Assembly (NCBI RefSeq): GCF_009711415.1
Contig: NZ_SMLZ01000116.1
Coordinates: 127,000 to 190,999, forward strand
Direction of reading: 5' to 3'
Source: Roseibium denhamense
GTDB lineage: Bacteria; Pseudomonadota; Alphaproteobacteria; Rhizobiales; Stappiaceae
DNA length: 64,000 nt
In this document: piece after piece, positions 1 to 64,000 of the stretch
Layout: the number at the start of each line of letters is the position of its first letter
How positions within the stretch are numbered: the stretch's first letter is position 1
Made by a program: the position numbers and the translations under genes
The notes under the pieces: model-generated
What the model was told of the DNA's origin: nothing
The model's input: the letters and a program-made list of their open reading frames with translations, nothing else
Databases searched by the model: none

Positions 1-907
1 TCCAGGACACGTTTGCATCCGGAACATCGCGCAGGGCCAGAGCAAGCGCCTTGATGGTCATGTCATTGACCGACAGCTTGTAAGCGGGGTTCCCGTCCTT
101 GTCCTTGGAGGCACTGCCGTTGAGCTGGGCTCTGAGCGCCAGCAAGGCATCCAGCTCGCAGTCCACGGACACATAGAAATGCGGGATGGTCTGTTTGGAT
201 TCGGTCAAGCGCTTTGCGATGGTCTTGCGCATGCCGTCATGCGGCACGAGTTCGTAAGAGCCTTCGGCAAAGTTCTTGAGAACCTGATCGGCGGACGGGC
301 CTGCTGCTGGCGCGGAGGCTGCCGGAGCTGCCTTCGGAGCCTCAGCAGTTGCCGGAGCTGCCTTGCCGGTCCCGGCGGCGACAGCTGCCTCAATGTCCTT
401 CTTGACGATCCGGCCATGCGGGCCGGAACCCGATAGAGCCTTCAGATCAAGGCCGTTGAGTTGCGCCAGACGCCGTGCAAGTGGAGACGCAAAAATCCGG
501 TTGCCGTCAGCCCCTTTCGGTACCGGCACCGGTGCGGTTGCCGCTTCTGCGCCAACCGGTATGACTTCCTGTGCCCCTGCATCGGTTGCCGAAGCAGTTT
601 CCAGAGCAGCTGCAGCCGGGGCTGCTCCGCCGCCGCCGGATGTGTCAATGGCGCTGGCATCTTCGCCATCTTCCAAAAGCACAGCGATCAGCTCATTGAC
701 CTTGACGGCCGCGGTGCCTTCCGGAACGACGATCTTGCCGACCGTTCCCTCATCGACGGCTTCCACTTCCATGGTGGCCTTGTCGGTTTCGATCTCGGCG
801 ATAACGTCGCCTGCGGAAACCGTGTCGCCTTCCTTGACCAGCCATTTGGCCAGGTTGCCCTCCTCCATCGTCGGAGAGAGAGCCGGCATGGTGATATTGA
901 TTGGCAT
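1..907 (-). CDS. pdhC: pyruvate dehydrogenase E2, dihydrolipoamide acetyltransferase (partial)
   Basis: E2 core of the pyruvate dehydrogenase complex, which moves the acetyl group from the lipoyl arm to CoA. I translated this from the sequence: about 302 N-terminal residues are present and the rest lies beyond the left edge. It starts [17 protein letters not shown], has a lipoyl domain with the [13 protein letters not shown] lipoylation motif, an Ala/Pro-rich linker, a peripheral-subunit-binding domain ([14 protein letters not shown], then [12 protein letters not shown]) and the beginning of the acetyltransferase domain. It follows pdhB after 18 bases on the same strand, so pdhA-pdhB-pdhC form one operon. 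The identification is firm; only the C-terminal catalytic part is missing from the window. Confidence 0.95.
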
Positions 908-925
908 GTCCCGTATCCCCTCGCC

Positions 926-2317
926 TTAGGCCGTGTAGGTGACGGCTTTGACCGCGTCGATGACTTCCGCAACGCTCGGCAATGCGAGCTTTTCGAGATT
1001 TGCGGCATAGGGCATCGGAACGTCCTTACCGGTAACGCGCAGGATCGGGGCATCGAGATAGTCGAAGGCCTTTTCCTGGACCTGGAATGCGATCTCGGAG
1101 GAGACCGAGCACATTGGGAAGGCTTCTTCCACGGTCACGATCCGGCCGGTCTTGCGGACCGATGCCAGAACGGTGTCGATGTCCAGCGGGCGGATCGTGC
1201 GCAGGTTAACCACCTCCGCTGAGATGCCCATTCCGGCCAGCTCTTCGGCGGCCTTCATGGTGTAGGTCATGCCGATGCCCCAGGACACCAGCGTAACGTC
1301 CGTTCCGCCGCGCTCGATCTTCGCCTTGCCGATTGGCAGAACGAAGTCTTCCATGTCCGGAATTTCAAACGAGTGGCCGTAGAGGATCTCGTTTTCCAGG
1401 AAGATGATCGGGTTCGGGTCCCGGATGGCGGCTTTCAACAGGCCTTTGGCGTCCGCAGCCGAATATGGCTGCACGACTTTCAGTCCCGGCACATGGGCGT
1501 ACCATGCGGCGTAGTCCTGGCTGTGCTGGGCACCAACGCGGGCCGCCGCGCCATTCGGACCGCGGAACACGATTGGAGCGCCCATCTGGCCGCCGGACAT
1601 GTACAGCGTCTTTGCAGCAGAGTTGATGATCTGGTCAATCGCCTGCATGGCGAAGTTGAAGGTCATGAACTCCACGATCGGCTTCAGCCCCGCCATGGCA
1701 GCACCGACGCCCAGGCCGGCAAACCCGTGTTCCGTGATCGGCGTGTCGACAACCCGCTTTGCACCGAACTCGTCAAGCAAGCCTTGGGTAATCTTGTAAG
1801 CGCCCTGATACTCGGCAACTTCCTCGCCCATGACGAAGACATCGCCGTCGCGGCGCATTTCCTCGGCCATCGCGTCGCGAAGCGCTTCACGGACAGTCGA
1901 CGCCTTCATGGTCGTGCCTGCCGGGATTTCAGGATCCTCTGCGGTTTCCGGTGCCGGGGCCTGAGGGGTCGGCGCGGACGCAACGGCTGGCGAACTCGGC
2001 GCTTCAGTGGCGGCTGGCGCTTCTGAAGCCGCCGCCGGTGCACTCCCGCCGCCATCCATGGCGCTGGCATCTTCGCCTTCGCCCAGCAGAATGGCGATCT
2101 TTTCGTTCACTTTGACGTTGTCGGTGCCCTCGGCGATCAGGATTTTACCGAGTGTTCCCTCGTCTACGGCTTCCACTTCCATCGTGGCTTTGTCAGTCTC
2201 GATTTCGGCGATCACATCGCCGGCAGATACGCTGTCACCTTCGGCTTTCAGCCACTTGGCAAGCTTGCCTTCTTCCATTGTCGGCGAAAGCGCCGGCATC
2301 AAAATGTCAATTGGCAT
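926..2317 (-). CDS. pdhB: pyruvate dehydrogenase E1 subunit beta with N-terminal lipoyl domain
   Basis: Beta subunit of the thiamine-diphosphate-dependent E1 component. At 463 residues it is longer than a plain E1-beta (about 330) because residues 1-80 form a lipoyl domain almost identical to that of the neighbouring E2 ([17 protein letters not shown], lipoyl-lysine at about K43 in ETDKATM). An Ala/Pro/Glu linker to about residue 135 follows, then the transketolase-like pyrimidine-binding domain ([36 protein letters not shown]) and the C-terminal domain. Lipoylated E1-beta is known in alphaproteobacteria such as Zymomonas and Rhizobium. It lies 14 bases after pdhA. Confidence 0.96.
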
Positions 2318-2331
2318 AATGTCCCCCGGCC

Positions 2332-3381
2332 TTAAAGCAAAATGTCGGTGTAGAGTTCAGAGGCGTCCGGCTCCGGATCGCTTTGCGCAAATTCGGCAGC
2401 TTCGGCAACCCGGCCGCGGATTTCCTTGTCGATTGCTTTCAGATCGTCTTCCGTTGCCCATTTGTTGTCGAGCAAACGCTTGCGGACCTGTTCAATCGGA
2501 TCATGCTCGGTGCGCATTTTCTGAACTTCGTCCTTCGACCGGTACTTGGCCGGGTCGGACATGGAGTGGCCGCGGTAGCGGTAGGTCACCATCTCCAGAA
2601 TGTAGGGGCCTTTGCCGGCCCGACACCATTCCAGGGCCTTCTTGGATGCGGCCATGACGGCACGCACATCCATGCCGTCGACCTTTTCGCCGGGGATGTT
2701 GAAGGAGGCGCCGCGCTGGGACAGGTCGGTCATGGACGAAGAGCGTTCGACGCTGGTGCCCATGCCGTACTTGTTGTTTTCAATTACGTAAATGACCGGC
2801 AGCTTCCAGAGCTCGGCCATGTTGAAGCTCTCGTAGACCTGCCCTTGGTTGGAGGCGCCGTCTCCGAAGAAGGTCATGCAAACATTACCGTTTTCACGGT
2901 ATTTGTTGGCGAACCCCAAACCGGTTCCAAGCGAGACCTGCGCACCGACGATGCCGTGACCGCCGTAAAAATGTTTCTCCTTGGAGAACATGTGCATGGA
3001 CCCGCCCTTGCCTTTCGACAATCCGCCGCGGCGTCCGGTGAGTTCGGCCATAACGCCTTTCGGGTCCAGGTCCATGGCCAGCATGTGGCCGTGATCGCGG
3101 TAGGCAGTGATCATCTGATCACCCTCGATCTTGGCCATCTGCATCCCTACCACAACGGCTTCCTGCCCGATATAAAGGTGACAGAAACCGCCGATCAGAC
3201 CCATACCGTATAACTGGCCGGCTTTTTCTTCAAATCTGCGGATCAGGAGCATTTCGCGGTAGGCGTGGAGTTCTTCATCTTTTTTGAACTCGGCGATCGC
3301 TGGCTCTGCCTTCTTGGCAGTGCTGCGGGACCGGCTGGTCGACTTTGCGCCAGCGGTTGTCGTTTTGGATGCTGCGGCCAT
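2332..3381 (-). CDS. pdhA: pyruvate dehydrogenase E1 subunit alpha
   Basis: Alpha subunit of E1; decarboxylates pyruvate with thiamine diphosphate and passes the acetyl group to lipoyl domains. The diphosphate-binding motif is visible as [13 protein letters not shown] followed by [11 protein letters not shown], and the phosphorylation-loop region as [15 protein letters not shown]. The N-terminus is a short basic Lys/Ser/Thr/Ala tail. I place the start at 3381 (349 residues) because GAGGG lies just upstream; a start at 3426 in the same frame would add 15 residues with no such site. First gene of the pdhA-pdhB-pdhC run and presumably transcribed from the AT-rich 3382-3564 interval. Confidence 0.95.
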
Positions 3382-3564
3382 AACCCTCACTCGGCGTGAC
3401 GTTTCCCCTAAGACAAGTAGATGCACCCTAACCCGATGCAGCTGTCAATCCAATCCATGAATCTCGCAGTGCAGCATTGGCTCTATGTGGTTGCAGTTAC
3501 TAGGAAAAATGATAGATAACCAGAAATTGGTTTATTGTTAAAAATCAACCAAAATACAGTTTAC

Positions 3565-3897
3565 TTAGTAACGGTGGCCCGGCCGCAGCACAACGAGTTC
3601 GTTGGTGTTGGCAAGGTTCAGGGTGAGCCTTGCCCGTTCATCAAGCATATCCGGATCGAGGCTTTCCGGCCGGAGCAGACTGACCCGCGCGACCAATTGC
3701 TGGCGCTCTTTGGTCAGCTCGCCAAGTTCTGTCTCCAGTTCGGCCACCCTGTTTTCAATCAGGGCGCGGCCAACAAGACCAAGCTCTCCATTCATGGCGT
3801 GAAAACCGAAGTAAGCCAAAGCGGCAATCGCGATGGCAGGCGTGATCAGGCGGCGGAATTTGGATTGTTTGCGCTGTCGGGTAGCTGCTCGGGGCAC
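3565..3897 (-). CDS. FtsB/DivIC-family septum formation initiator protein
   Basis: Small cell-division protein of 110 residues. The layout is typical of the family: a basic cytoplasmic N-terminus (residues 1-18), one membrane helix (about 19-36, LITPAIAIAALAYFGFHAM), then a coiled coil (about 47-72, ENRVAELETELGELTKERQQL) and a short C-terminal periplasmic part. FtsB/DivIC proteins bind FtsL and FtsQ at the division site. In alphaproteobacteria this gene commonly sits between eno and pdhA; here pdhA is next to it but eno is 13 kb away. Assignment rests on architecture and position, so the family call is good but the exact orthologue name is left open. Confidence 0.82.
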   Translation of the reverse strand: MPRAATRQRKQSKFRRLITPAIAIAALAYFGFHAMNGELGLVGRALIENRVAELETELGELTKERQQLVARVSLLRPESLDPDMLDERARLTLNLANTNELVVLRPGHRY

Positions 3898-4123
3898 TTT
3901 AAGACCTAAACACTCAACTCGTGGTCATCTGGAGTTTTGACTATCGCTGGACAGGCTTAATAGAGTCTTGAGAAGACTCATTAAATTGGCCGTTAACCCC
4001 ATTGCAAATGCGGTGACAGGCCCTCTTTGCCCGGCCCGTGAAACCAAGGGTCTCGCAACGCTTTGCCATGCCAAGCCGATGCATGACCGCCCGCCGTGAC
4101 GCGGCACTGCATCGCGGCTGCCC

Positions 4124-7100
4124 TTACGCGGCCGCCAACCGCGCAAGCTTTGTCAGCACCGTGGCCGTGCCTTTTAGCCGGGCGTCTGTCTTGTCCCAGT
4201 CGCGGGTCAGAACGACCTTTTGATCAGGGCGGATTTTCGCCAATACGCCCTGTTCGGCAATATACGACACAAGCCCTGCCGGATTGGCGAATTCGCTGTT
4301 CCGGAAGGCCACGACAATGCCTTTCGGCCCGGCGTCCACCTTCTCCACATTGGCCTTGCGGCACAGACCCTTGATGTAAACGATCTTCAAGAGATGCTGG
4401 ACTTCTTCCGGCAGCGGGCCGAAACGGTCGATCATCTCCGCGCCAAATGCATCGATTTCCGATGCTTCGGTTACATCACCGAGGCGGCGGTAGAGTTGCA
4501 GTCGGAGCTGCAGGTCCGGAACGTAGTCTTCCGGGATCAGAACCGGTGTGCCGATGTTGATTTGGGGCGACCACTGTTCCTCGCCGAACTCCGCCCCGCC
4601 GTCCTTGAGCTGGGCAACGGCCTCCTCCAGCATCTGCTGGTAGAGCTCGAAGCCCACTTCCTTGATGTGCCCGGACTGTTCTTCGCCCAGCAGGTTCCCG
4701 GCGCCGCGAATATCAAGGTCGTGGCTTGCCAGCTGAAAGCCCGCACCGAGGTTTTCCAGGGATTGCAAAACCTTGAGGCGCCGCTCGGCGGTCGCCGTCA
4801 GTGTCTTGTTCGCCGGGACCGTGAAGAGCGCGTATGCGCGGATCTTGGACCGTCCGACCCGTCCTCTGAGCTGATAAAGCTGCGCAAGACCGAACATGTC
4901 GGCGCGGTGAACGATCAGGGTGTTGGCTGTCGGAATATCGAGGCCCGATTCGACGATGGTCGTCGAGAGAAGAACATTGTACTTGCCCTCGTAAAAGGCG
5001 TTCATGACGTCTTCAAGTTCGCTGGGCGGCATCTGGCCATGGGCCACGGCGACCTTCAGTTCCGGGACCTGCTCCTCAAGGAATGCCTTGCGCTCGGCGA
5101 TATCGGACAGACGCGGGCAGACATAAAAGCTCTGGCCGCCGCGATAGTGTTCGCGCAGCAGGGCTTCGCGCACCACCAAGGGATCAAAGGGCGATACGAA
5201 TGTGCGCACTGCCAGACGGTCGACCGGCGGCGTTGCGATCAGCGACAGCTCCCGCACACCGGTGAGCGCCAGCTGAAGCGTTCTTGGGATCGGGGTGGCT
5301 GACAGCGTCAGGACGTGCACGTCCGATTTCAGTTCCTTGAGGCGCTCCTTGTGCTTGACGCCGAAATGCTGCTCCTCATCGATGATGAGCAGGCCGAGGT
5401 CGCGGAACTGAACCGCCTTGCCAAGGAGCGCATGGGTTCCGACCACAATATCGATCGATCCGTCGGCCAAGCCCTTTTTGGTTTGGGTCAGCTGCCGGGT
5501 GGGCACCAGCCGCGAGGCATGGGCGACATTGATCGGCAATCCGTGAAACCGCTCTGAAAATGTCTTAAAATGCTGGCGGGCCAGCAGCGTGGTCGGGACG
5601 ACCACGGCCACCTGGCGGCCGGACATGGCTGCAACAAAAGCGGCCCTGAGCGCCACTTCCGTCTTTCCAAACCCGACATCGCCGCAAACAAGCCGGTCCA
5701 TGGGACGGCCGGACGTCAGGTCTTCAAACACCGAATCAATGGCGGTGAGCTGGTCTTCGGTTTCCTCATAGGGAAAGCGGGTCGCGAACTCGTCGTAGAC
5801 CCCTTCAGGCGTTTCCACGACCGGTGCGGTCTTCAATGCCCGGGCCGCTGCCGTCTTGATCAGGCCATCTGCAATCTCGAGAATGCGCTTCTTGAGTTTG
5901 GCCTTGCGGGCCTGCCAGGCGCCGCCGCCCAGCTTGTCGAGCTGGGCTTCCTGGTCTTCGGAGCCGTAGCGCGACAGAAGTTCAATGTTTTCAACGGGAA
6001 GATAAAGCTTGTCGCCGCCGGAATATTGCAGCTCCAGGCAATCATGCGGAGCGCCGATTGCCTCAACCGTCTTCAGCCCGATAAAGCGGCCGATGCCGTG
6101 CTCCACATGGACGACAAGATCGCCTTCTGACAGGCCGGTTGCCTCGGTGATGACATTCGCGCCCTTGGCCTTGCGGCGTGACTTGCGCACCAGCCGGTCG
6201 CCGAGAATGTCCTGTTCGCCAATGAAGACAATATCGCTGAGTTCAAAGCCGTGTTCGATGCCAAGGACACAAAGGGCCGTCGTTTTCGCCGGCAGGGCTT
6301 CCGCCTGTGCGAGCGTTTCAACTTCCTGGACGGTCTCAAGGCCGTGATCGCCAAGGATCTGCCCGAGCCGGTCTCTTGAGCCGTCCGACCAGCATGCGAT
6401 CACCGTGCGTTTGCCGTCCTTTTGCAGAGACCGGACATGGGTGGTAAGCGCATCGAAGATATTGATGTCGCCCGCACTGCGCTCCGCCGCAAAACTCCGG
6501 CCCTGACGGCCGCCCAGTTCGACGACTTTCTTGCCGCTGCCCGGCGGCGGCGTGAAGGCATCAAGATAGGCGCTTGCCCGGTCCGCGATGGCGGTGGTCC
6601 ATTCAGCTTCCGAAAAATAAAGGCTCTCGGGTGCCACCGGCATGTAGGGCACCGATCCGCTGCCGCCGATTTCACGGGCCTCTTCGCGGGCCTTGTAGTG
6701 TTCCTGGATCTGATCAGCCCGCTCGCGCACCGCGTCGGCCATGCTGGTGTCCAGGACAACTGGCGTTTCACCGATGTAATCAAAGAGCGTTTCAAGCCGG
6801 TCGTGGAACAGCGGCAGCCAATGCTCCATTCCGGCATAGCGGCGGCCGTCGCTGATGGATTGATAAAGAACGTCTTCCCGGCTCGCTGCACCAAAATTTG
6901 AAAGATAGGATTTCCGGAATTTTGAAACGGCTTCTTCAGACAGAACAACTTCGCTCATCGGCACGAGATCGAGACGTTTGAGCTGTTTTGAGGTGCGCTG
7001 TGTCTCAGGATTGAACGAGCGGATGGATTCCAGTGTGTCGCCAAAGAAGTCCAGCCGGACCGGCTCTTCATCTCCGGGGGCATAAAGGTCCACGATGCCG

Positions 7101-7606
7101 CCGCGGATTGCATACTCACCGGTTTCGCGGACGGTTGGAGTGCGGGAAAAGCCGTTGGTTTCCAGCCACTGGGAAATCGCTGACATGTCTGCCCGGTTGC
7201 CCGGTGCCAGCGACAGGGTCTGGCGCGCGATGAACTCGCGTTCCGGCATGCGCTGGATGGCCGCGTTCAAGGTGGTCATCAAGACGGTCTTGCCGGTCTT
7301 CGAAACACCATGGGCGAGCTGGCCAAGTGCGATCAGACGCCGGGCGCTGATGGCAGGGTTCGGAGAAACGCGGTCATAGGGAAGGCAATCCCAGGCCGGA
7401 AGCTGGAGAACCTCGATTGACGGATCGAAAAAGGCCAGGGCCTCGCTCACCATGGCCATGCGCGTTGCATCGCGGGCAATAAAGACAAGCGCCAATCCAT
7501 TGTCCGGTGTTTCAGCCAGAAGGCGCGCAAGCGCATAACTTTCGGCGCCATCAGGCACTCCGGCCAAAGTCAGGTTGGCCCGGTCTCTCAACAGGCTGTC
7601 AAACAC
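4124..7606 (-). CDS. mfd: transcription-repair coupling factor Mfd
   Basis: ATP-driven translocase that removes RNA polymerase stalled at DNA lesions and recruits UvrA. At 1160 residues it has full length. Visible parts are the UvrB-like N-terminal module (residues 1 to about 340), the RNA-polymerase-interacting domain around GDLVVHVEHGIGRFIGL (about 500), the RecG-like translocase with Walker A GDVGFGKTEVA (about 645), DEEQ box (IIDEEQHFGVKH), motif III LSATPIPRTL and motif VI QLRGRVGRS, and the C-terminal TRCF domain that masks UvrA binding. It lies 19 bases after sdhE on the same strand. No frameshift or missing motif is seen. Confidence 0.98.
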   Translation of the reverse strand: MFDSLLRDRANLTLAGVPDGAESYALARLLAETPDNGLALVFIARDATRMAMVSEALAFFDPSIEVLQLPAWDCLPYDRVSPNPAISARRLIALGQLAHGVSKTGKTVLMTTLNAAIQRMPEREFIARQTLSLAPGNRADMSAISQWLETNGFSRTPTVRETGEYAIRGGIVDLYAPGDEEPVRLDFFGDTLESIRSFNPETQRTSKQLKRLDLVPMSEVVLSEEAVSKFRKSYLSNFGAASREDVLYQSISDGRRYAGMEHWLPLFHDRLETLFDYIGETPVVLDTSMADAVRERADQIQEHYKAREEAREIGGSGSVPYMPVAPESLYFSEAEWTTAIADRASAYLDAFTPPPGSGKKVVELGGRQGRSFAAERSAGDINIFDALTTHVRSLQKDGKRTVIACWSDGSRDRLGQILGDHGLETVQEVETLAQAEALPAKTTALCVLGIEHGFELSDIVFIGEQDILGDRLVRKSRRKAKGANVITEATGLSEGDLVVHVEHGIGRFIGLKTVEAIGAPHDCLELQYSGGDKLYLPVENIELLSRYGSEDQEAQLDKLGGGAWQARKAKLKKRILEIADGLIKTAAARALKTAPVVETPEGVYDEFATRFPYEETEDQLTAIDSVFEDLTSGRPMDRLVCGDVGFGKTEVALRAAFVAAMSGRQVAVVVPTTLLARQHFKTFSERFHGLPINVAHASRLVPTRQLTQTKKGLADGSIDIVVGTHALLGKAVQFRDLGLLIIDEEQHFGVKHKERLKELKSDVHVLTLSATPIPRTLQLALTGVRELSLIATPPVDRLAVRTFVSPFDPLVVREALLREHYRGGQSFYVCPRLSDIAERKAFLEEQVPELKVAVAHGQMPPSELEDVMNAFYEGKYNVLLSTTIVESGLDIPTANTLIVHRADMFGLAQLYQLRGRVGRSKIRAYALFTVPANKTLTATAERRLKVLQSLENLGAGFQLASHDLDIRGAGNLLGEEQSGHIKEVGFELYQQMLEEAVAQLKDGGAEFGEEQWSPQINIGTPVLIPEDYVPDLQLRLQLYRRLGDVTEASEIDAFGAEMIDRFGPLPEEVQHLLKIVYIKGLCRKANVEKVDAGPKGIVVAFRNSEFANPAGLVSYIAEQGVLAKIRPDQKVVLTRDWDKTDARLKGTATVLTKLARLAAA

Positions 7607-7625
7607 AGCGTGATCCTTGGTCTTG

Positions 7626-7940
7626 TTATTTTATGAAACCGGCAGGCCCGGCAGTTTCATGATAGGCGATGATGCGGCGGTAGAGCGGCCCGTCCCATTC
7701 CGGCGGCAAGGGTTTGCGGCCGGTGATCCAGGCATACAGATCCTGATCGTGCGCTGTCAGAAGGTGCTCAAGCTCAGAAAGTTCTGCATCATTGAGTTTG
7801 TCGATCTCAGCATTTGCAAATCCGCCGAGGAGAAGATCCATTTCCTTCATGCCCCGGTGCCAGCAGCGAAACAGAATCTTCTTGCGTCTTGGGTCGCGCG
7901 GCTGATCTCCGGTTTCGTGAGGCGCTTGCGTTTCAGACAT
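7626..7940 (-). CDS. sdhE: FAD assembly factor SdhE (succinate dehydrogenase assembly factor 2 family)
   Basis: Small soluble protein of 104 residues that helps covalent flavin attachment to succinate dehydrogenase. The signature RGMKEMDLLLGGFA (about residues 29-42) contains the RGxxE motif, and DQDLYAWITGRKPLP is typical of the C-terminal half. The first 20 residues are polar and probably disordered. It precedes mfd by 19 bases and is divergent from recG, an arrangement common in alphaproteobacteria. The sdh genes themselves are not in this window. Confidence 0.9.
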   Translation of the reverse strand: MSETQAPHETGDQPRDPRRKKILFRCWHRGMKEMDLLLGGFANAEIDKLNDAELSELEHLLTAHDQDLYAWITGRKPLPPEWDGPLYRRIIAYHETAGPAGFIK

Positions 7941-8163
7941 TTGGACCTAACTCGCAGTCATGCGTATGCAGGGGGAATTGCCCGCACTGCACCGCCGATG
8001 GAAGAATGAGTTGGTGGTATATAACGCTGATGATCCAGAATGTCAGCGTTCAAGTTCACAGATTGTTCTGTTTCTTGCGCAGTGGTTTGCCTTCATGGCA
8101 CAACACTGCACCGGCCTATGACCGGCCGCCGCCAGTTCACCCCTCAGGGAATGCCATTTCCGA

Positions 8164-10266
8164 ATGCGTCCACCGATCCTAGACCCGCTGTTCGCCCCGG
8201 TTTCCACGTTGCCGGGGATCGGCCCGAAGATTGCCAAACTCGTTTCCGGACTGGTCGGAACACAGCCTGACCGGGATGCGACAGTCGCAGATCTTCTGTT
8301 TCACGCCCCGGCCAGCCTGATAGACCGCCGTCACCGGCCGGGGATCGCCTATTCGGAAAACGGCGACATCGTCACGCTGGATGTCACAATTGGACGTCAT
8401 GCGGCGCCGCCGCGCCACTCCAAGGCGCCCTACAAGATCAATGCCTATGACGATACCGGTGCCATCGACTTCGTCTTCTTTCATCCCCGGCGGGACTGGC
8501 TGGAAAAGACGTATCCGGAAGGTCAGCGGCGGATCGTGTCTGGCAAGGTAGAGTGGTTTAACGACCGTCCGCAAATGGTGCATCCGGACTACTCCCTTGA
8601 GCCCGGCGAAGCAGCCAGCATGCCCCAGATCGAGGCCGTTTACCCGTTGACAGCCGGCTTGTCCTCAAAGACCTTGCACAAGGCGATGCAGGCCGCCCTG
8701 GATAAGTTGCCCAGATTGCCGGAATGGCTGAATGGTCCTCATTTGCAGAAAACGGGCTGGCCCGATTTTGCAGATGCGTTGCGGACGCTGCACGTCCCTT
8801 CAGAGCGAAGCGACATTGAGCCCACCTCCCCCTTTGTGGAAAGGCTGGCCTATGACGAGCTGTTGGCGAGCCAGCTTGCCCTTGCCCTCGTCAGGGCGCA
8901 TATGCGGACCCTCGGGGGGATTGCGCGCTCACCATCCGGCAAGCTTCAAGCCGCGGTGGTTGGTGCACTACCCTTCCAACTGACCGGCAGCCAGAGCCAG
9001 GCAATCCAGGAGATCAATGAGGACCTGGCAAAGCCGGTACGGATGCTGCGTCTTCTCCAAGGAGACGTTGGATCGGGAAAAACGGTGGTCGCTCTTGCGA
9101 CCCTGGCACAGGTTATTGAAACGGGAGCACAAGGCGCACTTATGGCGCCGACCGAAATCCTGGCCCGCCAGCACTTTGCGTCCATGCAGCCTTTATGCGA
9201 GGCGACCGGAATACGGCTCGCCTTGATCACCGGCAAAGACAGTCAGAAGGAGCGCCGGATCCGCCAGGAGCAACTCGAAGCAGGCGATATCGATCTCGTG
9301 GTTGGAACACATGCCCTCTTCCAGGGCTCCATCGCGTTCAAGAACCTTGGGATGGTGGTAGTTGATGAACAGCATCGTTTCGGCGTCCACCAGCGGCTCG
9401 CATTGTCCGGAAAGAACCAGGGCGTCGATGTTCTTGTGATGACCGCAACTCCAATACCGCGCACGCTGGTCTTGACCTGCTTTGGCGATATGGATGTGTC
9501 CCGGCTCACCGACAAACCGGCGGGCCGGAAACCCATCAAGACCGTTTCTGTTTCCCTCGACCGGCTGGATGAAATCATTGCCCGCATCGGCTCTGCAATA
9601 CAGGAGGGACAGAAAGTCTATTGGGTATGTCCGCTCGTCGAAGAGTCTGAGAAGATCGATCTGGCAGCCGTTGCCGACCGGCACCGCGTCCTGGAACACG
9701 CCCTGAACCAGACCGTTTCACTCGTCCACGGACGCATGAGTTCGGATGAAAAGGACGCGGCCATGGCGGATTTCAAATCGGGCCGCACCAACGTGCTCGT
9801 CGCAACGACTGTCATCGAGGTGGGAGTTGATGTGCCAGATGCGACAATCATCGTGATCGAGCATGCGGAACGATTTGGTCTTGCTCAATTGCACCAGCTG
9901 CGCGGGCGGGTTGGACGTGGCGACAAGCCGTCCTCCTGTGTGCTTCTGTACAAGGGGCCGCTTGGCGAAACAGCAGGAGCCCGACTGAACATCATGCGGG
10001 AGACCAATGACGGGTTCTTGATTGCCGAAGAAGATTTGAAACTGCGCGGTGGTGGTGAAATTTTGGGCACGCGGCAGTCCGGAACACCGGGATTTCGCAT
10101 CGCAAACGCTGAGTTTCATGCCGATTTGATGGAAACGGCGCGCGATGACGCACGTCTCATCCTCGAAACGGACCCGGATCTGGACACCGCACGGGGCGAA
10201 GCCCTGCGCAGTCTGCTTTATCTGTTCGGACGGGACGCCGCGATCCGGCTGCTGCGGGCCGGATAA
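8164..10266 (+). CDS. recG: ATP-dependent DNA helicase RecG
   Basis: Branch-migration helicase acting on Holliday junctions and stalled forks. The 700-residue length fits. An N-terminal wedge/OB-fold domain (about residues 1-250, with the DYSLEPGEAASMPQIEAVYPLT segment shape) is followed by the helicase core: Walker A QGDVGSGKTVVAL, DEQH box VVDEQHRFGVHQR, motif III MTATPIPRTL and motif VI QLRGRVGRGD. The start ATG at 8164 gives the expected N-terminus. Its stop codon (10264-10266) directly abuts the last codon of the convergent DUF502 gene with no base between. Confidence 0.97.
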   Translation: MRPPILDPLFAPVSTLPGIGPKIAKLVSGLVGTQPDRDATVADLLFHAPASLIDRRHRPGIAYSENGDIVTLDVTIGRHAAPPRHSKAPYKINAYDDTGAIDFVFFHPRRDWLEKTYPEGQRRIVSGKVEWFNDRPQMVHPDYSLEPGEAASMPQIEAVYPLTAGLSSKTLHKAMQAALDKLPRLPEWLNGPHLQKTGWPDFADALRTLHVPSERSDIEPTSPFVERLAYDELLASQLALALVRAHMRTLGGIARSPSGKLQAAVVGALPFQLTGSQSQAIQEINEDLAKPVRMLRLLQGDVGSGKTVVALATLAQVIETGAQGALMAPTEILARQHFASMQPLCEATGIRLALITGKDSQKERRIRQEQLEAGDIDLVVGTHALFQGSIAFKNLGMVVVDEQHRFGVHQRLALSGKNQGVDVLVMTATPIPRTLVLTCFGDMDVSRLTDKPAGRKPIKTVSVSLDRLDEIIARIGSAIQEGQKVYWVCPLVEESEKIDLAAVADRHRVLEHALNQTVSLVHGRMSSDEKDAAMADFKSGRTNVLVATTVIEVGVDVPDATIIVIEHAERFGLAQLHQLRGRVGRGDKPSSCVLLYKGPLGETAGARLNIMRETNDGFLIAEEDLKLRGGGEILGTRQSGTPGFRIANAEFHADLMETARDDARLILETDPDLDTARGEALRSLLYLFGRDAAIRLLRAG

Positions 10267-11004
10267 TCAATCACTGCCGGTTTTCCGGATCTTCTCCAGA
10301 TCCTCCGGGTTGACGATCTCGTCTTCCAGGAGCTCAGGGTAATGCGGGCTGACAAGGCCTGCCGAGATGACCAGCTTGGCAGCGTCTTCAACCCCCATGG
10401 ACAATTCGATGATGTCTTCCTTGGGAACAAATAGGAGAAAGCCGGAGGTCGGGTTCGGCGTTGTCGGGAGAAAGACGGACACCGTGGCCGACTTGTCCTT
10501 GAGCCGTTTGGCGACTTCGCCTTTTGTATCGGTGGAAATGAAGACAATTGCCCAGAGCCCGGGCCGGGGATACTCAATCAAGGCCGCGCGGGAGAAGCTG
10601 TTTCCGCGTTCATCAAGCACTGTCTCAAAAATCTGCTTCAAGCCACTGTAAAGATTACGAACAAGTGGCATACGTCCAACGAGGTTTTCCCCGAATGAAA
10701 TCAGGCTGCGGCCTAAAAAGTTTGCCGCGAGAAAACCGACAATCGTAAGAACTAGGATGGCGACAATCAAACCGAACCCGGGAACCGGAAACGGAAGATA
10801 AGTGTCCGGATTATATACCCTCGGCACAACTGGTTTGACCCAGCTGTCGACCCATTGAATGAATGTCCAGGTCAGCCACAGCGTGATCCCAATCGGACCC
10901 GTGATGACCAGTCCCGTGAGAAAGTAATTCCGCAGGCGGGTTGCCGCACCCGGCCTCTGGCCTATCTTATGGCCGTCGTCTGATTTATGCTTGTGCTTGG
11001 TCAT
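10267..11004 (-). CDS. DUF502 family membrane protein
   Basis: A 245-residue inner-membrane protein of the DUF502 family, whose function is not known. After a basic, His/Lys-rich N-terminus there are two membrane helices, at about residues 28-48 (YFLTGLVITGPIGITLWLTW) and 72-97 (VPGFGLIVAILVLTIVGFLAANF), then a soluble domain of about 140 residues with the family-typical LVGRMPLVRNLYSGLKQI and FVPKEDIIELSMGVEDA segments. It converges on recG with zero intergenic bases, so any shared terminator must lie inside one of the two genes. Alphaproteobacterial genomes often carry it beside recG. Confidence 0.85.
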   Translation of the reverse strand: MTKHKHKSDDGHKIGQRPGAATRLRNYFLTGLVITGPIGITLWLTWTFIQWVDSWVKPVVPRVYNPDTYLPFPVPGFGLIVAILVLTIVGFLAANFLGRSLISFGENLVGRMPLVRNLYSGLKQIFETVLDERGNSFSRAALIEYPRPGLWAIVFISTDTKGEVAKRLKDKSATVSVFLPTTPNPTSGFLLFVPKEDIIELSMGVEDAAKLVISAGLVSPHYPELLEDEIVNPEDLEKIRKTGSD

Positions 11005-11149
11005 GGGTGTAACCTGATCAAATCCTTATACAAGCTTGTGTGTGCATCGGCCCTGCCTATAGATAAGCCTATTTATCGCGGTGCGATATCCACCCAGTGA
11101 ATATTTTTTGGCGGCTTTCTCTCAAATTTGCCGGAATTGGAGGCAGTGT

Positions 11150-11521
11150 TTGCGGCGGACCACGTTTAAAGTGCTTGGAACCGGGTGCGTCGGGCTTGGC
11201 CTCATTGGAGCTTTTCTGCCTCTGTTGCCCAGCACGATATTTTTTATCCTGGCAGCCGCCTGCTTTGCCCGGTCCTCTCCCGCCCTTGAAAACCGAATCC
11301 TGGAACACCCGGTATTCGGCCCACCAGTTATTGCCTGGCGCGAATATGGGGCGATCCCGTTGCGGGCAAAACTGATCGCCTTGGCAGGTATGACGTTTGG
11401 GTATTCGGTTTTCTTCTGGATGAGCCGCCCTGATCCGTGGATCGCCGTTGCGGCCGCGGTCTTCATGCTGGGGTGCGCGGGGTATGTGGTCAGCCGCCCC
11501 TCGAGCCCGCCCAGCCTCTAA
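11150..11521 (+). CDS. DUF454 (YbaN-like) family membrane protein
   Basis: Small inner-membrane protein of the YbaN/DUF454 family, function unknown. The diagnostic core is GLIGAFLPLLPSTIFFILAA followed by CFARSSPALENRILEHPVFGP, then two more hydrophobic segments near the C-terminus. I prefer a TTG start at 11150 (123 residues) because GGAGG sits at 11139-11143, seven bases upstream, and the length then matches the family; a GTG at 11081 in the same frame would add 23 residues but has no ribosome-binding site. It is a single gene flanked by DUF502 (divergent) and a convergent acetyltransferase. Confidence 0.82.
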   Translation: MRRTTFKVLGTGCVGLGLIGAFLPLLPSTIFFILAAACFARSSPALENRILEHPVFGPPVIAWREYGAIPLRAKLIALAGMTFGYSVFFWMSRPDPWIAVAAAVFMLGCAGYVVSRPSSPPSL

Positions 11522-11547
11522 CACGCACTGGCAAAGCTGGCACGCTC

Positions 11548-11979
11548 CTAAGTGTCAGGGATGAGGCGCTTTCCGTAAGCCGCCGACGTTTCCTGCTCGT
11601 AACCCAGCGTGCGGTAAAAAGCTTGAACCGATTCGCTATCGCTGCGCACGAACAGATTAATCTTCGGACATCCAAGCGATGTCAGGTAATCTTCGCAATG
11701 GTTCATCAATTGCCGGCCGAGGCCTGATTTTTGCGCATCAGGGTCAACGGCCAGATAATAAACTGCGCCCCGGTGCCCGTCATATCCGGTCATGACAGTT
11801 CCGATCACCTTCGTCCCCTGCTCCAGGATGAACAGCCGGCTTAGCGGAACACTTAGACACCGGTCGATGTCCTTGTGCGGATCGTTCCAAGGGCGGATAA
11901 GGCCGCATTTTGTCCAAAGTCCGATCACCGCAGAACGGTGACCTTCCTCAAAAACGCCGATGATGGCCGGTTCTGTCAT
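11548..11979 (-). CDS. GNAT-family acetyltransferase (YpeA-like)
   Basis: Predicted N-acetyltransferase of 143 residues using acetyl-CoA; substrate unknown. It resembles the YpeA/RimI-like group: a start IIGVFEEGHRSAVIGLWTKCGL, the beta4 strand GAVYYLAVDPDAQ and the CoA-binding loop QKSGLGRQLM, then FYRTLGYEQE at the C-terminus. The chosen start at 11979 has GAGG overlapping the glmS stop codon and lies only four bases beyond it, so it is probably translated together with glmS. An in-frame codon at 12030 would overlap glmS and lacks support. Confidence 0.85.
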   Translation of the reverse strand: MTEPAIIGVFEEGHRSAVIGLWTKCGLIRPWNDPHKDIDRCLSVPLSRLFILEQGTKVIGTVMTGYDGHRGAVYYLAVDPDAQKSGLGRQLMNHCEDYLTSLGCPKINLFVRSDSESVQAFYRTLGYEQETSAAYGKRLIPDT

Positions 11980-11983
11980 GACC

Positions 11984-13810
11984 TCACTCGACAGTGACGG
12001 ATTTTGCCAGATTGCGCGGCTGATCCACATCTGTGCCCATGAAGACCGCCGTGTGATACGCGATCATTTGGACCGGAAGGGCATAGACAATCGGCGCGAC
12101 AATGTCCGACATCTCCGGAAGCACAACGACGGTTTCCGGCGAAGTTCCGCATTGGGCCGCCCCACGTTCATCTGTGATCAGGATGATACGGCCGCCGCGC
12201 GCGGCGACTTCCTGCATGTTGGAAACGGTCTTTTCGTAAATCGCGTCAAATGGTGCGATCACGACGACCGGAATGTTCTCATCAATAAGCGCAATTGGGC
12301 CGTGCTTGAGCTCACCTGCCGCATAGCCTTCCGCATGGATATAGGAAAGTTCCTTCAGCTTCAGCGCACCTTCCAAGGCAATTGGAAAACTGGTGTTGCG
12401 GCCAAGGTAAAGTGCATTCGTTGCTTTTGACAGTTGCTGCGACAGTTTCTGGATTTCGACCTCGTTGCTGAGGGCCTTCAGGGTCAATGTCGGCAGTTCT
12501 GTTAGCTCTGAAACGAGCTTTGCCTCCTCCTCAAAGGTCAAGGTGCCGCGCTCCCGGCCTGCTTGCAGCGCCAGTGCCGCAAGAACGGCCAACTGACAAG
12601 TGAAAGCCTTTGTCGATGCGACCCCGACCTCGGGCCCGGCAATGGTCGGGAAAATGACATCGGATTCCCTGGCAATTGTGCTTTCAGGCACGTTTACAAT
12701 CGCCCCGATCGAAGCCCCCTGGGACTTGCAGTACCTAAGGGAAGCTAGTGTGTCCGCCGTCTCACCTGACTGGGAAATGAACAGGGCGCTGTCGGCAGAA
12801 CTGAGCGGTGTCTCCCGGTACCGGAATTCGCTGGCAATATCGATGTCGACCGGAAGGCGCGCATACTTTTCGAACCAGTATTTTCCAACGAGACCCGCAA
12901 GATAGGCCGTGCCGCAAGCCGTAATAACCAGGCGGGAGAGATCCTTGAACCGGAGTTGTTCAGAGCCCGCCACATTGGCCTTGTTTTGCGTGTAGTCGAC
13001 ATATTGCGACAGCGTATGTCCGAGCACTTCGGGCTGCTCATGAATTTCCTTGGCCATGAAGTGCTTGTAATTGCCCTTGTCCATCAGCGCGGCGTTCACG
13101 GTGGACTTCGCTTCAGGTCTTGAGACTGGTTTGTTGTCTTTGTCGAAGACCTGATGGCTCGTCCGGGTCATGACAACCCAATCGCCTTCTTCCAGGTAGG
13201 TGATCCGGTCGGTGAAGGGCGACAGGGCAATTGCATCAGACCCTAGATACATTTCGCCTGTCCCATGACCCACCGCCAGTGGCGAACCTTTGCGGGCACC
13301 GATCAGCAGATCGTTTTGGCCAGCAAACATCATGGCGAGGGCGAAGGCCCCTTTCAGGCGCGGCAAGACGTTCGCAACGGCATCTTGCGGGGACAGACCG
13401 TCCGCCAAACCTGTGTTGATCAGATGGGCGACGACTTCTGTATCCGTCTCAGTGTCCAGAATCGCGCCCGATGCAGAGATTTCTTCGCGGAGCTCGAGAT
13501 AGTTCTCGATGATGCCGTTGTGAACGAGTGCGACCTTCCCGGCCTGGTGCGGATGGGCATTGTTAACGGTTGGGGCTCCGTGCGTTGCCCATCTTGTGTG
13601 GCCAATTCCGGTTACCCCCTCGAGCGGTGCCTGCTCCAGCGCTGTTTCCAGATTGCGGAGCTTCCCCGCAGCGCGGCGCCGGACGATTTGACCTTCGATC
13701 AGTGTTGCGACGCCAGCGGAATCATATCCGCGGTACTCTAGGCGTTTCAATGAATCGACCAAACGCCCTGCCGCAGGCTCACCGCCCAAAATACCGACAA
13801 TCCCACACAT
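11984..13810 (-). CDS. glmS: glutamine-fructose-6-phosphate aminotransferase (isomerizing)
   Basis: First committed enzyme of amino-sugar synthesis: fructose-6-phosphate plus glutamine gives glucosamine-6-phosphate. The start is set at 13810 so that the protein begins MCGIVGILGG, placing the catalytic cysteine at residue 2 as required for the N-terminal amidotransferase; AAGGGA lies upstream. Length is 608 residues. GHTRWATHG and the acceptor HNGIIENY belong to the glutaminase domain. Two SIS domains follow (TACGTAYLAGLVGK, SQSGETADTLASL), ending RNLAKSVTVE as in the family. It is downstream of glmU on the same strand, giving a two-step route towards UDP-GlcNAc. Confidence 0.98.
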   Translation of the reverse strand: MCGIVGILGGEPAAGRLVDSLKRLEYRGYDSAGVATLIEGQIVRRRAAGKLRNLETALEQAPLEGVTGIGHTRWATHGAPTVNNAHPHQAGKVALVHNGIIENYLELREEISASGAILDTETDTEVVAHLINTGLADGLSPQDAVANVLPRLKGAFALAMMFAGQNDLLIGARKGSPLAVGHGTGEMYLGSDAIALSPFTDRITYLEEGDWVVMTRTSHQVFDKDNKPVSRPEAKSTVNAALMDKGNYKHFMAKEIHEQPEVLGHTLSQYVDYTQNKANVAGSEQLRFKDLSRLVITACGTAYLAGLVGKYWFEKYARLPVDIDIASEFRYRETPLSSADSALFISQSGETADTLASLRYCKSQGASIGAIVNVPESTIARESDVIFPTIAGPEVGVASTKAFTCQLAVLAALALQAGRERGTLTFEEEAKLVSELTELPTLTLKALSNEVEIQKLSQQLSKATNALYLGRNTSFPIALEGALKLKELSYIHAEGYAAGELKHGPIALIDENIPVVVIAPFDAIYEKTVSNMQEVAARGGRIILITDERGAAQCGTSPETVVVLPEMSDIVAPIVYALPVQMIAYHTAVFMGTDVDQPRNLAKSVTVE

Positions 13811-13927
13811 ACTGTTATCCCTTAAATCCCATACTAATTTGCCGTCCTGCTTAGACGAGGCTTGGGAGATAGATGAAATCAAACCCTGTTTCAGATCGTG
13901 ACAGGCGTCTGAACCAATTGATTGAAT

Positions 13928-15283
13928 TTATGATTTTTTGTCTTTGGCGGCTTTGAGGCGCGCGCGCAGCTCTTTTGCCCGGCCCTCTTTCACACTCTGG
14001 CGGCTGCGTCCGAATGCCATTGCATCCTCCGGCACCGTGTCCGTGATTGTACTTCCGGCCGCAACAAAAGCACCGGCGTCCAAGCGGACGGGGGCAACCA
14101 GCGTTGAGTTGGATCCGACAAAACAGCTCTCGCCGATATCGGTACGATGTTTCAAGAAGCCATCATAGTTACAGGTAATTGTTCCTGCGCCGATATTGCT
14201 CTTGGAACCGACACTTGCGTCTCCGATGTAACTCAGGTGGTTCGCTTTTGCGCCGTGGCCCATTGTGGTGTTCTTGACTTCCACGAAGTTGCCAACCCGA
14301 GTGTCAGCGCCGAGCACCGTTCCAGGCCGTAAACGCGCATAGGGGCCAACAACGCTGCCCGCCCCGACCACAGCTCCCTCAAGATGGGAGAATGCGCGAA
14401 TTCGAGCGCCGCTTTTCACGGTTACTCCCGGCCCGAATACGACATTCTGCTCCACCACCACATCAGGCTCGATTTCGGTGTCGTGCGCAAAAAACACCGT
14501 TTCCGGTGCAAGAAGCGTCACGCCAATATCAAGAATGTTCTCCCGTCTGCGTTGCTGGAAAACTGCTTCGCAAGTGGCCAATTGCGTGCGAGTGTTGATG
14601 CCTTGGGTTTCTGCTTCAGTGCCCATCACAGCTGTGACATTCAAGCCATGCGCGTTTGCAATCTCAACAGCATCGGTCAGGTAATACTCACCCTTTGCGT
14701 TGCTGTTGCCGATGGCCTCAAGCAGAGAGAGTGCCTTTTCGCCGGAAAAGCCCATTATTCCGGAGTTGCAAGCCGTAATGTTCCGCTCGGTTTCCGAAGC
14801 ATCCTTTTCCTCCCGGATCGCCTGCAGTCCGTTGTCTGACAGGATCAAGCGTCCATACCCGTGAGGATTGGAAGTTTCAAAGCCCAGCACGACAACATCA
14901 GCCCCATTTGCCAGTGCGTCCCTTACCCGTGAGATCGTTTCCGGTGTCACCAGCGGTGTATCTCCGAACAGCACAAGGACGTCGTCTGCAGGCTGCTCCA
15001 GGCTCGACTTGGCGGCCAGAGCTGCATGCGCGGTTCCGAGCCGGTCCGTCTGGACATAACAGTTGACCGATGGGGTGATCTCCCGAACAAGCGCTTCAAG
15101 GTCCGGCATCTGCGGTCCGACAACAACGGATATGCGTTCGGATCCCGCTTGTGCAAGCGCCTTTAGAACGTGGCCAACCAGCGGTAAACCTGCAATTTCA
15201 TGCATGACCTTTGGTAGATCGGATTTCATACGGGTGCCAAGTCCGGCAGCAAGAACAATCGAATGGCAAGTACGCGTTGTCAT
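13928..15283 (-). CDS. glmU: bifunctional UDP-N-acetylglucosamine pyrophosphorylase / glucosamine-1-phosphate N-acetyltransferase
   Basis: Last two steps of UDP-GlcNAc synthesis. The N-terminal half is a nucleotidyltransferase (LAAGLGTRMKSDLPKVMHEI near residue 10, GDTPLVTPE near 100). The C-terminal half is a left-handed beta helix with the acetyl-CoA site (FVEVKNTTMGHGAKANHLSY, then GDASVGSKSNIGAGTITCNY). I start at 15283 (451 residues), the usual length; the longer frame to 15385 would add a tail with no homology. It feeds peptidoglycan, lipid A and possibly the sugar dehydrogenase at 20474. A gap of 117 bases separates it from glmS. Confidence 0.98.
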   Translation of the reverse strand: MTTRTCHSIVLAAGLGTRMKSDLPKVMHEIAGLPLVGHVLKALAQAGSERISVVVGPQMPDLEALVREITPSVNCYVQTDRLGTAHAALAAKSSLEQPADDVLVLFGDTPLVTPETISRVRDALANGADVVVLGFETSNPHGYGRLILSDNGLQAIREEKDASETERNITACNSGIMGFSGEKALSLLEAIGNSNAKGEYYLTDAVEIANAHGLNVTAVMGTEAETQGINTRTQLATCEAVFQQRRRENILDIGVTLLAPETVFFAHDTEIEPDVVVEQNVVFGPGVTVKSGARIRAFSHLEGAVVGAGSVVGPYARLRPGTVLGADTRVGNFVEVKNTTMGHGAKANHLSYIGDASVGSKSNIGAGTITCNYDGFLKHRTDIGESCFVGSNSTLVAPVRLDAGAFVAAGSTITDTVPEDAMAFGRSRQSVKEGRAKELRARLKAAKDKKS

Positions 15284-15460
15284 GAAGTGTTGGTACCTTT
15301 TGCGGCCAATCCAGTGGGCGTTAGTCGGCGCTCTATATGCCCCGATCCACAGAAGTTTGGAAGAACTCTTCGCAGCCTTGCCCACGTTTCCATTTCATTA
15401 ACCATAATTAACGACAAATGACCTATCTTCGTTGAGATTCGTTCCAGACCGCAGGATTCG

Positions 15461-16690
15461 GTGGTGCAGCCGCAAGCGAGAAAAACAGTGCGGGAAACTG
15501 TCCAGGAAACCTTCACGCCCATGCGTGTTGGGGTTTTATCGTGGGCGTTCGCTGCGGTTTTGATGGCAACAATAGGACTTGCGTCCTTCAAATTTGCTTC
15601 CGGACATGCGCGCATACCGTCCACAGAAGTCGCGAGTATAACGCTGCCGCCCCCTGGGGATATTGAGACGACGGCATCCACGCCAGTTGCCGGACGTTTG
15701 CCCATCGAGGTCATGCGCGTACCTGGCGGGGCCGGCCAGACTGCCGATCCGGTCAGCCTTGCGCATATCGAAGTGCTGCAAAAGGAAATCATCGGGCTCC
15801 GCCGGCGGTTGAGTGCTTTGTCGGAGCAAAACATCGCCTATTCACGCCGCATTGCGGCATTGGAAAAGAAGACAAGTGTCATTGAGGCACCGACTTCTGC
15901 GGCAGATGCAGTTGGATCCGCTGATGATATTTCAGCAGCCAATCCTTCAGAGCGCGCACTATTGGCTGCAAACAATGGTGCCCGGCCAATGGTGCCGGTT
16001 GCCAAGCCGGGCCCTGTGGAGCTTTTGGTCTCTGAGAGTGGCCTGGATCAAGTTGCTCCCGCCCCTGCTAGCGGGGCGCGGCAGGAGCCGCTCGCCGAAA
16101 TAAATTCGGCTGATGGACGGAGAGTGCCGCGGACCATCAATCTCAACAGGACGTTGGAAACCCAACCTGCTCCTTCCGTAGACCTCCCGACCTACTTCAC
16201 CGATCCGGTGCGCGTTGTCGAGTTGCCGCAAACGTCTGAACCGCCAGAAACCACGGCATCGATCAATCCCGAGGCGCGGTTTGAACCGGCGCCAGTCAAC
16301 GCGCCTTCGGGCGGGCTTGCGCCAGATGAGCTGATTGTATCTCCGTCAGGCGCGTCTGGCCGGTTCCGTAGCAGTGGCGGCGAAAGCCTTCTTAAGCGAA
16401 GCGATTTCGGGGCGCTTGTCGGGTACTATTCCTCGACTGCAGCTGCGGCCCAAGCTTGGGCCACCATCAAGGATCAGAACGAAGAACGCATGCGCGATCT
16501 TCGACCGTTGCTATTTGAGAGCTCAGAAAAGCCGGGGACCGTTTCCCTATTGATCGGACCGTTCGGAAATGCGGCGGATGCATCCGTTGCCTGTTTCCGG
16601 CTGCTGGAGGTCACGGACCTGTGCCATCCCGCAATTTACTCCGGGGATCCGTTGATCGCAGCAGCGCAGTTTCCCGAGACAAACCTTTAA
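15461..16690 (+). CDS. membrane-anchored protein with C-terminal SPOR-like domain
   Basis: A 409-residue protein that I do not recognise by name. A short cytoplasmic N-terminus is followed by one membrane helix (about residues 24-45, GVLSWAFAAVLMATIGLASF), a coiled-coil stretch (about 104-140, HIEVLQKEIIGLRRRLSALS), a long Pro/Ala-rich low-complexity linker, and a C-terminal domain of about 80 residues (FGALVGYYSSTAAAAQAW, VSLLIGPFGNAADASVACF) that fits the peptidoglycan-binding SPOR fold with its conserved GPF turn. This suggests a periplasmic cell-envelope role, perhaps in division. The start is GTG at 15461, with AGGA upstream. It is divergent from glmU. Confidence 0.6.
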   Translation: MVQPQARKTVRETVQETFTPMRVGVLSWAFAAVLMATIGLASFKFASGHARIPSTEVASITLPPPGDIETTASTPVAGRLPIEVMRVPGGAGQTADPVSLAHIEVLQKEIIGLRRRLSALSEQNIAYSRRIAALEKKTSVIEAPTSAADAVGSADDISAANPSERALLAANNGARPMVPVAKPGPVELLVSESGLDQVAPAPASGARQEPLAEINSADGRRVPRTINLNRTLETQPAPSVDLPTYFTDPVRVVELPQTSEPPETTASINPEARFEPAPVNAPSGGLAPDELIVSPSGASGRFRSSGGESLLKRSDFGALVGYYSSTAAAAQAWATIKDQNEERMRDLRPLLFESSEKPGTVSLLIGPFGNAADASVACFRLLEVTDLCHPAIYSGDPLIAAAQFPETNL

Positions 16691-16714
16691 AGACGATCCT
16701 GTTTTCAACAAAAT

Positions 16715-16746
16715 AACCCCGCAAACCTTGGAGGTTGCGGGGTTTT
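16715..16746. terminator. bidirectional intrinsic terminator between the SPOR-like gene and eno
   Basis: A perfect 10-base-pair stem pairs 16715-16724 (AACCCCGCAA) with 16735-16744 (TTGCGGGGTT), extended by three more pairs across a one-base bulge, with a three-base loop. TTTT follows on the plus strand at 16743-16746 and the minus strand reads into TTATTTTG. It sits between two convergent genes and can serve both. Confidence 0.85.
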
Positions 16747-16768
16747 CTTGGTCTGCCGTTTGGAAAGG

Positions 16769-18151
<1,383 letters not shown>

Positions 18152-18172
18152 CTAGCCGCGGCAAAGGTCAGT

Positions 18173-19024
18173 TTAGGCGCCGGATGCTCCGGCGGATTTT
18201 GTAATCTGATCGAGGCTTTGCAGGTGCCGGAGCAAACCCCCAAGGTCTTTTAGCGGGATCATATTCGGCCCGTCAGAGGACGTGGTGTTGTCCGGGTCTG
18301 GATGCGTTTCCATGAACAGGCCACCAATACCAACCGCAACGGCGGCCTTGGCAAGGACTGAGACCATGCGCCGGTCACCGCCGGACGATGTTCCAAGCCC
18401 GCCCGGCTGCTGCACCGAGTGCGTAGCATCGAACACCACCGGGGCTCCGGTTTCAGCCATGATTGGAAGAGAGCGCATATCGCTCACCAGTGTGTTGTAA
18501 CCAAAACTCGCACCACGCTCCGTGAGAAGGACGTTGGGATTTCCTGATTCAACGATTTTTCCAAGGACATTTTTCATGTCCCATGGGGCCAGAAATTGCC
18601 CCTTTTTGACGTTGATCACGGCACCGGTATTCGCGGCCGCAACCAGCAAGTCGGTCTGCCGGCACAGGAACGCAGGGATTTGCAACACATCAACTGCTTC
18701 GGCAACCGGGCCACATTGATCAGCCGAATGGATGTCGGTCAGCGTCGGCATGCCATATTTTTCACGGATTTCCGCGAAGACCGGCAAAGCTTCTTTGAGG
18801 CCAACGCCGCGGGTCGCCGAGATGGATGTCCGGTTGGCCTTGTCAAAGGATGCCTTGAAAACCGTTGCTATGCCAAGTTTCCCGGTGATTTCCTTGATTG
18901 CTGCCGCGCACTCCAAGGCATGGTCACGGCTTTCCATCTGACATGGTCCTGCGATCAGGCTGAAGGCCGCATTATTGTCGAACGTCACATTGCCGACCGA
19001 TACCGAGCGATTTGCGCTTGTCAT
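18173..19024 (-). CDS. kdsA: 3-deoxy-8-phosphooctulonate synthase (Kdo-8-phosphate synthase)
   Basis: Condenses arabinose-5-phosphate with phosphoenolpyruvate to Kdo-8-phosphate for lipopolysaccharide core. Conserved segments include [60 protein letters not shown] split across two strands, [14 protein letters not shown], and [14 protein letters not shown] start at 19024 (283 residues, family length) where AAAGG precedes the ATG; the open frame continues to 19141 without homology. It is followed by eno and divergent from galU. Confidence 0.97.
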
Positions 19025-19380
19025 TGTGTGCCTTTGAAAACTGGTGACAGAGCTTTGCGCCCGTTCACTCCTTGCCATCTTCGCGTGTTCCATATCCTTC
19101 TTTTTGGCGAGCCGCAACCAGTTGCGGCGGATGAGCGGCACCAGAATCTAATCGATTTAATCCGATAGATGTTCTCTGCTATCCGAAATTTGGTGGTGAT
19201 AGACTTTGCTTCCGGAGGGCGGTGTGAATTGCGGAAAATCGCGGCTAACGCCTTGCCCAATCCAGCTTAAACCGTTACGGCGCGGCTATGGGCCCTGAAA
19301 GGGCCGATATTGTATCAAGGGTTCGGTATCGCTATCTTCTGGGCGATTTGATCCGACGGAAAAAAGAAAGACGACATCAA
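19025..19380. promoter_or_regulatory. divergent intergenic region kdsA/galU
   Basis: With the start codons preferred here, 356 bases separate the divergent genes kdsA and galU and should contain both promoters. It includes AT-rich tracts around 19145-19200 and a short GGCCC/GGGCC hairpin near 19290-19306. I see no convincing extra gene and cannot place a promoter with certainty. Confidence 0.4.
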
Positions 19381-20274
19381 ATGAGCAAACCCATCCGGAA
19401 GGCCGTTTTGCCAGTCGCAGGGCTTGGGACGCGTTTTCTTCCCGCGACCAAAGCCGTTCCGAAGGAAATGCTGACGATCGTTGACCGTCCGATCATTCAA
19501 TATGTTGTCGACGAGGCTCGTGCCGCCGGCATTGAGCATATCGCCTTCGTCACCGGCCGGAACAAACATGTTATCGAAGATCATTTCGATATGGCCTACG
19601 AGCTGGAGGATACGCTGAAGTCGCGCAACAAGACGGCCGCGCTGGAGCTCCTTGAAGCGCACAGGCCAAAGCCAGGCTCCACCAGCTTTACGCGGCAGCA
19701 GGCCCCGCTCGGACTTGGCCATGCAATCTGGTGCGCACGCGATATTATCGGCGACGAACCCTTTGCGATCCTGTTGCCGGACGTGATCATCAAATCGCAA
19801 GTCAGCTGCCTGAAGCAGATGGTCGATCTCTATGACCGGACCGGTGGAAATATCATCGCCGTGGAAGAAGTGCCTGAAGACCAGACACACCAATACGGGA
19901 TTGTGGAGCTTGCGGACACGATTAACGAATCCGCCAGCCGGATTTCGAACATGGTCGAAAAGCCTGCCCCCGGCACGGCGCCATCCAATCTCATGATTAC
20001 CGGCCGCTACATTCTTCAGCCGGAAATCTTCCAGCTTCTGGAAAACCAGGGGAAAGGGGCCGGCGGCGAGATCCAGCTGACGGACAGCATGTTGTCCTTG
20101 ATGCAGGATCAGGCGTTCTCGTCCTTGAAGTTTGAAGGGCGGAGCTATGATTGTGGAAGCAAGGCCGGTTTTTTGAGCGCCAATATCGCCTTCGGACTTG
20201 ATGATCCAAAGCTGGCCAGCGAACTGGTGCCGTTCATGGAAGAGATGCTTCAGCAGCCGCTAGCAGCCGAATAG
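19381..20274 (+). CDS. galU: UTP-glucose-1-phosphate uridylyltransferase
   Basis: Makes UDP-glucose from UTP and glucose-1-phosphate. The protein begins [19 protein letters not shown] and continues [20 protein letters not shown], the nucleotide-binding signature of GalU, followed by [46 protein letters not shown] (two pieces) and the C-terminal [14 protein letters not shown]. Length from 19381 is 297 residues, the usual size; an in-frame extension back to 19288 is not supported. A UDP-sugar dehydrogenase follows on the same strand, but about 200 structured bases separate them. Confidence 0.96.
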
Positions 20275-20294
20275 CCTAGACCAGCGGCCGATAA

Positions 20295-20429
20295 GGCGGA
20301 CCCGACATACCGCCCTAAGCGGACCGACTAGGGATTGATGAAGCATATTCGGGTGTTGCTGACAAAACGCCCGATGCTCCAGGAACTAAACTTCGGGCTT
20401 GATCCTCTAGGCCGAGACCCTTTAGGAGT
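20295..20429 (+). promoter_or_regulatory. candidate structured leader or small RNA with alternative hairpins
   Basis: Between galU and the next gene, several inverted repeats follow one another: GGCGG 20295-20299 with CCGCC 20310-20314; CCCTA 20313-20317 with TAGGG 20329-20333; TCGGGTGTT 20349-20357 with AACGCCCGA 20366-20374; and TCGGGC 20393-20398, which can pair with the same GCCCGA 20369-20374. The last two pairings exclude each other, as in an attenuator. The block ends in the terminator at 20430-20463. It may be the leader of the downstream gene or a separate small RNA; I do not recognise a known family. Confidence 0.4.
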
Positions 20430-20463
20430 GACCGTGCTGGCGCCCGCCAGTGCGGTCTTTTTT
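20430..20463 (+). terminator. intrinsic terminator 10 bases before a start codon
   Basis: Stem 20430-20442 with 20445-20457 (GACCGTGCTGGCG with CGCCAGTGCGGTC, two G-U pairs in RNA), closed by a very tight loop, followed by six T at 20458-20463. This is a strong intrinsic terminator on the plus strand. The ATG of the next gene is at 20474, so either it ends galU/the small RNA, or it acts as an attenuator for the dehydrogenase. Confidence 0.75.
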
Positions 20464-20473
20464 CCGGTTTGAC

Positions 20474-21778
20474 ATGAGCACAGACGATTTACCGAACGTT
20501 TCCATAGGCGTCATTGGACTTGGATATGTCGGCCTACCAGTGGCCGTGGCCTTTGCCGCAAAAGGATATCAGGTCCATGGTTTTGACATCAGCGCGCGGC
20601 GGATTGATGAGCTGACAAGAGGCGTTGATTCCACTGGATCCGTTGGTGCCGGGGATCTGAATCTCAGACAATTATCCTTTTCAAGCGACGCTGGTGTCTT
20701 GAAATGCTGCGATATTGTCATTGTCGCGGTTCCAACACCCGTTGACGATGCGAAACGGCCAAACTTGGAGCCTTTCGAAGGGGCAGCCCGGATTGCCGGG
20801 CAAAACCTCAAAAAAGGAGCCATCGTTGTTTTTGAATCGACAGTCTTTCCCGGTGCAACGGAAGACATAGCCATTCCGATCCTGGAGGAAACATCCGGCG
20901 GCAAACTTGGCGAGGCTTTCCACGTTGGCTACTCGCCGGAACGGATCAATCCGGGCGATACCGAGCGCGGATTTGCCGACATCGTTAAGATCGTATCGGC
21001 CTCATCGGAGGACGCCCTGTCCGTGTTGGCGCAAGTCTACGGATCGGTTGTTCAGGCCGGTATTCATATTGCGCCCTCAATTAAGGTCGCGGAGGCTGCC
21101 AAGGTTATCGAAAACACGCAGCGCGACCTCAACATCGCCTTGATGAACGAGCTTTCCGTGCTGTTCCATCAGATGGATATCGACACGCGGGATGTTCTTG
21201 CCGGAGCCGGGACCAAGTGGAACTTTCTTCCCTTCCAGCCAGGCCTTGTCGGCGGTCATTGCATCGGTGTGGACCCCTATTACCTCACGCACAAGGCCCA
21301 CGAGATCGGTCTGACGCCGCAGGTAATCCTTGCGGGCAGAGGAACCAATGAAATGATGCCGGGCTTTGTGGCCGGCAAAGTGATCCAGGAATGCGTGAAA
21401 CTGGGGACCGCGATGCCGCCGAAGATCGGTATTCTCGGGGTGACCTACAAAGCAAATGTTCCAGATACGAGGAACTCGAAGGTCATCGATCTCGTCCACG
21501 AACTGCGCAAGTTCGGTGCCGGTGTGGTGGTTCACGATCCGTTGGCCGCTCCCAAAGATGTAAGAACAGAATATGGGCTGCAGCTTTGCGGAGAGGAAGA
21601 CTTGAGAGATGCGGACGCCCTTGTGCTTGCCGTTCCGCATCGGGATTTCTTCGAAGACGGGGATGCATGGCCGCTCATCAACAGAATTTTTTCCGGCCGG
21701 TCCGGCCTTGTTGCCGATATTCCCGCCTGTCTGGACCGGGACTTGAAGCCTGACGCCATCCATTTGTGGCGTTTGTAG
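20474..21778 (+). CDS. nucleotide-sugar dehydrogenase, UDP-N-acetylhexosamine 6-dehydrogenase type (WbpA/TviB-like)
   Basis: NAD-dependent four-electron oxidation of a UDP-sugar to a uronic acid, for capsule or exopolysaccharide. The 434-residue protein has the Rossmann motif GVIGLGYVGLPVAVAF, FESTVFPGATEDIAIPILEE, the YSPERINPGD segment and the active-site GGHCIGVDPYYLTHKA with its catalytic cysteine. The last motif is closer to WbpA/TviB (UDP-GlcNAc/GalNAc) than to UDP-glucose dehydrogenase. The ATG at 20474 is preferred over GTG at 20450 because the latter lies inside the terminator stem. No clear ribosome-binding site is seen. Precise substrate is an inference. Confidence 0.9.
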   Translation: MSTDDLPNVSIGVIGLGYVGLPVAVAFAAKGYQVHGFDISARRIDELTRGVDSTGSVGAGDLNLRQLSFSSDAGVLKCCDIVIVAVPTPVDDAKRPNLEPFEGAARIAGQNLKKGAIVVFESTVFPGATEDIAIPILEETSGGKLGEAFHVGYSPERINPGDTERGFADIVKIVSASSEDALSVLAQVYGSVVQAGIHIAPSIKVAEAAKVIENTQRDLNIALMNELSVLFHQMDIDTRDVLAGAGTKWNFLPFQPGLVGGHCIGVDPYYLTHKAHEIGLTPQVILAGRGTNEMMPGFVAGKVIQECVKLGTAMPPKIGILGVTYKANVPDTRNSKVIDLVHELRKFGAGVVVHDPLAAPKDVRTEYGLQLCGEEDLRDADALVLAVPHRDFFEDGDAWPLINRIFSGRSGLVADIPACLDRDLKPDAIHLWRL

Positions 21779-21958
21779 TTTTTCTGAAAACTGGAGAGGG
21801 TTGAAGGGGCAGCTGCCTGGCGGGCAGTGATACCAAAACACTCCGAAGATAGTGACGGAGACAACTCTTCTAGCTGACGTCGCGTTTCATTGGGGGTGTA
21901 AAGGATCTGGAAAAGAAATTTCAGCGTATACTAACCGTTGTCATTGGAAACGGAGATA

Positions 21959-22396
21959 ATGGTCATGCTGAAATCTCTTCTCAAACCACTCGGTGCGGGC
22001 CTTCTATTTGGCTTGATCACACTCAGTCCCGCCGCAGCCGAGGCTGACTTTGACAGTTCCGTTTTCCAATCAATTATCAAGAACCAGATGAACGCGTTTG
22101 CCGCCGATGATGCGCGGACCGCATTTTCCTTTGCTACAAGCGGGCTGCAGCAGAGGTTTCAAACGCCTGAGTTTTTCATGGAAATGGTCCGGAATGGCTA
22201 TCAGCCCGTCTACCGCCCGAAAGACGTGACTTTCGGGCAATCCAAAATGACCAGCTTCGGCCCGACGCAAGAAGTCTATGTGACAGGTCCGAAAGGGCAG
22301 AACTGGCTTGCCCTTTATAGCTTCGAGCAGCAAGAGGACGGCACCTGGCGCATTTCGGGCTGCTATCTTACCAAGTCTGAGGGTTTTGCAGCCTAA
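21959..22396 (+). CDS. DUF4864 family exported protein
   Basis: A 145-residue protein of the DUF4864 family, function unknown. A signal peptide (residues 1-27, ending SPAAAEA) is followed by a compact NTF2-like domain: IIKNQMNAFAADDARTAFSF, then FQTPEFFMEMVRNGYQPVYR and WLALYSFEQQEDGTWRISGC. Start chosen at 21959 with GGAGA just upstream; an in-frame ATG at 21938 would place seven polar residues before the signal peptide. It stands alone, convergent with tgt. Confidence 0.85.
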   Translation: MVMLKSLLKPLGAGLLFGLITLSPAAAEADFDSSVFQSIIKNQMNAFAADDARTAFSFATSGLQQRFQTPEFFMEMVRNGYQPVYRPKDVTFGQSKMTSFGPTQEVYVTGPKGQNWLALYSFEQQEDGTWRISGCYLTKSEGFAA

Positions 22397-22420
22397 CGCC
22401 CGGCGGCTTTCCAGTTTGGA

Positions 22421-23569
22421 TTACAGCGCGGCGATATCGCCGCGCGCCCAATCTTCCTTGGTTTTGGCGTAAAAATCCTCGAACCGGCTTTCCTCAATCG
22501 CGTCGCGCATGCCCTGCATCAGGGTTTGGTAATAGGCGATGTTGTTCCAGGTCAGCAGCATTCCGGAGAGGGCTTCTCCTGCGCGAAACAGGTGGTGCAG
22601 ATAAGCACGGCTGTAGGTGCTCGTCGCCGGGCATGTGCTCTCTTCGTCCAAGGGGCGTGGGTCGTCCTGGTGCCGGGCGTTCTTCAAGTTGACCTTGCCA
22701 AACCGGGTGTATGCCAATCCATGCCGTCCGGCACGGGTTGGCATGACGCAGTCAAACTGATCGATCCCGCGTTTCACGCTCTCCAGAAGATCGTCAGGTG
22801 TTCCAACGCCCATCAGGTAGCGTGGCTTGTCGACCGGCATGACGGGGGTGGTGATGTCGAGCATCTTCAACATGACCTCCTGCGGCTCACCAACAGCGAG
22901 GCCGCCGACGGAGTAGCCTTCCATGGGCAGTTTGGCGAGCGCTTCAGCGGAGCGGATGCGCAGGTCTGGCACATCTCCGCCTTGAACAATGCCGTAGAGC
23001 CCCTGCCCTTTGCCCGGGCCGCCCATTTTCTCAAATTGAGCACGGGACCGCTCCGCCCACCTCAGCGACAATTCCATGGCGCGCTGCACTTCTTCGGGCG
23101 GGCTTGGCAGCTTGATGCACTCATCAAGCTGCATCTGAATGTCCGAACCAAGCAGGCCTTGAATTTCGACGGAGCGCTCCGGGGTCAGGTGGTGCTTGCT
23201 GCCATCGATATGACTCTGGAACCGGACACCGTCCTCATCCAGCTTTCGGAGCTGTGCCAAAGACATCACCTGGAACCCGCCACTGTCGGTCAGGATCGTG
23301 TGCGGCCAGTTCATAAACTTGTGCAGGCCGCCCAGCCGGTCGACACGTTCGGCAGTGGGGCGGAGCATCAGGTGGTAGGTGTTTCCCAGAACGACATCCG
23401 CGCCGGTGTCCCGAACATGGTCGGTGAACATGGCTTTTACCGTTGCCTGTGTTCCAACCGGCATGAAAGCCGGCGTGCGGACCACACCATGCGGTGTCGT
23501 GATTTCACCACGGCGGGCCATGCCATCGGTGGTGATCAGTTTGAAGCCGAATTTCTTGGTCCCGGTCAT
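22421..23569 (-). CDS. tgt: tRNA-guanine transglycosylase
   Basis: Exchanges guanine-34 for preQ1 in tRNAs with GUN anticodons. The 382-residue protein shows the active-site segments [34 protein letters not shown] (nucleophile region) and [15 protein letters not shown]. Near the C-terminus, where Zymomonas and E. coli Tgt have CxCxxC plus His for structural zinc, this protein reads [18 protein letters not shown] and later [10 protein letters not shown], so by my alignment only one of four ligands remains. It overlaps queA by four bases (ATGA), and QueA carries out the next step of queuosine synthesis. Confidence 0.96.
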
Positions 23570-24648
23570 GAAGGTGCGTCCTGGCTAGCGTCTGGGAACA
23601 GCAGCGACGCATCGCCATAGCTGTAGAACCTGTATTCGGTGTCGATGGCATGCTGATAGGCCGCCCGCATCGTCTCAAGACCAGACAGCGCCGAGACCAG
23701 CATAAACAATGTCGACCGTGGCAGATGGAAGTTAGTCATCAGCGCGTCAATTGCTTTGAACTTGTAGCCGGGCGTGATGAAGATCGATGTCTCGTCGGCG
23801 AAAGGTGCAATTGTCCCGGTTTCCTGCGCCGCGCTCTCCAGAATGCGCAAGGATGTTGTGCCGATGCTGACCACCTTGTTGCCCCGCGCCTTGACGGCTT
23901 GAAGAGCGGCAGCGGTTTCCCCGGAGACCTCCCCCCATTCGGCATGCATCTTGTGATCATTTGTATCGTCGGCCTTAACCGGCAGGAAGGTGCCTGCCCC
24001 GACATGGAGGGTCACCCTGTGCATCTCGATGCCGCGCGCCTTGATGGCCTCCAGCAGCTCTGGCGTGAAATGCAATCCGGCTGTCGGGGCTGCGACGGCG
24101 CCATCTTTTTCGGCAAAGATGGTCTGATAATCCTGGCGGTCCTGTTCATCTTCGCCGCGTTTTTGCGCAATGTATGGCGGCAAGGGAATGTGACCCACCT
24201 GTGCAATGGCAACATCCAGATCCGGTCCCGAACAATCAAAGACCAGCAGAACCTCGCCGCCGTCGGCCTTTTCCCTCACCGTCGCCGTCAACCGAGCACC
24301 ATTGCCTTCAAAAACAACAAGGTCGTCGATCTGGAGTTTCTTGGCCGGCCGCACAAAAGCCTTCCACCGGTCAGCTGCAGACCTCAGGTGCAGGGTAACG
24401 CTGATCCCGGCTTCAATATCCCCACGGATCCGTTTGCCCTCAAGCTGTGCCGGAATGACTTTCGTATCGTTGAAGACAAGTGCATCACCGGGCTCCAAAA
24501 GAGCGGGAAGATCGCGTACGCCCTTGTCGCTTAGTTCAGGTGTTTGCCCAGGCCGCACAACGAGCATTCTGGCCGCGTCGCGGGGACGTGCGGGCCGCAA
24601 GGCAATCCGTTCATTGGGAAGTTCAAAGTCAAATTGATCGACACGCAT
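23566..24648 (-). CDS. queA: S-adenosylmethionine:tRNA ribosyltransferase-isomerase
   Basis: Converts preQ1 in tRNA to epoxyqueuosine using the ribosyl part of S-adenosylmethionine. Conserved stretches include [76 protein letters not shown] and [17 protein letters not shown]. The 360-residue length is normal. It is the first gene of queA-tgt; the stop of queA overlaps the start of tgt. Confidence 0.97.
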
Positions 24649-24737
24649 GGTGAAGGCTGATTGGTCCGGTTTTCGGGGGTGTTCGCTGGGGCTGATACTG
24701 CCCGATTGGCATTAGGTCAACCGGAAGCGGAAACAAA

Positions 24738-24767
24738 CACAGCGCGGATGTTGCCACCCGCGCTGTG
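24738..24767 (-). terminator. intrinsic terminator of the ppiB transcript
   Basis: Perfect 10-base stem CACAGCGCGG (24738-24747) with CCGCGCTGTG (24758-24767) and a 10-base loop, 23 bases after the ppiB stop codon. On the minus strand it is followed by TTTGTTTCC, a T-rich tract expected for termination. Confidence 0.75.
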
Positions 24768-24790
24768 CCATAAGCTTGTGGTGTCTGAAC

Positions 24791-25261
24791 TTAAGCGTCA
24801 GCTGCGACTTTCAAGGAGACAATGTTGTCGGGATCAACGACCGGCTCACCACGTTTGATCTTGTCGACATTGTCCATGCCGTCAATGACCTGGCCCCAAA
24901 CGGTGTATTGGCCATCGAGCCATGGTGCATCCGTGAAGCAGATGAAGAACTGGCTGTCGCCGGAGTTCGGGTCCATGGCGCGCGCCATGGAGCAAGTGCC
25001 GCGCACGTGCTTTTCCTGGCTGAATTCGGCTTTCAGTTTTTGACCGGAGCCGCCGGTGCCAGTGCCTTGCGGGCAGCCGGTTTGCGCCATGAAACCGTCG
25101 ATCACACGATGAAACTTGATGCCGTCATAGAAGCCTTCGCGCACCAGTTCCTTGATCCGGGCCACGTGGGTCGGGGCAAGATCCGGTTTCATTTCAATGA
25201 CAATCGAGCCCTGGCTGGTTTCCATGAGCAATGTGTTTTCGGCGTCTTTGATGTCAGCCAT
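24791..25261 (-). CDS. cytoplasmic peptidyl-prolyl cis-trans isomerase (cyclophilin)
   Basis: Cyclophilin of 156 residues without signal peptide, so cytoplasmic. Typical segments are FYDGIKFHRVIDGFMAQTG, GPTG-like loop CPQGTGTGGSGQKLKAEF, CSMARAMDPNSGDSQFFICF and YTVWGQVIDGMDNVDKI. It follows an exported cyclophilin on the same strand after 41 bases; the two proteins are clearly related and probably arose by duplication. Confidence 0.93.
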   Translation of the reverse strand: MADIKDAENTLLMETSQGSIVIEMKPDLAPTHVARIKELVREGFYDGIKFHRVIDGFMAQTGCPQGTGTGGSGQKLKAEFSQEKHVRGTCSMARAMDPNSGDSQFFICFTDAPWLDGQYTVWGQVIDGMDNVDKIKRGEPVVDPDNIVSLKVAADA

Positions 25262-25302
25262 TATGGTCTCCTTTGGGATGTTTTGTGAGTCTGTGCGGTG
25301 CT

Positions 25303-25842
25303 TTAGCCGGCGTCCGCTGCAACTTGCATTTTGACGATCTTGTCGGGGTTCGCAGGCGGCTCGCCCTTTGTGATGTTGTCGACAAAAGACATGCCATCCA
25401 CGACTTCGCCGAACACGGTGTATTGGCCGTTTAGCCAGTCACCGTCGTCAAACATGATAAAGAACTGAGAATTCGCGCTGTTCGGGCTGGAGGAACGCGC
25501 CATTCCAAGGGTGCCGCGCTTGAACGGCGCCTGACTGAATTCGCCATTGATGTCCGGTTTGTTTGACCCGCCCATTCCTGTTCCAGTGGGGTCGCCGGTC
25601 TGCGCCATAAAGCCGTCGATGACGCGGTGGAAGACGATGCCGTCATAAAACCCTTCGCGTGTCAGCTCCTTGATCCGAGCAACGTGGTTTGGGGCCAGAT
25701 CCGGACGCAGCTGAATAACCACCCGACCGTCCTTGAGGTCCAGATACAGCGTGTTTTCAGGATCCAGATCCTGAGCAAGGCCTGTGGCCGGCAGAACAAA
25801 CAGGCTGGCCAGCAGAGTGAAAACTGCAAATAGTCGTGACAC
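25303..25842 (-). CDS. periplasmic peptidyl-prolyl cis-trans isomerase (cyclophilin)
   Basis: Cyclophilin of 179 residues. A signal peptide (residues 1-23, LFAVFTLLASLFVLPATGLA) marks it as exported, unlike its downstream paralogue. The catalytic fold shows FYDGIVFHRVIDGFMAQTGD, TGMGGSNKPDINGEF, MARSSSPNSANSQFFIMF and YTVFGEVVDGMSFVDNI. Likely assists folding of envelope proteins. It lies between coaD (34 bases upstream) and the cytoplasmic cyclophilin, all on one strand. Confidence 0.93.
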   Translation of the reverse strand: MSRLFAVFTLLASLFVLPATGLAQDLDPENTLYLDLKDGRVVIQLRPDLAPNHVARIKELTREGFYDGIVFHRVIDGFMAQTGDPTGTGMGGSNKPDINGEFSQAPFKRGTLGMARSSSPNSANSQFFIMFDDGDWLNGQYTVFGEVVDGMSFVDNITKGEPPANPDKIVKMQVAADAG

Positions 25843-25876
25843 TGGGGTCTCCTAGAGTTCAATTCAGGTGGATATT

Positions 25877-26386
25877 TTAGTTCGGCACCGGGTTTGCCCG
25901 GTCCCGGAGCGGATCTGCAACGGGCTTTGGAACAAATGCCGAGATTTCCCCGCCCATTTTCGCGATCTGCCGGACAAGTGTCGCGGTGATGTGGCGAACA
26001 TTTGGCGAAGCGGGCAAAAACACCGTTCTGATGTCCGGCTCCAGGGTTCCGTTCATTCCGGCCATTTGCATTTCGTAGTCAAGGTCAGTGCCGTCCCGCA
26101 GACCACGGACAAGATAGGATGCATTTTGGGACCGGGCCGTATTGATCACGAGGTCTGAAAAGGAAATCACCTCAATCCGGGCAGCTTCAGCGCCGGAGAA
26201 CTCTGCTTCCGCGGATGCGTGAATCAGGTTGACCCGTTCTTCGAAACTGAAAAGCGGTGATTTGCCCGGATGAATGCCGATAGCGACGACCACCTTGTCC
26301 GCCAGCGCGAGCGCTTGCCGCAAAATGTCCATATGGCCGTTTGTGACCGGATCAAAGGAACCCGGATAGAGCGCGATACGTGTCAT
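25877..26386 (-). CDS. coaD: phosphopantetheine adenylyltransferase
   Basis: Penultimate step of coenzyme A synthesis: 4'-phosphopantetheine plus ATP gives dephospho-CoA. The 169-residue protein starts [20 protein letters not shown], containing the nucleotidyltransferase TxGH-type motif, followed by [36 protein letters not shown] and the ATP-contacting [15 protein letters not shown]. Start chosen at 26386; an in-frame extension to 26422 adds residues not found in the family. Heads the run coaD-cyclophilin-cyclophilin. Confidence 0.97.
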
Positions 26387-26547
26387 GGGTTCTTCCATAC
26401 TCTGCCGGCCCGCAGGCCACAAGGCATAGCGGCTTCAAGTGCTGCAAATCTCATCACCCGCCAAAATGTGACAGGGGTCACATCCCCCTTGCCCGGACTG
26501 GGGCATGGTGGCTCCATCGACATACGGCGTGAGCAGGAGCCAAGAAA

Positions 26548-26964
26548 ATGAGGAGCATGCAGGAAACCCCCTTGAACGAAACCCGGACCGGGTTTCAGCC
26601 CTTTGCGATTTCCGCAGAAGCAGTAGACCAGACCGCGCATATGAAAATTGCAGTGGTCTTCCTGCTTGCCGTCCTGACGGTCGCTGCGGCCGGGATTTTC
26701 ACGATCAATTCCAGCAAGGCCTCGCAGGCCGGGGAACTGACACATACGGCAACCCAGGGCCTGCTTGCCACAAAGTCCGACCGCGCAGCCGGTCCGGACC
26801 GTGCAAATTCCTGCGACTCACAAGCGTGGGGCGCCTGGAGCGAAGACTGTGCGTCTGCTCTGAATGGCGGCCGCAAGGTGCGTAATGTCTCCTATACGAC
26901 GGTGGAGAAAGCCAGCCCGACCGTCAATGAAACGATCCTGGCCCGGTACCCGGCCGCCAACTAA
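26548..26964 (+). CDS. conserved hypothetical single-pass membrane protein with C-terminal two-cysteine motif
   Basis: I do not recognise this 138-residue protein. A polar N-terminus of about 30 residues precedes one membrane helix (MKIAVVFLLAVLTVAAAGIF, about 32-51). The C-terminal half contains CDSQAWGAWSEDCASALNG, with two cysteines 12 positions apart that could form a disulfide, then RKVRNVSYTTVEKASPTVNE. The C-terminal part would be periplasmic. AGGAG lies 10 bases before the ATG at 26548. It stands alone, divergent from coaD and convergent with gyrA. Confidence 0.65.
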   Translation: MRSMQETPLNETRTGFQPFAISAEAVDQTAHMKIAVVFLLAVLTVAAAGIFTINSSKASQAGELTHTATQGLLATKSDRAAGPDRANSCDSQAWGAWSEDCASALNGGRKVRNVSYTTVEKASPTVNETILARYPAAN

Positions 26965-26993
26965 CTTTCAAATTGACCTCCCCCCGAACGGCA

Positions 26994-27026
26994 AACAGCG
27001 GCTCAGGTTCCACCCTGGCCGCTGTT
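26994..27026. terminator. hairpin between convergent hypothetical gene and gyrA
   Basis: Nine-base stem AACAGCGGC (26994-27002) with GCCGCTGTT (27018-27026), continued by CAGG/CCTG (27004-27007 with 27014-27017) around a one-base bulge. It lies 29 bases after one stop codon and 39 bases after the other. The T tracts are weak on both sides, so it is a probable rather than certain bidirectional terminator. Confidence 0.6.
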
Positions 27027-27065
27027 GTCGTTTCAGATCCCGGACGATGCCGGAAGCCGTAAGGT

Positions 27066-29900
27066 TTAGGCCTCCGGGCCGCCCTCGCCTTCGCCTTCGC
27101 CGGTATTCGCGTCTCCGGAGTTATCAGTTGGTGTCTCTCCACTAGTTTCACCGTCTGGCGCTGTGCCTTCCTCGGCCTCTAGCAGATCTTCGTCTTCGTC
27201 GACTTCGGAAATCCCTTCGACGGCGACGACCTTTTCATCGTCGGCTGTCTTGAAGACGATCACGCCCTGTGTTGCCCGGCCGGCAATCCGGATGCCGTCC
27301 ACTGGGCAGCGGATCAGCTGGCCGCCATCCGTTACAAGCATGATCTGATGGCTTTCCTCAACCGGGAAGGACGCAACAAGACCGCCGTTCCGGTTATTGA
27401 CCGCCATTGCGGTAATGCCTTTTCCGCCCCGGCCCGTGACCCGGTATTCAAAGGACGAGGTACGCTTGCCGTATCCGTTCTCGGATATGGTCAGAATGAT
27501 CTGCTCTGCGGCGCTCATGGCCGCATAGCGTTCTTGCGGCAGATCGCCGGCAACAACGCCTTCTTCATCTGGCGCACCATTGCCGTTCTCATCCGCCTCG
27601 CCGCGCAGCGCACGGGAGAGCTTCAGGTAGGCGGCACGCTCCTCGGCATCGACATCAATGTGATGCAAGATTTGCATGGAGATTACATGATCTCCGTCCG
27701 CAAGACGGATCCCGCGAACGCCAACCGAGTTCCGTCCGGCGAAGACACGGACATCTGTCACCGGGAAGCGGATGCACTGGCCGGAATTGGTGGTCAGCAT
27801 GACATCCGAATGCTCAGAACATGTATCAACCCCGACAATGCCGTCGCCATCTTCCAGTTTCATCGCAATTTTGCCGTTGCGGTTGATGTTGACGAAATCG
27901 GAGAGCTTGTTTCGCCGAACCGTGCCGCGCACTGTCGCGAACATGACGTCGAGATTTGCCCAGGTTTCCTCGTCCTCCGGAAGTGGCAGAATGGAGGTGA
28001 TCTGTTCGCCCTGCTCGAGCGGCAGCATGTTGACCAAAGCCTTGCCACGCGAGGTCGGGCCGCCGAGCGGCAAACGCCAGACCTTCATCTTGTAGCAAAT
28101 GCCACGGGACGAGAAGAACAGAACCGGCGTGTGGGTATTGGCAACAAACAGGCGGGTGACGAAATCCTCATCCTTGGTGGCCATGCCCGCCCGGCCCTTG
28201 CCGCCGCGCCGCTGCGCACGGTAAGTGGCCAGCGGCACACGCTTGATATAGCCGCCATGGGACACGGTCACGACCATGTCTTCACGCTGGATCAGGTCTT
28301 CCTCGTCGAAATCCGCTCCGCCTTCAATGATTTCAGTTCGGCGCGGTGTCGCAAATTCTTCCTTGATTTCCAGCATTTCGGACCGGACGATTTCCTGGAT
28401 CCGGGCTCTGGAGCGCAGGATATCCAGGTAATCCGAGATCTCCGCGCCGATCTTGTTCAACTCTTCTTCGATTTCTTCACGGCCCATTGCGGTCAGACGC
28501 TGCAGACGCAGATCCAGGATCGCCCGGGCCTGTTCTTCCGACAGCTTATAGGTCCCGTCTTCCTGCACCATGTGACGCGGATCGTCGATCAGGCGGATCA
28601 GATCTTCAACATCCTTGGCGGGCCAGTTCCGCTCCATCAATTGCGACCGGGCGGTTGCCGGATCTGGAGCTGCCCGGATGAGCTTGATGACTTCGTCGAT
28701 ATTGGCAACGGCAATGCCGAGACCCACCAAGATGTGCGCCCGATCACGGCATTTCTTGAGAAGAAAACGCGTCCGGCGCTGGATCACTTCCTCGCGGAAT
28801 GAAACAAACGCCCGCAGCATGTCGGACAGGTTCATCTGCTCCGGCTTGCCGCCGTTCAGAGCCACCATGTTGCAGCCGAACGAGGTCTGCAATTGGCTAA
28901 ACCGGTAGAGCTGGTTCAACACAACATCGGGCACTGCATCGCGTTTGAGTTCGATGACAACGCGCATGCCGGAGCGGTCGCTCTCATCGCGGATATCCGA
29001 AATTCCCTCGACCCGCTTGTCGCGGACCATTTCCGCGATCTTCTCGATCATGGTCGATTTGTTGACCTGATAAGGGATCTCGGTGACGATCAGCGCCCAG
29101 CGGTCTTTGCGGATTTCCTCCGTATCGACCTTGGCGCGCATGACGACCGAGCCGCGCCCCGTTTCAAAGGCATTGCGAATACCCGCGCGCCCGAGGATCA
29201 TACCGCCGGTTGGGAAATCTGGCCCCGGTACGATCTGCATGATCTCTTCCAGCGTCATCGCCGGATTTTCCATGATGGCGATGGCTGCGTCGATCACTTC
29301 GCCCAGATTATGGGGCGGAATGTTGGTCGCCATTCCAACCGCGATACCGCCGGCTCCGTTGACCAGGAGGTTCGGGAACTTGGCCGGCAAAACAACCGGT
29401 TCGGTTTCGGAGTTGTCGTAGTTTTCCTGGAAATCGACCGTATCCTTGTCGATATCGTCCAGAAGCTTGTGAGCGACTTTCTCCAGTCGGCATTCGGTGT
29501 AGCGCATCGCCGCGGCGGGATCGCCGTCGACGGAGCCGAAGTTGCCCTGGCCATCAATGAGGGGAAGCCGCAGGGAGAAAGGCTGCGCCATACGGACAAG
29601 CGCTTCATAAATCGCGCTGTCACCGTGCGGGTGGTATTTACCGATGACGTCCCCGACCACGCGGGCCGACTTCCGGTACGGTTTATTCCAATCGTAACCG
29701 TTCTCGTTCATGGAGTAGAGAATGCGCCGGTGAACGGGTTTCAGGCCGTCGCGTACGTCGGGAAGCGCGCGCGACACGATCACGCTCATGGCGTAATCGA
29801 GATAGCTCGCTTTCATTTCGTCGACGATTGAGATCGGCTTGATGTCGGAGGGCGATGCGCCTGAAGGTGTGCTGTTGTCCTGGTCAGCCAAGGAAGACAC
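27066..29900 (-). CDS. gyrA: DNA gyrase subunit A
   Basis: Cleaving and rejoining subunit of gyrase. Of 944 residues, the N-terminal breakage-reunion domain has the catalytic tyrosine at about Y134 in [14 protein letters not shown]. The quinolone-pocket helix reads [17 protein letters not shown]: serine at the E. coli Ser83 position and glutamate (about residue 99) at the Asp87 position. The GyrA box [10 protein letters not shown] (about 550) begins the DNA-wrapping beta-pinwheel. The C-terminus is a long acidic tail rich in Glu, Gly and Asp. The start appears to be GTG at 29900; an overlapping ATG two bases upstream is out of frame and closes quickly. Confidence 0.98.
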
Positions 29901-30117
29901 TCATTTGTTTGTTATTGCTGGTTCTTTTATATCCGATTCAATTCTGCAGACCAAATAGCCGACAGTTTTCCGCCTCAGTAATTCGTCATTAATTACAGAC
30001 GGTTACAAAGGGTATGCACAGGCTCGAAAAATAGTTTGGGACGCGCTGTCGCGTGTTTGCGCAAAGGCCGCTAGAACAGGCCGGAATCAACGCCAGTTAC
30101 GGAGACCGGACAGGGTC

Positions 30118-30762
30118 ATGCTCGACTATTACATCAATGCATTTGCGACGCTTTTCGTCACCATTGATCCTGTTGGGCTTGCCCCCATGTTCCTCGCCGT
30201 AACGGCCGGAATGAGCCCGGCAGACCGGCGCAGGGTCGCGATCCGGGCAACGGTCACAGCTGCAGCCATTTTGGGTGTTTTTTACTTCACCGGGCAAACC
30301 GTACTGAACGTTCTTGGGATCTCCGTTTCAGCCTTCCGGGTTGCTGGCGGCATTTTGCTGTTCCTGATTGCGATTGAAATGATTTTCGGCAAGCGGCAGG
30401 AGCGCAAGACCGAGACGGCTGAAAAAGCGGTCGAGTCGTCCGACGCCCATCATGGCACCGTGAACGAACTAGCCATCTTCCCGCTGGCAATCCCGTTGAT
30501 ATCAGGGCCCGCGGCGATCTCCGCGATTATTCTTTTGTCCAGCCAGGCCCCGGACACAATGACCTATGCGGGTCTTGGCGGTGTGATCACGATCATCCTG
30601 CTGAGCTGCCTGGGCGCATTTTTGCTTGCCGACCGGATTGAGCGGGCTCTTGGAGACACGGCCCAGTTGGTGATCACCCGGCTTCTTGGCGTTCTGCTGG
30701 CCGCCTTGTCGGTCCAGTTTGTCGCGGATGGGATTCTCGCCTTCGTGAACGGACAAGGCTGA
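30118..30762 (+). CDS. MarC family inner-membrane protein
   Basis: Multi-pass membrane protein of 214 residues in the MarC/UPF0056 family. Its function is unknown despite the historical link to multiple antibiotic resistance. Six hydrophobic segments are visible, starting FATLFVTIDPVGLAPMFLAV, then GISVSAFRVAGGILLFLIAIEM and the family-typical FPLAIPLISGPAAISAIILL. A polar loop (ERKTETAEKAVESSDAH) separates the two halves. The start follows GGAGACC. It is divergent from gyrA across a 217-base interval. Confidence 0.9.
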   Translation: MLDYYINAFATLFVTIDPVGLAPMFLAVTAGMSPADRRRVAIRATVTAAAILGVFYFTGQTVLNVLGISVSAFRVAGGILLFLIAIEMIFGKRQERKTETAEKAVESSDAHHGTVNELAIFPLAIPLISGPAAISAIILLSSQAPDTMTYAGLGGVITIILLSCLGAFLLADRIERALGDTAQLVITRLLGVLLAALSVQFVADGILAFVNGQG

Positions 30763-30776
30763 GAACCGCTTCGCGC

Positions 30777-30790
30777 TTCGGCCGGCCGAA
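30777..30790. repeat. 14-base perfect palindrome downstream of marC
   Basis: TTCGGCCGGCCGAA lies between the stop codons of the convergent genes marC (30762) and the exported hypothetical (30796). It has no loop and no T tract, so a terminator role is doubtful; it might be a protein-binding site or chance. Confidence 0.4.
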
Positions 30791-30795
30791 TGCCC

Positions 30796-31173
30796 TCAAT
30801 CCGGCAAAGTCAATTCAAACGCCTGCGGTGAGACGCCGTCCACATTGTCCCTCGCCCGGATGATCACCTTTGTCATCCCGTCCGGTATTTTGACGCCGGA
30901 CAGTGACCGTGTAAACGGCTGCTCCTCGACATGCGGATGAAACAGGACCCGCTCGCCCAGCAAGTCGCCAGAAGTGCTATAGACCGCCCATTGGTCCGCA
31001 TAGTGCTCCCAGCCGGTGTCTTCATGGCGCAAGGTGACTGAAAACGTCCAGCTGTCGCCCGATTTTCGTGCCTCCGCATTGACGATTTCAACATCGCCCG
31101 CCTGCGCAGCGTCACTAGAGACCGAAACCAGACCGGCAAACAAGCTTGCTGCCAGGAGGTGCAGAGTTTTCAT
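30796..31173 (-). CDS. exported conserved hypothetical protein
   Basis: A 125-residue protein with a signal peptide (MKTLHLLAASLFAGLVSVSS, cleavage near DAAQA-GD). The mature part of about 100 residues looks like a beta sandwich: VEIVNAEARKSGDSWTFSVT, HEDTGWEHYADQWAVYSTSG, then VIIRARDNVDGVSPQAFEL. I recognise it as a widely conserved alphaproteobacterial periplasmic protein type but know no function. It stands alone, convergent with marC. Confidence 0.7.
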   Translation of the reverse strand: MKTLHLLAASLFAGLVSVSSDAAQAGDVEIVNAEARKSGDSWTFSVTLRHEDTGWEHYADQWAVYSTSGDLLGERVLFHPHVEEQPFTRSLSGVKIPDGMTKVIIRARDNVDGVSPQAFELTLPD

Positions 31174-31435
31174 GAGTGTCCCTTTTTGAGCTGTATATGC
31201 CGTTGTAAATTGAACGGATATTAGGCCCGAACCCTGGTTGGGTTACTGTGAGGCCGAACGTTATTGTCCGTGCGAAATATTCCGCCGAATGCACAACGCG
31301 ATACTGGTTGCATTGCAAGCGGTTGCAAAGTCACGATGCCGTTAATCGCCGAAAGAGTGTCGCAGCGGAGCCGTCTGACACGGCTGCTTGAAAAAAGTTA
31401 GTGCCGCGGCCATGCTGAGCTGTGGAGGGTGTCGG

Positions 31436-31765
31436 ATGAACGATGCATCAAGCGTCCGGAACAGATTGCTGGCGATGAAAGTCGATTTGGAAGAGCTAAG
31501 TGCGCTGTCTGAGGAAGCGCGCGCGACGGTCGCGCTTGATCAGCAGGCCGTCGGACGCTTGTCCCGTATGGATGCCTTGCAAGGCCAGGCCATGGCGCAA
31601 GCCTCCGAACGTCAGCGGCGCGCAGACATTCAGAGAATTCATGCCGCTCTAAACCGGCTTGATGATGGTGATTACGGGTATTGCGTGTCGTGCGGTGAGG
31701 AGATAGCCGCCAAGAGACTGTACGTTGACCCTCTGGCGGCATTTTGTATTGCCTGCGCCAAGTAA
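31436..31765 (+). CDS. DksA/TraR-type zinc-finger protein
   Basis: A 109-residue protein of the DksA/TraR family. The N-terminal two thirds are helical and could form a coiled coil (LLAMKVDLEELSALSEEAR, RRADIQRIHAALNRLDDGD). The C-terminus holds a four-cysteine zinc finger, YCVSCGEEIAAKRL then FCIACAK. It is shorter than full DksA (about 140-150), so it is more like the short DksA-like proteins that act at the RNA polymerase secondary channel. Start at 31436 with GGAGG nearby; an in-frame TTG at 31388 is less likely. Confidence 0.82.
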   Translation: MNDASSVRNRLLAMKVDLEELSALSEEARATVALDQQAVGRLSRMDALQGQAMAQASERQRRADIQRIHAALNRLDDGDYGYCVSCGEEIAAKRLYVDPLAAFCIACAK

Positions 31766-31772
31766 CAGGTCC

Positions 31773-32291
31773 TTAAACGTGACGCTGCAACTGCTTTAAA
31801 AACACAGCCACGTCCCGGCAAACCGTGTCAATCGGGTAGCCTGCCAGCGCATCCTGGGTCCAGGCAGCTTCCGGGGTCAGCCTGCCTTCAAGGCGATAGA
31901 GAACTTCCTTTTCAGATTCCGAAAGCGGCAGACCTGTAGCCGCGCGCAAAAGCATCAACTGTTCATGGATCCGTCTCAGGACCGAAAGAGCCTCTCCCAT
32001 CGGCGTCAGAAGAGCCTTATCGTCGCGCCAGCTTCTGCCGTTGAACACTTCCTGGGTGACCCGCTGTCCGGCCCCATAGCAATTGTAGGTAATGCATCCT
32101 TGATAACCGAGCGCACTTCGTTTTTCGAAAATCTTGCACGTGTTATCCGGCGCAAGGTTCTTGCAGACTTCTCCTGCGCCCTTGTCATAGGCGAACGATT
32201 CCGACCGGTCGAATGCAAAGACAACGCAGCAAAGTGCGGCGCAAGAAGCGCAGTCTGGGTCGAGGCTCGGTCTGGTGTGATGTGGGGGCAT
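31773..32291 (-). CDS. cysteine-rich protein, possible metal- or Fe-S-binding (YkgJ-like cluster)
   Basis: A 172-residue protein of unknown function. Its first half contains eight cysteines: DCASCAALCC (residues 13-22), EVCKNLAPDNTCKIF and GCITYNCYGAG. This pattern resembles the cysteine clusters of YkgJ-type proteins that may hold zinc or an iron-sulfur centre. The second half is helical without clear motifs. I place the start at 32291, 19 bases after the deacetylase stop; the frame is open to 32405 but that part overlaps the deacetylase. It is last in the run guaA-formyltransferase-deacetylase-this gene. Confidence 0.65.
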   Translation of the reverse strand: MPPHHTRPSLDPDCASCAALCCVVFAFDRSESFAYDKGAGEVCKNLAPDNTCKIFEKRSALGYQGCITYNCYGAGQRVTQEVFNGRSWRDDKALLTPMGEALSVLRRIHEQLMLLRAATGLPLSESEKEVLYRLEGRLTPEAAWTQDALAGYPIDTVCRDVAVFLKQLQRHV

Positions 32292-32310
32292 GGCCGCTAT
32301 TGTTTTTGTT

Positions 32311-33255
32311 TTAGGTGGACGTCGCGCGCGCCGCTGCGTCCGCGATGAGTGCGACAATACCATCTTGAAACATCTCAAGCGTCTCCGGGGCCATATAGCG
32401 TTCAAGGTAGGGCACGCCGGATATCTCCGGCAGCGCCCCGCGCGTCACGTGGTTCACCCGCGTCCGGGACAATAACACAGCATCGTATCCGGCGTTGTGA
32501 ATGAGCCTCAGCGTTTCCGCGTCGAACATGTTGCGGCCGCCAAATGGAATTGAAAAAACACCGCTCAGTTTTTTCCCGCATTCTGTCAGCAGCTTTGCGG
32601 TTTCACCGATTTCAGCGCGTTTCGCATCCGCTTCAAGCGACGGCAGGACATAATGGTGATGGGTGTGGTTGCCGTAGCTGAGGAGAGGATGGTCCAGGAG
32701 CTCTTGCTGCTGTTCCGCGCAAAGCTTCAAAGCATCCCATTCGAAGGCCTCATGCATTTGCAGGAAATCATCGACGTGCCTCACTAGCTCAGCAGTATGG
32801 ACGCTCTGTGATTTGGTTTGCTTGTAGAAATTTGCGGACCGGATTCCATGCTCAGTGCAAAACGGCGAAGCCGCTTCCAGAAAGTCTTCCGTTGCACCGT
32901 TTTTCATGATCCAGCGGATCTTATCGCGCCAAAAAATAGATCCACTGAGAGTCGAGCCGATCACGAACACTGTCGCCGGGATCTTAAGATCGTTCAGGAC
33001 AGGCAGAGCATTCTGAAAGACGGACTTGTAGGCATCGTCGAATGTGACAGCGCAGGTTCCCTCCCGGTCAGGACGTGCGCGCAACTCGTCAACGGTCACG
33101 AAATCAAAATACTGCTTCATCCACGCAAGCTGCGCATATAGGACGTCTGGCGTAACATTGTGAAAATGTGTGTTGATGGCATCCGGTACGGTTTCAAAAA
33201 CGGCATGGTACAAAATCACATGCGCATAAAGGGCCCGGTTCAAAAGCCTAGCCAT
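32311..33255 (-). CDS. polysaccharide deacetylase (NodB/CE4 family)
   Basis: Predicted metal-dependent deacetylase of acetylated sugars, 314 residues. The NodB-type motifs are CAVTFDDAYKSVFQNALP (TFDD, metal-binding aspartate) and the histidine motif GNHTHHHYVLPSL; a later GRNMFDAETL and AGYDAVLLSRTRVN fit the fold. No signal peptide is evident, so it may act in the cytoplasm on a nucleotide- or lipid-linked sugar. The ATG at 33255 overlaps the end of the upstream formyltransferase by eight bases, indicating coupled translation. Together they suggest modification of an amino sugar in a surface polysaccharide. Confidence 0.85.
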   Translation of the reverse strand: MARLLNRALYAHVILYHAVFETVPDAINTHFHNVTPDVLYAQLAWMKQYFDFVTVDELRARPDREGTCAVTFDDAYKSVFQNALPVLNDLKIPATVFVIGSTLSGSIFWRDKIRWIMKNGATEDFLEAASPFCTEHGIRSANFYKQTKSQSVHTAELVRHVDDFLQMHEAFEWDALKLCAEQQQELLDHPLLSYGNHTHHHYVLPSLEADAKRAEIGETAKLLTECGKKLSGVFSIPFGGRNMFDAETLRLIHNAGYDAVLLSRTRVNHVTRGALPEISGVPYLERYMAPETLEMFQDGIVALIADAAARATST

Positions 33256-34126
33256 TCTTTGCCCGCCCATTCTCGACGGTGACTATGGCCGAAAAGGCGT
33301 CTTCGGTTTCGCCTTGGATCTGCCTTTCGATGAGGGCCTCGCGGTTGTCGAAATAGATTTTTGCCGCCTTCAAAGTCCAGTCGCGGTCATGAAACAGTTT
33401 TCCAGGCGTCCATTGCGGCAGCGCGTTCATCGTCCCGGCCCGCAAGTGTTTGAGCGCCTTGATCATAAGACCCGTTCCCGCAACGATGCTCTTTGCGTTG
33501 ATCGACCCGAACGTGTCGCCTGTCTCGACCTTGATCCGTTCGGAATAAACGATGTCTCCGGTGTCGATCCCAGATGACATCTTGTGAACGGTCACGCCAA
33601 AGTAACCGGGGTCATTTTCGATAAATGGCCAGAAATTTGTCCGTCCCCCCCGGTAGTAGGGCGATAATCCCGTATGCATGTTCAAGATGACCGGCGCGCT
33701 CTTCAGGATGGCGCTGCCCAGGATGCATGTTCCCATGACAACAATAGCATCCGGTTCGGATGATCGGATCAGTTCCACGAATCGCCTGTCGTTGATGGAC
33801 CTGTCGGATGGCTGGAGAGGCCCGATCACCAACTCCGAAAAGGTCTCTGTAAATTGCCGGGCGCCATCGGCAAAAAAGCGTTTCTCGGCTTCGCGTTTTT
33901 CAACCCGGATGGCCCGCCCGTAACTTCGATAACGCTTCTTGAAATAAAACTGGCGGGCGGATTGCAGAGGATGCCGCGTCAACGTTCTTTTGACCTGCTC
34001 TGTCCACGGGCGGTTGATCTCTTTTCCGCCGGTAATGATGCCCACGACATGGTCCGCTTCCGACGCAATCCGGTTGCAGAAATAGAAGTGCCGGTCGGAG
34101 GCGTCGGTCAGGATCAGGATGCGCAT
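33248..34126 (-). CDS. formyltransferase family protein, probable sugar N-formyltransferase
   Basis: A 292-residue member of the formyl-tetrahydrofolate-dependent transferase fold. The catalytic triad can be placed at N149 and H151 (LNMHTGLSPYYRGGRTN) and D191 (SGIDTGDIV). It is not methionyl-tRNA formyltransferase: it lacks the C-terminal tRNA-binding domain in recognisable form and has a long N-terminal insertion (about 40-110). Similar stand-alone proteins formylate amino sugars of O-antigens or related glycans. It lies 30 bases after guaA and overlaps the deacetylase gene. Confidence 0.8.
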   Translation of the reverse strand: MRILILTDASDRHFYFCNRIASEADHVVGIITGGKEINRPWTEQVKRTLTRHPLQSARQFYFKKRYRSYGRAIRVEKREAEKRFFADGARQFTETFSELVIGPLQPSDRSINDRRFVELIRSSEPDAIVVMGTCILGSAILKSAPVILNMHTGLSPYYRGGRTNFWPFIENDPGYFGVTVHKMSSGIDTGDIVYSERIKVETGDTFGSINAKSIVAGTGLMIKALKHLRAGTMNALPQWTPGKLFHDRDWTLKAAKIYFDNREALIERQIQGETEDAFSAIVTVENGRAKNG

Positions 34127-34156
34127 GGATGAGCAGGTTTCAAGGCCGGGTGGAGA

Positions 34157-35731
34157 CTACTCCCACTCGATCGTGCCCGGAGGTTTCGACGTAATGTCGT
34201 AGGTCACGCGGTTGATGCCTTCGACCTCATTGATGATTCGCGTCGCCGTTTCGCCCAGGAAGTCGTGGCTGAATGGATAATAATCGGCGGTCATGCCGTC
34301 GACGGAGGTCACGGCCCGAAGCGCACAGGCGTAATCGTAAGTCCGGCCATCGCCCATCACGCCGACGGTGCGAACGGGCAGGATCGCAACGAAGGCCTGC
34401 CAGATCTCGTCGTAGAGACCGTGCTTGCGGATCTGGTCAATATAGACCGCATCCGCCTTGCGCAGGATGTCCAGCTTGTCCCGGGTGATTTCACCGGGAC
34501 ACCGGATGGCAAGGCCCGGTCCCGGGAAGGGATGACGGCCGATGAAGCTTTCCGGCAGGCCGAGTTCGCGGCCAAGCGCCCTCACCTCGTCCTTGAACAG
34601 CTCGCGGAGCGGCTCGACAAGTTTGAGGCCCATCTTTTCGGGAAGACCGCCGACATTGTGGTGCGACTTGATCGTCACCGAAGGCCCGCCCGAGAAGCTG
34701 ACGCTCTCGATGACGTCCGGATAGAGCGTTCCTTGAGCCAGGAACTCGGCGCCTTCGATCTCGTTGGCGTGTTTCTGGAACACATCAATGAAAAGCTTGC
34801 CGATGATCTTGCGTTTCGTTTCCGGGTCGGACTGGCCGTCCAGTTCGCCGAGGAACAGATCGCTCTCATCCGCATGGATCAGCGGGATGTTGTAGTTGTC
34901 CCGGAACATGGAGACGACCTCATCCGCCTCGTTGAGACGCATCAGGCCGTGATCGACGAACACGCAGGTGAGCTGATCGCCGATCGCCTCATGGATCAGG
35001 ACTGCGGCAACTGAACTGTCAACCCCGCCGGACAGACCGCAGATGACCTTCTTGTCGCCGACCTGCTGACGGATCTTTTCGATGGCATCGTCCTTATAGG
35101 CGCCCATCGTCCAGTCGCCAGTAAAACCGGCGAGCTTGACGAAATTCTCGTAAAGCGTCTTGCCGTTCGGCGTGTGATGCACTTCCGGGTGAAACTGGAC
35201 GGCATAAAAATTCCGGCCTGTGTCGGCGGTGATCGCAAACGGTGCGTTTGGCGAGGTGCCGAAAACCTCGAACCCCGGTGCGAGCTTGGCAACATGATCG
35301 CCGTGGCTCATCCAGACCTGTTCCTTGCCACCGGCAAACCAGCCGTTCAGGATCGACAGATCGGTACCGGCGGGTGTCACGAAGGCCCGGCCGAACTCGG
35401 CAGTGCCTCCACCGCCGGAAATCTTGCCGCCATGCACTTCGCCGCCGAGCTGCTGCATCATCACTTGCTGGCCATAGCAGATGCCGAGGATCGGAACCCC
35501 AAGACCGTAGACGCTTTCCGGTGGGCGCGGAGATCCTTCCCGCGTCACGGAGTCCGGTCCGCCGGAGAAGATCACGGCCTTGGGCGCGAACTCGGCCAGA
35601 AACGCATCTGTGACGTTCTGAAAGGGATGGATCTCGCAGTAGACATTCAGCTCGCGCAAACGTCGGGCGATCAGCTGCGTTACTTGCGATCCGAAATCGA
35701 TGATGAGAAGGCGGTCGTGTTGATGGGTCAT
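34157..35731 (-). CDS. guaA: GMP synthase (glutamine-hydrolysing)
   Basis: Converts XMP to GMP with glutamine and ATP. The 524-residue protein has the class I amidotransferase domain with nucleophile in [19 protein letters not shown], catalytic His in [11 protein letters not shown], the ATP-pyrophosphatase P-loop [15 protein letters not shown], and the C-terminal dimerisation domain ending [18 protein letters not shown]. Catalyses the step after GuaB (38515-40023), but the two genes are separated by a TPR gene and rsmB. It heads a run that continues into sugar-modifying genes. Confidence 0.98.
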
Positions 35732-35977
35732 GGGCAGCTTCTAGCGTCTCTTTTGACGAATTTGAACCCACTTCCTGCGATCTGGGAACTGCACACTGTA
35801 ATTCTTTGATGGCTTCGTCCACAGGGTTTCGGGCGGAGGATGCAACCCTGTCAAAATGCGCAAGCTGTGCAAGACAAGATTTGGCTTTTGACCGCAGCCT
35901 CTGCGCCCTTTTACGGTGAGTATTCGCGACACATTTGATTCGCTGATCGATCACCGGTCAGGTGCCAGGACCCGTTT

Positions 35978-37150
35978 ATGATTGCTGCCGCTCGCACGAC
36001 CTTTGATGAAGCTGTTGCCTTGGAACGCTCAGGGCATCTCGACCGGGCCTTAGCAACCTACCTCAAGGCGCTGGAGATGGCGCCGCAAGATACCGAAATC
36101 GCCTACAGGACCGCGCTTGCCATGCTGCAATCGGGCCAGGTCGAGGAAGCCCAATCCCAGCTGCGGCGGATCGTATTCGCTGAACCGGATCATATGAAGG
36201 CGAGAGCAAGCCTCGGGAATTGCCAGCTGCTGCTTGGTGACACGGAAAATGCGAGGCAGAATTTTGCTGAAGTGCTGGATCGCACGCCAGATGACATCAA
36301 TGCGTTATACGGGCTTGCAACAGTCTTACATCAGGACGGACAATACGCGGATGGGTTGGTCACCGCACGCCGGCTTGTGACCCTTCTTCCAAACCATGCT
36401 GCCGCGCTCACCCTCCTGGCCGACATTCAAATCAAATCGTCCGATATGCCATCGGCCATTGCAAATTACCGGAAGGCTTTGAAAACCGATCCCGGTTTTC
36501 TTGACGCCCTAACTGGGCTTGGCAAAGCGCTTTTACGGCGCAAGCGGTTTGACGACGTTGTCGAACTGATGATCCGTGCCGCACAGGCCGCGCCAAAGGA
36601 CCCGGAACCGTTCGACTTGCTGTCACAGGCGTTGGAAGGACGGGACGACCTGCAGGACGCGGTCGAGGCTGCCGAAGCTGCCTTGGAGTTGTCGCCGCAA
36701 GCAGAAGGTTTGCTTGTCCGGTTGAGCGTTTTGAACCGTCGGACCGGCGACCACAAGCTGGCGCTCCGGTATGCGGTGAAGGTTCTGGAAAGCAATCCAG
36801 ACCATGCAGCGGCGATGAATGCGCTTGGCGCCGCGCTTGCCGCTTTGGACTACCCCAAAGAGGCGCGCCGGGTGCTGACCGGATTGTCCGCGGGCAAGGG
36901 CTTTCCGCCCGAGGTAAAGAGCCTTGTAAACCGGCTCACGAAGGATGTTCAGGGACCTGGTGAAGGGGGCGTTCAAAAGGTCTCCGCAATGGAGGCAGCG
37001 GAGAACGTATCTTCGGAAGAAGCTTGTCTTGAAAGGTCTATTGGCGACCCGGAACAGGCGCCTTCTGACCGGAAATTGCCCGGATCGCCTACACATGACG
37101 GCGAGGCTTTGCCGAATGTCTTGGGCTTGAGACGCCGGGATTCCTCCTGA
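35978..37150 (+). CDS. tetratricopeptide-repeat protein
   Basis: A 390-residue protein formed largely of TPR units. At least eight can be traced from residue 2 to about 300, for example ERSGHLDRALATYLKALEMA, GDTENARQNFAEVLDRTPDD and GDHKLALRYAVKVLESNPDH. No signal peptide or membrane segment is visible, so it is probably a cytoplasmic scaffold. The C-terminal 90 residues are polar and low in structure. It is divergent from guaA and convergent with the rsmB-like gene. No specific partner can be named. Confidence 0.85.
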   Translation: MIAAARTTFDEAVALERSGHLDRALATYLKALEMAPQDTEIAYRTALAMLQSGQVEEAQSQLRRIVFAEPDHMKARASLGNCQLLLGDTENARQNFAEVLDRTPDDINALYGLATVLHQDGQYADGLVTARRLVTLLPNHAAALTLLADIQIKSSDMPSAIANYRKALKTDPGFLDALTGLGKALLRRKRFDDVVELMIRAAQAAPKDPEPFDLLSQALEGRDDLQDAVEAAEAALELSPQAEGLLVRLSVLNRRTGDHKLALRYAVKVLESNPDHAAAMNALGAALAALDYPKEARRVLTGLSAGKGFPPEVKSLVNRLTKDVQGPGEGGVQKVSAMEAAENVSSEEACLERSIGDPEQAPSDRKLPGSPTHDGEALPNVLGLRRRDSS

Positions 37151-37168
37151 CCGCCCCAAGCTGCCTTT

Positions 37169-38461
37169 TTAGTGTTGCCGCGTGAAGAGAGCGACGAAAA
37201 ACCCATCCGTGTCTGTTGATGCCGGAGTGAGCAGCAAGCCACCCGTTTTCGAGACGTACTTTGGAAGGGCAACACCGGGTAAGGCCCCTTCCCAAACGTC
37301 TTTTGCGGATAGAGCCTCAAACTCCGGGTGCGCTTCCAGAAACCATTCCGCCTGATCTTGGTTTTCTGCCGGCAGAACTGAACAGGTGGCATAAAGCAGG
37401 CGGCCACCGGGTTTGACGTATGTGCTGGCATTTTCAAGAACACGGCGCTGATCGGCGATGCGGTCTGCTAAAGCTTTTTCCGACAAGCGCCACTTTGAAT
37501 CTGGCCGACGGCGCCAAACGCCCGTGCCGCTGCAAGGCGCATCGATAAACACCAGGTCCATTTGACCCTGAAGATCGATCAGATCAGATGATGCAGGATC
37601 GCGAACCTGGATGTTCCGGACGCCATTCCGCTGCAGGCGTTCGTGGATCGGTGCAAGGCGCAAGCGATCCGCGTCAGAAGCGTAAAGCTGACCCTTGTTT
37701 TCCATCATTGCGGCCAATGCGAGTGTTTTGCCGCCACCGCCTGCGCAGAAATCTAAAACCTGTTCACCGGGCTTTGCCCCGGAAAGGAGAGCCGCCAACT
37801 GGCTTGCCTCGTCCTGAAGTTCGAACCAGCCTTTCTGGTATCCCTCCTCCGCCTGAACATGCGGCATCCGTCCCAGACCCGGCTTGGCCGCGATCCGAAG
37901 GGCAACTGGCGACCGCGATGTGACCGCAGCGCCGGTGTGTGCCAGGCGCTTCAGGAGTTTGTCACGATTGGACTTCAGCGTGTTCACCCGCAGGTCAACC
38001 GGGGCCCGAGCCGCAAGTGCTTTTCCTTCCGAAACGGCATCTACACCAAAGACAGCTTCAAACTGCGGCCAGAGCCAGCCAGGAACATCGGCCTCGTCGC
38101 TGGCAGTTGGCTCAGGACCGATGTTATTGGACAGGTGTTCGACCTCGGCGCCGCTCAGTGGCTCCGGTGCATGAGGGTCCGACTCGAGAACTGCGGTCAG
38201 CGCATCCACCCCTTTTTCCCAAGTCAGGCAGTAGGTTGCCAGCACGAGCGCTCTTGCCGAAGCATCTTCCATATGAGCGCCAAGGGACGCCTTGTTGCGC
38301 AACGCATCAAAAACCAGGTTGCCGATAACGGTCCGGTCCCCGGATCCGGCGAAACGGTGAGACGTTCCCCATTCCTTGAGGGCCGCCTGAACCGGCCGGT
38401 GGCGGGTCTCGATTTCCTCCAGAACTTCAATTGCCGCAGCAAGGCGCCCGCCGTCTTTCAT
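37169..38461 (-). CDS. RsmB/NOP-family RNA (cytosine-C5) methyltransferase
   Basis: SAM-dependent 5-methylcytosine methyltransferase, 430 residues. After a helical N-terminal region (1 to about 150) come the SAM-binding segments VLDFCAGGGGKTLALAAMME and YASDADRLRLAPIHERLQ, the PC motif FIDAPCSGTGVWRRRPDSKW and the TC motif YATCSVLPAENQ, giving the two cysteines needed for catalysis and release. The likely target is 16S rRNA, but the N-terminus is not typical NusB-like RsmB, so exact position is uncertain. It lies 53 bases downstream of guaB. Confidence 0.88.
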   Translation of the reverse strand: MKDGGRLAAAIEVLEEIETRHRPVQAALKEWGTSHRFAGSGDRTVIGNLVFDALRNKASLGAHMEDASARALVLATYCLTWEKGVDALTAVLESDPHAPEPLSGAEVEHLSNNIGPEPTASDEADVPGWLWPQFEAVFGVDAVSEGKALAARAPVDLRVNTLKSNRDKLLKRLAHTGAAVTSRSPVALRIAAKPGLGRMPHVQAEEGYQKGWFELQDEASQLAALLSGAKPGEQVLDFCAGGGGKTLALAAMMENKGQLYASDADRLRLAPIHERLQRNGVRNIQVRDPASSDLIDLQGQMDLVFIDAPCSGTGVWRRRPDSKWRLSEKALADRIADQRRVLENASTYVKPGGRLLYATCSVLPAENQDQAEWFLEAHPEFEALSAKDVWEGALPGVALPKYVSKTGGLLLTPASTDTDGFFVALFTRQH

Positions 38462-38514
38462 CAGTCATTCCTGTCTGGAGAACCGGTCGTCTGGTTCTGT
38501 TTCATCTGGCTTAA

Positions 38515-40029
<1,515 letters not shown>

Positions 40030-40179
40030 TTATAAAATGGTGGCGAAGACGCAAGCAGGCATTTGGCTTGCATCTTACGAGTCGCTTCGGCTGTGCCGGA
40101 GAAGTTGGCGCGGGTCAATAACATGCAGGTGACAGAAAGAAAAGAGGCGATATCCGCGCGCTTTGAAGCCAGAGATTTA

Positions 40180-40890
40180 TCAGCCATCTGGGTCAAGGTC
40201 GCTGCCGCGGAAACCCTTGGCAATCACATAGAGTTCCGGACTTTCCTTCCGGCTCGCGGGCGGCTTGAGATGCGCCACAGATTTGAATTCCCGCTTCAGG
40301 TCCTGAAGGAGTGCGTTTTCCGTTCCGCCCCGGAACACCTTCGCCAGAAAGGATCCACCAGGCACAAGATTGCGGCGCGCAAAGTCGATCGCGATCTCAA
40401 AAAGGTGGGTCGTTCTCAAATGGTCCGTCTGTTTGTGCCCGGTGGTCGGCGCAGCCATGTCCGACAACACCACATCCGGCCTTTGACCGCCAAGCGCTTC
40501 CATCAACAGCGCCGGTGCGTCCTCGTCCAGAAAGTCCTTCTGGAGAAATGTGGTTCCGCGCACATGGTCCATTTCTAGGTAATCGATTCCAACCACCTTC
40601 GGAGCTTCTACGGTGGATTTCACACGCTCGACGGCGACCTGGCACCACCCGCCTGGAGCACATCCAAGATCGACTACCCGATAGCCGGGTTTCAGCAATT
40701 TGTGCTTGTCATCGATTTCAATCAGCTTGTAGGCAGCCCGGGACCGGTAGCCGTCAATCTTGGCCCGGCGGACATAGGGGTCGTTCAGCTGACGCGCCAA
40801 CCAGCGGGTGGACGATTCGCGTCGTCCGGCGGAACTCTTCACCTTTACATGAAGGCCGCGGTCGCCCGATCCCTTTTTCGATCTGCTCAT
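40180..40890 (-). CDS. rlmE: 23S rRNA (uridine-2'-O)-methyltransferase RlmE (FtsJ/RrmJ)
   Basis: Methylates the 2'-O of U2552 in 23S rRNA during large-subunit assembly. The 236-residue protein has the SAM site [19 protein letters not shown] and a K-D-K-E tetrad: Lys in [12 protein letters not shown], Asp in [13 protein letters not shown], Lys in [11 protein letters not shown], Glu in [16 protein letters not shown]. The N-terminus is basic ([20 protein letters not shown]). Start set at 40890; it overlaps the exopolyphosphatase stop by four bases (ATGA). The frame remains open to 41058, but that part lies inside the upstream gene. Confidence 0.95.
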
Positions 40891-42590
40891 GTTCTGTTTC
40901 CTTGGCGGCCGCGGCTGGTGCGCGCGCCGTTTTTCTTGCGGGCCCATACGCCGTCTGCTGCCATCAATTCGGTCAAGATCCCCTCCCGCAGGCCCCGGTC
41001 CGCAACGCGCAAACGGGAGCAGGTCCAACGGCGCCGGATAGCTTCCAGAATTGCGCACCCAGCGAGCACAAGATCCGCACGGTCGGCACCAATGCAGGGG
41101 TTTTCCACGCGGGCCTCATACGGCATGTCGCGCAGCTCATCAATCATGCGGCCGACCTGCGTGTCTTCCAGCCAAGTTCCGTCAACTTTCCGCCGGTCGT
41201 ACCGCCGCAATCCCAGATGAACTCCGGCAAGCGTTGTCACCGTCCCGGATGTTCCAAGCATATGGACCTTTCCGGAGCCAATGGCCTCGGTCAGGCTGCT
41301 TGCAAGATTGAAGGCAGCAAGATGGGATGCGGCATCTTCAACCATGGATTCAAAAATGTCCGGCGTGACATGCATGCCGCCGTGGCGTTCTGCAAGGTTC
41401 ACAACCCCAACCGGCAAAGAGATCCAGGAGCGGATGAAACGGGTCAGCGCATAACCGCGGGCTCCGCAGCGGTTCCGCAGATCAAGCCAGACGATTTCCG
41501 AGGATCCACCGCCAATATCAAACAGGATCACACCATCGGCATCATGATCGACAAGCGATGCGCAGCCGGCAACGGCAAGGCGCGCTTCGGTTTCCCGGTT
41601 GACCACTTCCAGTGCAAGACCCGTCTCGGTCTTGACCCGTTCTATGAACGTATCGCCGTTTTCAGCTGCGCGGCAGGCTTCAGTCGCAATGAGGCGGGAC
41701 CTGCTGACACCGCGATCCGCCAGTTTCCGATGACAATTGTCGAGCGCCTCGATGGCCCGTTCCATGGCAGCATCGCTCAATCGCTTGTGAGACCCGACCC
41801 CCTCGCCCAGACGCACTATTCTTGAGTATGCGTCGACGACCCGGAAGCCGCGTTCTTCGGGCCGGGCGATAAGCAAACGGCAGTTATTCGTCCCAAGATC
41901 GAGCGCTGCATAGAGTGGTTGCGCCCGGCCAATGACCGCCGGGCCGCCAAGTCTGTATGCATCCGGACGTGCATGACCGTTCCTGGGGTGTGCCCGGCTT
42001 CCCCGTCTTGGATAATGCGGATGCCCTGCCTCGTTTTTCGCAGAATGGGGATGCGCCCCCCGGGTATCGGCATTCGCAGGCCCGGATGGCTCGACGGCTG
42101 CAGCGACCGTTTGGTCCGCCCGCGCCCCGAAACCATTGCCCTTGCGTTTCCGGTGCCGTTTCGGGTGCAAGGCTTGGCCGTCTCGGACCGTCTCGCCCGG
42201 GGCAGTCCCATCCGGCGTTGCAGCGCGGTTATTTGATGCGGATGCTTGTGGTTGCTGACTGGCGGGCACCTTCCGTCCGCGCCGGCGCCGTTTCCGCCGG
42301 TTCTGGCCAGACTCCTGCTCGTTTCCGTCTGCCCTTTGAACGGGCTGAGCGGACGGTCCACTTGTAATGAGACCGGAGGGACTTGCGGAGGGAGTCTGCC
42401 CGTCACGGGCGGAATCCGGGTTTGCCTGCGTGTTCTGAGACTGGCTTTTCCTGGCATCCGCCTGCCGTCCCGAACGCCGTCTGCGGCGCCGCTTTTTCTG
42501 TCCCTTGGGCCCACTTGGGGCGCCAATTCTGCCGGACTCATCAGGGGCACTTCGCCCATTTACGGGCGGTTCCTTGCCTGAATGCGTCAC
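40887..42590 (-). CDS. Ppx/GppA phosphatase with long basic N-terminal extension
   Basis: Exopolyphosphatase/guanosine-pentaphosphate phosphatase family. The actin-like catalytic domain starts near residue 226 ([20 protein letters not shown]) and contains [19 protein letters not shown] and [13 protein letters not shown], ending near residue 550. Before it are about 220 residues of low complexity with three very basic blocks ([12 protein letters not shown] near 31-42, [10 protein letters not shown] near 98-107, PKRHRKRKG near 143-151). Such a tail could bind RNA or polyphosphate. Its stop overlaps the rlmE start, so the two are translationally coupled. Whether it acts on polyphosphate or (p)ppGpp cannot be told. 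Confidence 0.88.
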
Positions 42591-42862
42591 TGTTTTGCCT
42601 TTCGGGTTCCAGGAGCCGGCGCTGGGAAGCGGTCCGGTCAGAACCCTTATTCATCGTTGACGAAACTGTAACAGGTTGGCATTGCCGCGAAAAGTACCTG
42701 TGTTCCGAATTCTCGAGGCTTGCGTTAAACTGTAGTCCGGCAGGGCCGACGGAAAAAATATGGGCTTACCGCCTTGCATTTTGAAGCAGGTTGGATGTAT
42801 ACGCTGCGCTCATCCTAACGGGCGCCGGTTCGCCCTTGGACATTGCGCACTTCGTGCGTTAC

Positions 42863-42936
42863 TGGGGAATAGGTTAACGGTAGACCCGCAGACTCTGACT
42901 CTGTTAGTCCTGGTTCGAATCCAGGTTCCCCAGCCA
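42863..42936 (+). tRNA. tRNA-Gln (anticodon CUG)
   Basis: A complete 74-base cloverleaf with CCA encoded. The acceptor arm pairs TGGGGAA (42863-42869) with TTCCCCA (42926-42932). The D-arm contains AGGTTAACGGTAGACC, the anticodon loop is CTCTGAC between GCAGA and TCTGT, giving anticodon CTG. The T-arm is CCTGGTTCGAATCCAGG. It stands alone between the ppx gene and the LysR gene. Confidence 0.95.
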
Positions 42937-43051
42937 AACTCTTTTCCGATAAATCCGTGCTTTTGCGTTCGCTTCCATTGCCCACGCTGACGGGAGCGGG
43001 CTTTTCTTCCGTTCGAAGCTCTGCAATGTTCGTCCAAAAAGGGCGGAGCAG

Positions 43052-43939
43052 ATGTTACGGATCAATCTGGATCAGTTGCGGACATTTCTGATCGTTGTGC
43101 GCAGCGGCGGAGTGGTGAAGGCCGCGCAGTCGTTGAACCTGACACAGCCTGCAGTCACGGCCCGTATGAAGGGGCTTGAGCAGACCCTCGGGACCCAGGT
43201 GTTTGATCGCAGTGCCGGTCAGAATCGCCTCACCAAACAGGGTGAATTGCTGCTTCAATACGCGTTGAAGCTGGAAGTTCTGTCCAATCAGATCGAGAGG
43301 GACATTGTAGATCCGGCCCATCTTGAAGGGCACTTGCGTTTGGGGGCATCGGAGACGATTGCACAAAGCTGGATGCCGGACTTCATTACCGAGCTGTCGA
43401 AACGGTTCCCAAGACTGCAGATCGAGTTCAATGTTGATGTCTCCGTGAGCCTGCGGAACGCTTTGCTTGCGCGGGAAATCGACCTTGCCTTCCTGCTCGG
43501 ACCGGTGTCCGAGTACTCGGTTGATAACATTGCCCTGCCCCGCTTCGAACTCGATTGGTATGCTGCCGCAGATGCCCCCGATGATCCGGCGCTGGCGGCA
43601 CGGCTTTTCGACAAGCCGGTCATCACATACGCCAAGAACACCCGGCCCTACCGGGACATGCGGGACCAGCTTCAAGAGCATGTGGAAACCGATACCGCGC
43701 TGTTCCCGTCCTCTTCTTTGTCCGCAGCCATCCGGCTGGTCGAGACGGGGCTCGGGGTCGGCGCCTTGCCGCGCCTTCTTGCCGATCCGTTTGTTGCCGC
43801 CGGGACTTTGAAGACGTTCAATCCGGGTTGGGCGCCAGAGCCTTTGACATTTACCGCGTCCTATATTGCCGATCCCCGCAGTCAAATGATCGAAAGTGCG
43901 GCGCAGCTCGCAGCGGAAGTGGCACAAAATCACGTTTGA
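43052..43939 (+). CDS. LysR-family transcriptional regulator
   Basis: A 295-residue LysR regulator. The N-terminal winged helix-turn-helix is INLDQLRTFLIVVRSGGVVK followed by AAQSLNLTQPAVTARMKGLE. The effector-binding domain (about 90-290) is of the ordinary periplasmic-binding-protein fold. It lies directly upstream of, and on the same strand as, the DUF1445 gene and a TRAP transporter, so it probably controls that unit in response to the transported compound. The last stretch before its stop runs into a 98-base gap before the next ATG. Confidence 0.92.
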   Translation: MLRINLDQLRTFLIVVRSGGVVKAAQSLNLTQPAVTARMKGLEQTLGTQVFDRSAGQNRLTKQGELLLQYALKLEVLSNQIERDIVDPAHLEGHLRLGASETIAQSWMPDFITELSKRFPRLQIEFNVDVSVSLRNALLAREIDLAFLLGPVSEYSVDNIALPRFELDWYAAADAPDDPALAARLFDKPVITYAKNTRPYRDMRDQLQEHVETDTALFPSSSLSAAIRLVETGLGVGALPRLLADPFVAAGTLKTFNPGWAPEPLTFTASYIADPRSQMIESAAQLAAEVAQNHV

Positions 43940-44037
43940 GACATAAAAATATTTTATCAAAAATCGGAAAAACTATTGATTTGACCAGATTAGGGCCAGC
44001 CGACATCCTCAAGGAAGTTGAGGAGTGCGGACCTGCA

Positions 44038-44892
44038 ATGAACAGTTTTGAGCACATACGGGCACTCTTGCCGTCAGAGGCGAGAGCCGCCATCCGGTCA
44101 GGCGCCTATACCCGCCACACCGCTGGTCTCGCCGCTGGCTATCTACAGGCAAACCTGGTTGTTTTGCGCGAAGTCCACGCTCTTGATTTTGCCCGGTTTT
44201 GCCAGCGAAATCCGAAGCCGTGCCCCGTTGTCGGCATGACTGATGCGGGCAGCCCGCAGTTCCGGACGCTTGGCCGCGACGTCGATCTGTGCCGGGATGT
44301 CCCCTCCTATAACATTTACGAAAATGGCCGAATCACGGCGACGGTTCCGGATATCTCCAGCTATTGGAAGGAAGACCATGTCGGTTTTGCCCTCGGGTGT
44401 TCGTTCACATTTGAAACGGCGTTGATCGCAGCGGGAATACCTGTCCGCCATATCGACGCCGATACCACCGTTCCCATGTACCGCACCTCCATCGAGTTGA
44501 CCCCAGCCGGACCATTTGGCGGAACCATGGTGGTCAGCATGCGGCCGATACCCCGGGACCGTGTCGCCGAAGCGATCGCCATCTCTTCGAAATTTCCGCT
44601 GGCCCACGGAGCACCTGTTCACACCGGCTCTCCCGGGGAAATCGGCATCCGTGACCTTGCCGCGCCCGACTGGGGTGACTCGGTGGACATAAAGCCCGAT
44701 GAGGTGCCGTGTTTTTGGGCCTGCGGCGTGACACCTCAGGCTGCCCTTCTCTCGGCTAATCTTCCCTTGGTCATTACCCATACACCCGGACACATGCTGA
44801 TCACCGATGTGCCGGAGACTGCGGAGATACCGGTGATCCAACCAAATCAAAAAAACGCTGAAACCTTCCAGCCCCTTTCCAGAGGAGACTGA
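44038..44892 (+). CDS. DUF1445 family protein (putative hydro-lyase, D-glutamate cyclase-like)
   Basis: A 284-residue member of the DUF1445 family, annotated as putative hydro-lyase. The mammalian D-glutamate cyclase, which turns D-glutamate into 5-oxo-D-proline, contains this domain, and Bacillus YcsI sits beside 5-oxoprolinase genes. Conserved segments here include GLAAGYLQANLVVL, PCPVVGMTDAGSPQFRTLG, PDISSYWKEDHVGFALGCSF and FWACGVTPQAALLSANLPL, then ITHTPGHMLITDV. The start at 44038 gives family length; the frame is open further back into the LysR gene. One base separates its stop from the TRAP binding-protein start. The substrate here is not known. Confidence 0.85.
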   Translation: MNSFEHIRALLPSEARAAIRSGAYTRHTAGLAAGYLQANLVVLREVHALDFARFCQRNPKPCPVVGMTDAGSPQFRTLGRDVDLCRDVPSYNIYENGRITATVPDISSYWKEDHVGFALGCSFTFETALIAAGIPVRHIDADTTVPMYRTSIELTPAGPFGGTMVVSMRPIPRDRVAEAIAISSKFPLAHGAPVHTGSPGEIGIRDLAAPDWGDSVDIKPDEVPCFWACGVTPQAALLSANLPLVITHTPGHMLITDVPETAEIPVIQPNQKNAETFQPLSRGD

Positions 44893-44893
44893 C

Positions 44894-45931
44894 ATGCGCA
44901 CGCAACTGACAATACTTTTGGCATCCACGGCCCTTTTGGCCGCCCCGGCACAAGCGGAAACCCTATCGGTGGTCGGCAGCTGGTCCGGCCTGCCGCTTCA
45001 CAAGGAGTTCGAAGCCCCGTTCTGGACGGAAAAACTCCCTGCCGCCTCCGGTGGAAACATTGAAGTGGAACTGACCACCCACAATCAGATGGGGCTGGGT
45101 GTCGGCGATGTCTTCCGCCTGCTTGGGGATGGCGTTTACGATGTCGGCATGACCGTTGCCGACTATGCGGTGGCCGATGCTCCCGAGCTTGAGGGGCTGG
45201 ACGTGCCGCTCCTGGCGCTGAACGCAGACGATGCGCGCGCGATGGTCAATGCGGCCCGCCCAATGGTCGCCGATATCTACAAGGACCGTTTCAATTCGCA
45301 TGTCCTGGCGATCGCCCCCTACCCGCCGCAAGTGGTGTTCTGCAATGCCGAGATCGGCAGCCTCGATGATCTTCAGGGCAAGAAGGTGCGTGCATCCGGG
45401 CGCATGACGGCGATTTTCCTGGAAGCGCTCGGCGCGGAAGGCGTCAATGTCTCGTTCTCAGAAGTCCCAGGCGCGCTTCAACGCGGTGTTGTCGATTGCG
45501 CGGTCACCGGCGCCGGCTCTGGCTACTCGGCGGGCTGGTGGGAAGTATCAACCCATCTTCTGCCCATTCCGCTCGGCGGTTGGGATTCTGTCGTGACGGC
45601 TGTCAATATGGATCGCTGGAACAGCCTAAGCGATGCCGACAAGGCGCTGATCGAGGCCGAGATCAAAACCGGTTTTGAAGATCCAGCATGGGCGGTCGCA
45701 CAAGATGCGCTGGTCAATGACATTGCCTGTCTGACGGGCAATGGTGAATGCCCAGCCGGTGATGCGCGTAACATGACGCTGGTTGAAGTGTCCGATGCCG
45801 ATTTCGAGAAAGCCCGGGGCATCCTGATTGGGGAAGTTCTTCCGGACTGGGCCGAACGGGCTGGCGGGGACTGGGCACAGCGCTGGAATGCCAGTGTCGG
45901 TGAGACGGTTGGCGTACAGATCGCCAATTAA
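44894..45931 (+). CDS. TRAP transporter substrate-binding protein (DctP family)
   Basis: Periplasmic solute receptor of a TRAP transporter, 345 residues. The signal peptide is MRTQLTILLASTALLAAPAQA. The mature domain shows the DctP pattern: GGNIEVELTTHNQMGLGVGD, LQGKKVRASGRMTAIFLEAL with the arginine that usually contacts a carboxylate, and VDCAVTGAGSGYSAGWWEVS. Its stop is 21 bases before the small membrane subunit. With DUF1445 and LysR upstream, the ligand is probably an organic acid or amino-acid derivative, but nothing in the sequence fixes it. Confidence 0.9.
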   Translation: MRTQLTILLASTALLAAPAQAETLSVVGSWSGLPLHKEFEAPFWTEKLPAASGGNIEVELTTHNQMGLGVGDVFRLLGDGVYDVGMTVADYAVADAPELEGLDVPLLALNADDARAMVNAARPMVADIYKDRFNSHVLAIAPYPPQVVFCNAEIGSLDDLQGKKVRASGRMTAIFLEALGAEGVNVSFSEVPGALQRGVVDCAVTGAGSGYSAGWWEVSTHLLPIPLGGWDSVVTAVNMDRWNSLSDADKALIEAEIKTGFEDPAWAVAQDALVNDIACLTGNGECPAGDARNMTLVEVSDADFEKARGILIGEVLPDWAERAGGDWAQRWNASVGETVGVQIAN

Positions 45932-45952
45932 CGGCAACAGGAGGGTACGGCG

Positions 45953-46531
45953 GTGGCCGGCATAAGTGAACGTATCATTGACCGGCTAAAGGCAGTGAAC
46001 CGGCTCATCGCACTTGCGATGGGCGCGGGGCTGCTCCTATGCGCCGCCTTTATTCTCGCTGAAATTCTCGTCCGTCAGCTCGGCGGCAGTCTGGGGGGGA
46101 CGGACGAGATTGCAGGCTATGTCATGGCCATCGTGACGTCCTGGGGCATGGCCTACTGCCTTCTGGAACTGGGCCATGTGCGGATCGATTTCCTGCGCGG
46201 GTGTTTCGCATCGCGCGGCCGGGCGGTCCTCGATCTCATTTGTATGGCAACGCTGGCGGCTGTTGCGTCCGTGATCGCCTACAAGTGCTGGCCGGTTGTC
46301 GAGCGCTCCCTGGTGAATGGCAGCCGGGCAAACACACCGCTTGAAACACCATTGGCGCTTGTTCAGGTGCCGTGGTTTATGGGATGGGCATGGTTTGCCC
46401 TTTCAGCCTGGATCACGCTCGTCGCGGCAACATTCCTGGTACTTCAGTCCCGCTTGAAGGAAGCGGAAAGCGTTGCTGGTGTTTTTGCGGAAGCGGACGC
46501 AGCTGCCCGTGAGGCGGAGGCTGCAACATGA
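45953..46531 (+). CDS. TRAP transporter small membrane subunit (DctQ family)
   Basis: Four-helix membrane subunit of 192 residues. Helices lie at about 18-40 (LIALAMGAGLLLCAAFILAE), 55-75, 92-112 and 132-160, in the usual DctQ layout with the family-typical GYVMAIVTSWGMAYCLLELG and HVRIDFLRG. A charged, Ala/Glu-rich tail ends the protein. It overlaps the large subunit gene by four bases (ATGA). The start is GTG. Confidence 0.88.
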   Translation: MAGISERIIDRLKAVNRLIALAMGAGLLLCAAFILAEILVRQLGGSLGGTDEIAGYVMAIVTSWGMAYCLLELGHVRIDFLRGCFASRGRAVLDLICMATLAAVASVIAYKCWPVVERSLVNGSRANTPLETPLALVQVPWFMGWAWFALSAWITLVAATFLVLQSRLKEAESVAGVFAEADAAAREAEAAT

Positions 46532-47811
46532 TTGGAACCCTGTCAGTCTCCCTGCTCGCTCTGTTGTCGATTTCCCTGCCCGTGGGGGTCGTTCTGTTCC
46601 TGCTCGCCTTTGGAATTGATCAGTTCTATTCCTCGTTTCCCTTGATACGCGGCCTTGGAAACATGGTCTGGTCGTCTTCAAAATCGGCCACCTTGATCGC
46701 CATCCCGTTTTTCGTGCTTCTTGGGGAGATCCTAGTCCGCTCCGGGATCGCAAGCCGGACTTACTCGGCATTGGACCGTTGGTTCTCTTGGCTTCCAGGC
46801 GGCTTGATCCACGCCAATGTGGCAACCGCGACAATGTTCTCGGCAACGTCAGGCTCGTCTGTCGCAACCGCTGCAACAGTTGCGACCGTTGCCATGCCAC
46901 AGGCTGAACGTCTCGGATATGACCAGCGCCTGTTTTCCGGCGCTATTGCAGCCGGAGGCACGCTTGGGATCATGATCCCGCCATCGATCAACTTGATCGT
47001 CTACGGCTTCTTGACCCAGACCTCGATCCCGCAGCTGTTTCTGGCGGGTCTCGTGCCGGGCCTCTTGCTGGCACTTGCCTTTCTGGTGGTGACCGCCTTG
47101 ATTTGCGCGATCCGGCCCGATCTCGGCGGAACCCGGCGTGTCTTTCCCTTCATCGACATGCTCAAGGCGCTCACCGAGCTCCTGCCGATCATCATGCTGT
47201 TCACCTTGATCATCGGGTCGATCTATATGGGCTGGGCAACCCCGACGGAGGCGGCCGCTGTGGGCGTGGCCGGTGCCATGCTTATTGCAGCGCTAACGAG
47301 CGGCATTACCTGGAAGATGATGGAAGCTAGCCTTCTGGGCACGATCAAGATCACGGCAATGATCATGCTTGTTGTGATTGGCGCTTCGTTCCTGAACTTT
47401 ACTCTGGCTTCAGCCGGGTTGGGCCGCGAGCTGCAGGATTTCCTCGGGTCTCTCGGGCTGACACCGTTCTATACGCTTCTTGTCATCGTTGCGATCTACG
47501 TCGTGCTCGGATTCTTCATTGAGACACTGTCCTTGATGGTCGTCACCATTCCGATCGTCGTGCCCCTCGTTCTGGAGCTCGGCTATGATCCCGTCTGGTT
47601 TGGCATCTTGATGATCGTGCTGATTGAAATGGCGCTGATCACGCCGCCTGTCGGGCTCAATCTCTACGTGGTTCAGGGCGCCCGGCGCAGTGGATCCATG
47701 AGCGATGTCATGATGGGGTCACTCCCCTTCGTCTTCACCATGGGTCTGATGGTCGCCGCGCTCATCGCCATGCCCGGCATCGCGCTCTTTCTCCCGGCGG
47801 CCTTGCAGTAG
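46528..47811 (+). CDS. TRAP transporter large membrane subunit (DctM family)
   Basis: Sodium- or proton-coupled permease of the TRAP system, 427 residues with about twelve hydrophobic segments. Typical stretches are LIAIPFFVLLGEILVRSGIA, the motif ATSGSSVATAATVATVAMPQ, GGTLGIMIPPSINLIVYGFL and VEMALITPPVGLNLYVVQG-like LIEMALITPPVGLNLYVVQG. Works with the binding protein and small subunit encoded just upstream. A strong terminator follows 13 bases after the stop. Confidence 0.95.
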   Translation: MIGTLSVSLLALLSISLPVGVVLFLLAFGIDQFYSSFPLIRGLGNMVWSSSKSATLIAIPFFVLLGEILVRSGIASRTYSALDRWFSWLPGGLIHANVATATMFSATSGSSVATAATVATVAMPQAERLGYDQRLFSGAIAAGGTLGIMIPPSINLIVYGFLTQTSIPQLFLAGLVPGLLLALAFLVVTALICAIRPDLGGTRRVFPFIDMLKALTELLPIIMLFTLIIGSIYMGWATPTEAAAVGVAGAMLIAALTSGITWKMMEASLLGTIKITAMIMLVVIGASFLNFTLASAGLGRELQDFLGSLGLTPFYTLLVIVAIYVVLGFFIETLSLMVVTIPIVVPLVLELGYDPVWFGILMIVLIEMALITPPVGLNLYVVQGARRSGSMSDVMMGSLPFVFTMGLMVAALIAMPGIALFLPAALQ

Positions 47812-47824
47812 TGGCCCCAACCTT

Positions 47825-47854
47825 GGCCCCGCTCATTGGAGCGGGGCCCTTTTT
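47825..47854 (+). terminator. strong intrinsic terminator after the LysR/DUF1445/TRAP unit
   Basis: Perfect 10-base stem GGCCCCGCTC (47825-47834) and GAGCGGGGCC (47839-47848), four-base loop, then CTTTTT. It closes the plus-strand unit; the minus-strand UspA gene ends 18 bases further on, so it may also help stop that transcript. Confidence 0.92.
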
Positions 47855-47871
47855 CTCAATCAAACCGGTCG

Positions 47872-48282
47872 TTAGCCGCGAACGACAAATACGGAGCAGC
47901 CGGCCCGCCGCACAACGCGAGAGGCCGTTGATCCGAGAAAGTAATCCTGGGCGGTCGGGTGATGCGATCCGACGATGATGAGATCGACGCTATTTTCCTC
48001 GGCGAAGGCTGCAATCTGAACACCGGGCTTCCCACTGACAACCTTGCACTGGATGCTGTCGTCTCCGCCGGTTGCTTCGCGCAGCTTGTTTTCGACTTTG
48101 GTCGTAAGATGGTTGTCGACCTTCATGGTCACGAATTCGGACACGAAGCCCGGAATATTTTCAAGGACGGTCAAAAGCGTGATTTGTCCGCCATCCGCCA
48201 TAAGATGGCGCGCGTTTTCAAGTTTCCGGCCGATCAGCGTCTCATGATCAAGAGCGACCGGTATCAGGACATGCTTGTACAT
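47872..48282 (-). CDS. universal stress protein family (UspA)
   Basis: A 136-residue single-domain UspA protein. It begins MYKHVLIPVALDHETLIGRK and ends with the nucleotide-loop region LIIVGSHHPTAQDYFLGSTA followed by SRVVRRAGCSVFVVRG. The G-2x-G-9x-G(S/T) ATP motif is incomplete (second Gly replaced by His), so nucleotide binding is unsure. AAGGAGG lies 11 bases before the ATG at 48282. It is the last gene of the sulfonate run. UspA proteins are often found with TRAP transporters; in Halomonas, TeaD modulates the TeaABC TRAP system. Confidence 0.88.
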   Translation of the reverse strand: MYKHVLIPVALDHETLIGRKLENARHLMADGGQITLLTVLENIPGFVSEFVTMKVDNHLTTKVENKLREATGGDDSIQCKVVSGKPGVQIAAFAEENSVDLIIVGSHHPTAQDYFLGSTASRVVRRAGCSVFVVRG

Positions 48283-48338
48283 CGGATCGACATCCTCCTT
48301 TTTGAAACTCAACCAGTCCTGCCTTGACCTTTGGCCGG

Positions 48339-49355
48339 TCAGAGACAGGCATGACTTTCTGCAAGCTTCCGGACCGCGTCGGCATAGCGGACCGGTACGT
48401 CAATGCCCTCCGCCCGCGCCTTGGCGATGGCGTCAGCGCGGCGGCTGCCGGGCAGGCGCGCGCCCTCCATTGTTTCAATCAGGCTGAGCAGAGCGTCGAT
48501 GCGAGCAGCGAAATGCTCCGTATCCATCGGCTTCATGGCGATCAGGAATTGACCAACTCCGGGAGGTGGTCCATCGGCGGAAAAGAACGAGGATGCTTCG
48601 GTGCTTTTAGATGCGCCCGTCATGACCGAGGCCAGGATCTCCACCATCAGTGCCAGCGCTGTGCCCTTGGCTTCTCCAATCGGCAGCATTGTGCCTTCGA
48701 GCGCAGCTTCAGCACTTGTGGTCGGGGTGCCGTCCTTGCCGAGCGCCCAGCCCTCTGGGATGTCTTTACCGGCTTTGCGTGCATTCATTACCTTGCCGCG
48801 GGCCACCCGTGACAGGGAGAGGTCCACCACAAGCGGATCCTTGCTTGGACGGGGCGCGGCAAACGCAATTGGATTTGTGCCGAACACGGGATGCTTGGCC
48901 CCGAACGGCGCCATCGCCGCCGGTGCGTTGGCCACCATGATCGCCATCAAACCCTGATTGGCCAGTTTTTCGACCTGAACCGAGAGCGCGCCGCAGTGAT
49001 GCGACCGCGTAATGCCCATGGTTGCACAGCCATGGTCCAGCGCGACTTCGGAGCCTTTCTCAATGACCGCATCAAGTGCGGGATAGGCAAATCCGAAACC
49101 GGCATCTGCGAGGAGGCTGCTTGTTCCTTTTTGAGAAATTATAACGTCTGCAGCGGCAGCGATTTTGCCGGACTGGACTTGAGCGGCGTAGTCCTCCACC
49201 CGCGAAAATCCGTGCCCTACTTGACCTTCCGCTTCTGCGGCCACAAGCGCGTTTGCAACGGACTGCGCGGCTAGGTCTGGCACTCCCACGGCCAGGAAGG
49301 CGGACTTGATCAAAAGTTCTGCATTGCAAAGGCTGAGGCGTTCGGTCGCTTCCAT
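48339..49355 (-). CDS. comC: LDH2/MDH2-family dehydrogenase, probable (R)-sulfolactate dehydrogenase
   Basis: A 338-residue member of the malate/L-lactate dehydrogenase (LDH2/MDH2) family, to which ComC, (R)-sulfolactate dehydrogenase, belongs. Family segments are VANALVAAEAEGQVGHGFSR, HCGALSVQVEKLANQG, FGTNPIAFAAPRPSKDPLVV and LPIGEAKGTALALMVEILAS. ComC interconverts (R)-sulfolactate and sulfopyruvate with NADP. In this operon it could help epimerise sulfolactate or exchange it with sulfopyruvate. The start at 49355 is preferred over a GTG at 49394. A 125-base gap with a hairpin separates it from suyB. The family is certain; the sulfolactate role is inferred from context. Confidence 0.8.
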   Translation of the reverse strand: MEATERLSLCNAELLIKSAFLAVGVPDLAAQSVANALVAAEAEGQVGHGFSRVEDYAAQVQSGKIAAAADVIISQKGTSSLLADAGFGFAYPALDAVIEKGSEVALDHGCATMGITRSHHCGALSVQVEKLANQGLMAIMVANAPAAMAPFGAKHPVFGTNPIAFAAPRPSKDPLVVDLSLSRVARGKVMNARKAGKDIPEGWALGKDGTPTTSAEAALEGTMLPIGEAKGTALALMVEILASVMTGASKSTEASSFFSADGPPPGVGQFLIAMKPMDTEHFAARIDALLSLIETMEGARLPGSRRADAIAKARAEGIDVPVRYADAVRKLAESHACL

Positions 49356-49443
49356 CGGTGTGTGTGCTTTCAAAAGACAACTGATCGCCGACACTTATTT
49401 CAAATTTTGGGGCTTGGCGATGCCCTAGCTGTAAGGCTGAGTA

Positions 49444-49470
49444 TCTGGTGGCTGGTTTCCAGCCACCAGA
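49444..49470 (-). other. perfect intercistronic hairpin after suyB
   Basis: A 12-base perfect stem TCTGGTGGCTGG (49444-49455) with CCAGCCACCAGA (49459-49470) and a three-base loop, ten bases after the suyB stop. On the transcribed (minus) strand no T tract follows, so it is not a standard terminator. It could protect the 3' end of a processed suyB message and lower expression of the genes beyond it. Confidence 0.7.
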
Positions 49471-49480
49471 CCAGTTGGTT

Positions 49481-50662
49481 TTAAGCGCTGCGGTAGAGTT
49501 TGGTCATCGAGAACTCCCGGTGACCAAGTGCTTCGGCAGCCGTGTTCCGGCCATTGGCGGTGCGGCAGATCATTTCAATCAACGCATCGCCGGCCTCATC
49601 GATGGTCATTTCCCGGCGCAATATGCCGGAGACATCAACGTCCACGTGTTCACTCATGGTGCGAACCGTGCGCGGATTGGCCGTGATCTTGACCACCGGC
49701 ACGATCGGGTTGCCAACCACATTGCCCTGTCCTGTCGGGAAGGTGTGGATCACGGCACCGCCGGCAGCCATCAGGGTCACGCATTCCGCGGCTGCGGACG
49801 ATGAGTCCATGAAATAGAGGCCATTGCCCGACTTCGGCGCCTCGGCAGGATCGAGAATGTCGATGTACTGCGATGTGCGGCCGATTTTTTCCAGGTTTCC
49901 GAGGGCCTTTTCCTCGATGGTGGTCAGGCCGCCTTCGATGTTGCCTTTGGTCGGCTGGCTGTCTGACAGGTCATCGGTCTGGTGTGCGAAGATCACATCG
50001 TCCTGATAAGCCTTCCACATTTTGTACCAGCGTTCGCCGACTTCCTCGTTGATCGCACGTTTTTGGCAGATGTGTTCCGCACCGGTGATTTCAGACGTTT
50101 CACCAAAGAACCCGGTGATGCCTTCCGGCAGCAGCTTGTCGTACATGTTGCCGACAGTCGGGCAGGAGCCGAGACCGGTGGTTGTGTCGCTCTCACCGCA
50201 TTTGGTGGAGACCCAGAGCTCGGAGATGGAGCACTCTTCGCGCTGGTATTCCGAAGTCTTGTGAACGAAGTCCTTCGCGGCCCAGGAGGCGCGACGGATC
50301 GTCTCAAAATCACCGTTCTGCTCGATGGAGAATTCAGCGACCGGCTTGCCCGTTTCGCGAATGCCATCGGCAATCCGTTTGGTCCAGCCCGGCTCGATGC
50401 CGATAACAACGACCGCCGCGACATTCGGGTTGGCGCCGGTGCCGATCATAGTGCGGAAGTGCAGCTCCAGATCTTCGCCGAATTGCAGACGGCCATAGGC
50501 ATGTGGGATGGCCAGCGTGCCCTTGACGTTGTTGGCAACAGCCTCACAGGCCGCGTTGGAAATATCGTCGACGGGCAGAATGAGTACGTGGTTGCGGACC
50601 CCGACCCTGCCGTTTTCGCGCCGGTAGGCCTTCACCGTCATATTTGAATATTTGGTAGACAT
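49481..50662 (-). CDS. suyB: (2R)-sulfolactate sulfo-lyase subunit beta
   Basis: Large subunit of the enzyme that cleaves sulfolactate into pyruvate and sulfite. It belongs to the altronate/galactarate dehydratase family: [20 protein letters not shown] at the start, [40 protein letters not shown] and [20 protein letters not shown]. Length from 50662 is 393 residues, as expected for SuyB, with AAGGAGC upstream. The small partner SuyA is encoded 13 bases upstream as a separate gene, which is the SuyAB arrangement. Neighbouring HpsNOP make sulfolactate rather than altronate the likely substrate. Confidence 0.9.
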
Positions 50663-50675
50663 TTCGGGCAGCTCC

Positions 50676-50966
50676 TTACCAGCGCTTGGTTTTGCAGTTG
50701 TGCGTGTGGACGTGGGCGCCCTTCGGAATTTCGGCGATGATTTTGCCGATGTCCTCGCCGTATTTGATGGCCGTGTCGCCATCTGCGAGGTCTTTCAGTG
50801 CGATCTTGTGGCCAATCGGCACATCTGCTCCGGCTGTGAGACGGAATGTGGAATTGTCATGGGTGACACAGCACAGCATGTCGGTGCCGGCAGTCAGCCC
50901 TTCCACAACCACCACACCGACATTGTCGGCATGTTCGTGGACGAGAAGATGGGGAATTTCAGACAT
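50676..50966 (-). CDS. suyA: (2R)-sulfolactate sulfo-lyase subunit alpha
   Basis: Small subunit, 96 residues, of the SAF-domain type that partners SuyB. It begins [20 protein letters not shown] and contains [40 protein letters not shown] and the ending [12 protein letters not shown]; the last histidine-rich motif resembles the metal-contacting end of UxaA/GarD N-terminal domains. Start at 50966 with GAGGAG upstream; the open frame continues into hpsP without support. It lies ten bases after hpsP. Confidence 0.9.
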
Positions 50967-50976
50967 AATTGTCTCC

Positions 50977-51972
50977 TCAAGTATCTGGTGTGAGTAGAAT
51001 TTTCGGAACAGCAACCGCGCCTTTGCGCAAGTCGTTGAAAGCTTTGAGGCCGTCGGACAGCGGCCGGATTTCGGTCCAGTCCAGCGCGCCCAACCGGCCA
51101 TCGAACATGGCCTTGGCTGTCTCGCGGAAATCTTCGGCGGTGTATGTGTAGGTCCCGATGAAGGTGATTTCCTGCAGCGTCATACGCCGGATATCCAGAC
51201 CGCCATCAGAGGACCCAAGTCCAATATGGCTGATAACCCCCCCTGGCTTGGCCAGTTTGGTTGCGGTGGCCCGTGTTGCGGCATAACCGACGCCGTCGAC
51301 GATTAGATCATACTGCCCGCTCGTCTCCGCCTGCCCCGGTGTCAGGACCTCGATCCCGCAGGAGGACTTGAGAAATTGCGCGCGTTCCTGATTGGGTTCG
51401 ACCAGGCGAACGTGCTGGATCCCTTGTGCCTTCAAGGAAAGAGCCGCACCGAGGCCGATTGCTCCGCCGCCGATGACAAGCGCCCGTGCTTCGGCCGGGT
51501 CGGACATGAGGGCCCGTTTGGCTAGCCGCACGGCATGCCAACCACAGGCAATCGGTTCGGCAAGGGCGGCCTGGGCATCGGTAATGTTGTCCGGCACCAC
51601 GACCAGATTGCCCTCCGGCATTACAAGATAGTCGGCAAACCCGCCTTCGCGCGGCGGCATGGAGATGATTTGCCGGTCCGGGCAAAGATTGTCCCGGCCA
51701 GACCGGCAAGCCTCACATGTGCCGCACGTGACCAGCGGGTTGACGGTCACCCTTTTTCCCTCGAGCGGGCCCGATATAACGGTTCCTGCAACTTCATGTC
51801 CAAGAATGAGAGGAGCCGGGCGACGTTCATCATGGCCAAGGAAGGCATGCATGTCGGATCCGCAGATGCCGGTGTGGGCCACCTTGATGAGCGCATCGCT
51901 TGCCGAAGGGGTCGGATCCGCAACATCCCGGTAAGCCTGCGTTTCCGGGCCGGTGTAAACAAGGGCTTTCAT
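50977..51972 (-). CDS. hpsP: zinc-dependent alcohol dehydrogenase, probable DHPS 2-dehydrogenase HpsP
   Basis: Medium-chain dehydrogenase of 331 residues. Catalytic zinc ligands are in GICGSDMHAFLG and ILGHEVAGTV, structural zinc cysteines in CGTCEACRSGRDNLC, and the NAD(P) fold in ALVIGGGAIGLGAALSL. In Cupriavidus, HpsP and the SDR HpsO oxidise DHPS at carbon 2 and together interconvert its two enantiomers. Here the gene overlaps hpsO by four bases (ATGA) and precedes suyA by ten. Family is certain; the specific role rests on the context. Confidence 0.87.
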   Translation of the reverse strand: MKALVYTGPETQAYRDVADPTPSASDALIKVAHTGICGSDMHAFLGHDERRPAPLILGHEVAGTVISGPLEGKRVTVNPLVTCGTCEACRSGRDNLCPDRQIISMPPREGGFADYLVMPEGNLVVVPDNITDAQAALAEPIACGWHAVRLAKRALMSDPAEARALVIGGGAIGLGAALSLKAQGIQHVRLVEPNQERAQFLKSSCGIEVLTPGQAETSGQYDLIVDGVGYAATRATATKLAKPGGVISHIGLGSSDGGLDIRRMTLQEITFIGTYTYTAEDFRETAKAMFDGRLGALDWTEIRPLSDGLKAFNDLRKGAVAVPKILLTPDT

Positions 51973-52721
51973 TTTGCAGTGAACCCCCCGTCGACCATGA
52001 GGACTTGGCCCGTGACATAGCGGGACGCATCGGAACACAAAAACAGGATTGGTCCGTCAATATCGTCAAGCGCTCCGTTGCGGCCGATACAGGTCTGGGC
52101 AGCATTGCGCCGCGCCCGTTCTTCATCGCCAAAGACGGCAGCTGTCAGCTCGGTCGGGAAGAAACCGGGGCCAATTGCGTTTGCCGTGATGCCGTCCTTC
52201 GACCAGGCCTCGGCCATGGCCCGTGTCAATTGACCGATGCCGCCCTTGGAGGCTCCGTAAGCAATACCGCCCGGGAACGCCCGTGTTGTCTGAAGGGACG
52301 CGAAGTTGACGATCCGGCCCCAGCCTTTCTCCTTCATCGCCGGCGCGAAGGCCTTACTCAGGAAGAACGGCACCGTCAGATTGAGCATCATCGTGATGTC
52401 CCATCCGGCATCCGTCACATCATCGGCGGGTTCGCGGGTATTGATCCCCGCTGCATGAACCAGGATTTCAGGCGGACCGAATGGCTCGGCAATGCTTTTG
52501 AGGGTCGCGGCAAGGCTCTCGCGATCACTCAGATCAGCTGGCACTGCTGCGGTCGACCCGCCAGCTTCCTGCCGCCACTCCTCAAGATCGGCCGACCGCC
52601 TCGCAACGCCGACCACCGACGCGCCCGCTTGGGCCAGCACCGTGGCAGCGCGCCGTCCGAGACCTGAACTGGCGCCGGTCACGCAGGCAACTTTGCCGGA
52701 AACATCGAACAGACCGGACAT
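51969..52721 (-). CDS. hpsO: short-chain dehydrogenase, probable DHPS 2-dehydrogenase HpsO
   Basis: SDR of 250 residues. It has the cofactor motif VTGASSGLGRRAATVLAQAG, the HAAGINTRE segment, catalytic serine in IVNFASLQTTRA, and YGASKGGIGQL with the Tyr-Lys pair; the C-terminus DASRYVTGQVLMVDGGF is standard. Paired with HpsP it would form the DHPS enantiomer-interconverting couple through the 2-oxo compound. It starts four bases after hpsN and overlaps hpsP. Generic annotation would call it a 3-oxoacyl reductase-like SDR; the neighbours argue for HpsO. Confidence 0.87.
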   Translation of the reverse strand: MSGLFDVSGKVACVTGASSGLGRRAATVLAQAGASVVGVARRSADLEEWRQEAGGSTAAVPADLSDRESLAATLKSIAEPFGPPEILVHAAGINTREPADDVTDAGWDITMMLNLTVPFFLSKAFAPAMKEKGWGRIVNFASLQTTRAFPGGIAYGASKGGIGQLTRAMAEAWSKDGITANAIGPGFFPTELTAAVFGDEERARRNAAQTCIGRNGALDDIDGPILFLCSDASRYVTGQVLMVDGGFTAK

Positions 52722-52725
52722 GGCC

Positions 52726-54039
52726 TTACTCTGCCGCCTCCGCACTCAGGTCGAAGTTTTCACCCGGGAAATACTTCCGCAACCGGATGTCGGCCGTGCG
52801 GGCGTGGCCTTCCATCCCTTCGAGGCGGGAGATCCGCGCGGTTGCCTCCGCTACCGGCTTGGCCCCCTCGCGGGTGGCCCGCTGCCAGGTGACGATCTTC
52901 ATGAACTTGTGGACCGACAGGCCGCCCGTGTAGGACGCAGCGCCTGATGTCGGCAGCACATGGTTTGTGCCCGACGCCTTGTCGCCGAAGGCAACGGTGG
53001 TTTCTTCCCCGAGGAAGAGGGACCCGTAGCAGGAAAGGCGGTCCAGCCACCAATCCAGATCCTCAGCCTGCACCGTCAAATGCTCGGGTGCATAAGCATC
53101 CGACGTTGCCGCCATCTCCTCGCGGGTGTCGCACATGATCACCTCGGCATAGTCGCGCCAAGCGGCAGCAGCGTTCTGACTGTTCACTTCCGGTAGGTCT
53201 TCGATGAGCTTAGGCACCAGCGCCATGACTTCTTCGGCCAGGGACCGTGTGTCGGTGACGAGCCAGACTGGTGAATTGTAGCCATGTTCCGCCTGGCCGA
53301 CGAGATCGGCGGCGACCACTTCCGGATCCGCTGTCTTGTCTGCAAGGATCAAGCTGTCCGTGGGCCCTGCAAACATGTCGATCCCGACGCGGCCGAACAG
53401 GATCCGCTTGGCTTCGGCGACAAACTGGTTGCCCGGCCCAACAAGGATGTTGGCCTTTGGCAGACCGAAGAGGCCAAAGGTCATGGCAGCCACACCCTGA
53501 ACCCCGCCCATGGCGACGATCTTGTCTGCGCCGCACACGTGCGCCGCGTAGATGATTGCCGGATTAATGCCGATGCCGGGGCGCGGTGGCGAACAGGCGA
53601 CGATGTTGTCGCAGCCCGCCACCTTGGCGGTCGTGACCGTCATGATCGCGCTGGCGATGTGGCTGTAGCGGCCGCCTGGGATGTAGCAGCCGGCCGTGTT
53701 GACCGGGATGCTCTTTTGACCCGCAATGAGCCCCGGGACAACCTCGACCTCGATGTTCTGGCAGGTCGTTTTTTGCGCTTCTGCGAACCGCTTCACGTTG
53801 GCATGGGCAAACTCGATGTCGCGCTTCAGCTTTTCCGGCACCTTGGCGCTGGCTGCCTCAATGTCGGCATCCGTCAGGATGATCGTGCCGTCATACTTGT
53901 CGAACTTGGCGGCGTACTCCATCGCGGCGGCATCGCCGCCCGCCTCAATCGCACCGAGGATTTCCTGAACGACCTTTGTGGTCTCGGACGCATCGGTCTT
54001 GGAGGTCAGATCTGCTTTCTTCAGATATTCAACAGTCAT
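52726..54039 (-). CDS. hpsN: sulfopropanediol 3-dehydrogenase HpsN (histidinol dehydrogenase family)
   Basis: A 437-residue histidinol-dehydrogenase homologue. It keeps the HisD fold and catalytic segments (ILVGPGNQFVAEAKRILFGR, IDMFAGPTDSLILADKTADP, ADLVGQAEHGYNSPV, YAPEHLTVQ, GDKASGTNHVLPTSGAA). There are no other histidine-synthesis genes here. HpsN oxidises (R)-DHPS in two steps to (R)-sulfolactate with NAD. Its place between a TRAP transporter and HpsO/HpsP/SuyAB matches known DHPS clusters. It lies eight bases after the TRAP large subunit gene. Confidence 0.92.
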   Translation of the reverse strand: MTVEYLKKADLTSKTDASETTKVVQEILGAIEAGGDAAAMEYAAKFDKYDGTIILTDADIEAASAKVPEKLKRDIEFAHANVKRFAEAQKTTCQNIEVEVVPGLIAGQKSIPVNTAGCYIPGGRYSHIASAIMTVTTAKVAGCDNIVACSPPRPGIGINPAIIYAAHVCGADKIVAMGGVQGVAAMTFGLFGLPKANILVGPGNQFVAEAKRILFGRVGIDMFAGPTDSLILADKTADPEVVAADLVGQAEHGYNSPVWLVTDTRSLAEEVMALVPKLIEDLPEVNSQNAAAAWRDYAEVIMCDTREEMAATSDAYAPEHLTVQAEDLDWWLDRLSCYGSLFLGEETTVAFGDKASGTNHVLPTSGAASYTGGLSVHKFMKIVTWQRATREGAKPVAEATARISRLEGMEGHARTADIRLRKYFPGENFDLSAEAAE

Positions 54040-54047
54040 GGCAGAGC

Positions 54048-55379
54048 CTACTTGTAAATTTCAGGCAGCAGCGTGGTCGAGATTGCCGGCACATAGGCAA
54101 TCAGCAAGGTCACGGCGAGCATGAAGAGGACGAAAGGAACGGCCCGGGCGGCGATTTTCAATATCGATTCACCCGTCAGGCCTGAGACGACGAACAGATT
54201 GAGACCGAGCGGCGGCGTGATGAACCCGACACCGAGTGCAGTAATCATCATGATGCAGAACTGGATCTCGTTCATGCCGATGTTGTCGGCGAGCGGTTTC
54301 AGGATTGGCGCCAGGATAACGATGTTCGGTGTGGTCTCCATAACGCAGCCTGCCGCGATCAAGACCAGGATCATCATCATGATGAGCACCCAGGGCTCGT
54401 CGCTGATGCCGGTGGCGACCGCCACAAAACCTTGCGGCACACCAATGATGGCAAGGGCTTCTGCAAGGGGAATGGAGAAGGCGATGATCGGGATGATCAC
54501 ACCATTGACCTTGGCCGAACTGACCAGCATGGCCGGGAAGTCTGACAGCCTCATAGTCCCCAGGATAAAGCCCATGGCGATTGTCACCACGACAGCGGTG
54601 GCGCCGGCTTCCGTTGGGGTCAGGCGGCCGGAAAAGATGCCGTAGAAGATGATTATTGGAACGATGAAGGCGTACCAACCCGATTTGATGGCAACCCAAA
54701 GCTGGGAGAAGTATTCACCCATGCTGATGTTGCCGCCGCCTTCCCAGCCATAAAGGCGGTTCATGATGATGTTTGTGGCCAGGATCGACACCAGGATGGC
54801 GATCCCCGGGATAACGGCTGCCAGGAACAGGGTCGATGCGGAGATGCCCAGCACCAATCCAATAATGATGTAGGCGATCGATGGCGGGATCAGGATGCCG
54901 GTACAGGCACCAGCTGCGACAAGCGCACATGCATAGGGACGCGGGTAGCCGCTTTCCACCAACCGGTCGATGGTCATGCGGCCGACAGCGGCGGCACCGG
55001 CTGCATCCGAGCCTGAAATGGCTGCAAACATGCCGCAAACAAGAACGGTGGCGGAGCCGAAGCCACCCTTTGCGAATTGCGTGAGCGCTTCCGCAACGTC
55101 GAGAAATTTTCGACTGAGCCCCGTTCGGACCAGCGCATCGCCGGTCAGAATAAACAGTGGGACAGCAGTCAGTGCGAAGGCGTCGATGCCGCTGAACAGC
55201 TTTTCGCCGACCAGCGACAGCGGAAGCGCGCCGGACCAGACAAGCATGAGGCTCGCGGCAGCGCCGATGGCCGCCCAAACCGGCACCGCAAGCGCCACAA
55301 GTAGGACAAACAGCAGAACCGGGCCGTAAAAATCCCAACCAAGCTCAATTGTTTGCGGTTGCATATGTTGCCAAAGCAT
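54048..55379 (-). CDS. TRAP transporter large membrane subunit, probable DHPS uptake (HpsKLM type)
   Basis: DctM-type permease, 443 residues with about twelve membrane segments. Typical stretches are FALTAVPLFILTGDALVRTG, AAISGSDAAGAAAVGRMTID, ACTGILIPPSIAYIIIGLVL and ALGVGFITPPLGLNLFVVSG. Start at 55379 follows AAGGGGG. It forms a transporter with the small subunit (10 bases upstream) and the binding protein. Its direct continuity with hpsN (8 bases) points to DHPS as the substrate, as with hpsKLM of roseobacters. Confidence 0.92.
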   Translation of the reverse strand: MLWQHMQPQTIELGWDFYGPVLLFVLLVALAVPVWAAIGAAASLMLVWSGALPLSLVGEKLFSGIDAFALTAVPLFILTGDALVRTGLSRKFLDVAEALTQFAKGGFGSATVLVCGMFAAISGSDAAGAAAVGRMTIDRLVESGYPRPYACALVAAGACTGILIPPSIAYIIIGLVLGISASTLFLAAVIPGIAILVSILATNIIMNRLYGWEGGGNISMGEYFSQLWVAIKSGWYAFIVPIIIFYGIFSGRLTPTEAGATAVVVTIAMGFILGTMRLSDFPAMLVSSAKVNGVIIPIIAFSIPLAEALAIIGVPQGFVAVATGISDEPWVLIMMMILVLIAAGCVMETTPNIVILAPILKPLADNIGMNEIQFCIMMITALGVGFITPPLGLNLFVVSGLTGESILKIAARAVPFVLFMLAVTLLIAYVPAISTTLLPEIYK

Positions 55380-55389
55380 AGCCGCCCCC

Positions 55390-55905
55390 TTAGTCGAACA
55401 GTTTGTCGCCTTCGTAGACGGGCTTGCCGTCACGAAGGTCGCGGATATCGCGCAGGAGCGACTGGGCGAGACGGAAAAGGATCAGCGCGAAGCCAAGAGG
55501 CACAGCACTGAGGAACCAGACTTGCGAGATGCGCAGACCGTGGGTCACCGATCCAAATTTCGCAGAGACAAGGACGGTTTCGAGCGACCAATAGAACGCA
55601 ATGACTGCCACGACAGCCATGACAATGTCGCCGAGAATGTAGAGCAATGCCTTCGCTTTCGGGTCGACATACTGCATCAGGACGTCGATCCGGATATGTC
55701 CGCGTTCCTTGACCGCAGCCGCCGCACCGATCCAGGCAAGGTAAATGAAGGAATAGCGGACGATCTCTTCACCCCAGATGGACGAGTAGGCGAAAACCTC
55801 GCGCCGGACCACCTCGATAAACATCGTCAGGACAAGCATGACGTAGAACACAAGAAGCAACCAGCGTTCACCGTTCTTGTCGATAGCCTTAAGGACATTG
55901 GACAT
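55390..55905 (-). CDS. TRAP transporter small membrane subunit, probable DHPS uptake (HpsKLM type)
   Basis: DctQ-type subunit of 171 residues with four membrane helices, beginning near residue 16 (WLLLVFYVMLVLTMFIEVVR). Family features are SIWGEEIVRYSFIYLAWIGA and KERGHIRIDVLMQYVDP. Start at 55905 follows GAGGAG. It sits 123 bases after the binding-protein gene and 10 before the large subunit gene. Confidence 0.88.
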   Translation of the reverse strand: MSNVLKAIDKNGERWLLLVFYVMLVLTMFIEVVRREVFAYSSIWGEEIVRYSFIYLAWIGAAAAVKERGHIRIDVLMQYVDPKAKALLYILGDIVMAVVAVIAFYWSLETVLVSAKFGSVTHGLRISQVWFLSAVPLGFALILFRLAQSLLRDIRDLRDGKPVYEGDKLFD

Positions 55906-56028
55906 TGGCACTCCTCGACCGTTCCCATCAGACGGCGTGCCTGATGCGGTGGTCGCGTGAACAGGGAATTGGAAAGCGCACAGTGTGGTCTGCCCGCGGT
56001 CTTACGCCGCCGGCAGATCCGTCAGGCC

Positions 56029-57171
56029 TTAAGCGTCATGAACGTAGAGACGGCCTTGAGTGTTGGCGGCCTCTTCGAGGCGGCCGAAGGCTTCCATGGA
56101 CCCGGCGAGTTCCTTCTTGAACTCATCCCACTCAGAGCGCTGATATCCGCCTGCATCCTGCCATTCAGCCAGCTGGTCTTCCGACAGTGAATGGAACTGG
56201 ACGCCGGATTTCACCAACTCAGCCATGGCGTAGGAACGTGCGGCCGGGACTTTTGCGAGGTTTTGCTGCGCAGTGATCTCTCCAGCGAACTCAATGCCTT
56301 CCTGAACATCGGCGGGCAAGGAGTTGAACCACTCCAGGTTCATTGAATAAACCTGACTGTCGGGCACGGCCTGGGTGAAGGTGACGTGGCTCAAGATGTC
56401 CTTGAAGCCAAAGACGTAGAGTGCGCCGACCGACGGGTCGAGCGCATCGGCAACGCCCTGTTTGATGGCGGAGGGTGTTTCACCCCATGCAACCGGTGTC
56501 GGGTTTGCGCCGACCATGCGGTAATACTGCTGAAGCATGGCCGATCCTGGAACGCGGAACTTCACGCCAGACAGGTCGCCAGGTGTGATGACCTGATTGC
56601 CGCCCTTGCGGATCGCAACGACGCGCGGATCAATGACGACATAGAACAGCGCTTTGAAGCCGGAGGCCTCGATCTTCGGGTGGACTTCGCTCTTCCAGGC
56701 ATCGGATGTCACCAGGTTGGTGAACCGCTGGTTGGAGCCGCAGAAGTACGGCATGTTGATCAGGTCAACAGCGGATGCGAAGGGTGCAAAGTTGGACAGG
56801 GAGTGCTGCGCTGCCTGAATGGTGCCGCCCTGAACGGCCTGGGCAAGTGCACCGCCGGCGCCGAGCTGTCCGCCCGGTGCGAGCTTGACATAGACCTTGC
56901 CGTTGGTGGCGTTCTGGATGTTTTCCTTCAGGTCCAGCTGCATGATCGGGTAGCTGCGCGACGCGCCAAGCACGTAAGCGGTTGCCAGTGTCATCGTATG
57001 ATCGGCAGCTTGTTCGCGCTCGCGCTCCTCTTGCGCCGTCTGGGCAACGGCCTCGTCGGACCACAGTGTTCCGGCCGCCCCTGCAACGACAGCTGCAGTA
57101 AATGCGCCCTTGCTTGTCAGCTTCAAGAAATTGCGGCGCTCATGTGAGACCAGGTCTTCCGTCTTTTTCAT
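56029..57171 (-). CDS. TRAP transporter substrate-binding protein, Tat-exported, probable DHPS receptor
   Basis: DctP-family receptor, 380 residues. The N-terminus carries a twin-arginine signal (ERRNFLKLTSKGAFTAAVV, then AGAAGTLWSDEAVA), so it is exported folded, unlike the Sec-type receptor at 44894. Mature segments include YPIMQLDLKENIQNATNGKV, GGQLGAGGALAQAVQGGTIQ and LSGVKFRVPGSAMLQQYYRM with the ligand-contacting arginine. It is followed by both membrane subunits. DHPS specificity is inferred from the operon. Confidence 0.9.
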   Translation of the reverse strand: MKKTEDLVSHERRNFLKLTSKGAFTAAVVAGAAGTLWSDEAVAQTAQEEREREQAADHTMTLATAYVLGASRSYPIMQLDLKENIQNATNGKVYVKLAPGGQLGAGGALAQAVQGGTIQAAQHSLSNFAPFASAVDLINMPYFCGSNQRFTNLVTSDAWKSEVHPKIEASGFKALFYVVIDPRVVAIRKGGNQVITPGDLSGVKFRVPGSAMLQQYYRMVGANPTPVAWGETPSAIKQGVADALDPSVGALYVFGFKDILSHVTFTQAVPDSQVYSMNLEWFNSLPADVQEGIEFAGEITAQQNLAKVPAARSYAMAELVKSGVQFHSLSEDQLAEWQDAGGYQRSEWDEFKKELAGSMEAFGRLEEAANTQGRLYVHDA

Positions 57172-57213
57172 GATTTCCTCCCAAGAAATCTGGTTTGGAT
57201 AGTATGACGTCGG

Positions 57214-57381
57214 CTACTTTTCAGCTTCCCTCTTGAGGACAGCCGCCGAGAACGCCACCGAAACGGCGAACAGGCACAGCATTTCTCCGACATTTCCGAA
57301 AAACGGTGTTCCGCCAAGGGAACCGATCGATACATTGATCACAAAGACGGCAAAGAGACCGCCTGCCAAAGCCAAAAGCAT
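57214..57381 (-). CDS. 55-residue small membrane protein at the head of the sulfonate operon
   Basis: A short open frame I translated directly: it starts MLLALAGGLFAVFVINVSIG and ends AAVLKREAEK. It is preceded by GGGAGGTGATC, one of the best ribosome-binding sites in the window, immediately before the ATG at 57381. The two hydrophobic stretches (about 2-19 and 32-49) suggest two membrane helices with a Gly/Phe turn. It lies 42 bases before the TRAP receptor gene and 36 bases downstream of the LacI-type palindrome, so it would be the first gene of the operon. No function is known to me; a TRAP accessory subunit is possible. Confidence 0.7.
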   Translation of the reverse strand: MLLALAGGLFAVFVINVSIGSLGGTPFFGNVGEMLCLFAVSVAFSAAVLKREAEK

Positions 57382-57416
57382 GATCACCTCCCAACGACCA
57401 ATTCACCGGCTGCCTC

Positions 57417-57436
57417 AAATGTAAGCGTTTACATTT
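57417..57436. promoter_or_regulatory. LacI-type operator between the sulfonate operon and its regulator gene
   Basis: TGTAAGCGTTTACA (57420-57433) is an imperfect palindrome with central CG, the form bound by LacI/GalR regulators; flanking AAA and TTT extend the symmetry to 20 bases with a single mismatch per half. It lies in the 113-base divergent gap, 36 bases from the small-protein ATG and about 60 from the lacI-type start, so it can control both. Confidence 0.8.
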
Positions 57437-57448
57437 TTCATTGCAAGC

Positions 57449-57460
57449 GAAAAGCGTTTC
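57449..57460. promoter_or_regulatory. second, weaker LacI-type half-palindrome
   Basis: GAAAAGCGTTTC repeats the AGCGTTT core of the neighbouring operator and has GAAA/TTTC symmetry. Its centre is 28 bases from that of the first operator (about 2.7 helical turns). It may be an auxiliary site for the same regulator. Confidence 0.5.
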
Positions 57461-57494
57461 AACAGAATTGGAAAAACGATAAGGCATTAGGCCG

Positions 57495-58571
57495 ATGGAC
57501 AGCCATGCCGCTCACATTCACTATGGCCATATGCACGAACCACAAGACATAAACACGGATGCCCCACCCACGCTTGCGGATGTTGCCGCTGCTGCCGGTG
57601 TCTCTACGGCAACCGTATCACGGTGTTTGAATAATCCTGAGCTCGTGACGGAGAAAACGCTCGAGCGGGTCCTCGCGGCCGTAGATCACCTCGGGTACTC
57701 CCCAAACTTCAGTGCACGCGCCCTCGCCTCCCGCCGGACAAACATGATCGGCGCCATTATTCCAACCATGGACAACGCCATTTTTGCCCGCGGATTGCAG
57801 GCTTTTCAGGAGGAACTTCAGAAAAACGGCTGCACACTTCTTGTGGCATCGTCGTCTTACAAACAGGATCTTGAAGAAGAACAGATCAAGGCCCTGACCG
57901 CCCGTGGTGCCGATGCGCTGCTCCTGATCGGGTATCACCGTGACCCGGGCATTTATGCGTTCCTGGAAAAGCGTAGGATACCGGTTCTCGTTGCCTGGGC
58001 GTATGACCCTGCAAAGCCCTATCTTTGTGTGGGGTTTCGAAACCGCGATGCGATGAAGAGACTTGCGGAAAAGGTCCTGGAGGCCGGTCACCGCAAGCTT
58101 GGGTGTATTACGGCCGAGACCGCCGCCAATGACCGGGCGCGCGAGCGCGTTGACGGGATACGGGACGCCATGGCAGCCGCCGATTTGGCACCAGATACCC
58201 TGGAGATTGTTGAAACGACCTACTCGATCGAAAGCGGTGATCAAGCCTTCCGGCAATTAATGCAGGATACCGATACGCCAACCGCCATAATGTGCGGAAA
58301 TGATGTGCTGGCTGTCGGCGCTCTCAGGGCTGCGGCGGATATGGGTCTGCGGGTTCCCGAGGATGTTTCGATAACCGGGTTTGACAATATTGAATTGGCA
58401 AGTGTGTCGCCTCAGCCTTTGACGACAGTTCACGTGCCGCACCGGCGCATGGGCCAATATGCAGCGCAAGCCCTGATGAAAGTTCTGTCCGGTGGTGATG
58501 TCCCGGCCTCGCTTGAGCTGCCAGCGGATCTTTGTATGCGGGCAACGCTTGCGCCTCCGCGCAAGCCGTGA
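57495..58571 (+). CDS. LacI-family transcriptional regulator
   Basis: A 358-residue LacI/GalR regulator. The helix-turn-helix is PTLADVAAAAGVSTATVSRC and the hinge follows in GYSPNFSARALASRRTNMIG; the ligand domain runs from about 80 to the end (MCGNDVLAVGALRAAADMGL, VSITGFDNIELASVSPQPLT). An extra 25-residue His/Asp-rich N-terminus precedes the DNA-binding domain; a second ATG at 57531 could be the real start. It is divergent from the ten-gene sulfonate run, with LacI-type palindromes between, so DHPS or a catabolite is the likely inducer. Confidence 0.92.
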   Translation: MDSHAAHIHYGHMHEPQDINTDAPPTLADVAAAAGVSTATVSRCLNNPELVTEKTLERVLAAVDHLGYSPNFSARALASRRTNMIGAIIPTMDNAIFARGLQAFQEELQKNGCTLLVASSSYKQDLEEEQIKALTARGADALLLIGYHRDPGIYAFLEKRRIPVLVAWAYDPAKPYLCVGFRNRDAMKRLAEKVLEAGHRKLGCITAETAANDRARERVDGIRDAMAAADLAPDTLEIVETTYSIESGDQAFRQLMQDTDTPTAIMCGNDVLAVGALRAAADMGLRVPEDVSITGFDNIELASVSPQPLTTVHVPHRRMGQYAAQALMKVLSGGDVPASLELPADLCMRATLAPPRKP

Positions 58572-58585
58572 CGGCGGGCAAGATT

Positions 58586-60541
58586 TCAGCCTGCGAAACT
58601 GCGCTGCTTATGATCTGGAAAAAACAGCGTGGTGATGTCGTCAATGGCCATCGGGCCGCCGAAGAGATAGCCCTGCCCGTTCTCGCATCCCAAATCGACC
58701 AGTATGTCGCGCTGCTCAACGGTCTCAATCCCTTCAATGAGCACGTCTGAGCCCATGGTTTTCGCAATTCCGAGAACCATCTTCAGAATGTCCCGGAGCT
58801 TTTGGTCCCGTACCGCCCTACAGACGAATGACCGGTCAATCTTGATCTCGTCCCAATGGAAATCGGTCAGATACGACAGGGCGGAATAGCCAACGCCAAA
58901 GTCATCTAGAGAGATCCCGATCCCGAAGTTTCTAAGCTCGGTAAGCGTCGACTTGACCCGTTCCAGGTCCTTCATCAACGTCGATTCCGTGATCTCCAGC
59001 TTCAGTCTTTGTGCAGGAAGACCGGTTCTGCCAAGGCACTCATCGACCATGGCAACGACATCATCGTTGAGGATTTGTGCGACCGACAGGTTCACGGACA
59101 GTTGTAAATTGGACGGGAGAAGCTGCACCTCCGCACAAGACGTTTCGAGTATTTTCCAGCCCATCGGCACGATGTCGCCACTGCTTTCCGCAATCGGGAT
59201 GAATTCGGACGGCGAAATCCAGCCGAGTTCAGAGTGATACCAGCGGGCCAAGGCCTCAACTCCGAAGATACGGCCGGTTTTCAGATTGAACTGAGGCTGG
59301 AAATGCGGCAGGCACTCATTGGCCTCGATCGCCCTCGCCAAGGCGGCTTCCACACGGGCGTGCCGCTCCATGTGAGCGCGCATAACCGGCTCGTATGTCA
59401 CTGGCCGCCGTTTGGTGTTCTGCACAGCATTGGCAACTGCAAGGTCTGCGTTCCGGATGATGTCGCTTCCATGGGCATCAGAAGCCCGTGAATCGGCAAA
59501 TCCGATTGCGGGCGTCACGACATAGGAACCGTGCGCTGTTGCGACCGGCCGGAGAAATTGATCCTGGATCCGGCTTGCAATGTGCTCTGCCGACAAGTCC
59601 ATCTCGCTTGCGCGCTTGAACAAAAGCAGGAACCCTTTTCCGGCGGACCGGCCCAGTGTGATCGGAAGGTCGATGGTATCAATCACATGGCGCATTACAT
59701 CGGTGGCGGACCGCAGAACAGCATCGTCAATTGCGTGTCCGAAACCGTCGATCACGGGCACCCGCGACTCAAGATCCACCCGCATGACCACCAGCTCATC
59801 GCCAGGATGGCGGGTCTCAAAGGCCTCTGTGACCGTTTTAGCGAAGATACTGTGGTTGATGAGGCCGGTTTTCGGGTCGTGATCCAACTGGTGTGCCAGT
59901 TTATCGGCACGCGCTGATTCTGTTTTTGCCTTTTGCACGGCAATCCGGTTCTCCCGCACGAGTATGCCGATCCATCCAAGGGCGGACAGTACGAAGGCAA
60001 GCCCAATGGCAAGCAGCCCTGTACGGAATTGCTCCACTTCCTGCCGGGTCTGGTCTATCTGGGTGCGGATGCGTGACAGAATGAGCTCGCGGACCTGATC
60101 GATTGACGCCGCGGCCGTGCGCAAATGAGATAGAGCCTGTCGTGCCGCTGTTTTTGTCGAAAGGTCCGTCAGAATCGGTTGCAGCGCGTCCGCGTCCCGG
60201 CCGACGGCATCCAGACGTTCACGCACGTACTGGGAAACCGAAGCCTCCTGGGTTGGGAGCGTGGCTTCAAGAATCTCAAGGGATTTGAGGAACTCCCGCA
60301 AGCTGACCGACGCGAGCTGCGAATCCTGCTGCAAGGAAAATGCTGCGTAGCTCCCCGCGGCCCGTTCCATCATTCTGGTGTCAACGGCGGCAATCGTCCG
60401 GGTCATCTTGTCATATGTGTCAAGCTGGCGGGACAGGTTTGCGTGTGCGGAATATAGATAATAGCCGTTCAGTCCTGCGAGCACGGCGAGCACCGCAAAA
60501 CACAGCGGGAACAACAACCTGAGTGAAAGTCCGTGTCGCAT
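58586..60541 (-). CDS. membrane-bound degenerate GGDEF / EAL protein, predicted c-di-GMP phosphodiesterase
   Basis: A 651-residue signalling protein. Helices at about 7-29 and 172-192 enclose a periplasmic sensor rich in helices. The GGDEF domain (about 220-380) has lost its signature: the active loop reads GRSAGKGFLLLF, so cyclase activity is unlikely. The EAL domain (about 395-640) keeps the key elements VEALARW, NLSVAQIL, LEITEST, DDFGVGYSAL, IKIDRSF and EGIET, so c-di-GMP hydrolysis is predicted. It is convergent with the LacI gene by 14 bases and probably not functionally tied to it. Confidence 0.92.
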   Translation of the reverse strand: MRHGLSLRLLFPLCFAVLAVLAGLNGYYLYSAHANLSRQLDTYDKMTRTIAAVDTRMMERAAGSYAAFSLQQDSQLASVSLREFLKSLEILEATLPTQEASVSQYVRERLDAVGRDADALQPILTDLSTKTAARQALSHLRTAAASIDQVRELILSRIRTQIDQTRQEVEQFRTGLLAIGLAFVLSALGWIGILVRENRIAVQKAKTESARADKLAHQLDHDPKTGLINHSIFAKTVTEAFETRHPGDELVVMRVDLESRVPVIDGFGHAIDDAVLRSATDVMRHVIDTIDLPITLGRSAGKGFLLLFKRASEMDLSAEHIASRIQDQFLRPVATAHGSYVVTPAIGFADSRASDAHGSDIIRNADLAVANAVQNTKRRPVTYEPVMRAHMERHARVEAALARAIEANECLPHFQPQFNLKTGRIFGVEALARWYHSELGWISPSEFIPIAESSGDIVPMGWKILETSCAEVQLLPSNLQLSVNLSVAQILNDDVVAMVDECLGRTGLPAQRLKLEITESTLMKDLERVKSTLTELRNFGIGISLDDFGVGYSALSYLTDFHWDEIKIDRSFVCRAVRDQKLRDILKMVLGIAKTMGSDVLIEGIETVEQRDILVDLGCENGQGYLFGGPMAIDDITTLFFPDHKQRSFAG

Positions 60542-61090
60542 CGGTTATTCGCGTTCCATAAGGGGCCGGACAGGCGCGAACCTGACCAGGATTGCAGTCT
60601 TTCAATCCGGCTGTTCAATCGTTTCCGGTCGACCAGCCGTGTGAAGTAGTCCCCCAACTATGAAGCCATTGTCCTTGTTTGCCGCTTGATTGCCCCGGCA
60701 CCCAGATGCTGTTTGCCATGGCAGACTTTCTTGAAACCTGCTCCGGGCCGTGCGGACCTCTCGAAAACCGGCATATTCAGATGCATTGACCACAACTTCA
60801 TCGTGAGAAGTACACAGCACAACAGTTAATCACCCCTAAATAATTGCATACGCAACGTAACTATCGGGCTGATTGTTGGGGTTTTTGTCAATCAAAGCAC
60901 CTGAGTGCAGGCTTTAAAGCGGATTGTGCTGAAATTTGGACCTGCCCGGCCCCGCCACATCGCCCGGTTCGATGGGCGGGCAGTTGCAATTTCACTGGAT
61001 CGCCGCCAATGATTTCATGCGGGTTCTTTCTGGCCCGTATCCGGGCGCCTCATAAACTCCCCAGCTCCGTTTTCGGCGGCAAAGGCAAAG
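60542..61090. other. 549-base interval without a recognisable gene
   Basis: Between the divergent EAL gene and membrane hydrolase gene. Short open frames occur on both strands, but none has a good ribosome-binding site, recognisable motif or consistent coding bias. The stretch 60820-60900 is AT-rich (TAAATAATTGCATACG) and may hold promoter elements. I can support no RNA gene. Confidence 0.5.
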
Positions 61091-62791
61091 GTGGGACAGT
61101 CGATGACACCAAATGACGATCCATCCGCATGGTCGTTGGGTTCAGCCACCAGACGCTTGATCAACACGGGATACTGTTCCCTTGGCCTTGTATTTGCCGT
61201 GTCGGCTTTTGGCGCCGCATTGACACCGTCCCTCATGCCCCGTGATCCGATGGTTCAGGCGGTGTTGTCGGGTGTTTCCGCGATAATTGCAGTTGAAGCG
61301 GCCCTGCTTTTAAGGGCGCTCTGGCGGTATATGGAACTTCCCGAGATATCGATGCGTCATCTTTGGGTCTGGCATACACTGGCTGTGACGCTCAGTGTCG
61401 GCATTTTGATCTATTCTCTCACCAAGGCATCCGGTTGGCAGAACGCAACACGGTCCGCCGTTGAACTTCCCGATCTTGAGGCAGGCGCTCCTTTCATGAT
61501 CCTGGCCGTTGGAGCGGGAACCGCTCTTGGGATTTGGGTGTGTTTCCGGCTGCTCGGCTTTATCCGCCGGGCGGTCTCTTTGGCATTGAGCAAGATCGTT
61601 CCGCGGCGTCTTGGCATCGTGGTCTCGCTCGCTTTGGTGGGCTGGCTGTTCTGGGCCGTGGTTGATGGCGCGCTGATCCGGTCTTTCTTCCGGGCCGCCG
61701 ATGCCTCTTTTCTGGCGGCTGACACCATGATGGAGCCGGACATTGCACAACCGCGCGATCCGAACAAAACAGGCAGCGTCACTTCGCTTGTCCGCTGGCA
61801 TGAGATGGGCCGTTGGGGGCGCCATTTTGTGGCGACCGCGCCATCAAAAGAAGAGATTGCGGCGTTCTTCGACGGGCCGGTGATGGACCCGCTGCGCGTC
61901 TATGTCGGGCGCCGCTCAGCAGAAACGGCAAAAGAGCGCGCGCAGCTGGCTCTGGAGGAGCTGAAACGGGTGGGCGGATTTGAACGATCTGTCCTCGTCG
62001 TAACCGTTCCTGTCGGCACCGGATGGATGGATCCCGGTGCCCATGACACGCTTGATTTCATGCTCGGCGGCGATGTGGCGACGGTGTCGGTCCAGTATTC
62101 CTATCTGACGAGCGTCCTGTCCTTGCTCGCCCACCCGGATTATGGCGTGGACCAAGCCCGGGAACTCTTCAACGCCATATATGATCACTGGACCACGCTA
62201 CCGCCGGACAGCCGGCCGGCGTTTTATGTCCATGGCCTCAGCCAGGGAGCATTCAATTCCCAGGCAACCTTACCGCTTCTGGATATGCTGGGAGATCCCA
62301 TCCAAGGCGCGTTTTGGGCCGGATCGCCTTTCTTTTCCCGTTATTGGTCTGAAGTTCGCGACAACAGGAACCCAGGCAGTCCTGCCTGGAGGCCGACCTA
62401 TGGCAACGGATCATTACTCCGGGTCATCGACCAGTATGGAGGTCTGAACGGAAATTACACACCGTGGGGACCCATTCGGGCGGTCTTTTTGAACTACGGA
62501 AGCGACCCAATCGTCAACTTCACCTTCGACAGTGCGGTCAAGCCGCCTGCCTGGTTAAATGAACCGCGGGCGCCTGACGTGACCGGCAAGCTGACCTGGT
62601 TTCCGGTTGTAACCATGCTGCAGCTGGCGCTGGATTCCATGTTTGCGCTCGATGTGCCGCGCTTTGGGCACTACTACGTCGCTCCGGATTATATCGATGG
62701 ATGGGCAGCTGTTGTTGCGCCTGAAGGATGGACTGAAGACAAGGCAATCGAACTCAAGGTCATCTTCGAGGGACGTGGCCCTGCTTTTTAA
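61091..62791 (+). CDS. membrane alpha/beta-hydrolase family protein (Abhydrolase_9 type)
   Basis: A 566-residue protein matching the Abhydrolase_9 architecture: an N-terminal membrane domain (helices at about 28-48, 58-80, 92-112, 135-157 and 172-195) and a C-terminal hydrolase-like domain from about 240. The putative nucleophile serine is in FYVHGLSQGAFNSQATL (GLSQG elbow); YNPYTPWGP-like LNGNYTPWGPIRAVFLNYGS and GHYYVAPDYIDGWAAV are family-typical. Its substrate is unknown; a lipid or polymer ester is plausible. The start is GTG at 61091 or ATG at 61103. It is convergent with the patatin-like gene, with 17 bases between. Confidence 0.85.
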   Translation: MGQSMTPNDDPSAWSLGSATRRLINTGYCSLGLVFAVSAFGAALTPSLMPRDPMVQAVLSGVSAIIAVEAALLLRALWRYMELPEISMRHLWVWHTLAVTLSVGILIYSLTKASGWQNATRSAVELPDLEAGAPFMILAVGAGTALGIWVCFRLLGFIRRAVSLALSKIVPRRLGIVVSLALVGWLFWAVVDGALIRSFFRAADASFLAADTMMEPDIAQPRDPNKTGSVTSLVRWHEMGRWGRHFVATAPSKEEIAAFFDGPVMDPLRVYVGRRSAETAKERAQLALEELKRVGGFERSVLVVTVPVGTGWMDPGAHDTLDFMLGGDVATVSVQYSYLTSVLSLLAHPDYGVDQARELFNAIYDHWTTLPPDSRPAFYVHGLSQGAFNSQATLPLLDMLGDPIQGAFWAGSPFFSRYWSEVRDNRNPGSPAWRPTYGNGSLLRVIDQYGGLNGNYTPWGPIRAVFLNYGSDPIVNFTFDSAVKPPAWLNEPRAPDVTGKLTWFPVVTMLQLALDSMFALDVPRFGHYYVAPDYIDGWAAVVAPEGWTEDKAIELKVIFEGRGPAF

Positions 62792-62808
62792 ACGCCTCGA
62801 TGCAGCGT

Positions 62809-63735
62809 TCAGGTGAGCAACCGCTCAAGATCCCTTTTGAACGGATCCTTACTTCTGTCGGCGGCCGCCAGAATATCGCGCACCTTGAAGAAATCCATGG
62901 CCGTGAACCGTCCTATCGGCGGTTCGACGAGAATATCCGGGCGGCTGCAAGCGAGCTTGGCCTGCACAAGGGAGTGCAAGGTGATCGAAAATGACCCGAT
63001 CCAGGTCTCCATCCCGCTCGGAAGTTTGCCATCATCAAGAAAATCACTGCCTGTAACGTCAACAGCAACGGTATGATGCTGACCGGCGTCTAGTATGGCA
63101 AAGGGTGTGGGGTCCACAAACCCTCCATCAATCAGCACTTTTCCCTCAATTTTTACCGGGGTGAGCAACATCGGCAAAGCCGATGAGGCTGCGATTGCCG
63201 GTAGCAACTGGCCATCGGTGAGGACGATCAAATCTTGTGTGTAGAAATCTGTCGCTACGATCTTGAGGGGAATGCGGAGCGTCTTGAAGTCGGGTGCAAG
63301 CGATTGCGGCAATATTGTTTCGAACAGGACTACAGGATCAATGATTGCCGGCCGCATGACGTTCAGGAGCGAGCCCCAGGTCCGGCCATCCTTCAAAAAG
63401 AGCTTCTGGAACAATTGGGTCTTTTGGGTGAACAGATCGACGGTAAAGGTCCGGATCTCCTTCCCGCTCATCCCGCTGGCGTAAAGGCCACCCAGGATTG
63501 CCCCCATGGACGTTCCGGAGATTTCTGCTGGCGTGACGCCAAGTTCGTCAATCGCTTCGAGGATTGGAATATGGGCGAAGGCCTTTGCAGCTCCACCGCC
63601 AAGCGCCAGTGAAAATCCGGTTTTCGTTTCCAAGGATGATGCCTCTAAGCTTTTGGAAAAGGCTGACCCGGCAAGTCCCGATGCCGCCAGCCCGGTAAGT
63701 CCGGTCGCGGTCTTCAGAAAAATGCGTCTCTTCAT
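62809..63735 (-). CDS. Tat-exported patatin-like phospholipase
   Basis: A 308-residue predicted serine lipase. The N-terminus is a twin-arginine signal (MKRRIFLKTATGLTGLAASG). The patatin core shows the oxyanion loop LALGGGAAKAFAHIPILEAI, nucleophile in ISGTSMGAILGGLYASG (GTSMG) and the catalytic aspartate in LIDGGFVDPTPFAI (DGG instead of the more common DGA/DGG). Export suggests action on periplasmic or outer-membrane lipids. It converges on the membrane hydrolase gene. An extra Met two codons upstream is also possible as start. Confidence 0.9.
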   Translation of the reverse strand: MKRRIFLKTATGLTGLAASGLAGSAFSKSLEASSLETKTGFSLALGGGAAKAFAHIPILEAIDELGVTPAEISGTSMGAILGGLYASGMSGKEIRTFTVDLFTQKTQLFQKLFLKDGRTWGSLLNVMRPAIIDPVVLFETILPQSLAPDFKTLRIPLKIVATDFYTQDLIVLTDGQLLPAIAASSALPMLLTPVKIEGKVLIDGGFVDPTPFAILDAGQHHTVAVDVTGSDFLDDGKLPSGMETWIGSFSITLHSLVQAKLACSRPDILVEPPIGRFTAMDFFKVRDILAAADRSKDPFKRDLERLLT

Positions 63736-63800
63736 GGCCAATTCCTGTGATGGTGATCAAGACCACCGTAGCACAGACAAAATGGGAAACCTCCGGACCG

Positions 63801-64000
63801 TCACGCTTGGATACGATCTTCCAGTCGGAACCGGAATATCCGCGCGATCTGGGAGAGAGCCGTTTGAAACTCGGTTTCCGGGTCGGACCCGATCCGCGCC
63901 TCAAAGGCCTCAAGGATCATGTGTTTGGTTGCTCCCTTGACCGCAAATATGAAGGGAAAACCGAATGTGTGACGATAGCGGTCATTCAAGGTGGTGAACT
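63801..64000 (-). CDS. uraD: OHCU decarboxylase, UraD type (partial)
   Basis: C-terminal 65 or so residues of a protein cut by the right edge; the reading frame continues beyond position 64000. The segment FTTLNDRYRHTFGFPFIFAV followed by KGATKHMILEAFEARI and ETEFQTALSQIARIFRFRLED matches 2-oxo-4-hydroxy-4-carboxy-5-ureidoimidazoline decarboxylase, which completes conversion of urate to allantoin. Purine-degradation genes would be expected to the right of the window. It lies 65 bases upstream of the patatin-like gene on the same strand. Confidence 0.85.
   Translation of the reverse strand, partial: FTTLNDRYRHTFGFPFIFAVKGATKHMILEAFEARIGSDPETEFQTALSQIARIFRFRLEDRIQA

Follow-up and report, generated by a model that had tools for sequence, protein, structure and literature searches.

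The window we analysed comprises 64,000 nt of Roseibium denhamense DNA (NZ_SMLZ01000116.1, positions 127,000 to 190,999 of the forward strand). In it, 11 minus-strand genes run from position 57381 to position 47872, and each of the named genes proved to be an open frame at its place in Table 1. The first-pass annotation had positioned these genes correctly but spoke of ten, although it listed eleven itself. Its description of mostly 4-13 base gaps holds for six of the ten junctions, one 4-base overlap included, but the other four measure 42, 123, 125 and 56 bases. The Pfam families represented in the operon are DctP, DctQ, DctM, Histidinol_dh, SDR, zinc ADH, GD_AH, Ldh_2 and Usp. HpsN is 86-90% identical to its counterparts in Roseibium/Labrenzia loci and the gene order there is identical, which excludes a chance arrangement. 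We found the complete gene set in 15 of the 80 relatives fetched.

Table 1. Features of the operon and its flanks, in window coordinates
Feature	Position	Strand	Observation
hpsR, LacI-family regulator, divergent	57495..58571	+	Pfam LacI and Peripla_BP_3; R. pomeroyi namesake hpsR (SPO0590)
Promoter-like site, weak	57433..57462	-	9/12 consensus bases; -10 end touches operator
Putative LacI-type operator palindrome TGTAAGCGTTTACA	57420..57433		sole degenerate-motif match in the 64-kb window
smp, 55-aa small membrane protein, first operon gene	57214..57381	-	54/54 loci; median pN/pS 0.26; helical hairpin model
hpsK, TRAP receptor (DctP)	56029..57171	-	twin-arginine motif RRNFLK
hpsL, TRAP small permease	55390..55905	-	DctQ
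hpsM, TRAP large permease	54048..55379	-	DctM
hpsN, predicted R-DHPS 3-dehydrogenase	52726..54039	-	735 bits to 8wwe; GRYSH motif and active-site residues
hpsO, predicted R-DHPS dehydrogenase (SDR)	51969..52721	-	415 bits to 8wwf; S142, Q144, Y155, K159
hpsP, predicted S-DHPS dehydrogenase (zinc MDR)	50977..51972	-	448 bits to DsHpsP 8wwd; H59, E60, E139
suyA, predicted sulfolactate sulfo-lyase small subunit	50676..50966	-	position; up to 97% identity; 37 bits to galactarate dehydratase N-terminus
suyB, predicted sulfolactate sulfo-lyase large subunit	49481..50662	-	GD_AH domains; 65.6% identity to Cupriavidus pinatubonensis protein
Ldh_2-family 2-hydroxyacid dehydrogenase ('ComC-like')	48339..49355	-	Ldh_2 297 bits; GTG start at 49394 also possible
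hpsQ-like universal stress protein	47872..48282	-	Usp; UspF 48 bits, TeaD 25 bits; R. pomeroyi hpsQ = SPO0597
Terminator-like hairpin	47825..47848		10-pair stem, listed on + strand; between operon and convergent TRAP operon

We searched the operon ends for regulatory signals. The operator motif is present in 40 of 53 hpsR-hpsK intergenic stretches, compared with 1.55% of random 400-base windows. A single promoter-like site was observed in the region versus 3.6 expected by chance, and it is thus its position alone that speaks for it. Terminator-like sites number 17 in the region, where 10.2 would be expected.

The algal sulfonate 2,3-dihydroxypropane-1-sulfonate (DHPS) is abundant, and HpsKLM is the importer taken as the marker of DHPS use in marine bacteria. 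HpsN, HpsO and HpsP match DHPS dehydrogenases of Roseobacteraceae with solved structures. As anticipated in the first-pass annotation, HpsN is set apart from true histidinol dehydrogenases, with 549-735 bits to DHPS dehydrogenases versus 266 bits to the best histidinol dehydrogenase. Its residues 123-127 read GRYSH, matching the G-R-Y-A/S-H motif that is absent from histidinol dehydrogenases and is described as HpsN-specific (PMC11382572). The active-site residues and zinc ligands are likewise retained (Glu-319, His-320, Asp-353, His-360, Gln-249, His-252 and His-412; CpHpsN numbering +1), and the enzyme is predicted to act on R-DHPS as a 3-dehydrogenase. A HisD-like paralogue in the same genome (C71) was rejected as a second DHPS dehydrogenase; it lacks GRYSH and has GKFPM at that position. 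HpsO keeps the catalytic Ser-Tyr-Lys residues and the R-selective Gln, spaced as Ser-145, Gln-147, Tyr-158 and Lys-162 in RpHpsO, and HpsP keeps His-59, Glu-60 and Glu-139 of DsHpsP. The enantiomer interconversion initially assigned to this pair goes back to a 2010 model; HpsO and HpsP have been shown instead to oxidize R- and S-DHPS at the C3 hydroxyl, yielding sulfolactaldehyde (PMC11131964). Several families resemble sugar-acid enzymes (galactarate dehydratase, gluconate 5-dehydrogenase), which could point to another C3 polyol or sulfonate as substrate, but the HpsN-specific motif (PMC11382572) and the scores to assayed enzymes (735 and 415 bits for R-DHPS dehydrogenases, 448 bits for an S-DHPS dehydrogenase; PMC11131964) make this highly improbable. 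The matches and diagnostic residues of HpsN, HpsO and HpsP, together with the same operon in relatives, support the original assignment to DHPS import and degradation.

SuyA has no Pfam match. SuyB shares 65.6% identity with the lyase subunit of the hpsN-hpsO cluster in C. pinatubonensis and scores 134 bits to galactarate dehydratase and 136 bits to the galactarate dehydratase family, whose cut-off is 731 bits. Small and large subunit genes are thus both present, with the large one nearer to hps-cluster SuyB than to galactarate dehydratase, as had been proposed, and SuyAB is predicted to be a sulfolactate sulfo-lyase cleaving R-sulfolactate. The label 'ComC-like' for the Ldh_2 protein has to be abandoned: it scores 182.9 bits to NF040650 (ComC, sulfolactate dehydrogenase), whose curated cut-off of 500 rules out the name comC and is passed by no gene of the genome. 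Among PDB entries, the protein matches delta1-piperideine-2-carboxylate reductase with 182 bits and L-sulfolactate dehydrogenase with 133 bits. Since the product of HpsO and HpsP is sulfolactaldehyde, the operon is not self-contained, contrary to what had been claimed; neither a sulfolactaldehyde dehydrogenase nor an S-sulfolactate dehydrogenase is encoded within it. The genome contains 11 matches to the SSADH family, one of them above the cut-off. This protein matches 3jz4, which carries the label succinate-semialdehyde dehydrogenase, with 647 bits and 8c54, which we take to be the Rhizobium sulfolactaldehyde dehydrogenase, with 575 bits, and it is a GabD-type candidate for this activity, encoded elsewhere than in the operon. 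An Xsc branch was not found in this genome (best match 270 bits versus a cut-off of 676).

We compared the operon to other DHPS gene sets. In Ruegeria pomeroyi DSS-3, hpsR-hpsKLMNOPQ-slcD (SPO0590-SPO0598) shares the LacI regulator, the TRAP genes K-L-M, then N, O, P and the UspA gene (hpsQ), in locus-tag order (PMC4334477), and a mutant in its hpsKLM (SPO0591) shows poor growth on DHPS (PMC10130141). That cluster continues with slcD after hpsQ, and R. pomeroyi is assigned to the CuyA pathway (PMC11382572), whereas ours continues with suyAB and the Ldh_2 gene and has its UspA gene last. With SPO0590 and SPO0591 as consecutive tags, there is no room for an smp tag in that listing, DSS-3 being represented here by its locus tags. 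The SuyAB-type hps cluster of Dinoroseobacter shibae DFL12, like ours, holds HpsNOP and SuyAB together, by its description (PMC11382572). The hpsRNOUPsuyAB cluster of Cupriavidus pinatubonensis JMP134, compared as strain HN-2, shares LacI, HpsN, HpsO, HpsP, SuyA and SuyB, but has an MFS importer instead of a TRAP transporter and no smp match in a 19-kb stretch. On plasmid pSC52_2 of Rhodobacteraceae bacterium SC52, the order of a LacI-type gene, smp (a hypothetical protein, 84 bits), TRAP K-L-M, N, O, P, two UxaA genes, Ldh and stress protein is the same, except for an additional gene for a putative sulfate exporter ahead of the stress protein. The miscalls predicted beforehand are found in relatives as 'histidinol dehydrogenase', 'UxaA family hydrolase' or 'D-galactarate dehydratase', and 'Ldh family oxidoreductase'. 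The operon belongs to a known type of DHPS gene set in marine bacteria and is not new; nor is its LacI gene, and the gene order and the UspA gene, once thought possibly novel, recur in relatives, with the R. pomeroyi UspA gene already named hpsQ.

The ATP motif of TeaD-type universal stress proteins is G-2x-G-9x-G(S/T). The R. denhamense protein has GSHHPTAQDYFLGS, without the second glycine, and scores higher to UspF (48 bits) than to TeaD (25 bits to 3hgm), which sets it apart from the TeaD-type regulators. In Halomonas elongata TeaABCD, a universal stress protein gene is clustered with a TRAP transporter and modulates transport (PMC9006882), and by analogy with TeaD and TeaABC the protein encoded here may tune its transporter.

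The small protein encoded by smp is the part of the locus that remains undescribed, as the first-pass annotation had suspected. It belongs to no family in Pfam or NCBIfam, a Foldseek search returned 31 matches with none at E<=0.001, and we found no published account of it in the openly licensed literature; the terms 'small protein' and 'hypothetical' are absent from PMC10130141. The protein is modelled as a helical hairpin with a mean pLDDT of 96.7. A median pN/pS of 0.26 indicates purifying selection, with the other five reading frames at 0.42 (one frame) and 0.80 to 2.39, and Glu-52 is invariant across 24 aligned proteins, four divergent ones included. Members of the family, named smp here, have about 55-100 residues from script-chosen starts, several of which are non-ATG or give a shortened frame, two hydrophobic helices and a position directly upstream of an hpsK-type gene. 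In our window, smp is the first gene, directly after the operator, and ends 42 bases before hpsK, an arrangement that would also suit a leader controlling the operon through its own translation, by attenuation or by translational coupling to hpsK, rather than a transporter part. The conserved amino-acid sequence and the invariant Glu-52 argue against a leader, as does the fact that smp stays beside an HpsK-like gene in other operons, and we consider this explanation improbable.

We next assessed how strictly smp is linked to hpsK. It lies directly before hpsK in all 54 loci able to show the gene, and is absent from all 25 loci that lack hpsK, in 13 of which hpsR adjoins hpsN; in four of the 25 (L010, L054, L065, L066) less than 2 kb precede hpsN, and hpsK and smp may be off the contig. 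A genome profile search, which in many genomes scored part of the first-look candidates (e.g. 15/29 or 4/26), found smp in 10/10 genomes with HpsK and 0/388 without it in a phylum sample of 398 genomes. In the class sample, where an HpsK relative occurs at E<=1e-35 in 16 of 376 genomes, smp was found in 16/16 genomes with HpsK. Four of the 24 genomes with smp matches in the order sample lack HpsK (G038, G060, G088 and G097; E 6.1e-4 to 6.8e-3); three of these matches lie inside frames of 391-515 codons and one in a 93-codon frame, hps genes are absent up to a distance of about 3 kb, and we judged them to be chance matches. Among the 22 order genomes with HpsK, the profile missed G002, which has an smp-like ORF by position (E 2.3e-4 in a five-locus set), and G024, whose contig begins inside hpsK so that the smp position is off the contig. 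A weak second copy was detected in G166 (E 1.3e-3). A divergent copy adjoins an HpsK-like receptor gene in a sulfoacetate locus.

The DctP, DctQ and DctM components of a TRAP transporter are all present in the operon, and smp keeps its place next to the receptor gene in loci whose hpsL and hpsM lie about 4 kb off or were not found. One locus contains smp and the receptor gene with no hpsL or hpsM found in 19 kb, and a receptor partner thus fits better than a permease subunit. This arrangement, together with the RR-type signal motifs in HpsK and its divergent relatives, could also be explained if smp were an export, folding or membrane-anchoring helper of twin-arginine-exported HpsK and not a permease component. 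However, five of the 16 DctP genes in the R. denhamense genome carry an RR-type motif and smp is found at hpsK alone, so smp is no general Tat helper, and we regard a helper role as less likely. Most likely, smp is an accessory membrane part of the sulfonate TRAP importer, an association derived from genomics, with the function inferred. A stronger version, that it is an obligate fourth part of a sulfonate-specific TRAP clade, coupling Tat-exported HpsK to the permease or sensing whether HpsK is loaded, conserved in DHPS as well as sulfoacetate systems and so far unnoticed since most members have fewer than 65 residues, is conceivable, and we put it forward tentatively.

These findings together lead us to conclude, with considerable confidence, that the locus is a LacI-controlled operon for DHPS import and breakdown in which smp is most likely an accessory importer part. 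HpsKLM would import DHPS, and smp, a two-helix membrane protein, would most likely be an accessory component bound to HpsK, the receptor, or to the HpsLM permease. HpsN would convert R-DHPS to R-sulfolactate, while HpsO and HpsP would produce sulfolactaldehyde from R- and S-DHPS, to be oxidized to sulfolactate by a GabD-type dehydrogenase encoded elsewhere. SuyAB would then cleave R-sulfolactate to pyruvate and sulfite, and the Ldh_2 protein probably reduces sulfopyruvate, derived from the S-form, to R-sulfolactate.

The operon itself is one more example of a known DHPS system. If smp is needed for uptake, the TRAP transporters of this clade would have four kinds of part, and reconstitution or heterologous expression of HpsKLM without smp would miss one of them. 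Given its strict linkage to hpsK, smp may serve as an inexpensive marker of TRAP receptors of the sulfonate type, also in loci for other substrates such as sulfoacetate.

We compared the hps operon, assigned to import and breakdown of 2,3-dihydroxypropane-1-sulfonate (DHPS), to related loci and characterized enzymes. The operon itself is ordinary, well identified and of a kind already known. In R. pomeroyi, hpsR, hpsKLM, hpsN, hpsO, hpsP and hpsQ (UspA) have been named in PMC4334477, while section 13 of PMC11382572 refers to a cluster of D. shibae that combines hpsNOP with suyAB. Family searches assigned DctP, DctQ, DctM, Histidinol_dh, SDR, zinc ADH, GD_AH, Ldh_2 and Usp matches to the operon, and six of its ten gene junctions measure -4 to 13 bases, with the others at 42, 123, 125 and 56. 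The LacI-type motif is found in 40 of 53 intergenic stretches between hpsR, the divergent LacI gene, and the receptor gene hpsK, versus 1.55% of random 400-base windows from the same loci. It is abutted by a weak promoter-like site, of a sort whose frequency is not above chance. The convergent neighboring set represents a second TRAP importer, its putative hydro-lyase being a D-glutamate cyclase family member that exceeds its NCBIfam cut-off.

Features of the hps region and its flanks
Feature	Position	Remark
Operon, 11 genes	57381 down to 47872	minus strand
LacI-family gene, divergent from operon	57495-58571	LacI by family search
LacI-type operator motif TGTAAGCGTTTACA	57420-57433	sole LacI-type motif match within the window
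Putative hydro-lyase, DctP, DctQ, DctM-like large permease	43828-47811	plus strand, convergent with hps operon
GGDEF-EAL protein, N-terminal membrane-type region	58586-60541	minus strand, adjoins hpsR

Against 8wwe, an entry named (R)-DHPS dehydrogenase, the HisD-like protein HpsN reaches 735 bits; 8v35 ('sulfopropanediol 3-dehydrogenase') gives 549 bits and the best histidinol dehydrogenase 266. The residues of the published active site have their counterparts in HpsN, which also carries a GRYSH motif that PMC11382572 describes as HpsN-specific. HpsO (415 bits to 8wwf) keeps the Ser-Gln-Tyr-Lys set, HpsP (448 bits to 8wwd) keeps His59, Glu60 and Glu139, and SuyB is 65.6% identical to a protein from the C. 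pinatubonensis HN-2 hpsN-hpsO cluster and distant from galactarate dehydratase. The genome holds two further HisD-like genes, a strong HisD match on C80 (576 bits) and one on C71 (L126, G000:C71:120500-138500), whose product is 47.7% identical to HpsN, lacks the GRYSH motif and is a HisD-family dehydrogenase. The C71 gene adjoins an SDR and a LacI-like gene.

Two points in the interpretation of the first-pass annotation need correction. The enantiomer interconversion that it included in the route belongs to an older model, because PMC11131964 reports that sulfolactaldehyde arises when RpHpsO and RpHpsP oxidize C3 of R- and S-DHPS, that RpHpsN converts R-DHPS to sulfolactate, and that GabD-2 oxidizes the sulfolactaldehyde; epimerization is still mentioned in a figure legend in section 13 of PMC11382572. 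Judged by its gene content, the window genome appears to hold a complete R-DHPS path, HpsN followed by SuyAB. The S-DHPS path would require a GabD-type enzyme, for which the genome has only candidates, and an S-sulfolactate dehydrogenase. The Ldh_2 product could convert sulfopyruvate to R-sulfolactate; it scores below the ComC cut-off, and no Xsc match over its cut-off was found in the window genome.

A genome scan returned at least 575 relatives, and the loci analyzed are the best 80 among them; all twelve genes are present in 15 of these 80. Among the 15, usp lies <100 bases after comC (the Ldh_2-family gene) in eight, ~1.0-1.1 kb away in six (L004, L025, L037, L038, L040, L041) and elsewhere in L082. 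Plasmid pSC52_2 shares the window's gene order plus one gene in the comC-usp interval, a putative sulfate exporter, which the window lacks. In a Leisingera aquaemixtae plasmid (L132), an hps operon with smp continues into comD, comE and an alpha-hydroxy acid oxidase, replacing suyAB.

The first operon gene, smp, encodes 55 residues. Its pN is below pS in 28/28 pairs from eight Stappiaceae-like sequences (median ratio 0.26; other reading frames, 0.42 to 2.39). AlphaFold2 (alignment A1) places helices at 2-23 and 30-54 with a mean pLDDT of 96.7, and two hydrophobic stretches with a charged C-terminus suggest that both ends are inside. Among the 80 loci, 55 contain hpsK, and an smp frame lies upstream in all 54 with upstream DNA covered; the remaining one, L034, begins within hpsK and was left out of the count. 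A profile search found smp in the same 54 (each ≥69.9 bits) but gave no match across the 413 kb of the 25 loci that lack hpsK, 13 of which have hpsR <600 bases from hpsN with no transporter between and four of which are too short upstream to judge. None was found in a Cupriavidus stretch with an MFS-type importer.

In the phylum sample, smp and HpsK occur in the identical 10 of 398 genomes. In the class sample, HpsK occurs in 16/376, with smp upstream in 13/13 fetched and the other three seen in the phylum-sample search. HpsK is found in 22/199 genomes of the order sample, 20 with smp by profile, one (G002) by position and one (G024) not judgeable; four weak matches to smp alone, without HpsK, were judged to be chance. 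In its own genome smp accompanies one of 16 DctP-family genes, five of which show a twin-arginine-like motif. Pfam gave no smp match up to E=1, and NCBIfam only an antiporter subunit at 13 bits. A protein search returned 1301 relatives at E≤1e-3, and among the best 120, those named by their source are hypothetical or uncharacterized.

Directly upstream of divergent HpsK-like genes (58-67% identical) lies an smp relative of 79-96 residues. The pairs in G126 and on G166:C6 belong to hps operons in which hpsL to hpsP are present. On another contig of the latter genome (G166:C7, L160), the pair adjoins an E1-dehydrogenase-like protein and lies ~4 kb from hpsL-, hpsM- and hpsO-like genes, with other genes present; this locus possibly encodes an importer for another sulfonate. 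In G002 (L159, G002:C336), the neighbors of the pair mark a locus of the sulfoacetate type: SauS (749.5 bits against a cut-off of 600), Xsc (961 bits against 676) and two CoA-ligase subunits; hpsL and hpsM (DctQM) had no match in the 19 kb examined there. Across these loci, then, what smp tracks is not the set of DHPS enzymes but the receptor gene, in a clade of sulfonate type. We infer from this linkage that it may be an accessory membrane component or a receptor helper. smp is an undescribed, tightly linked small membrane protein and is worth an experiment.
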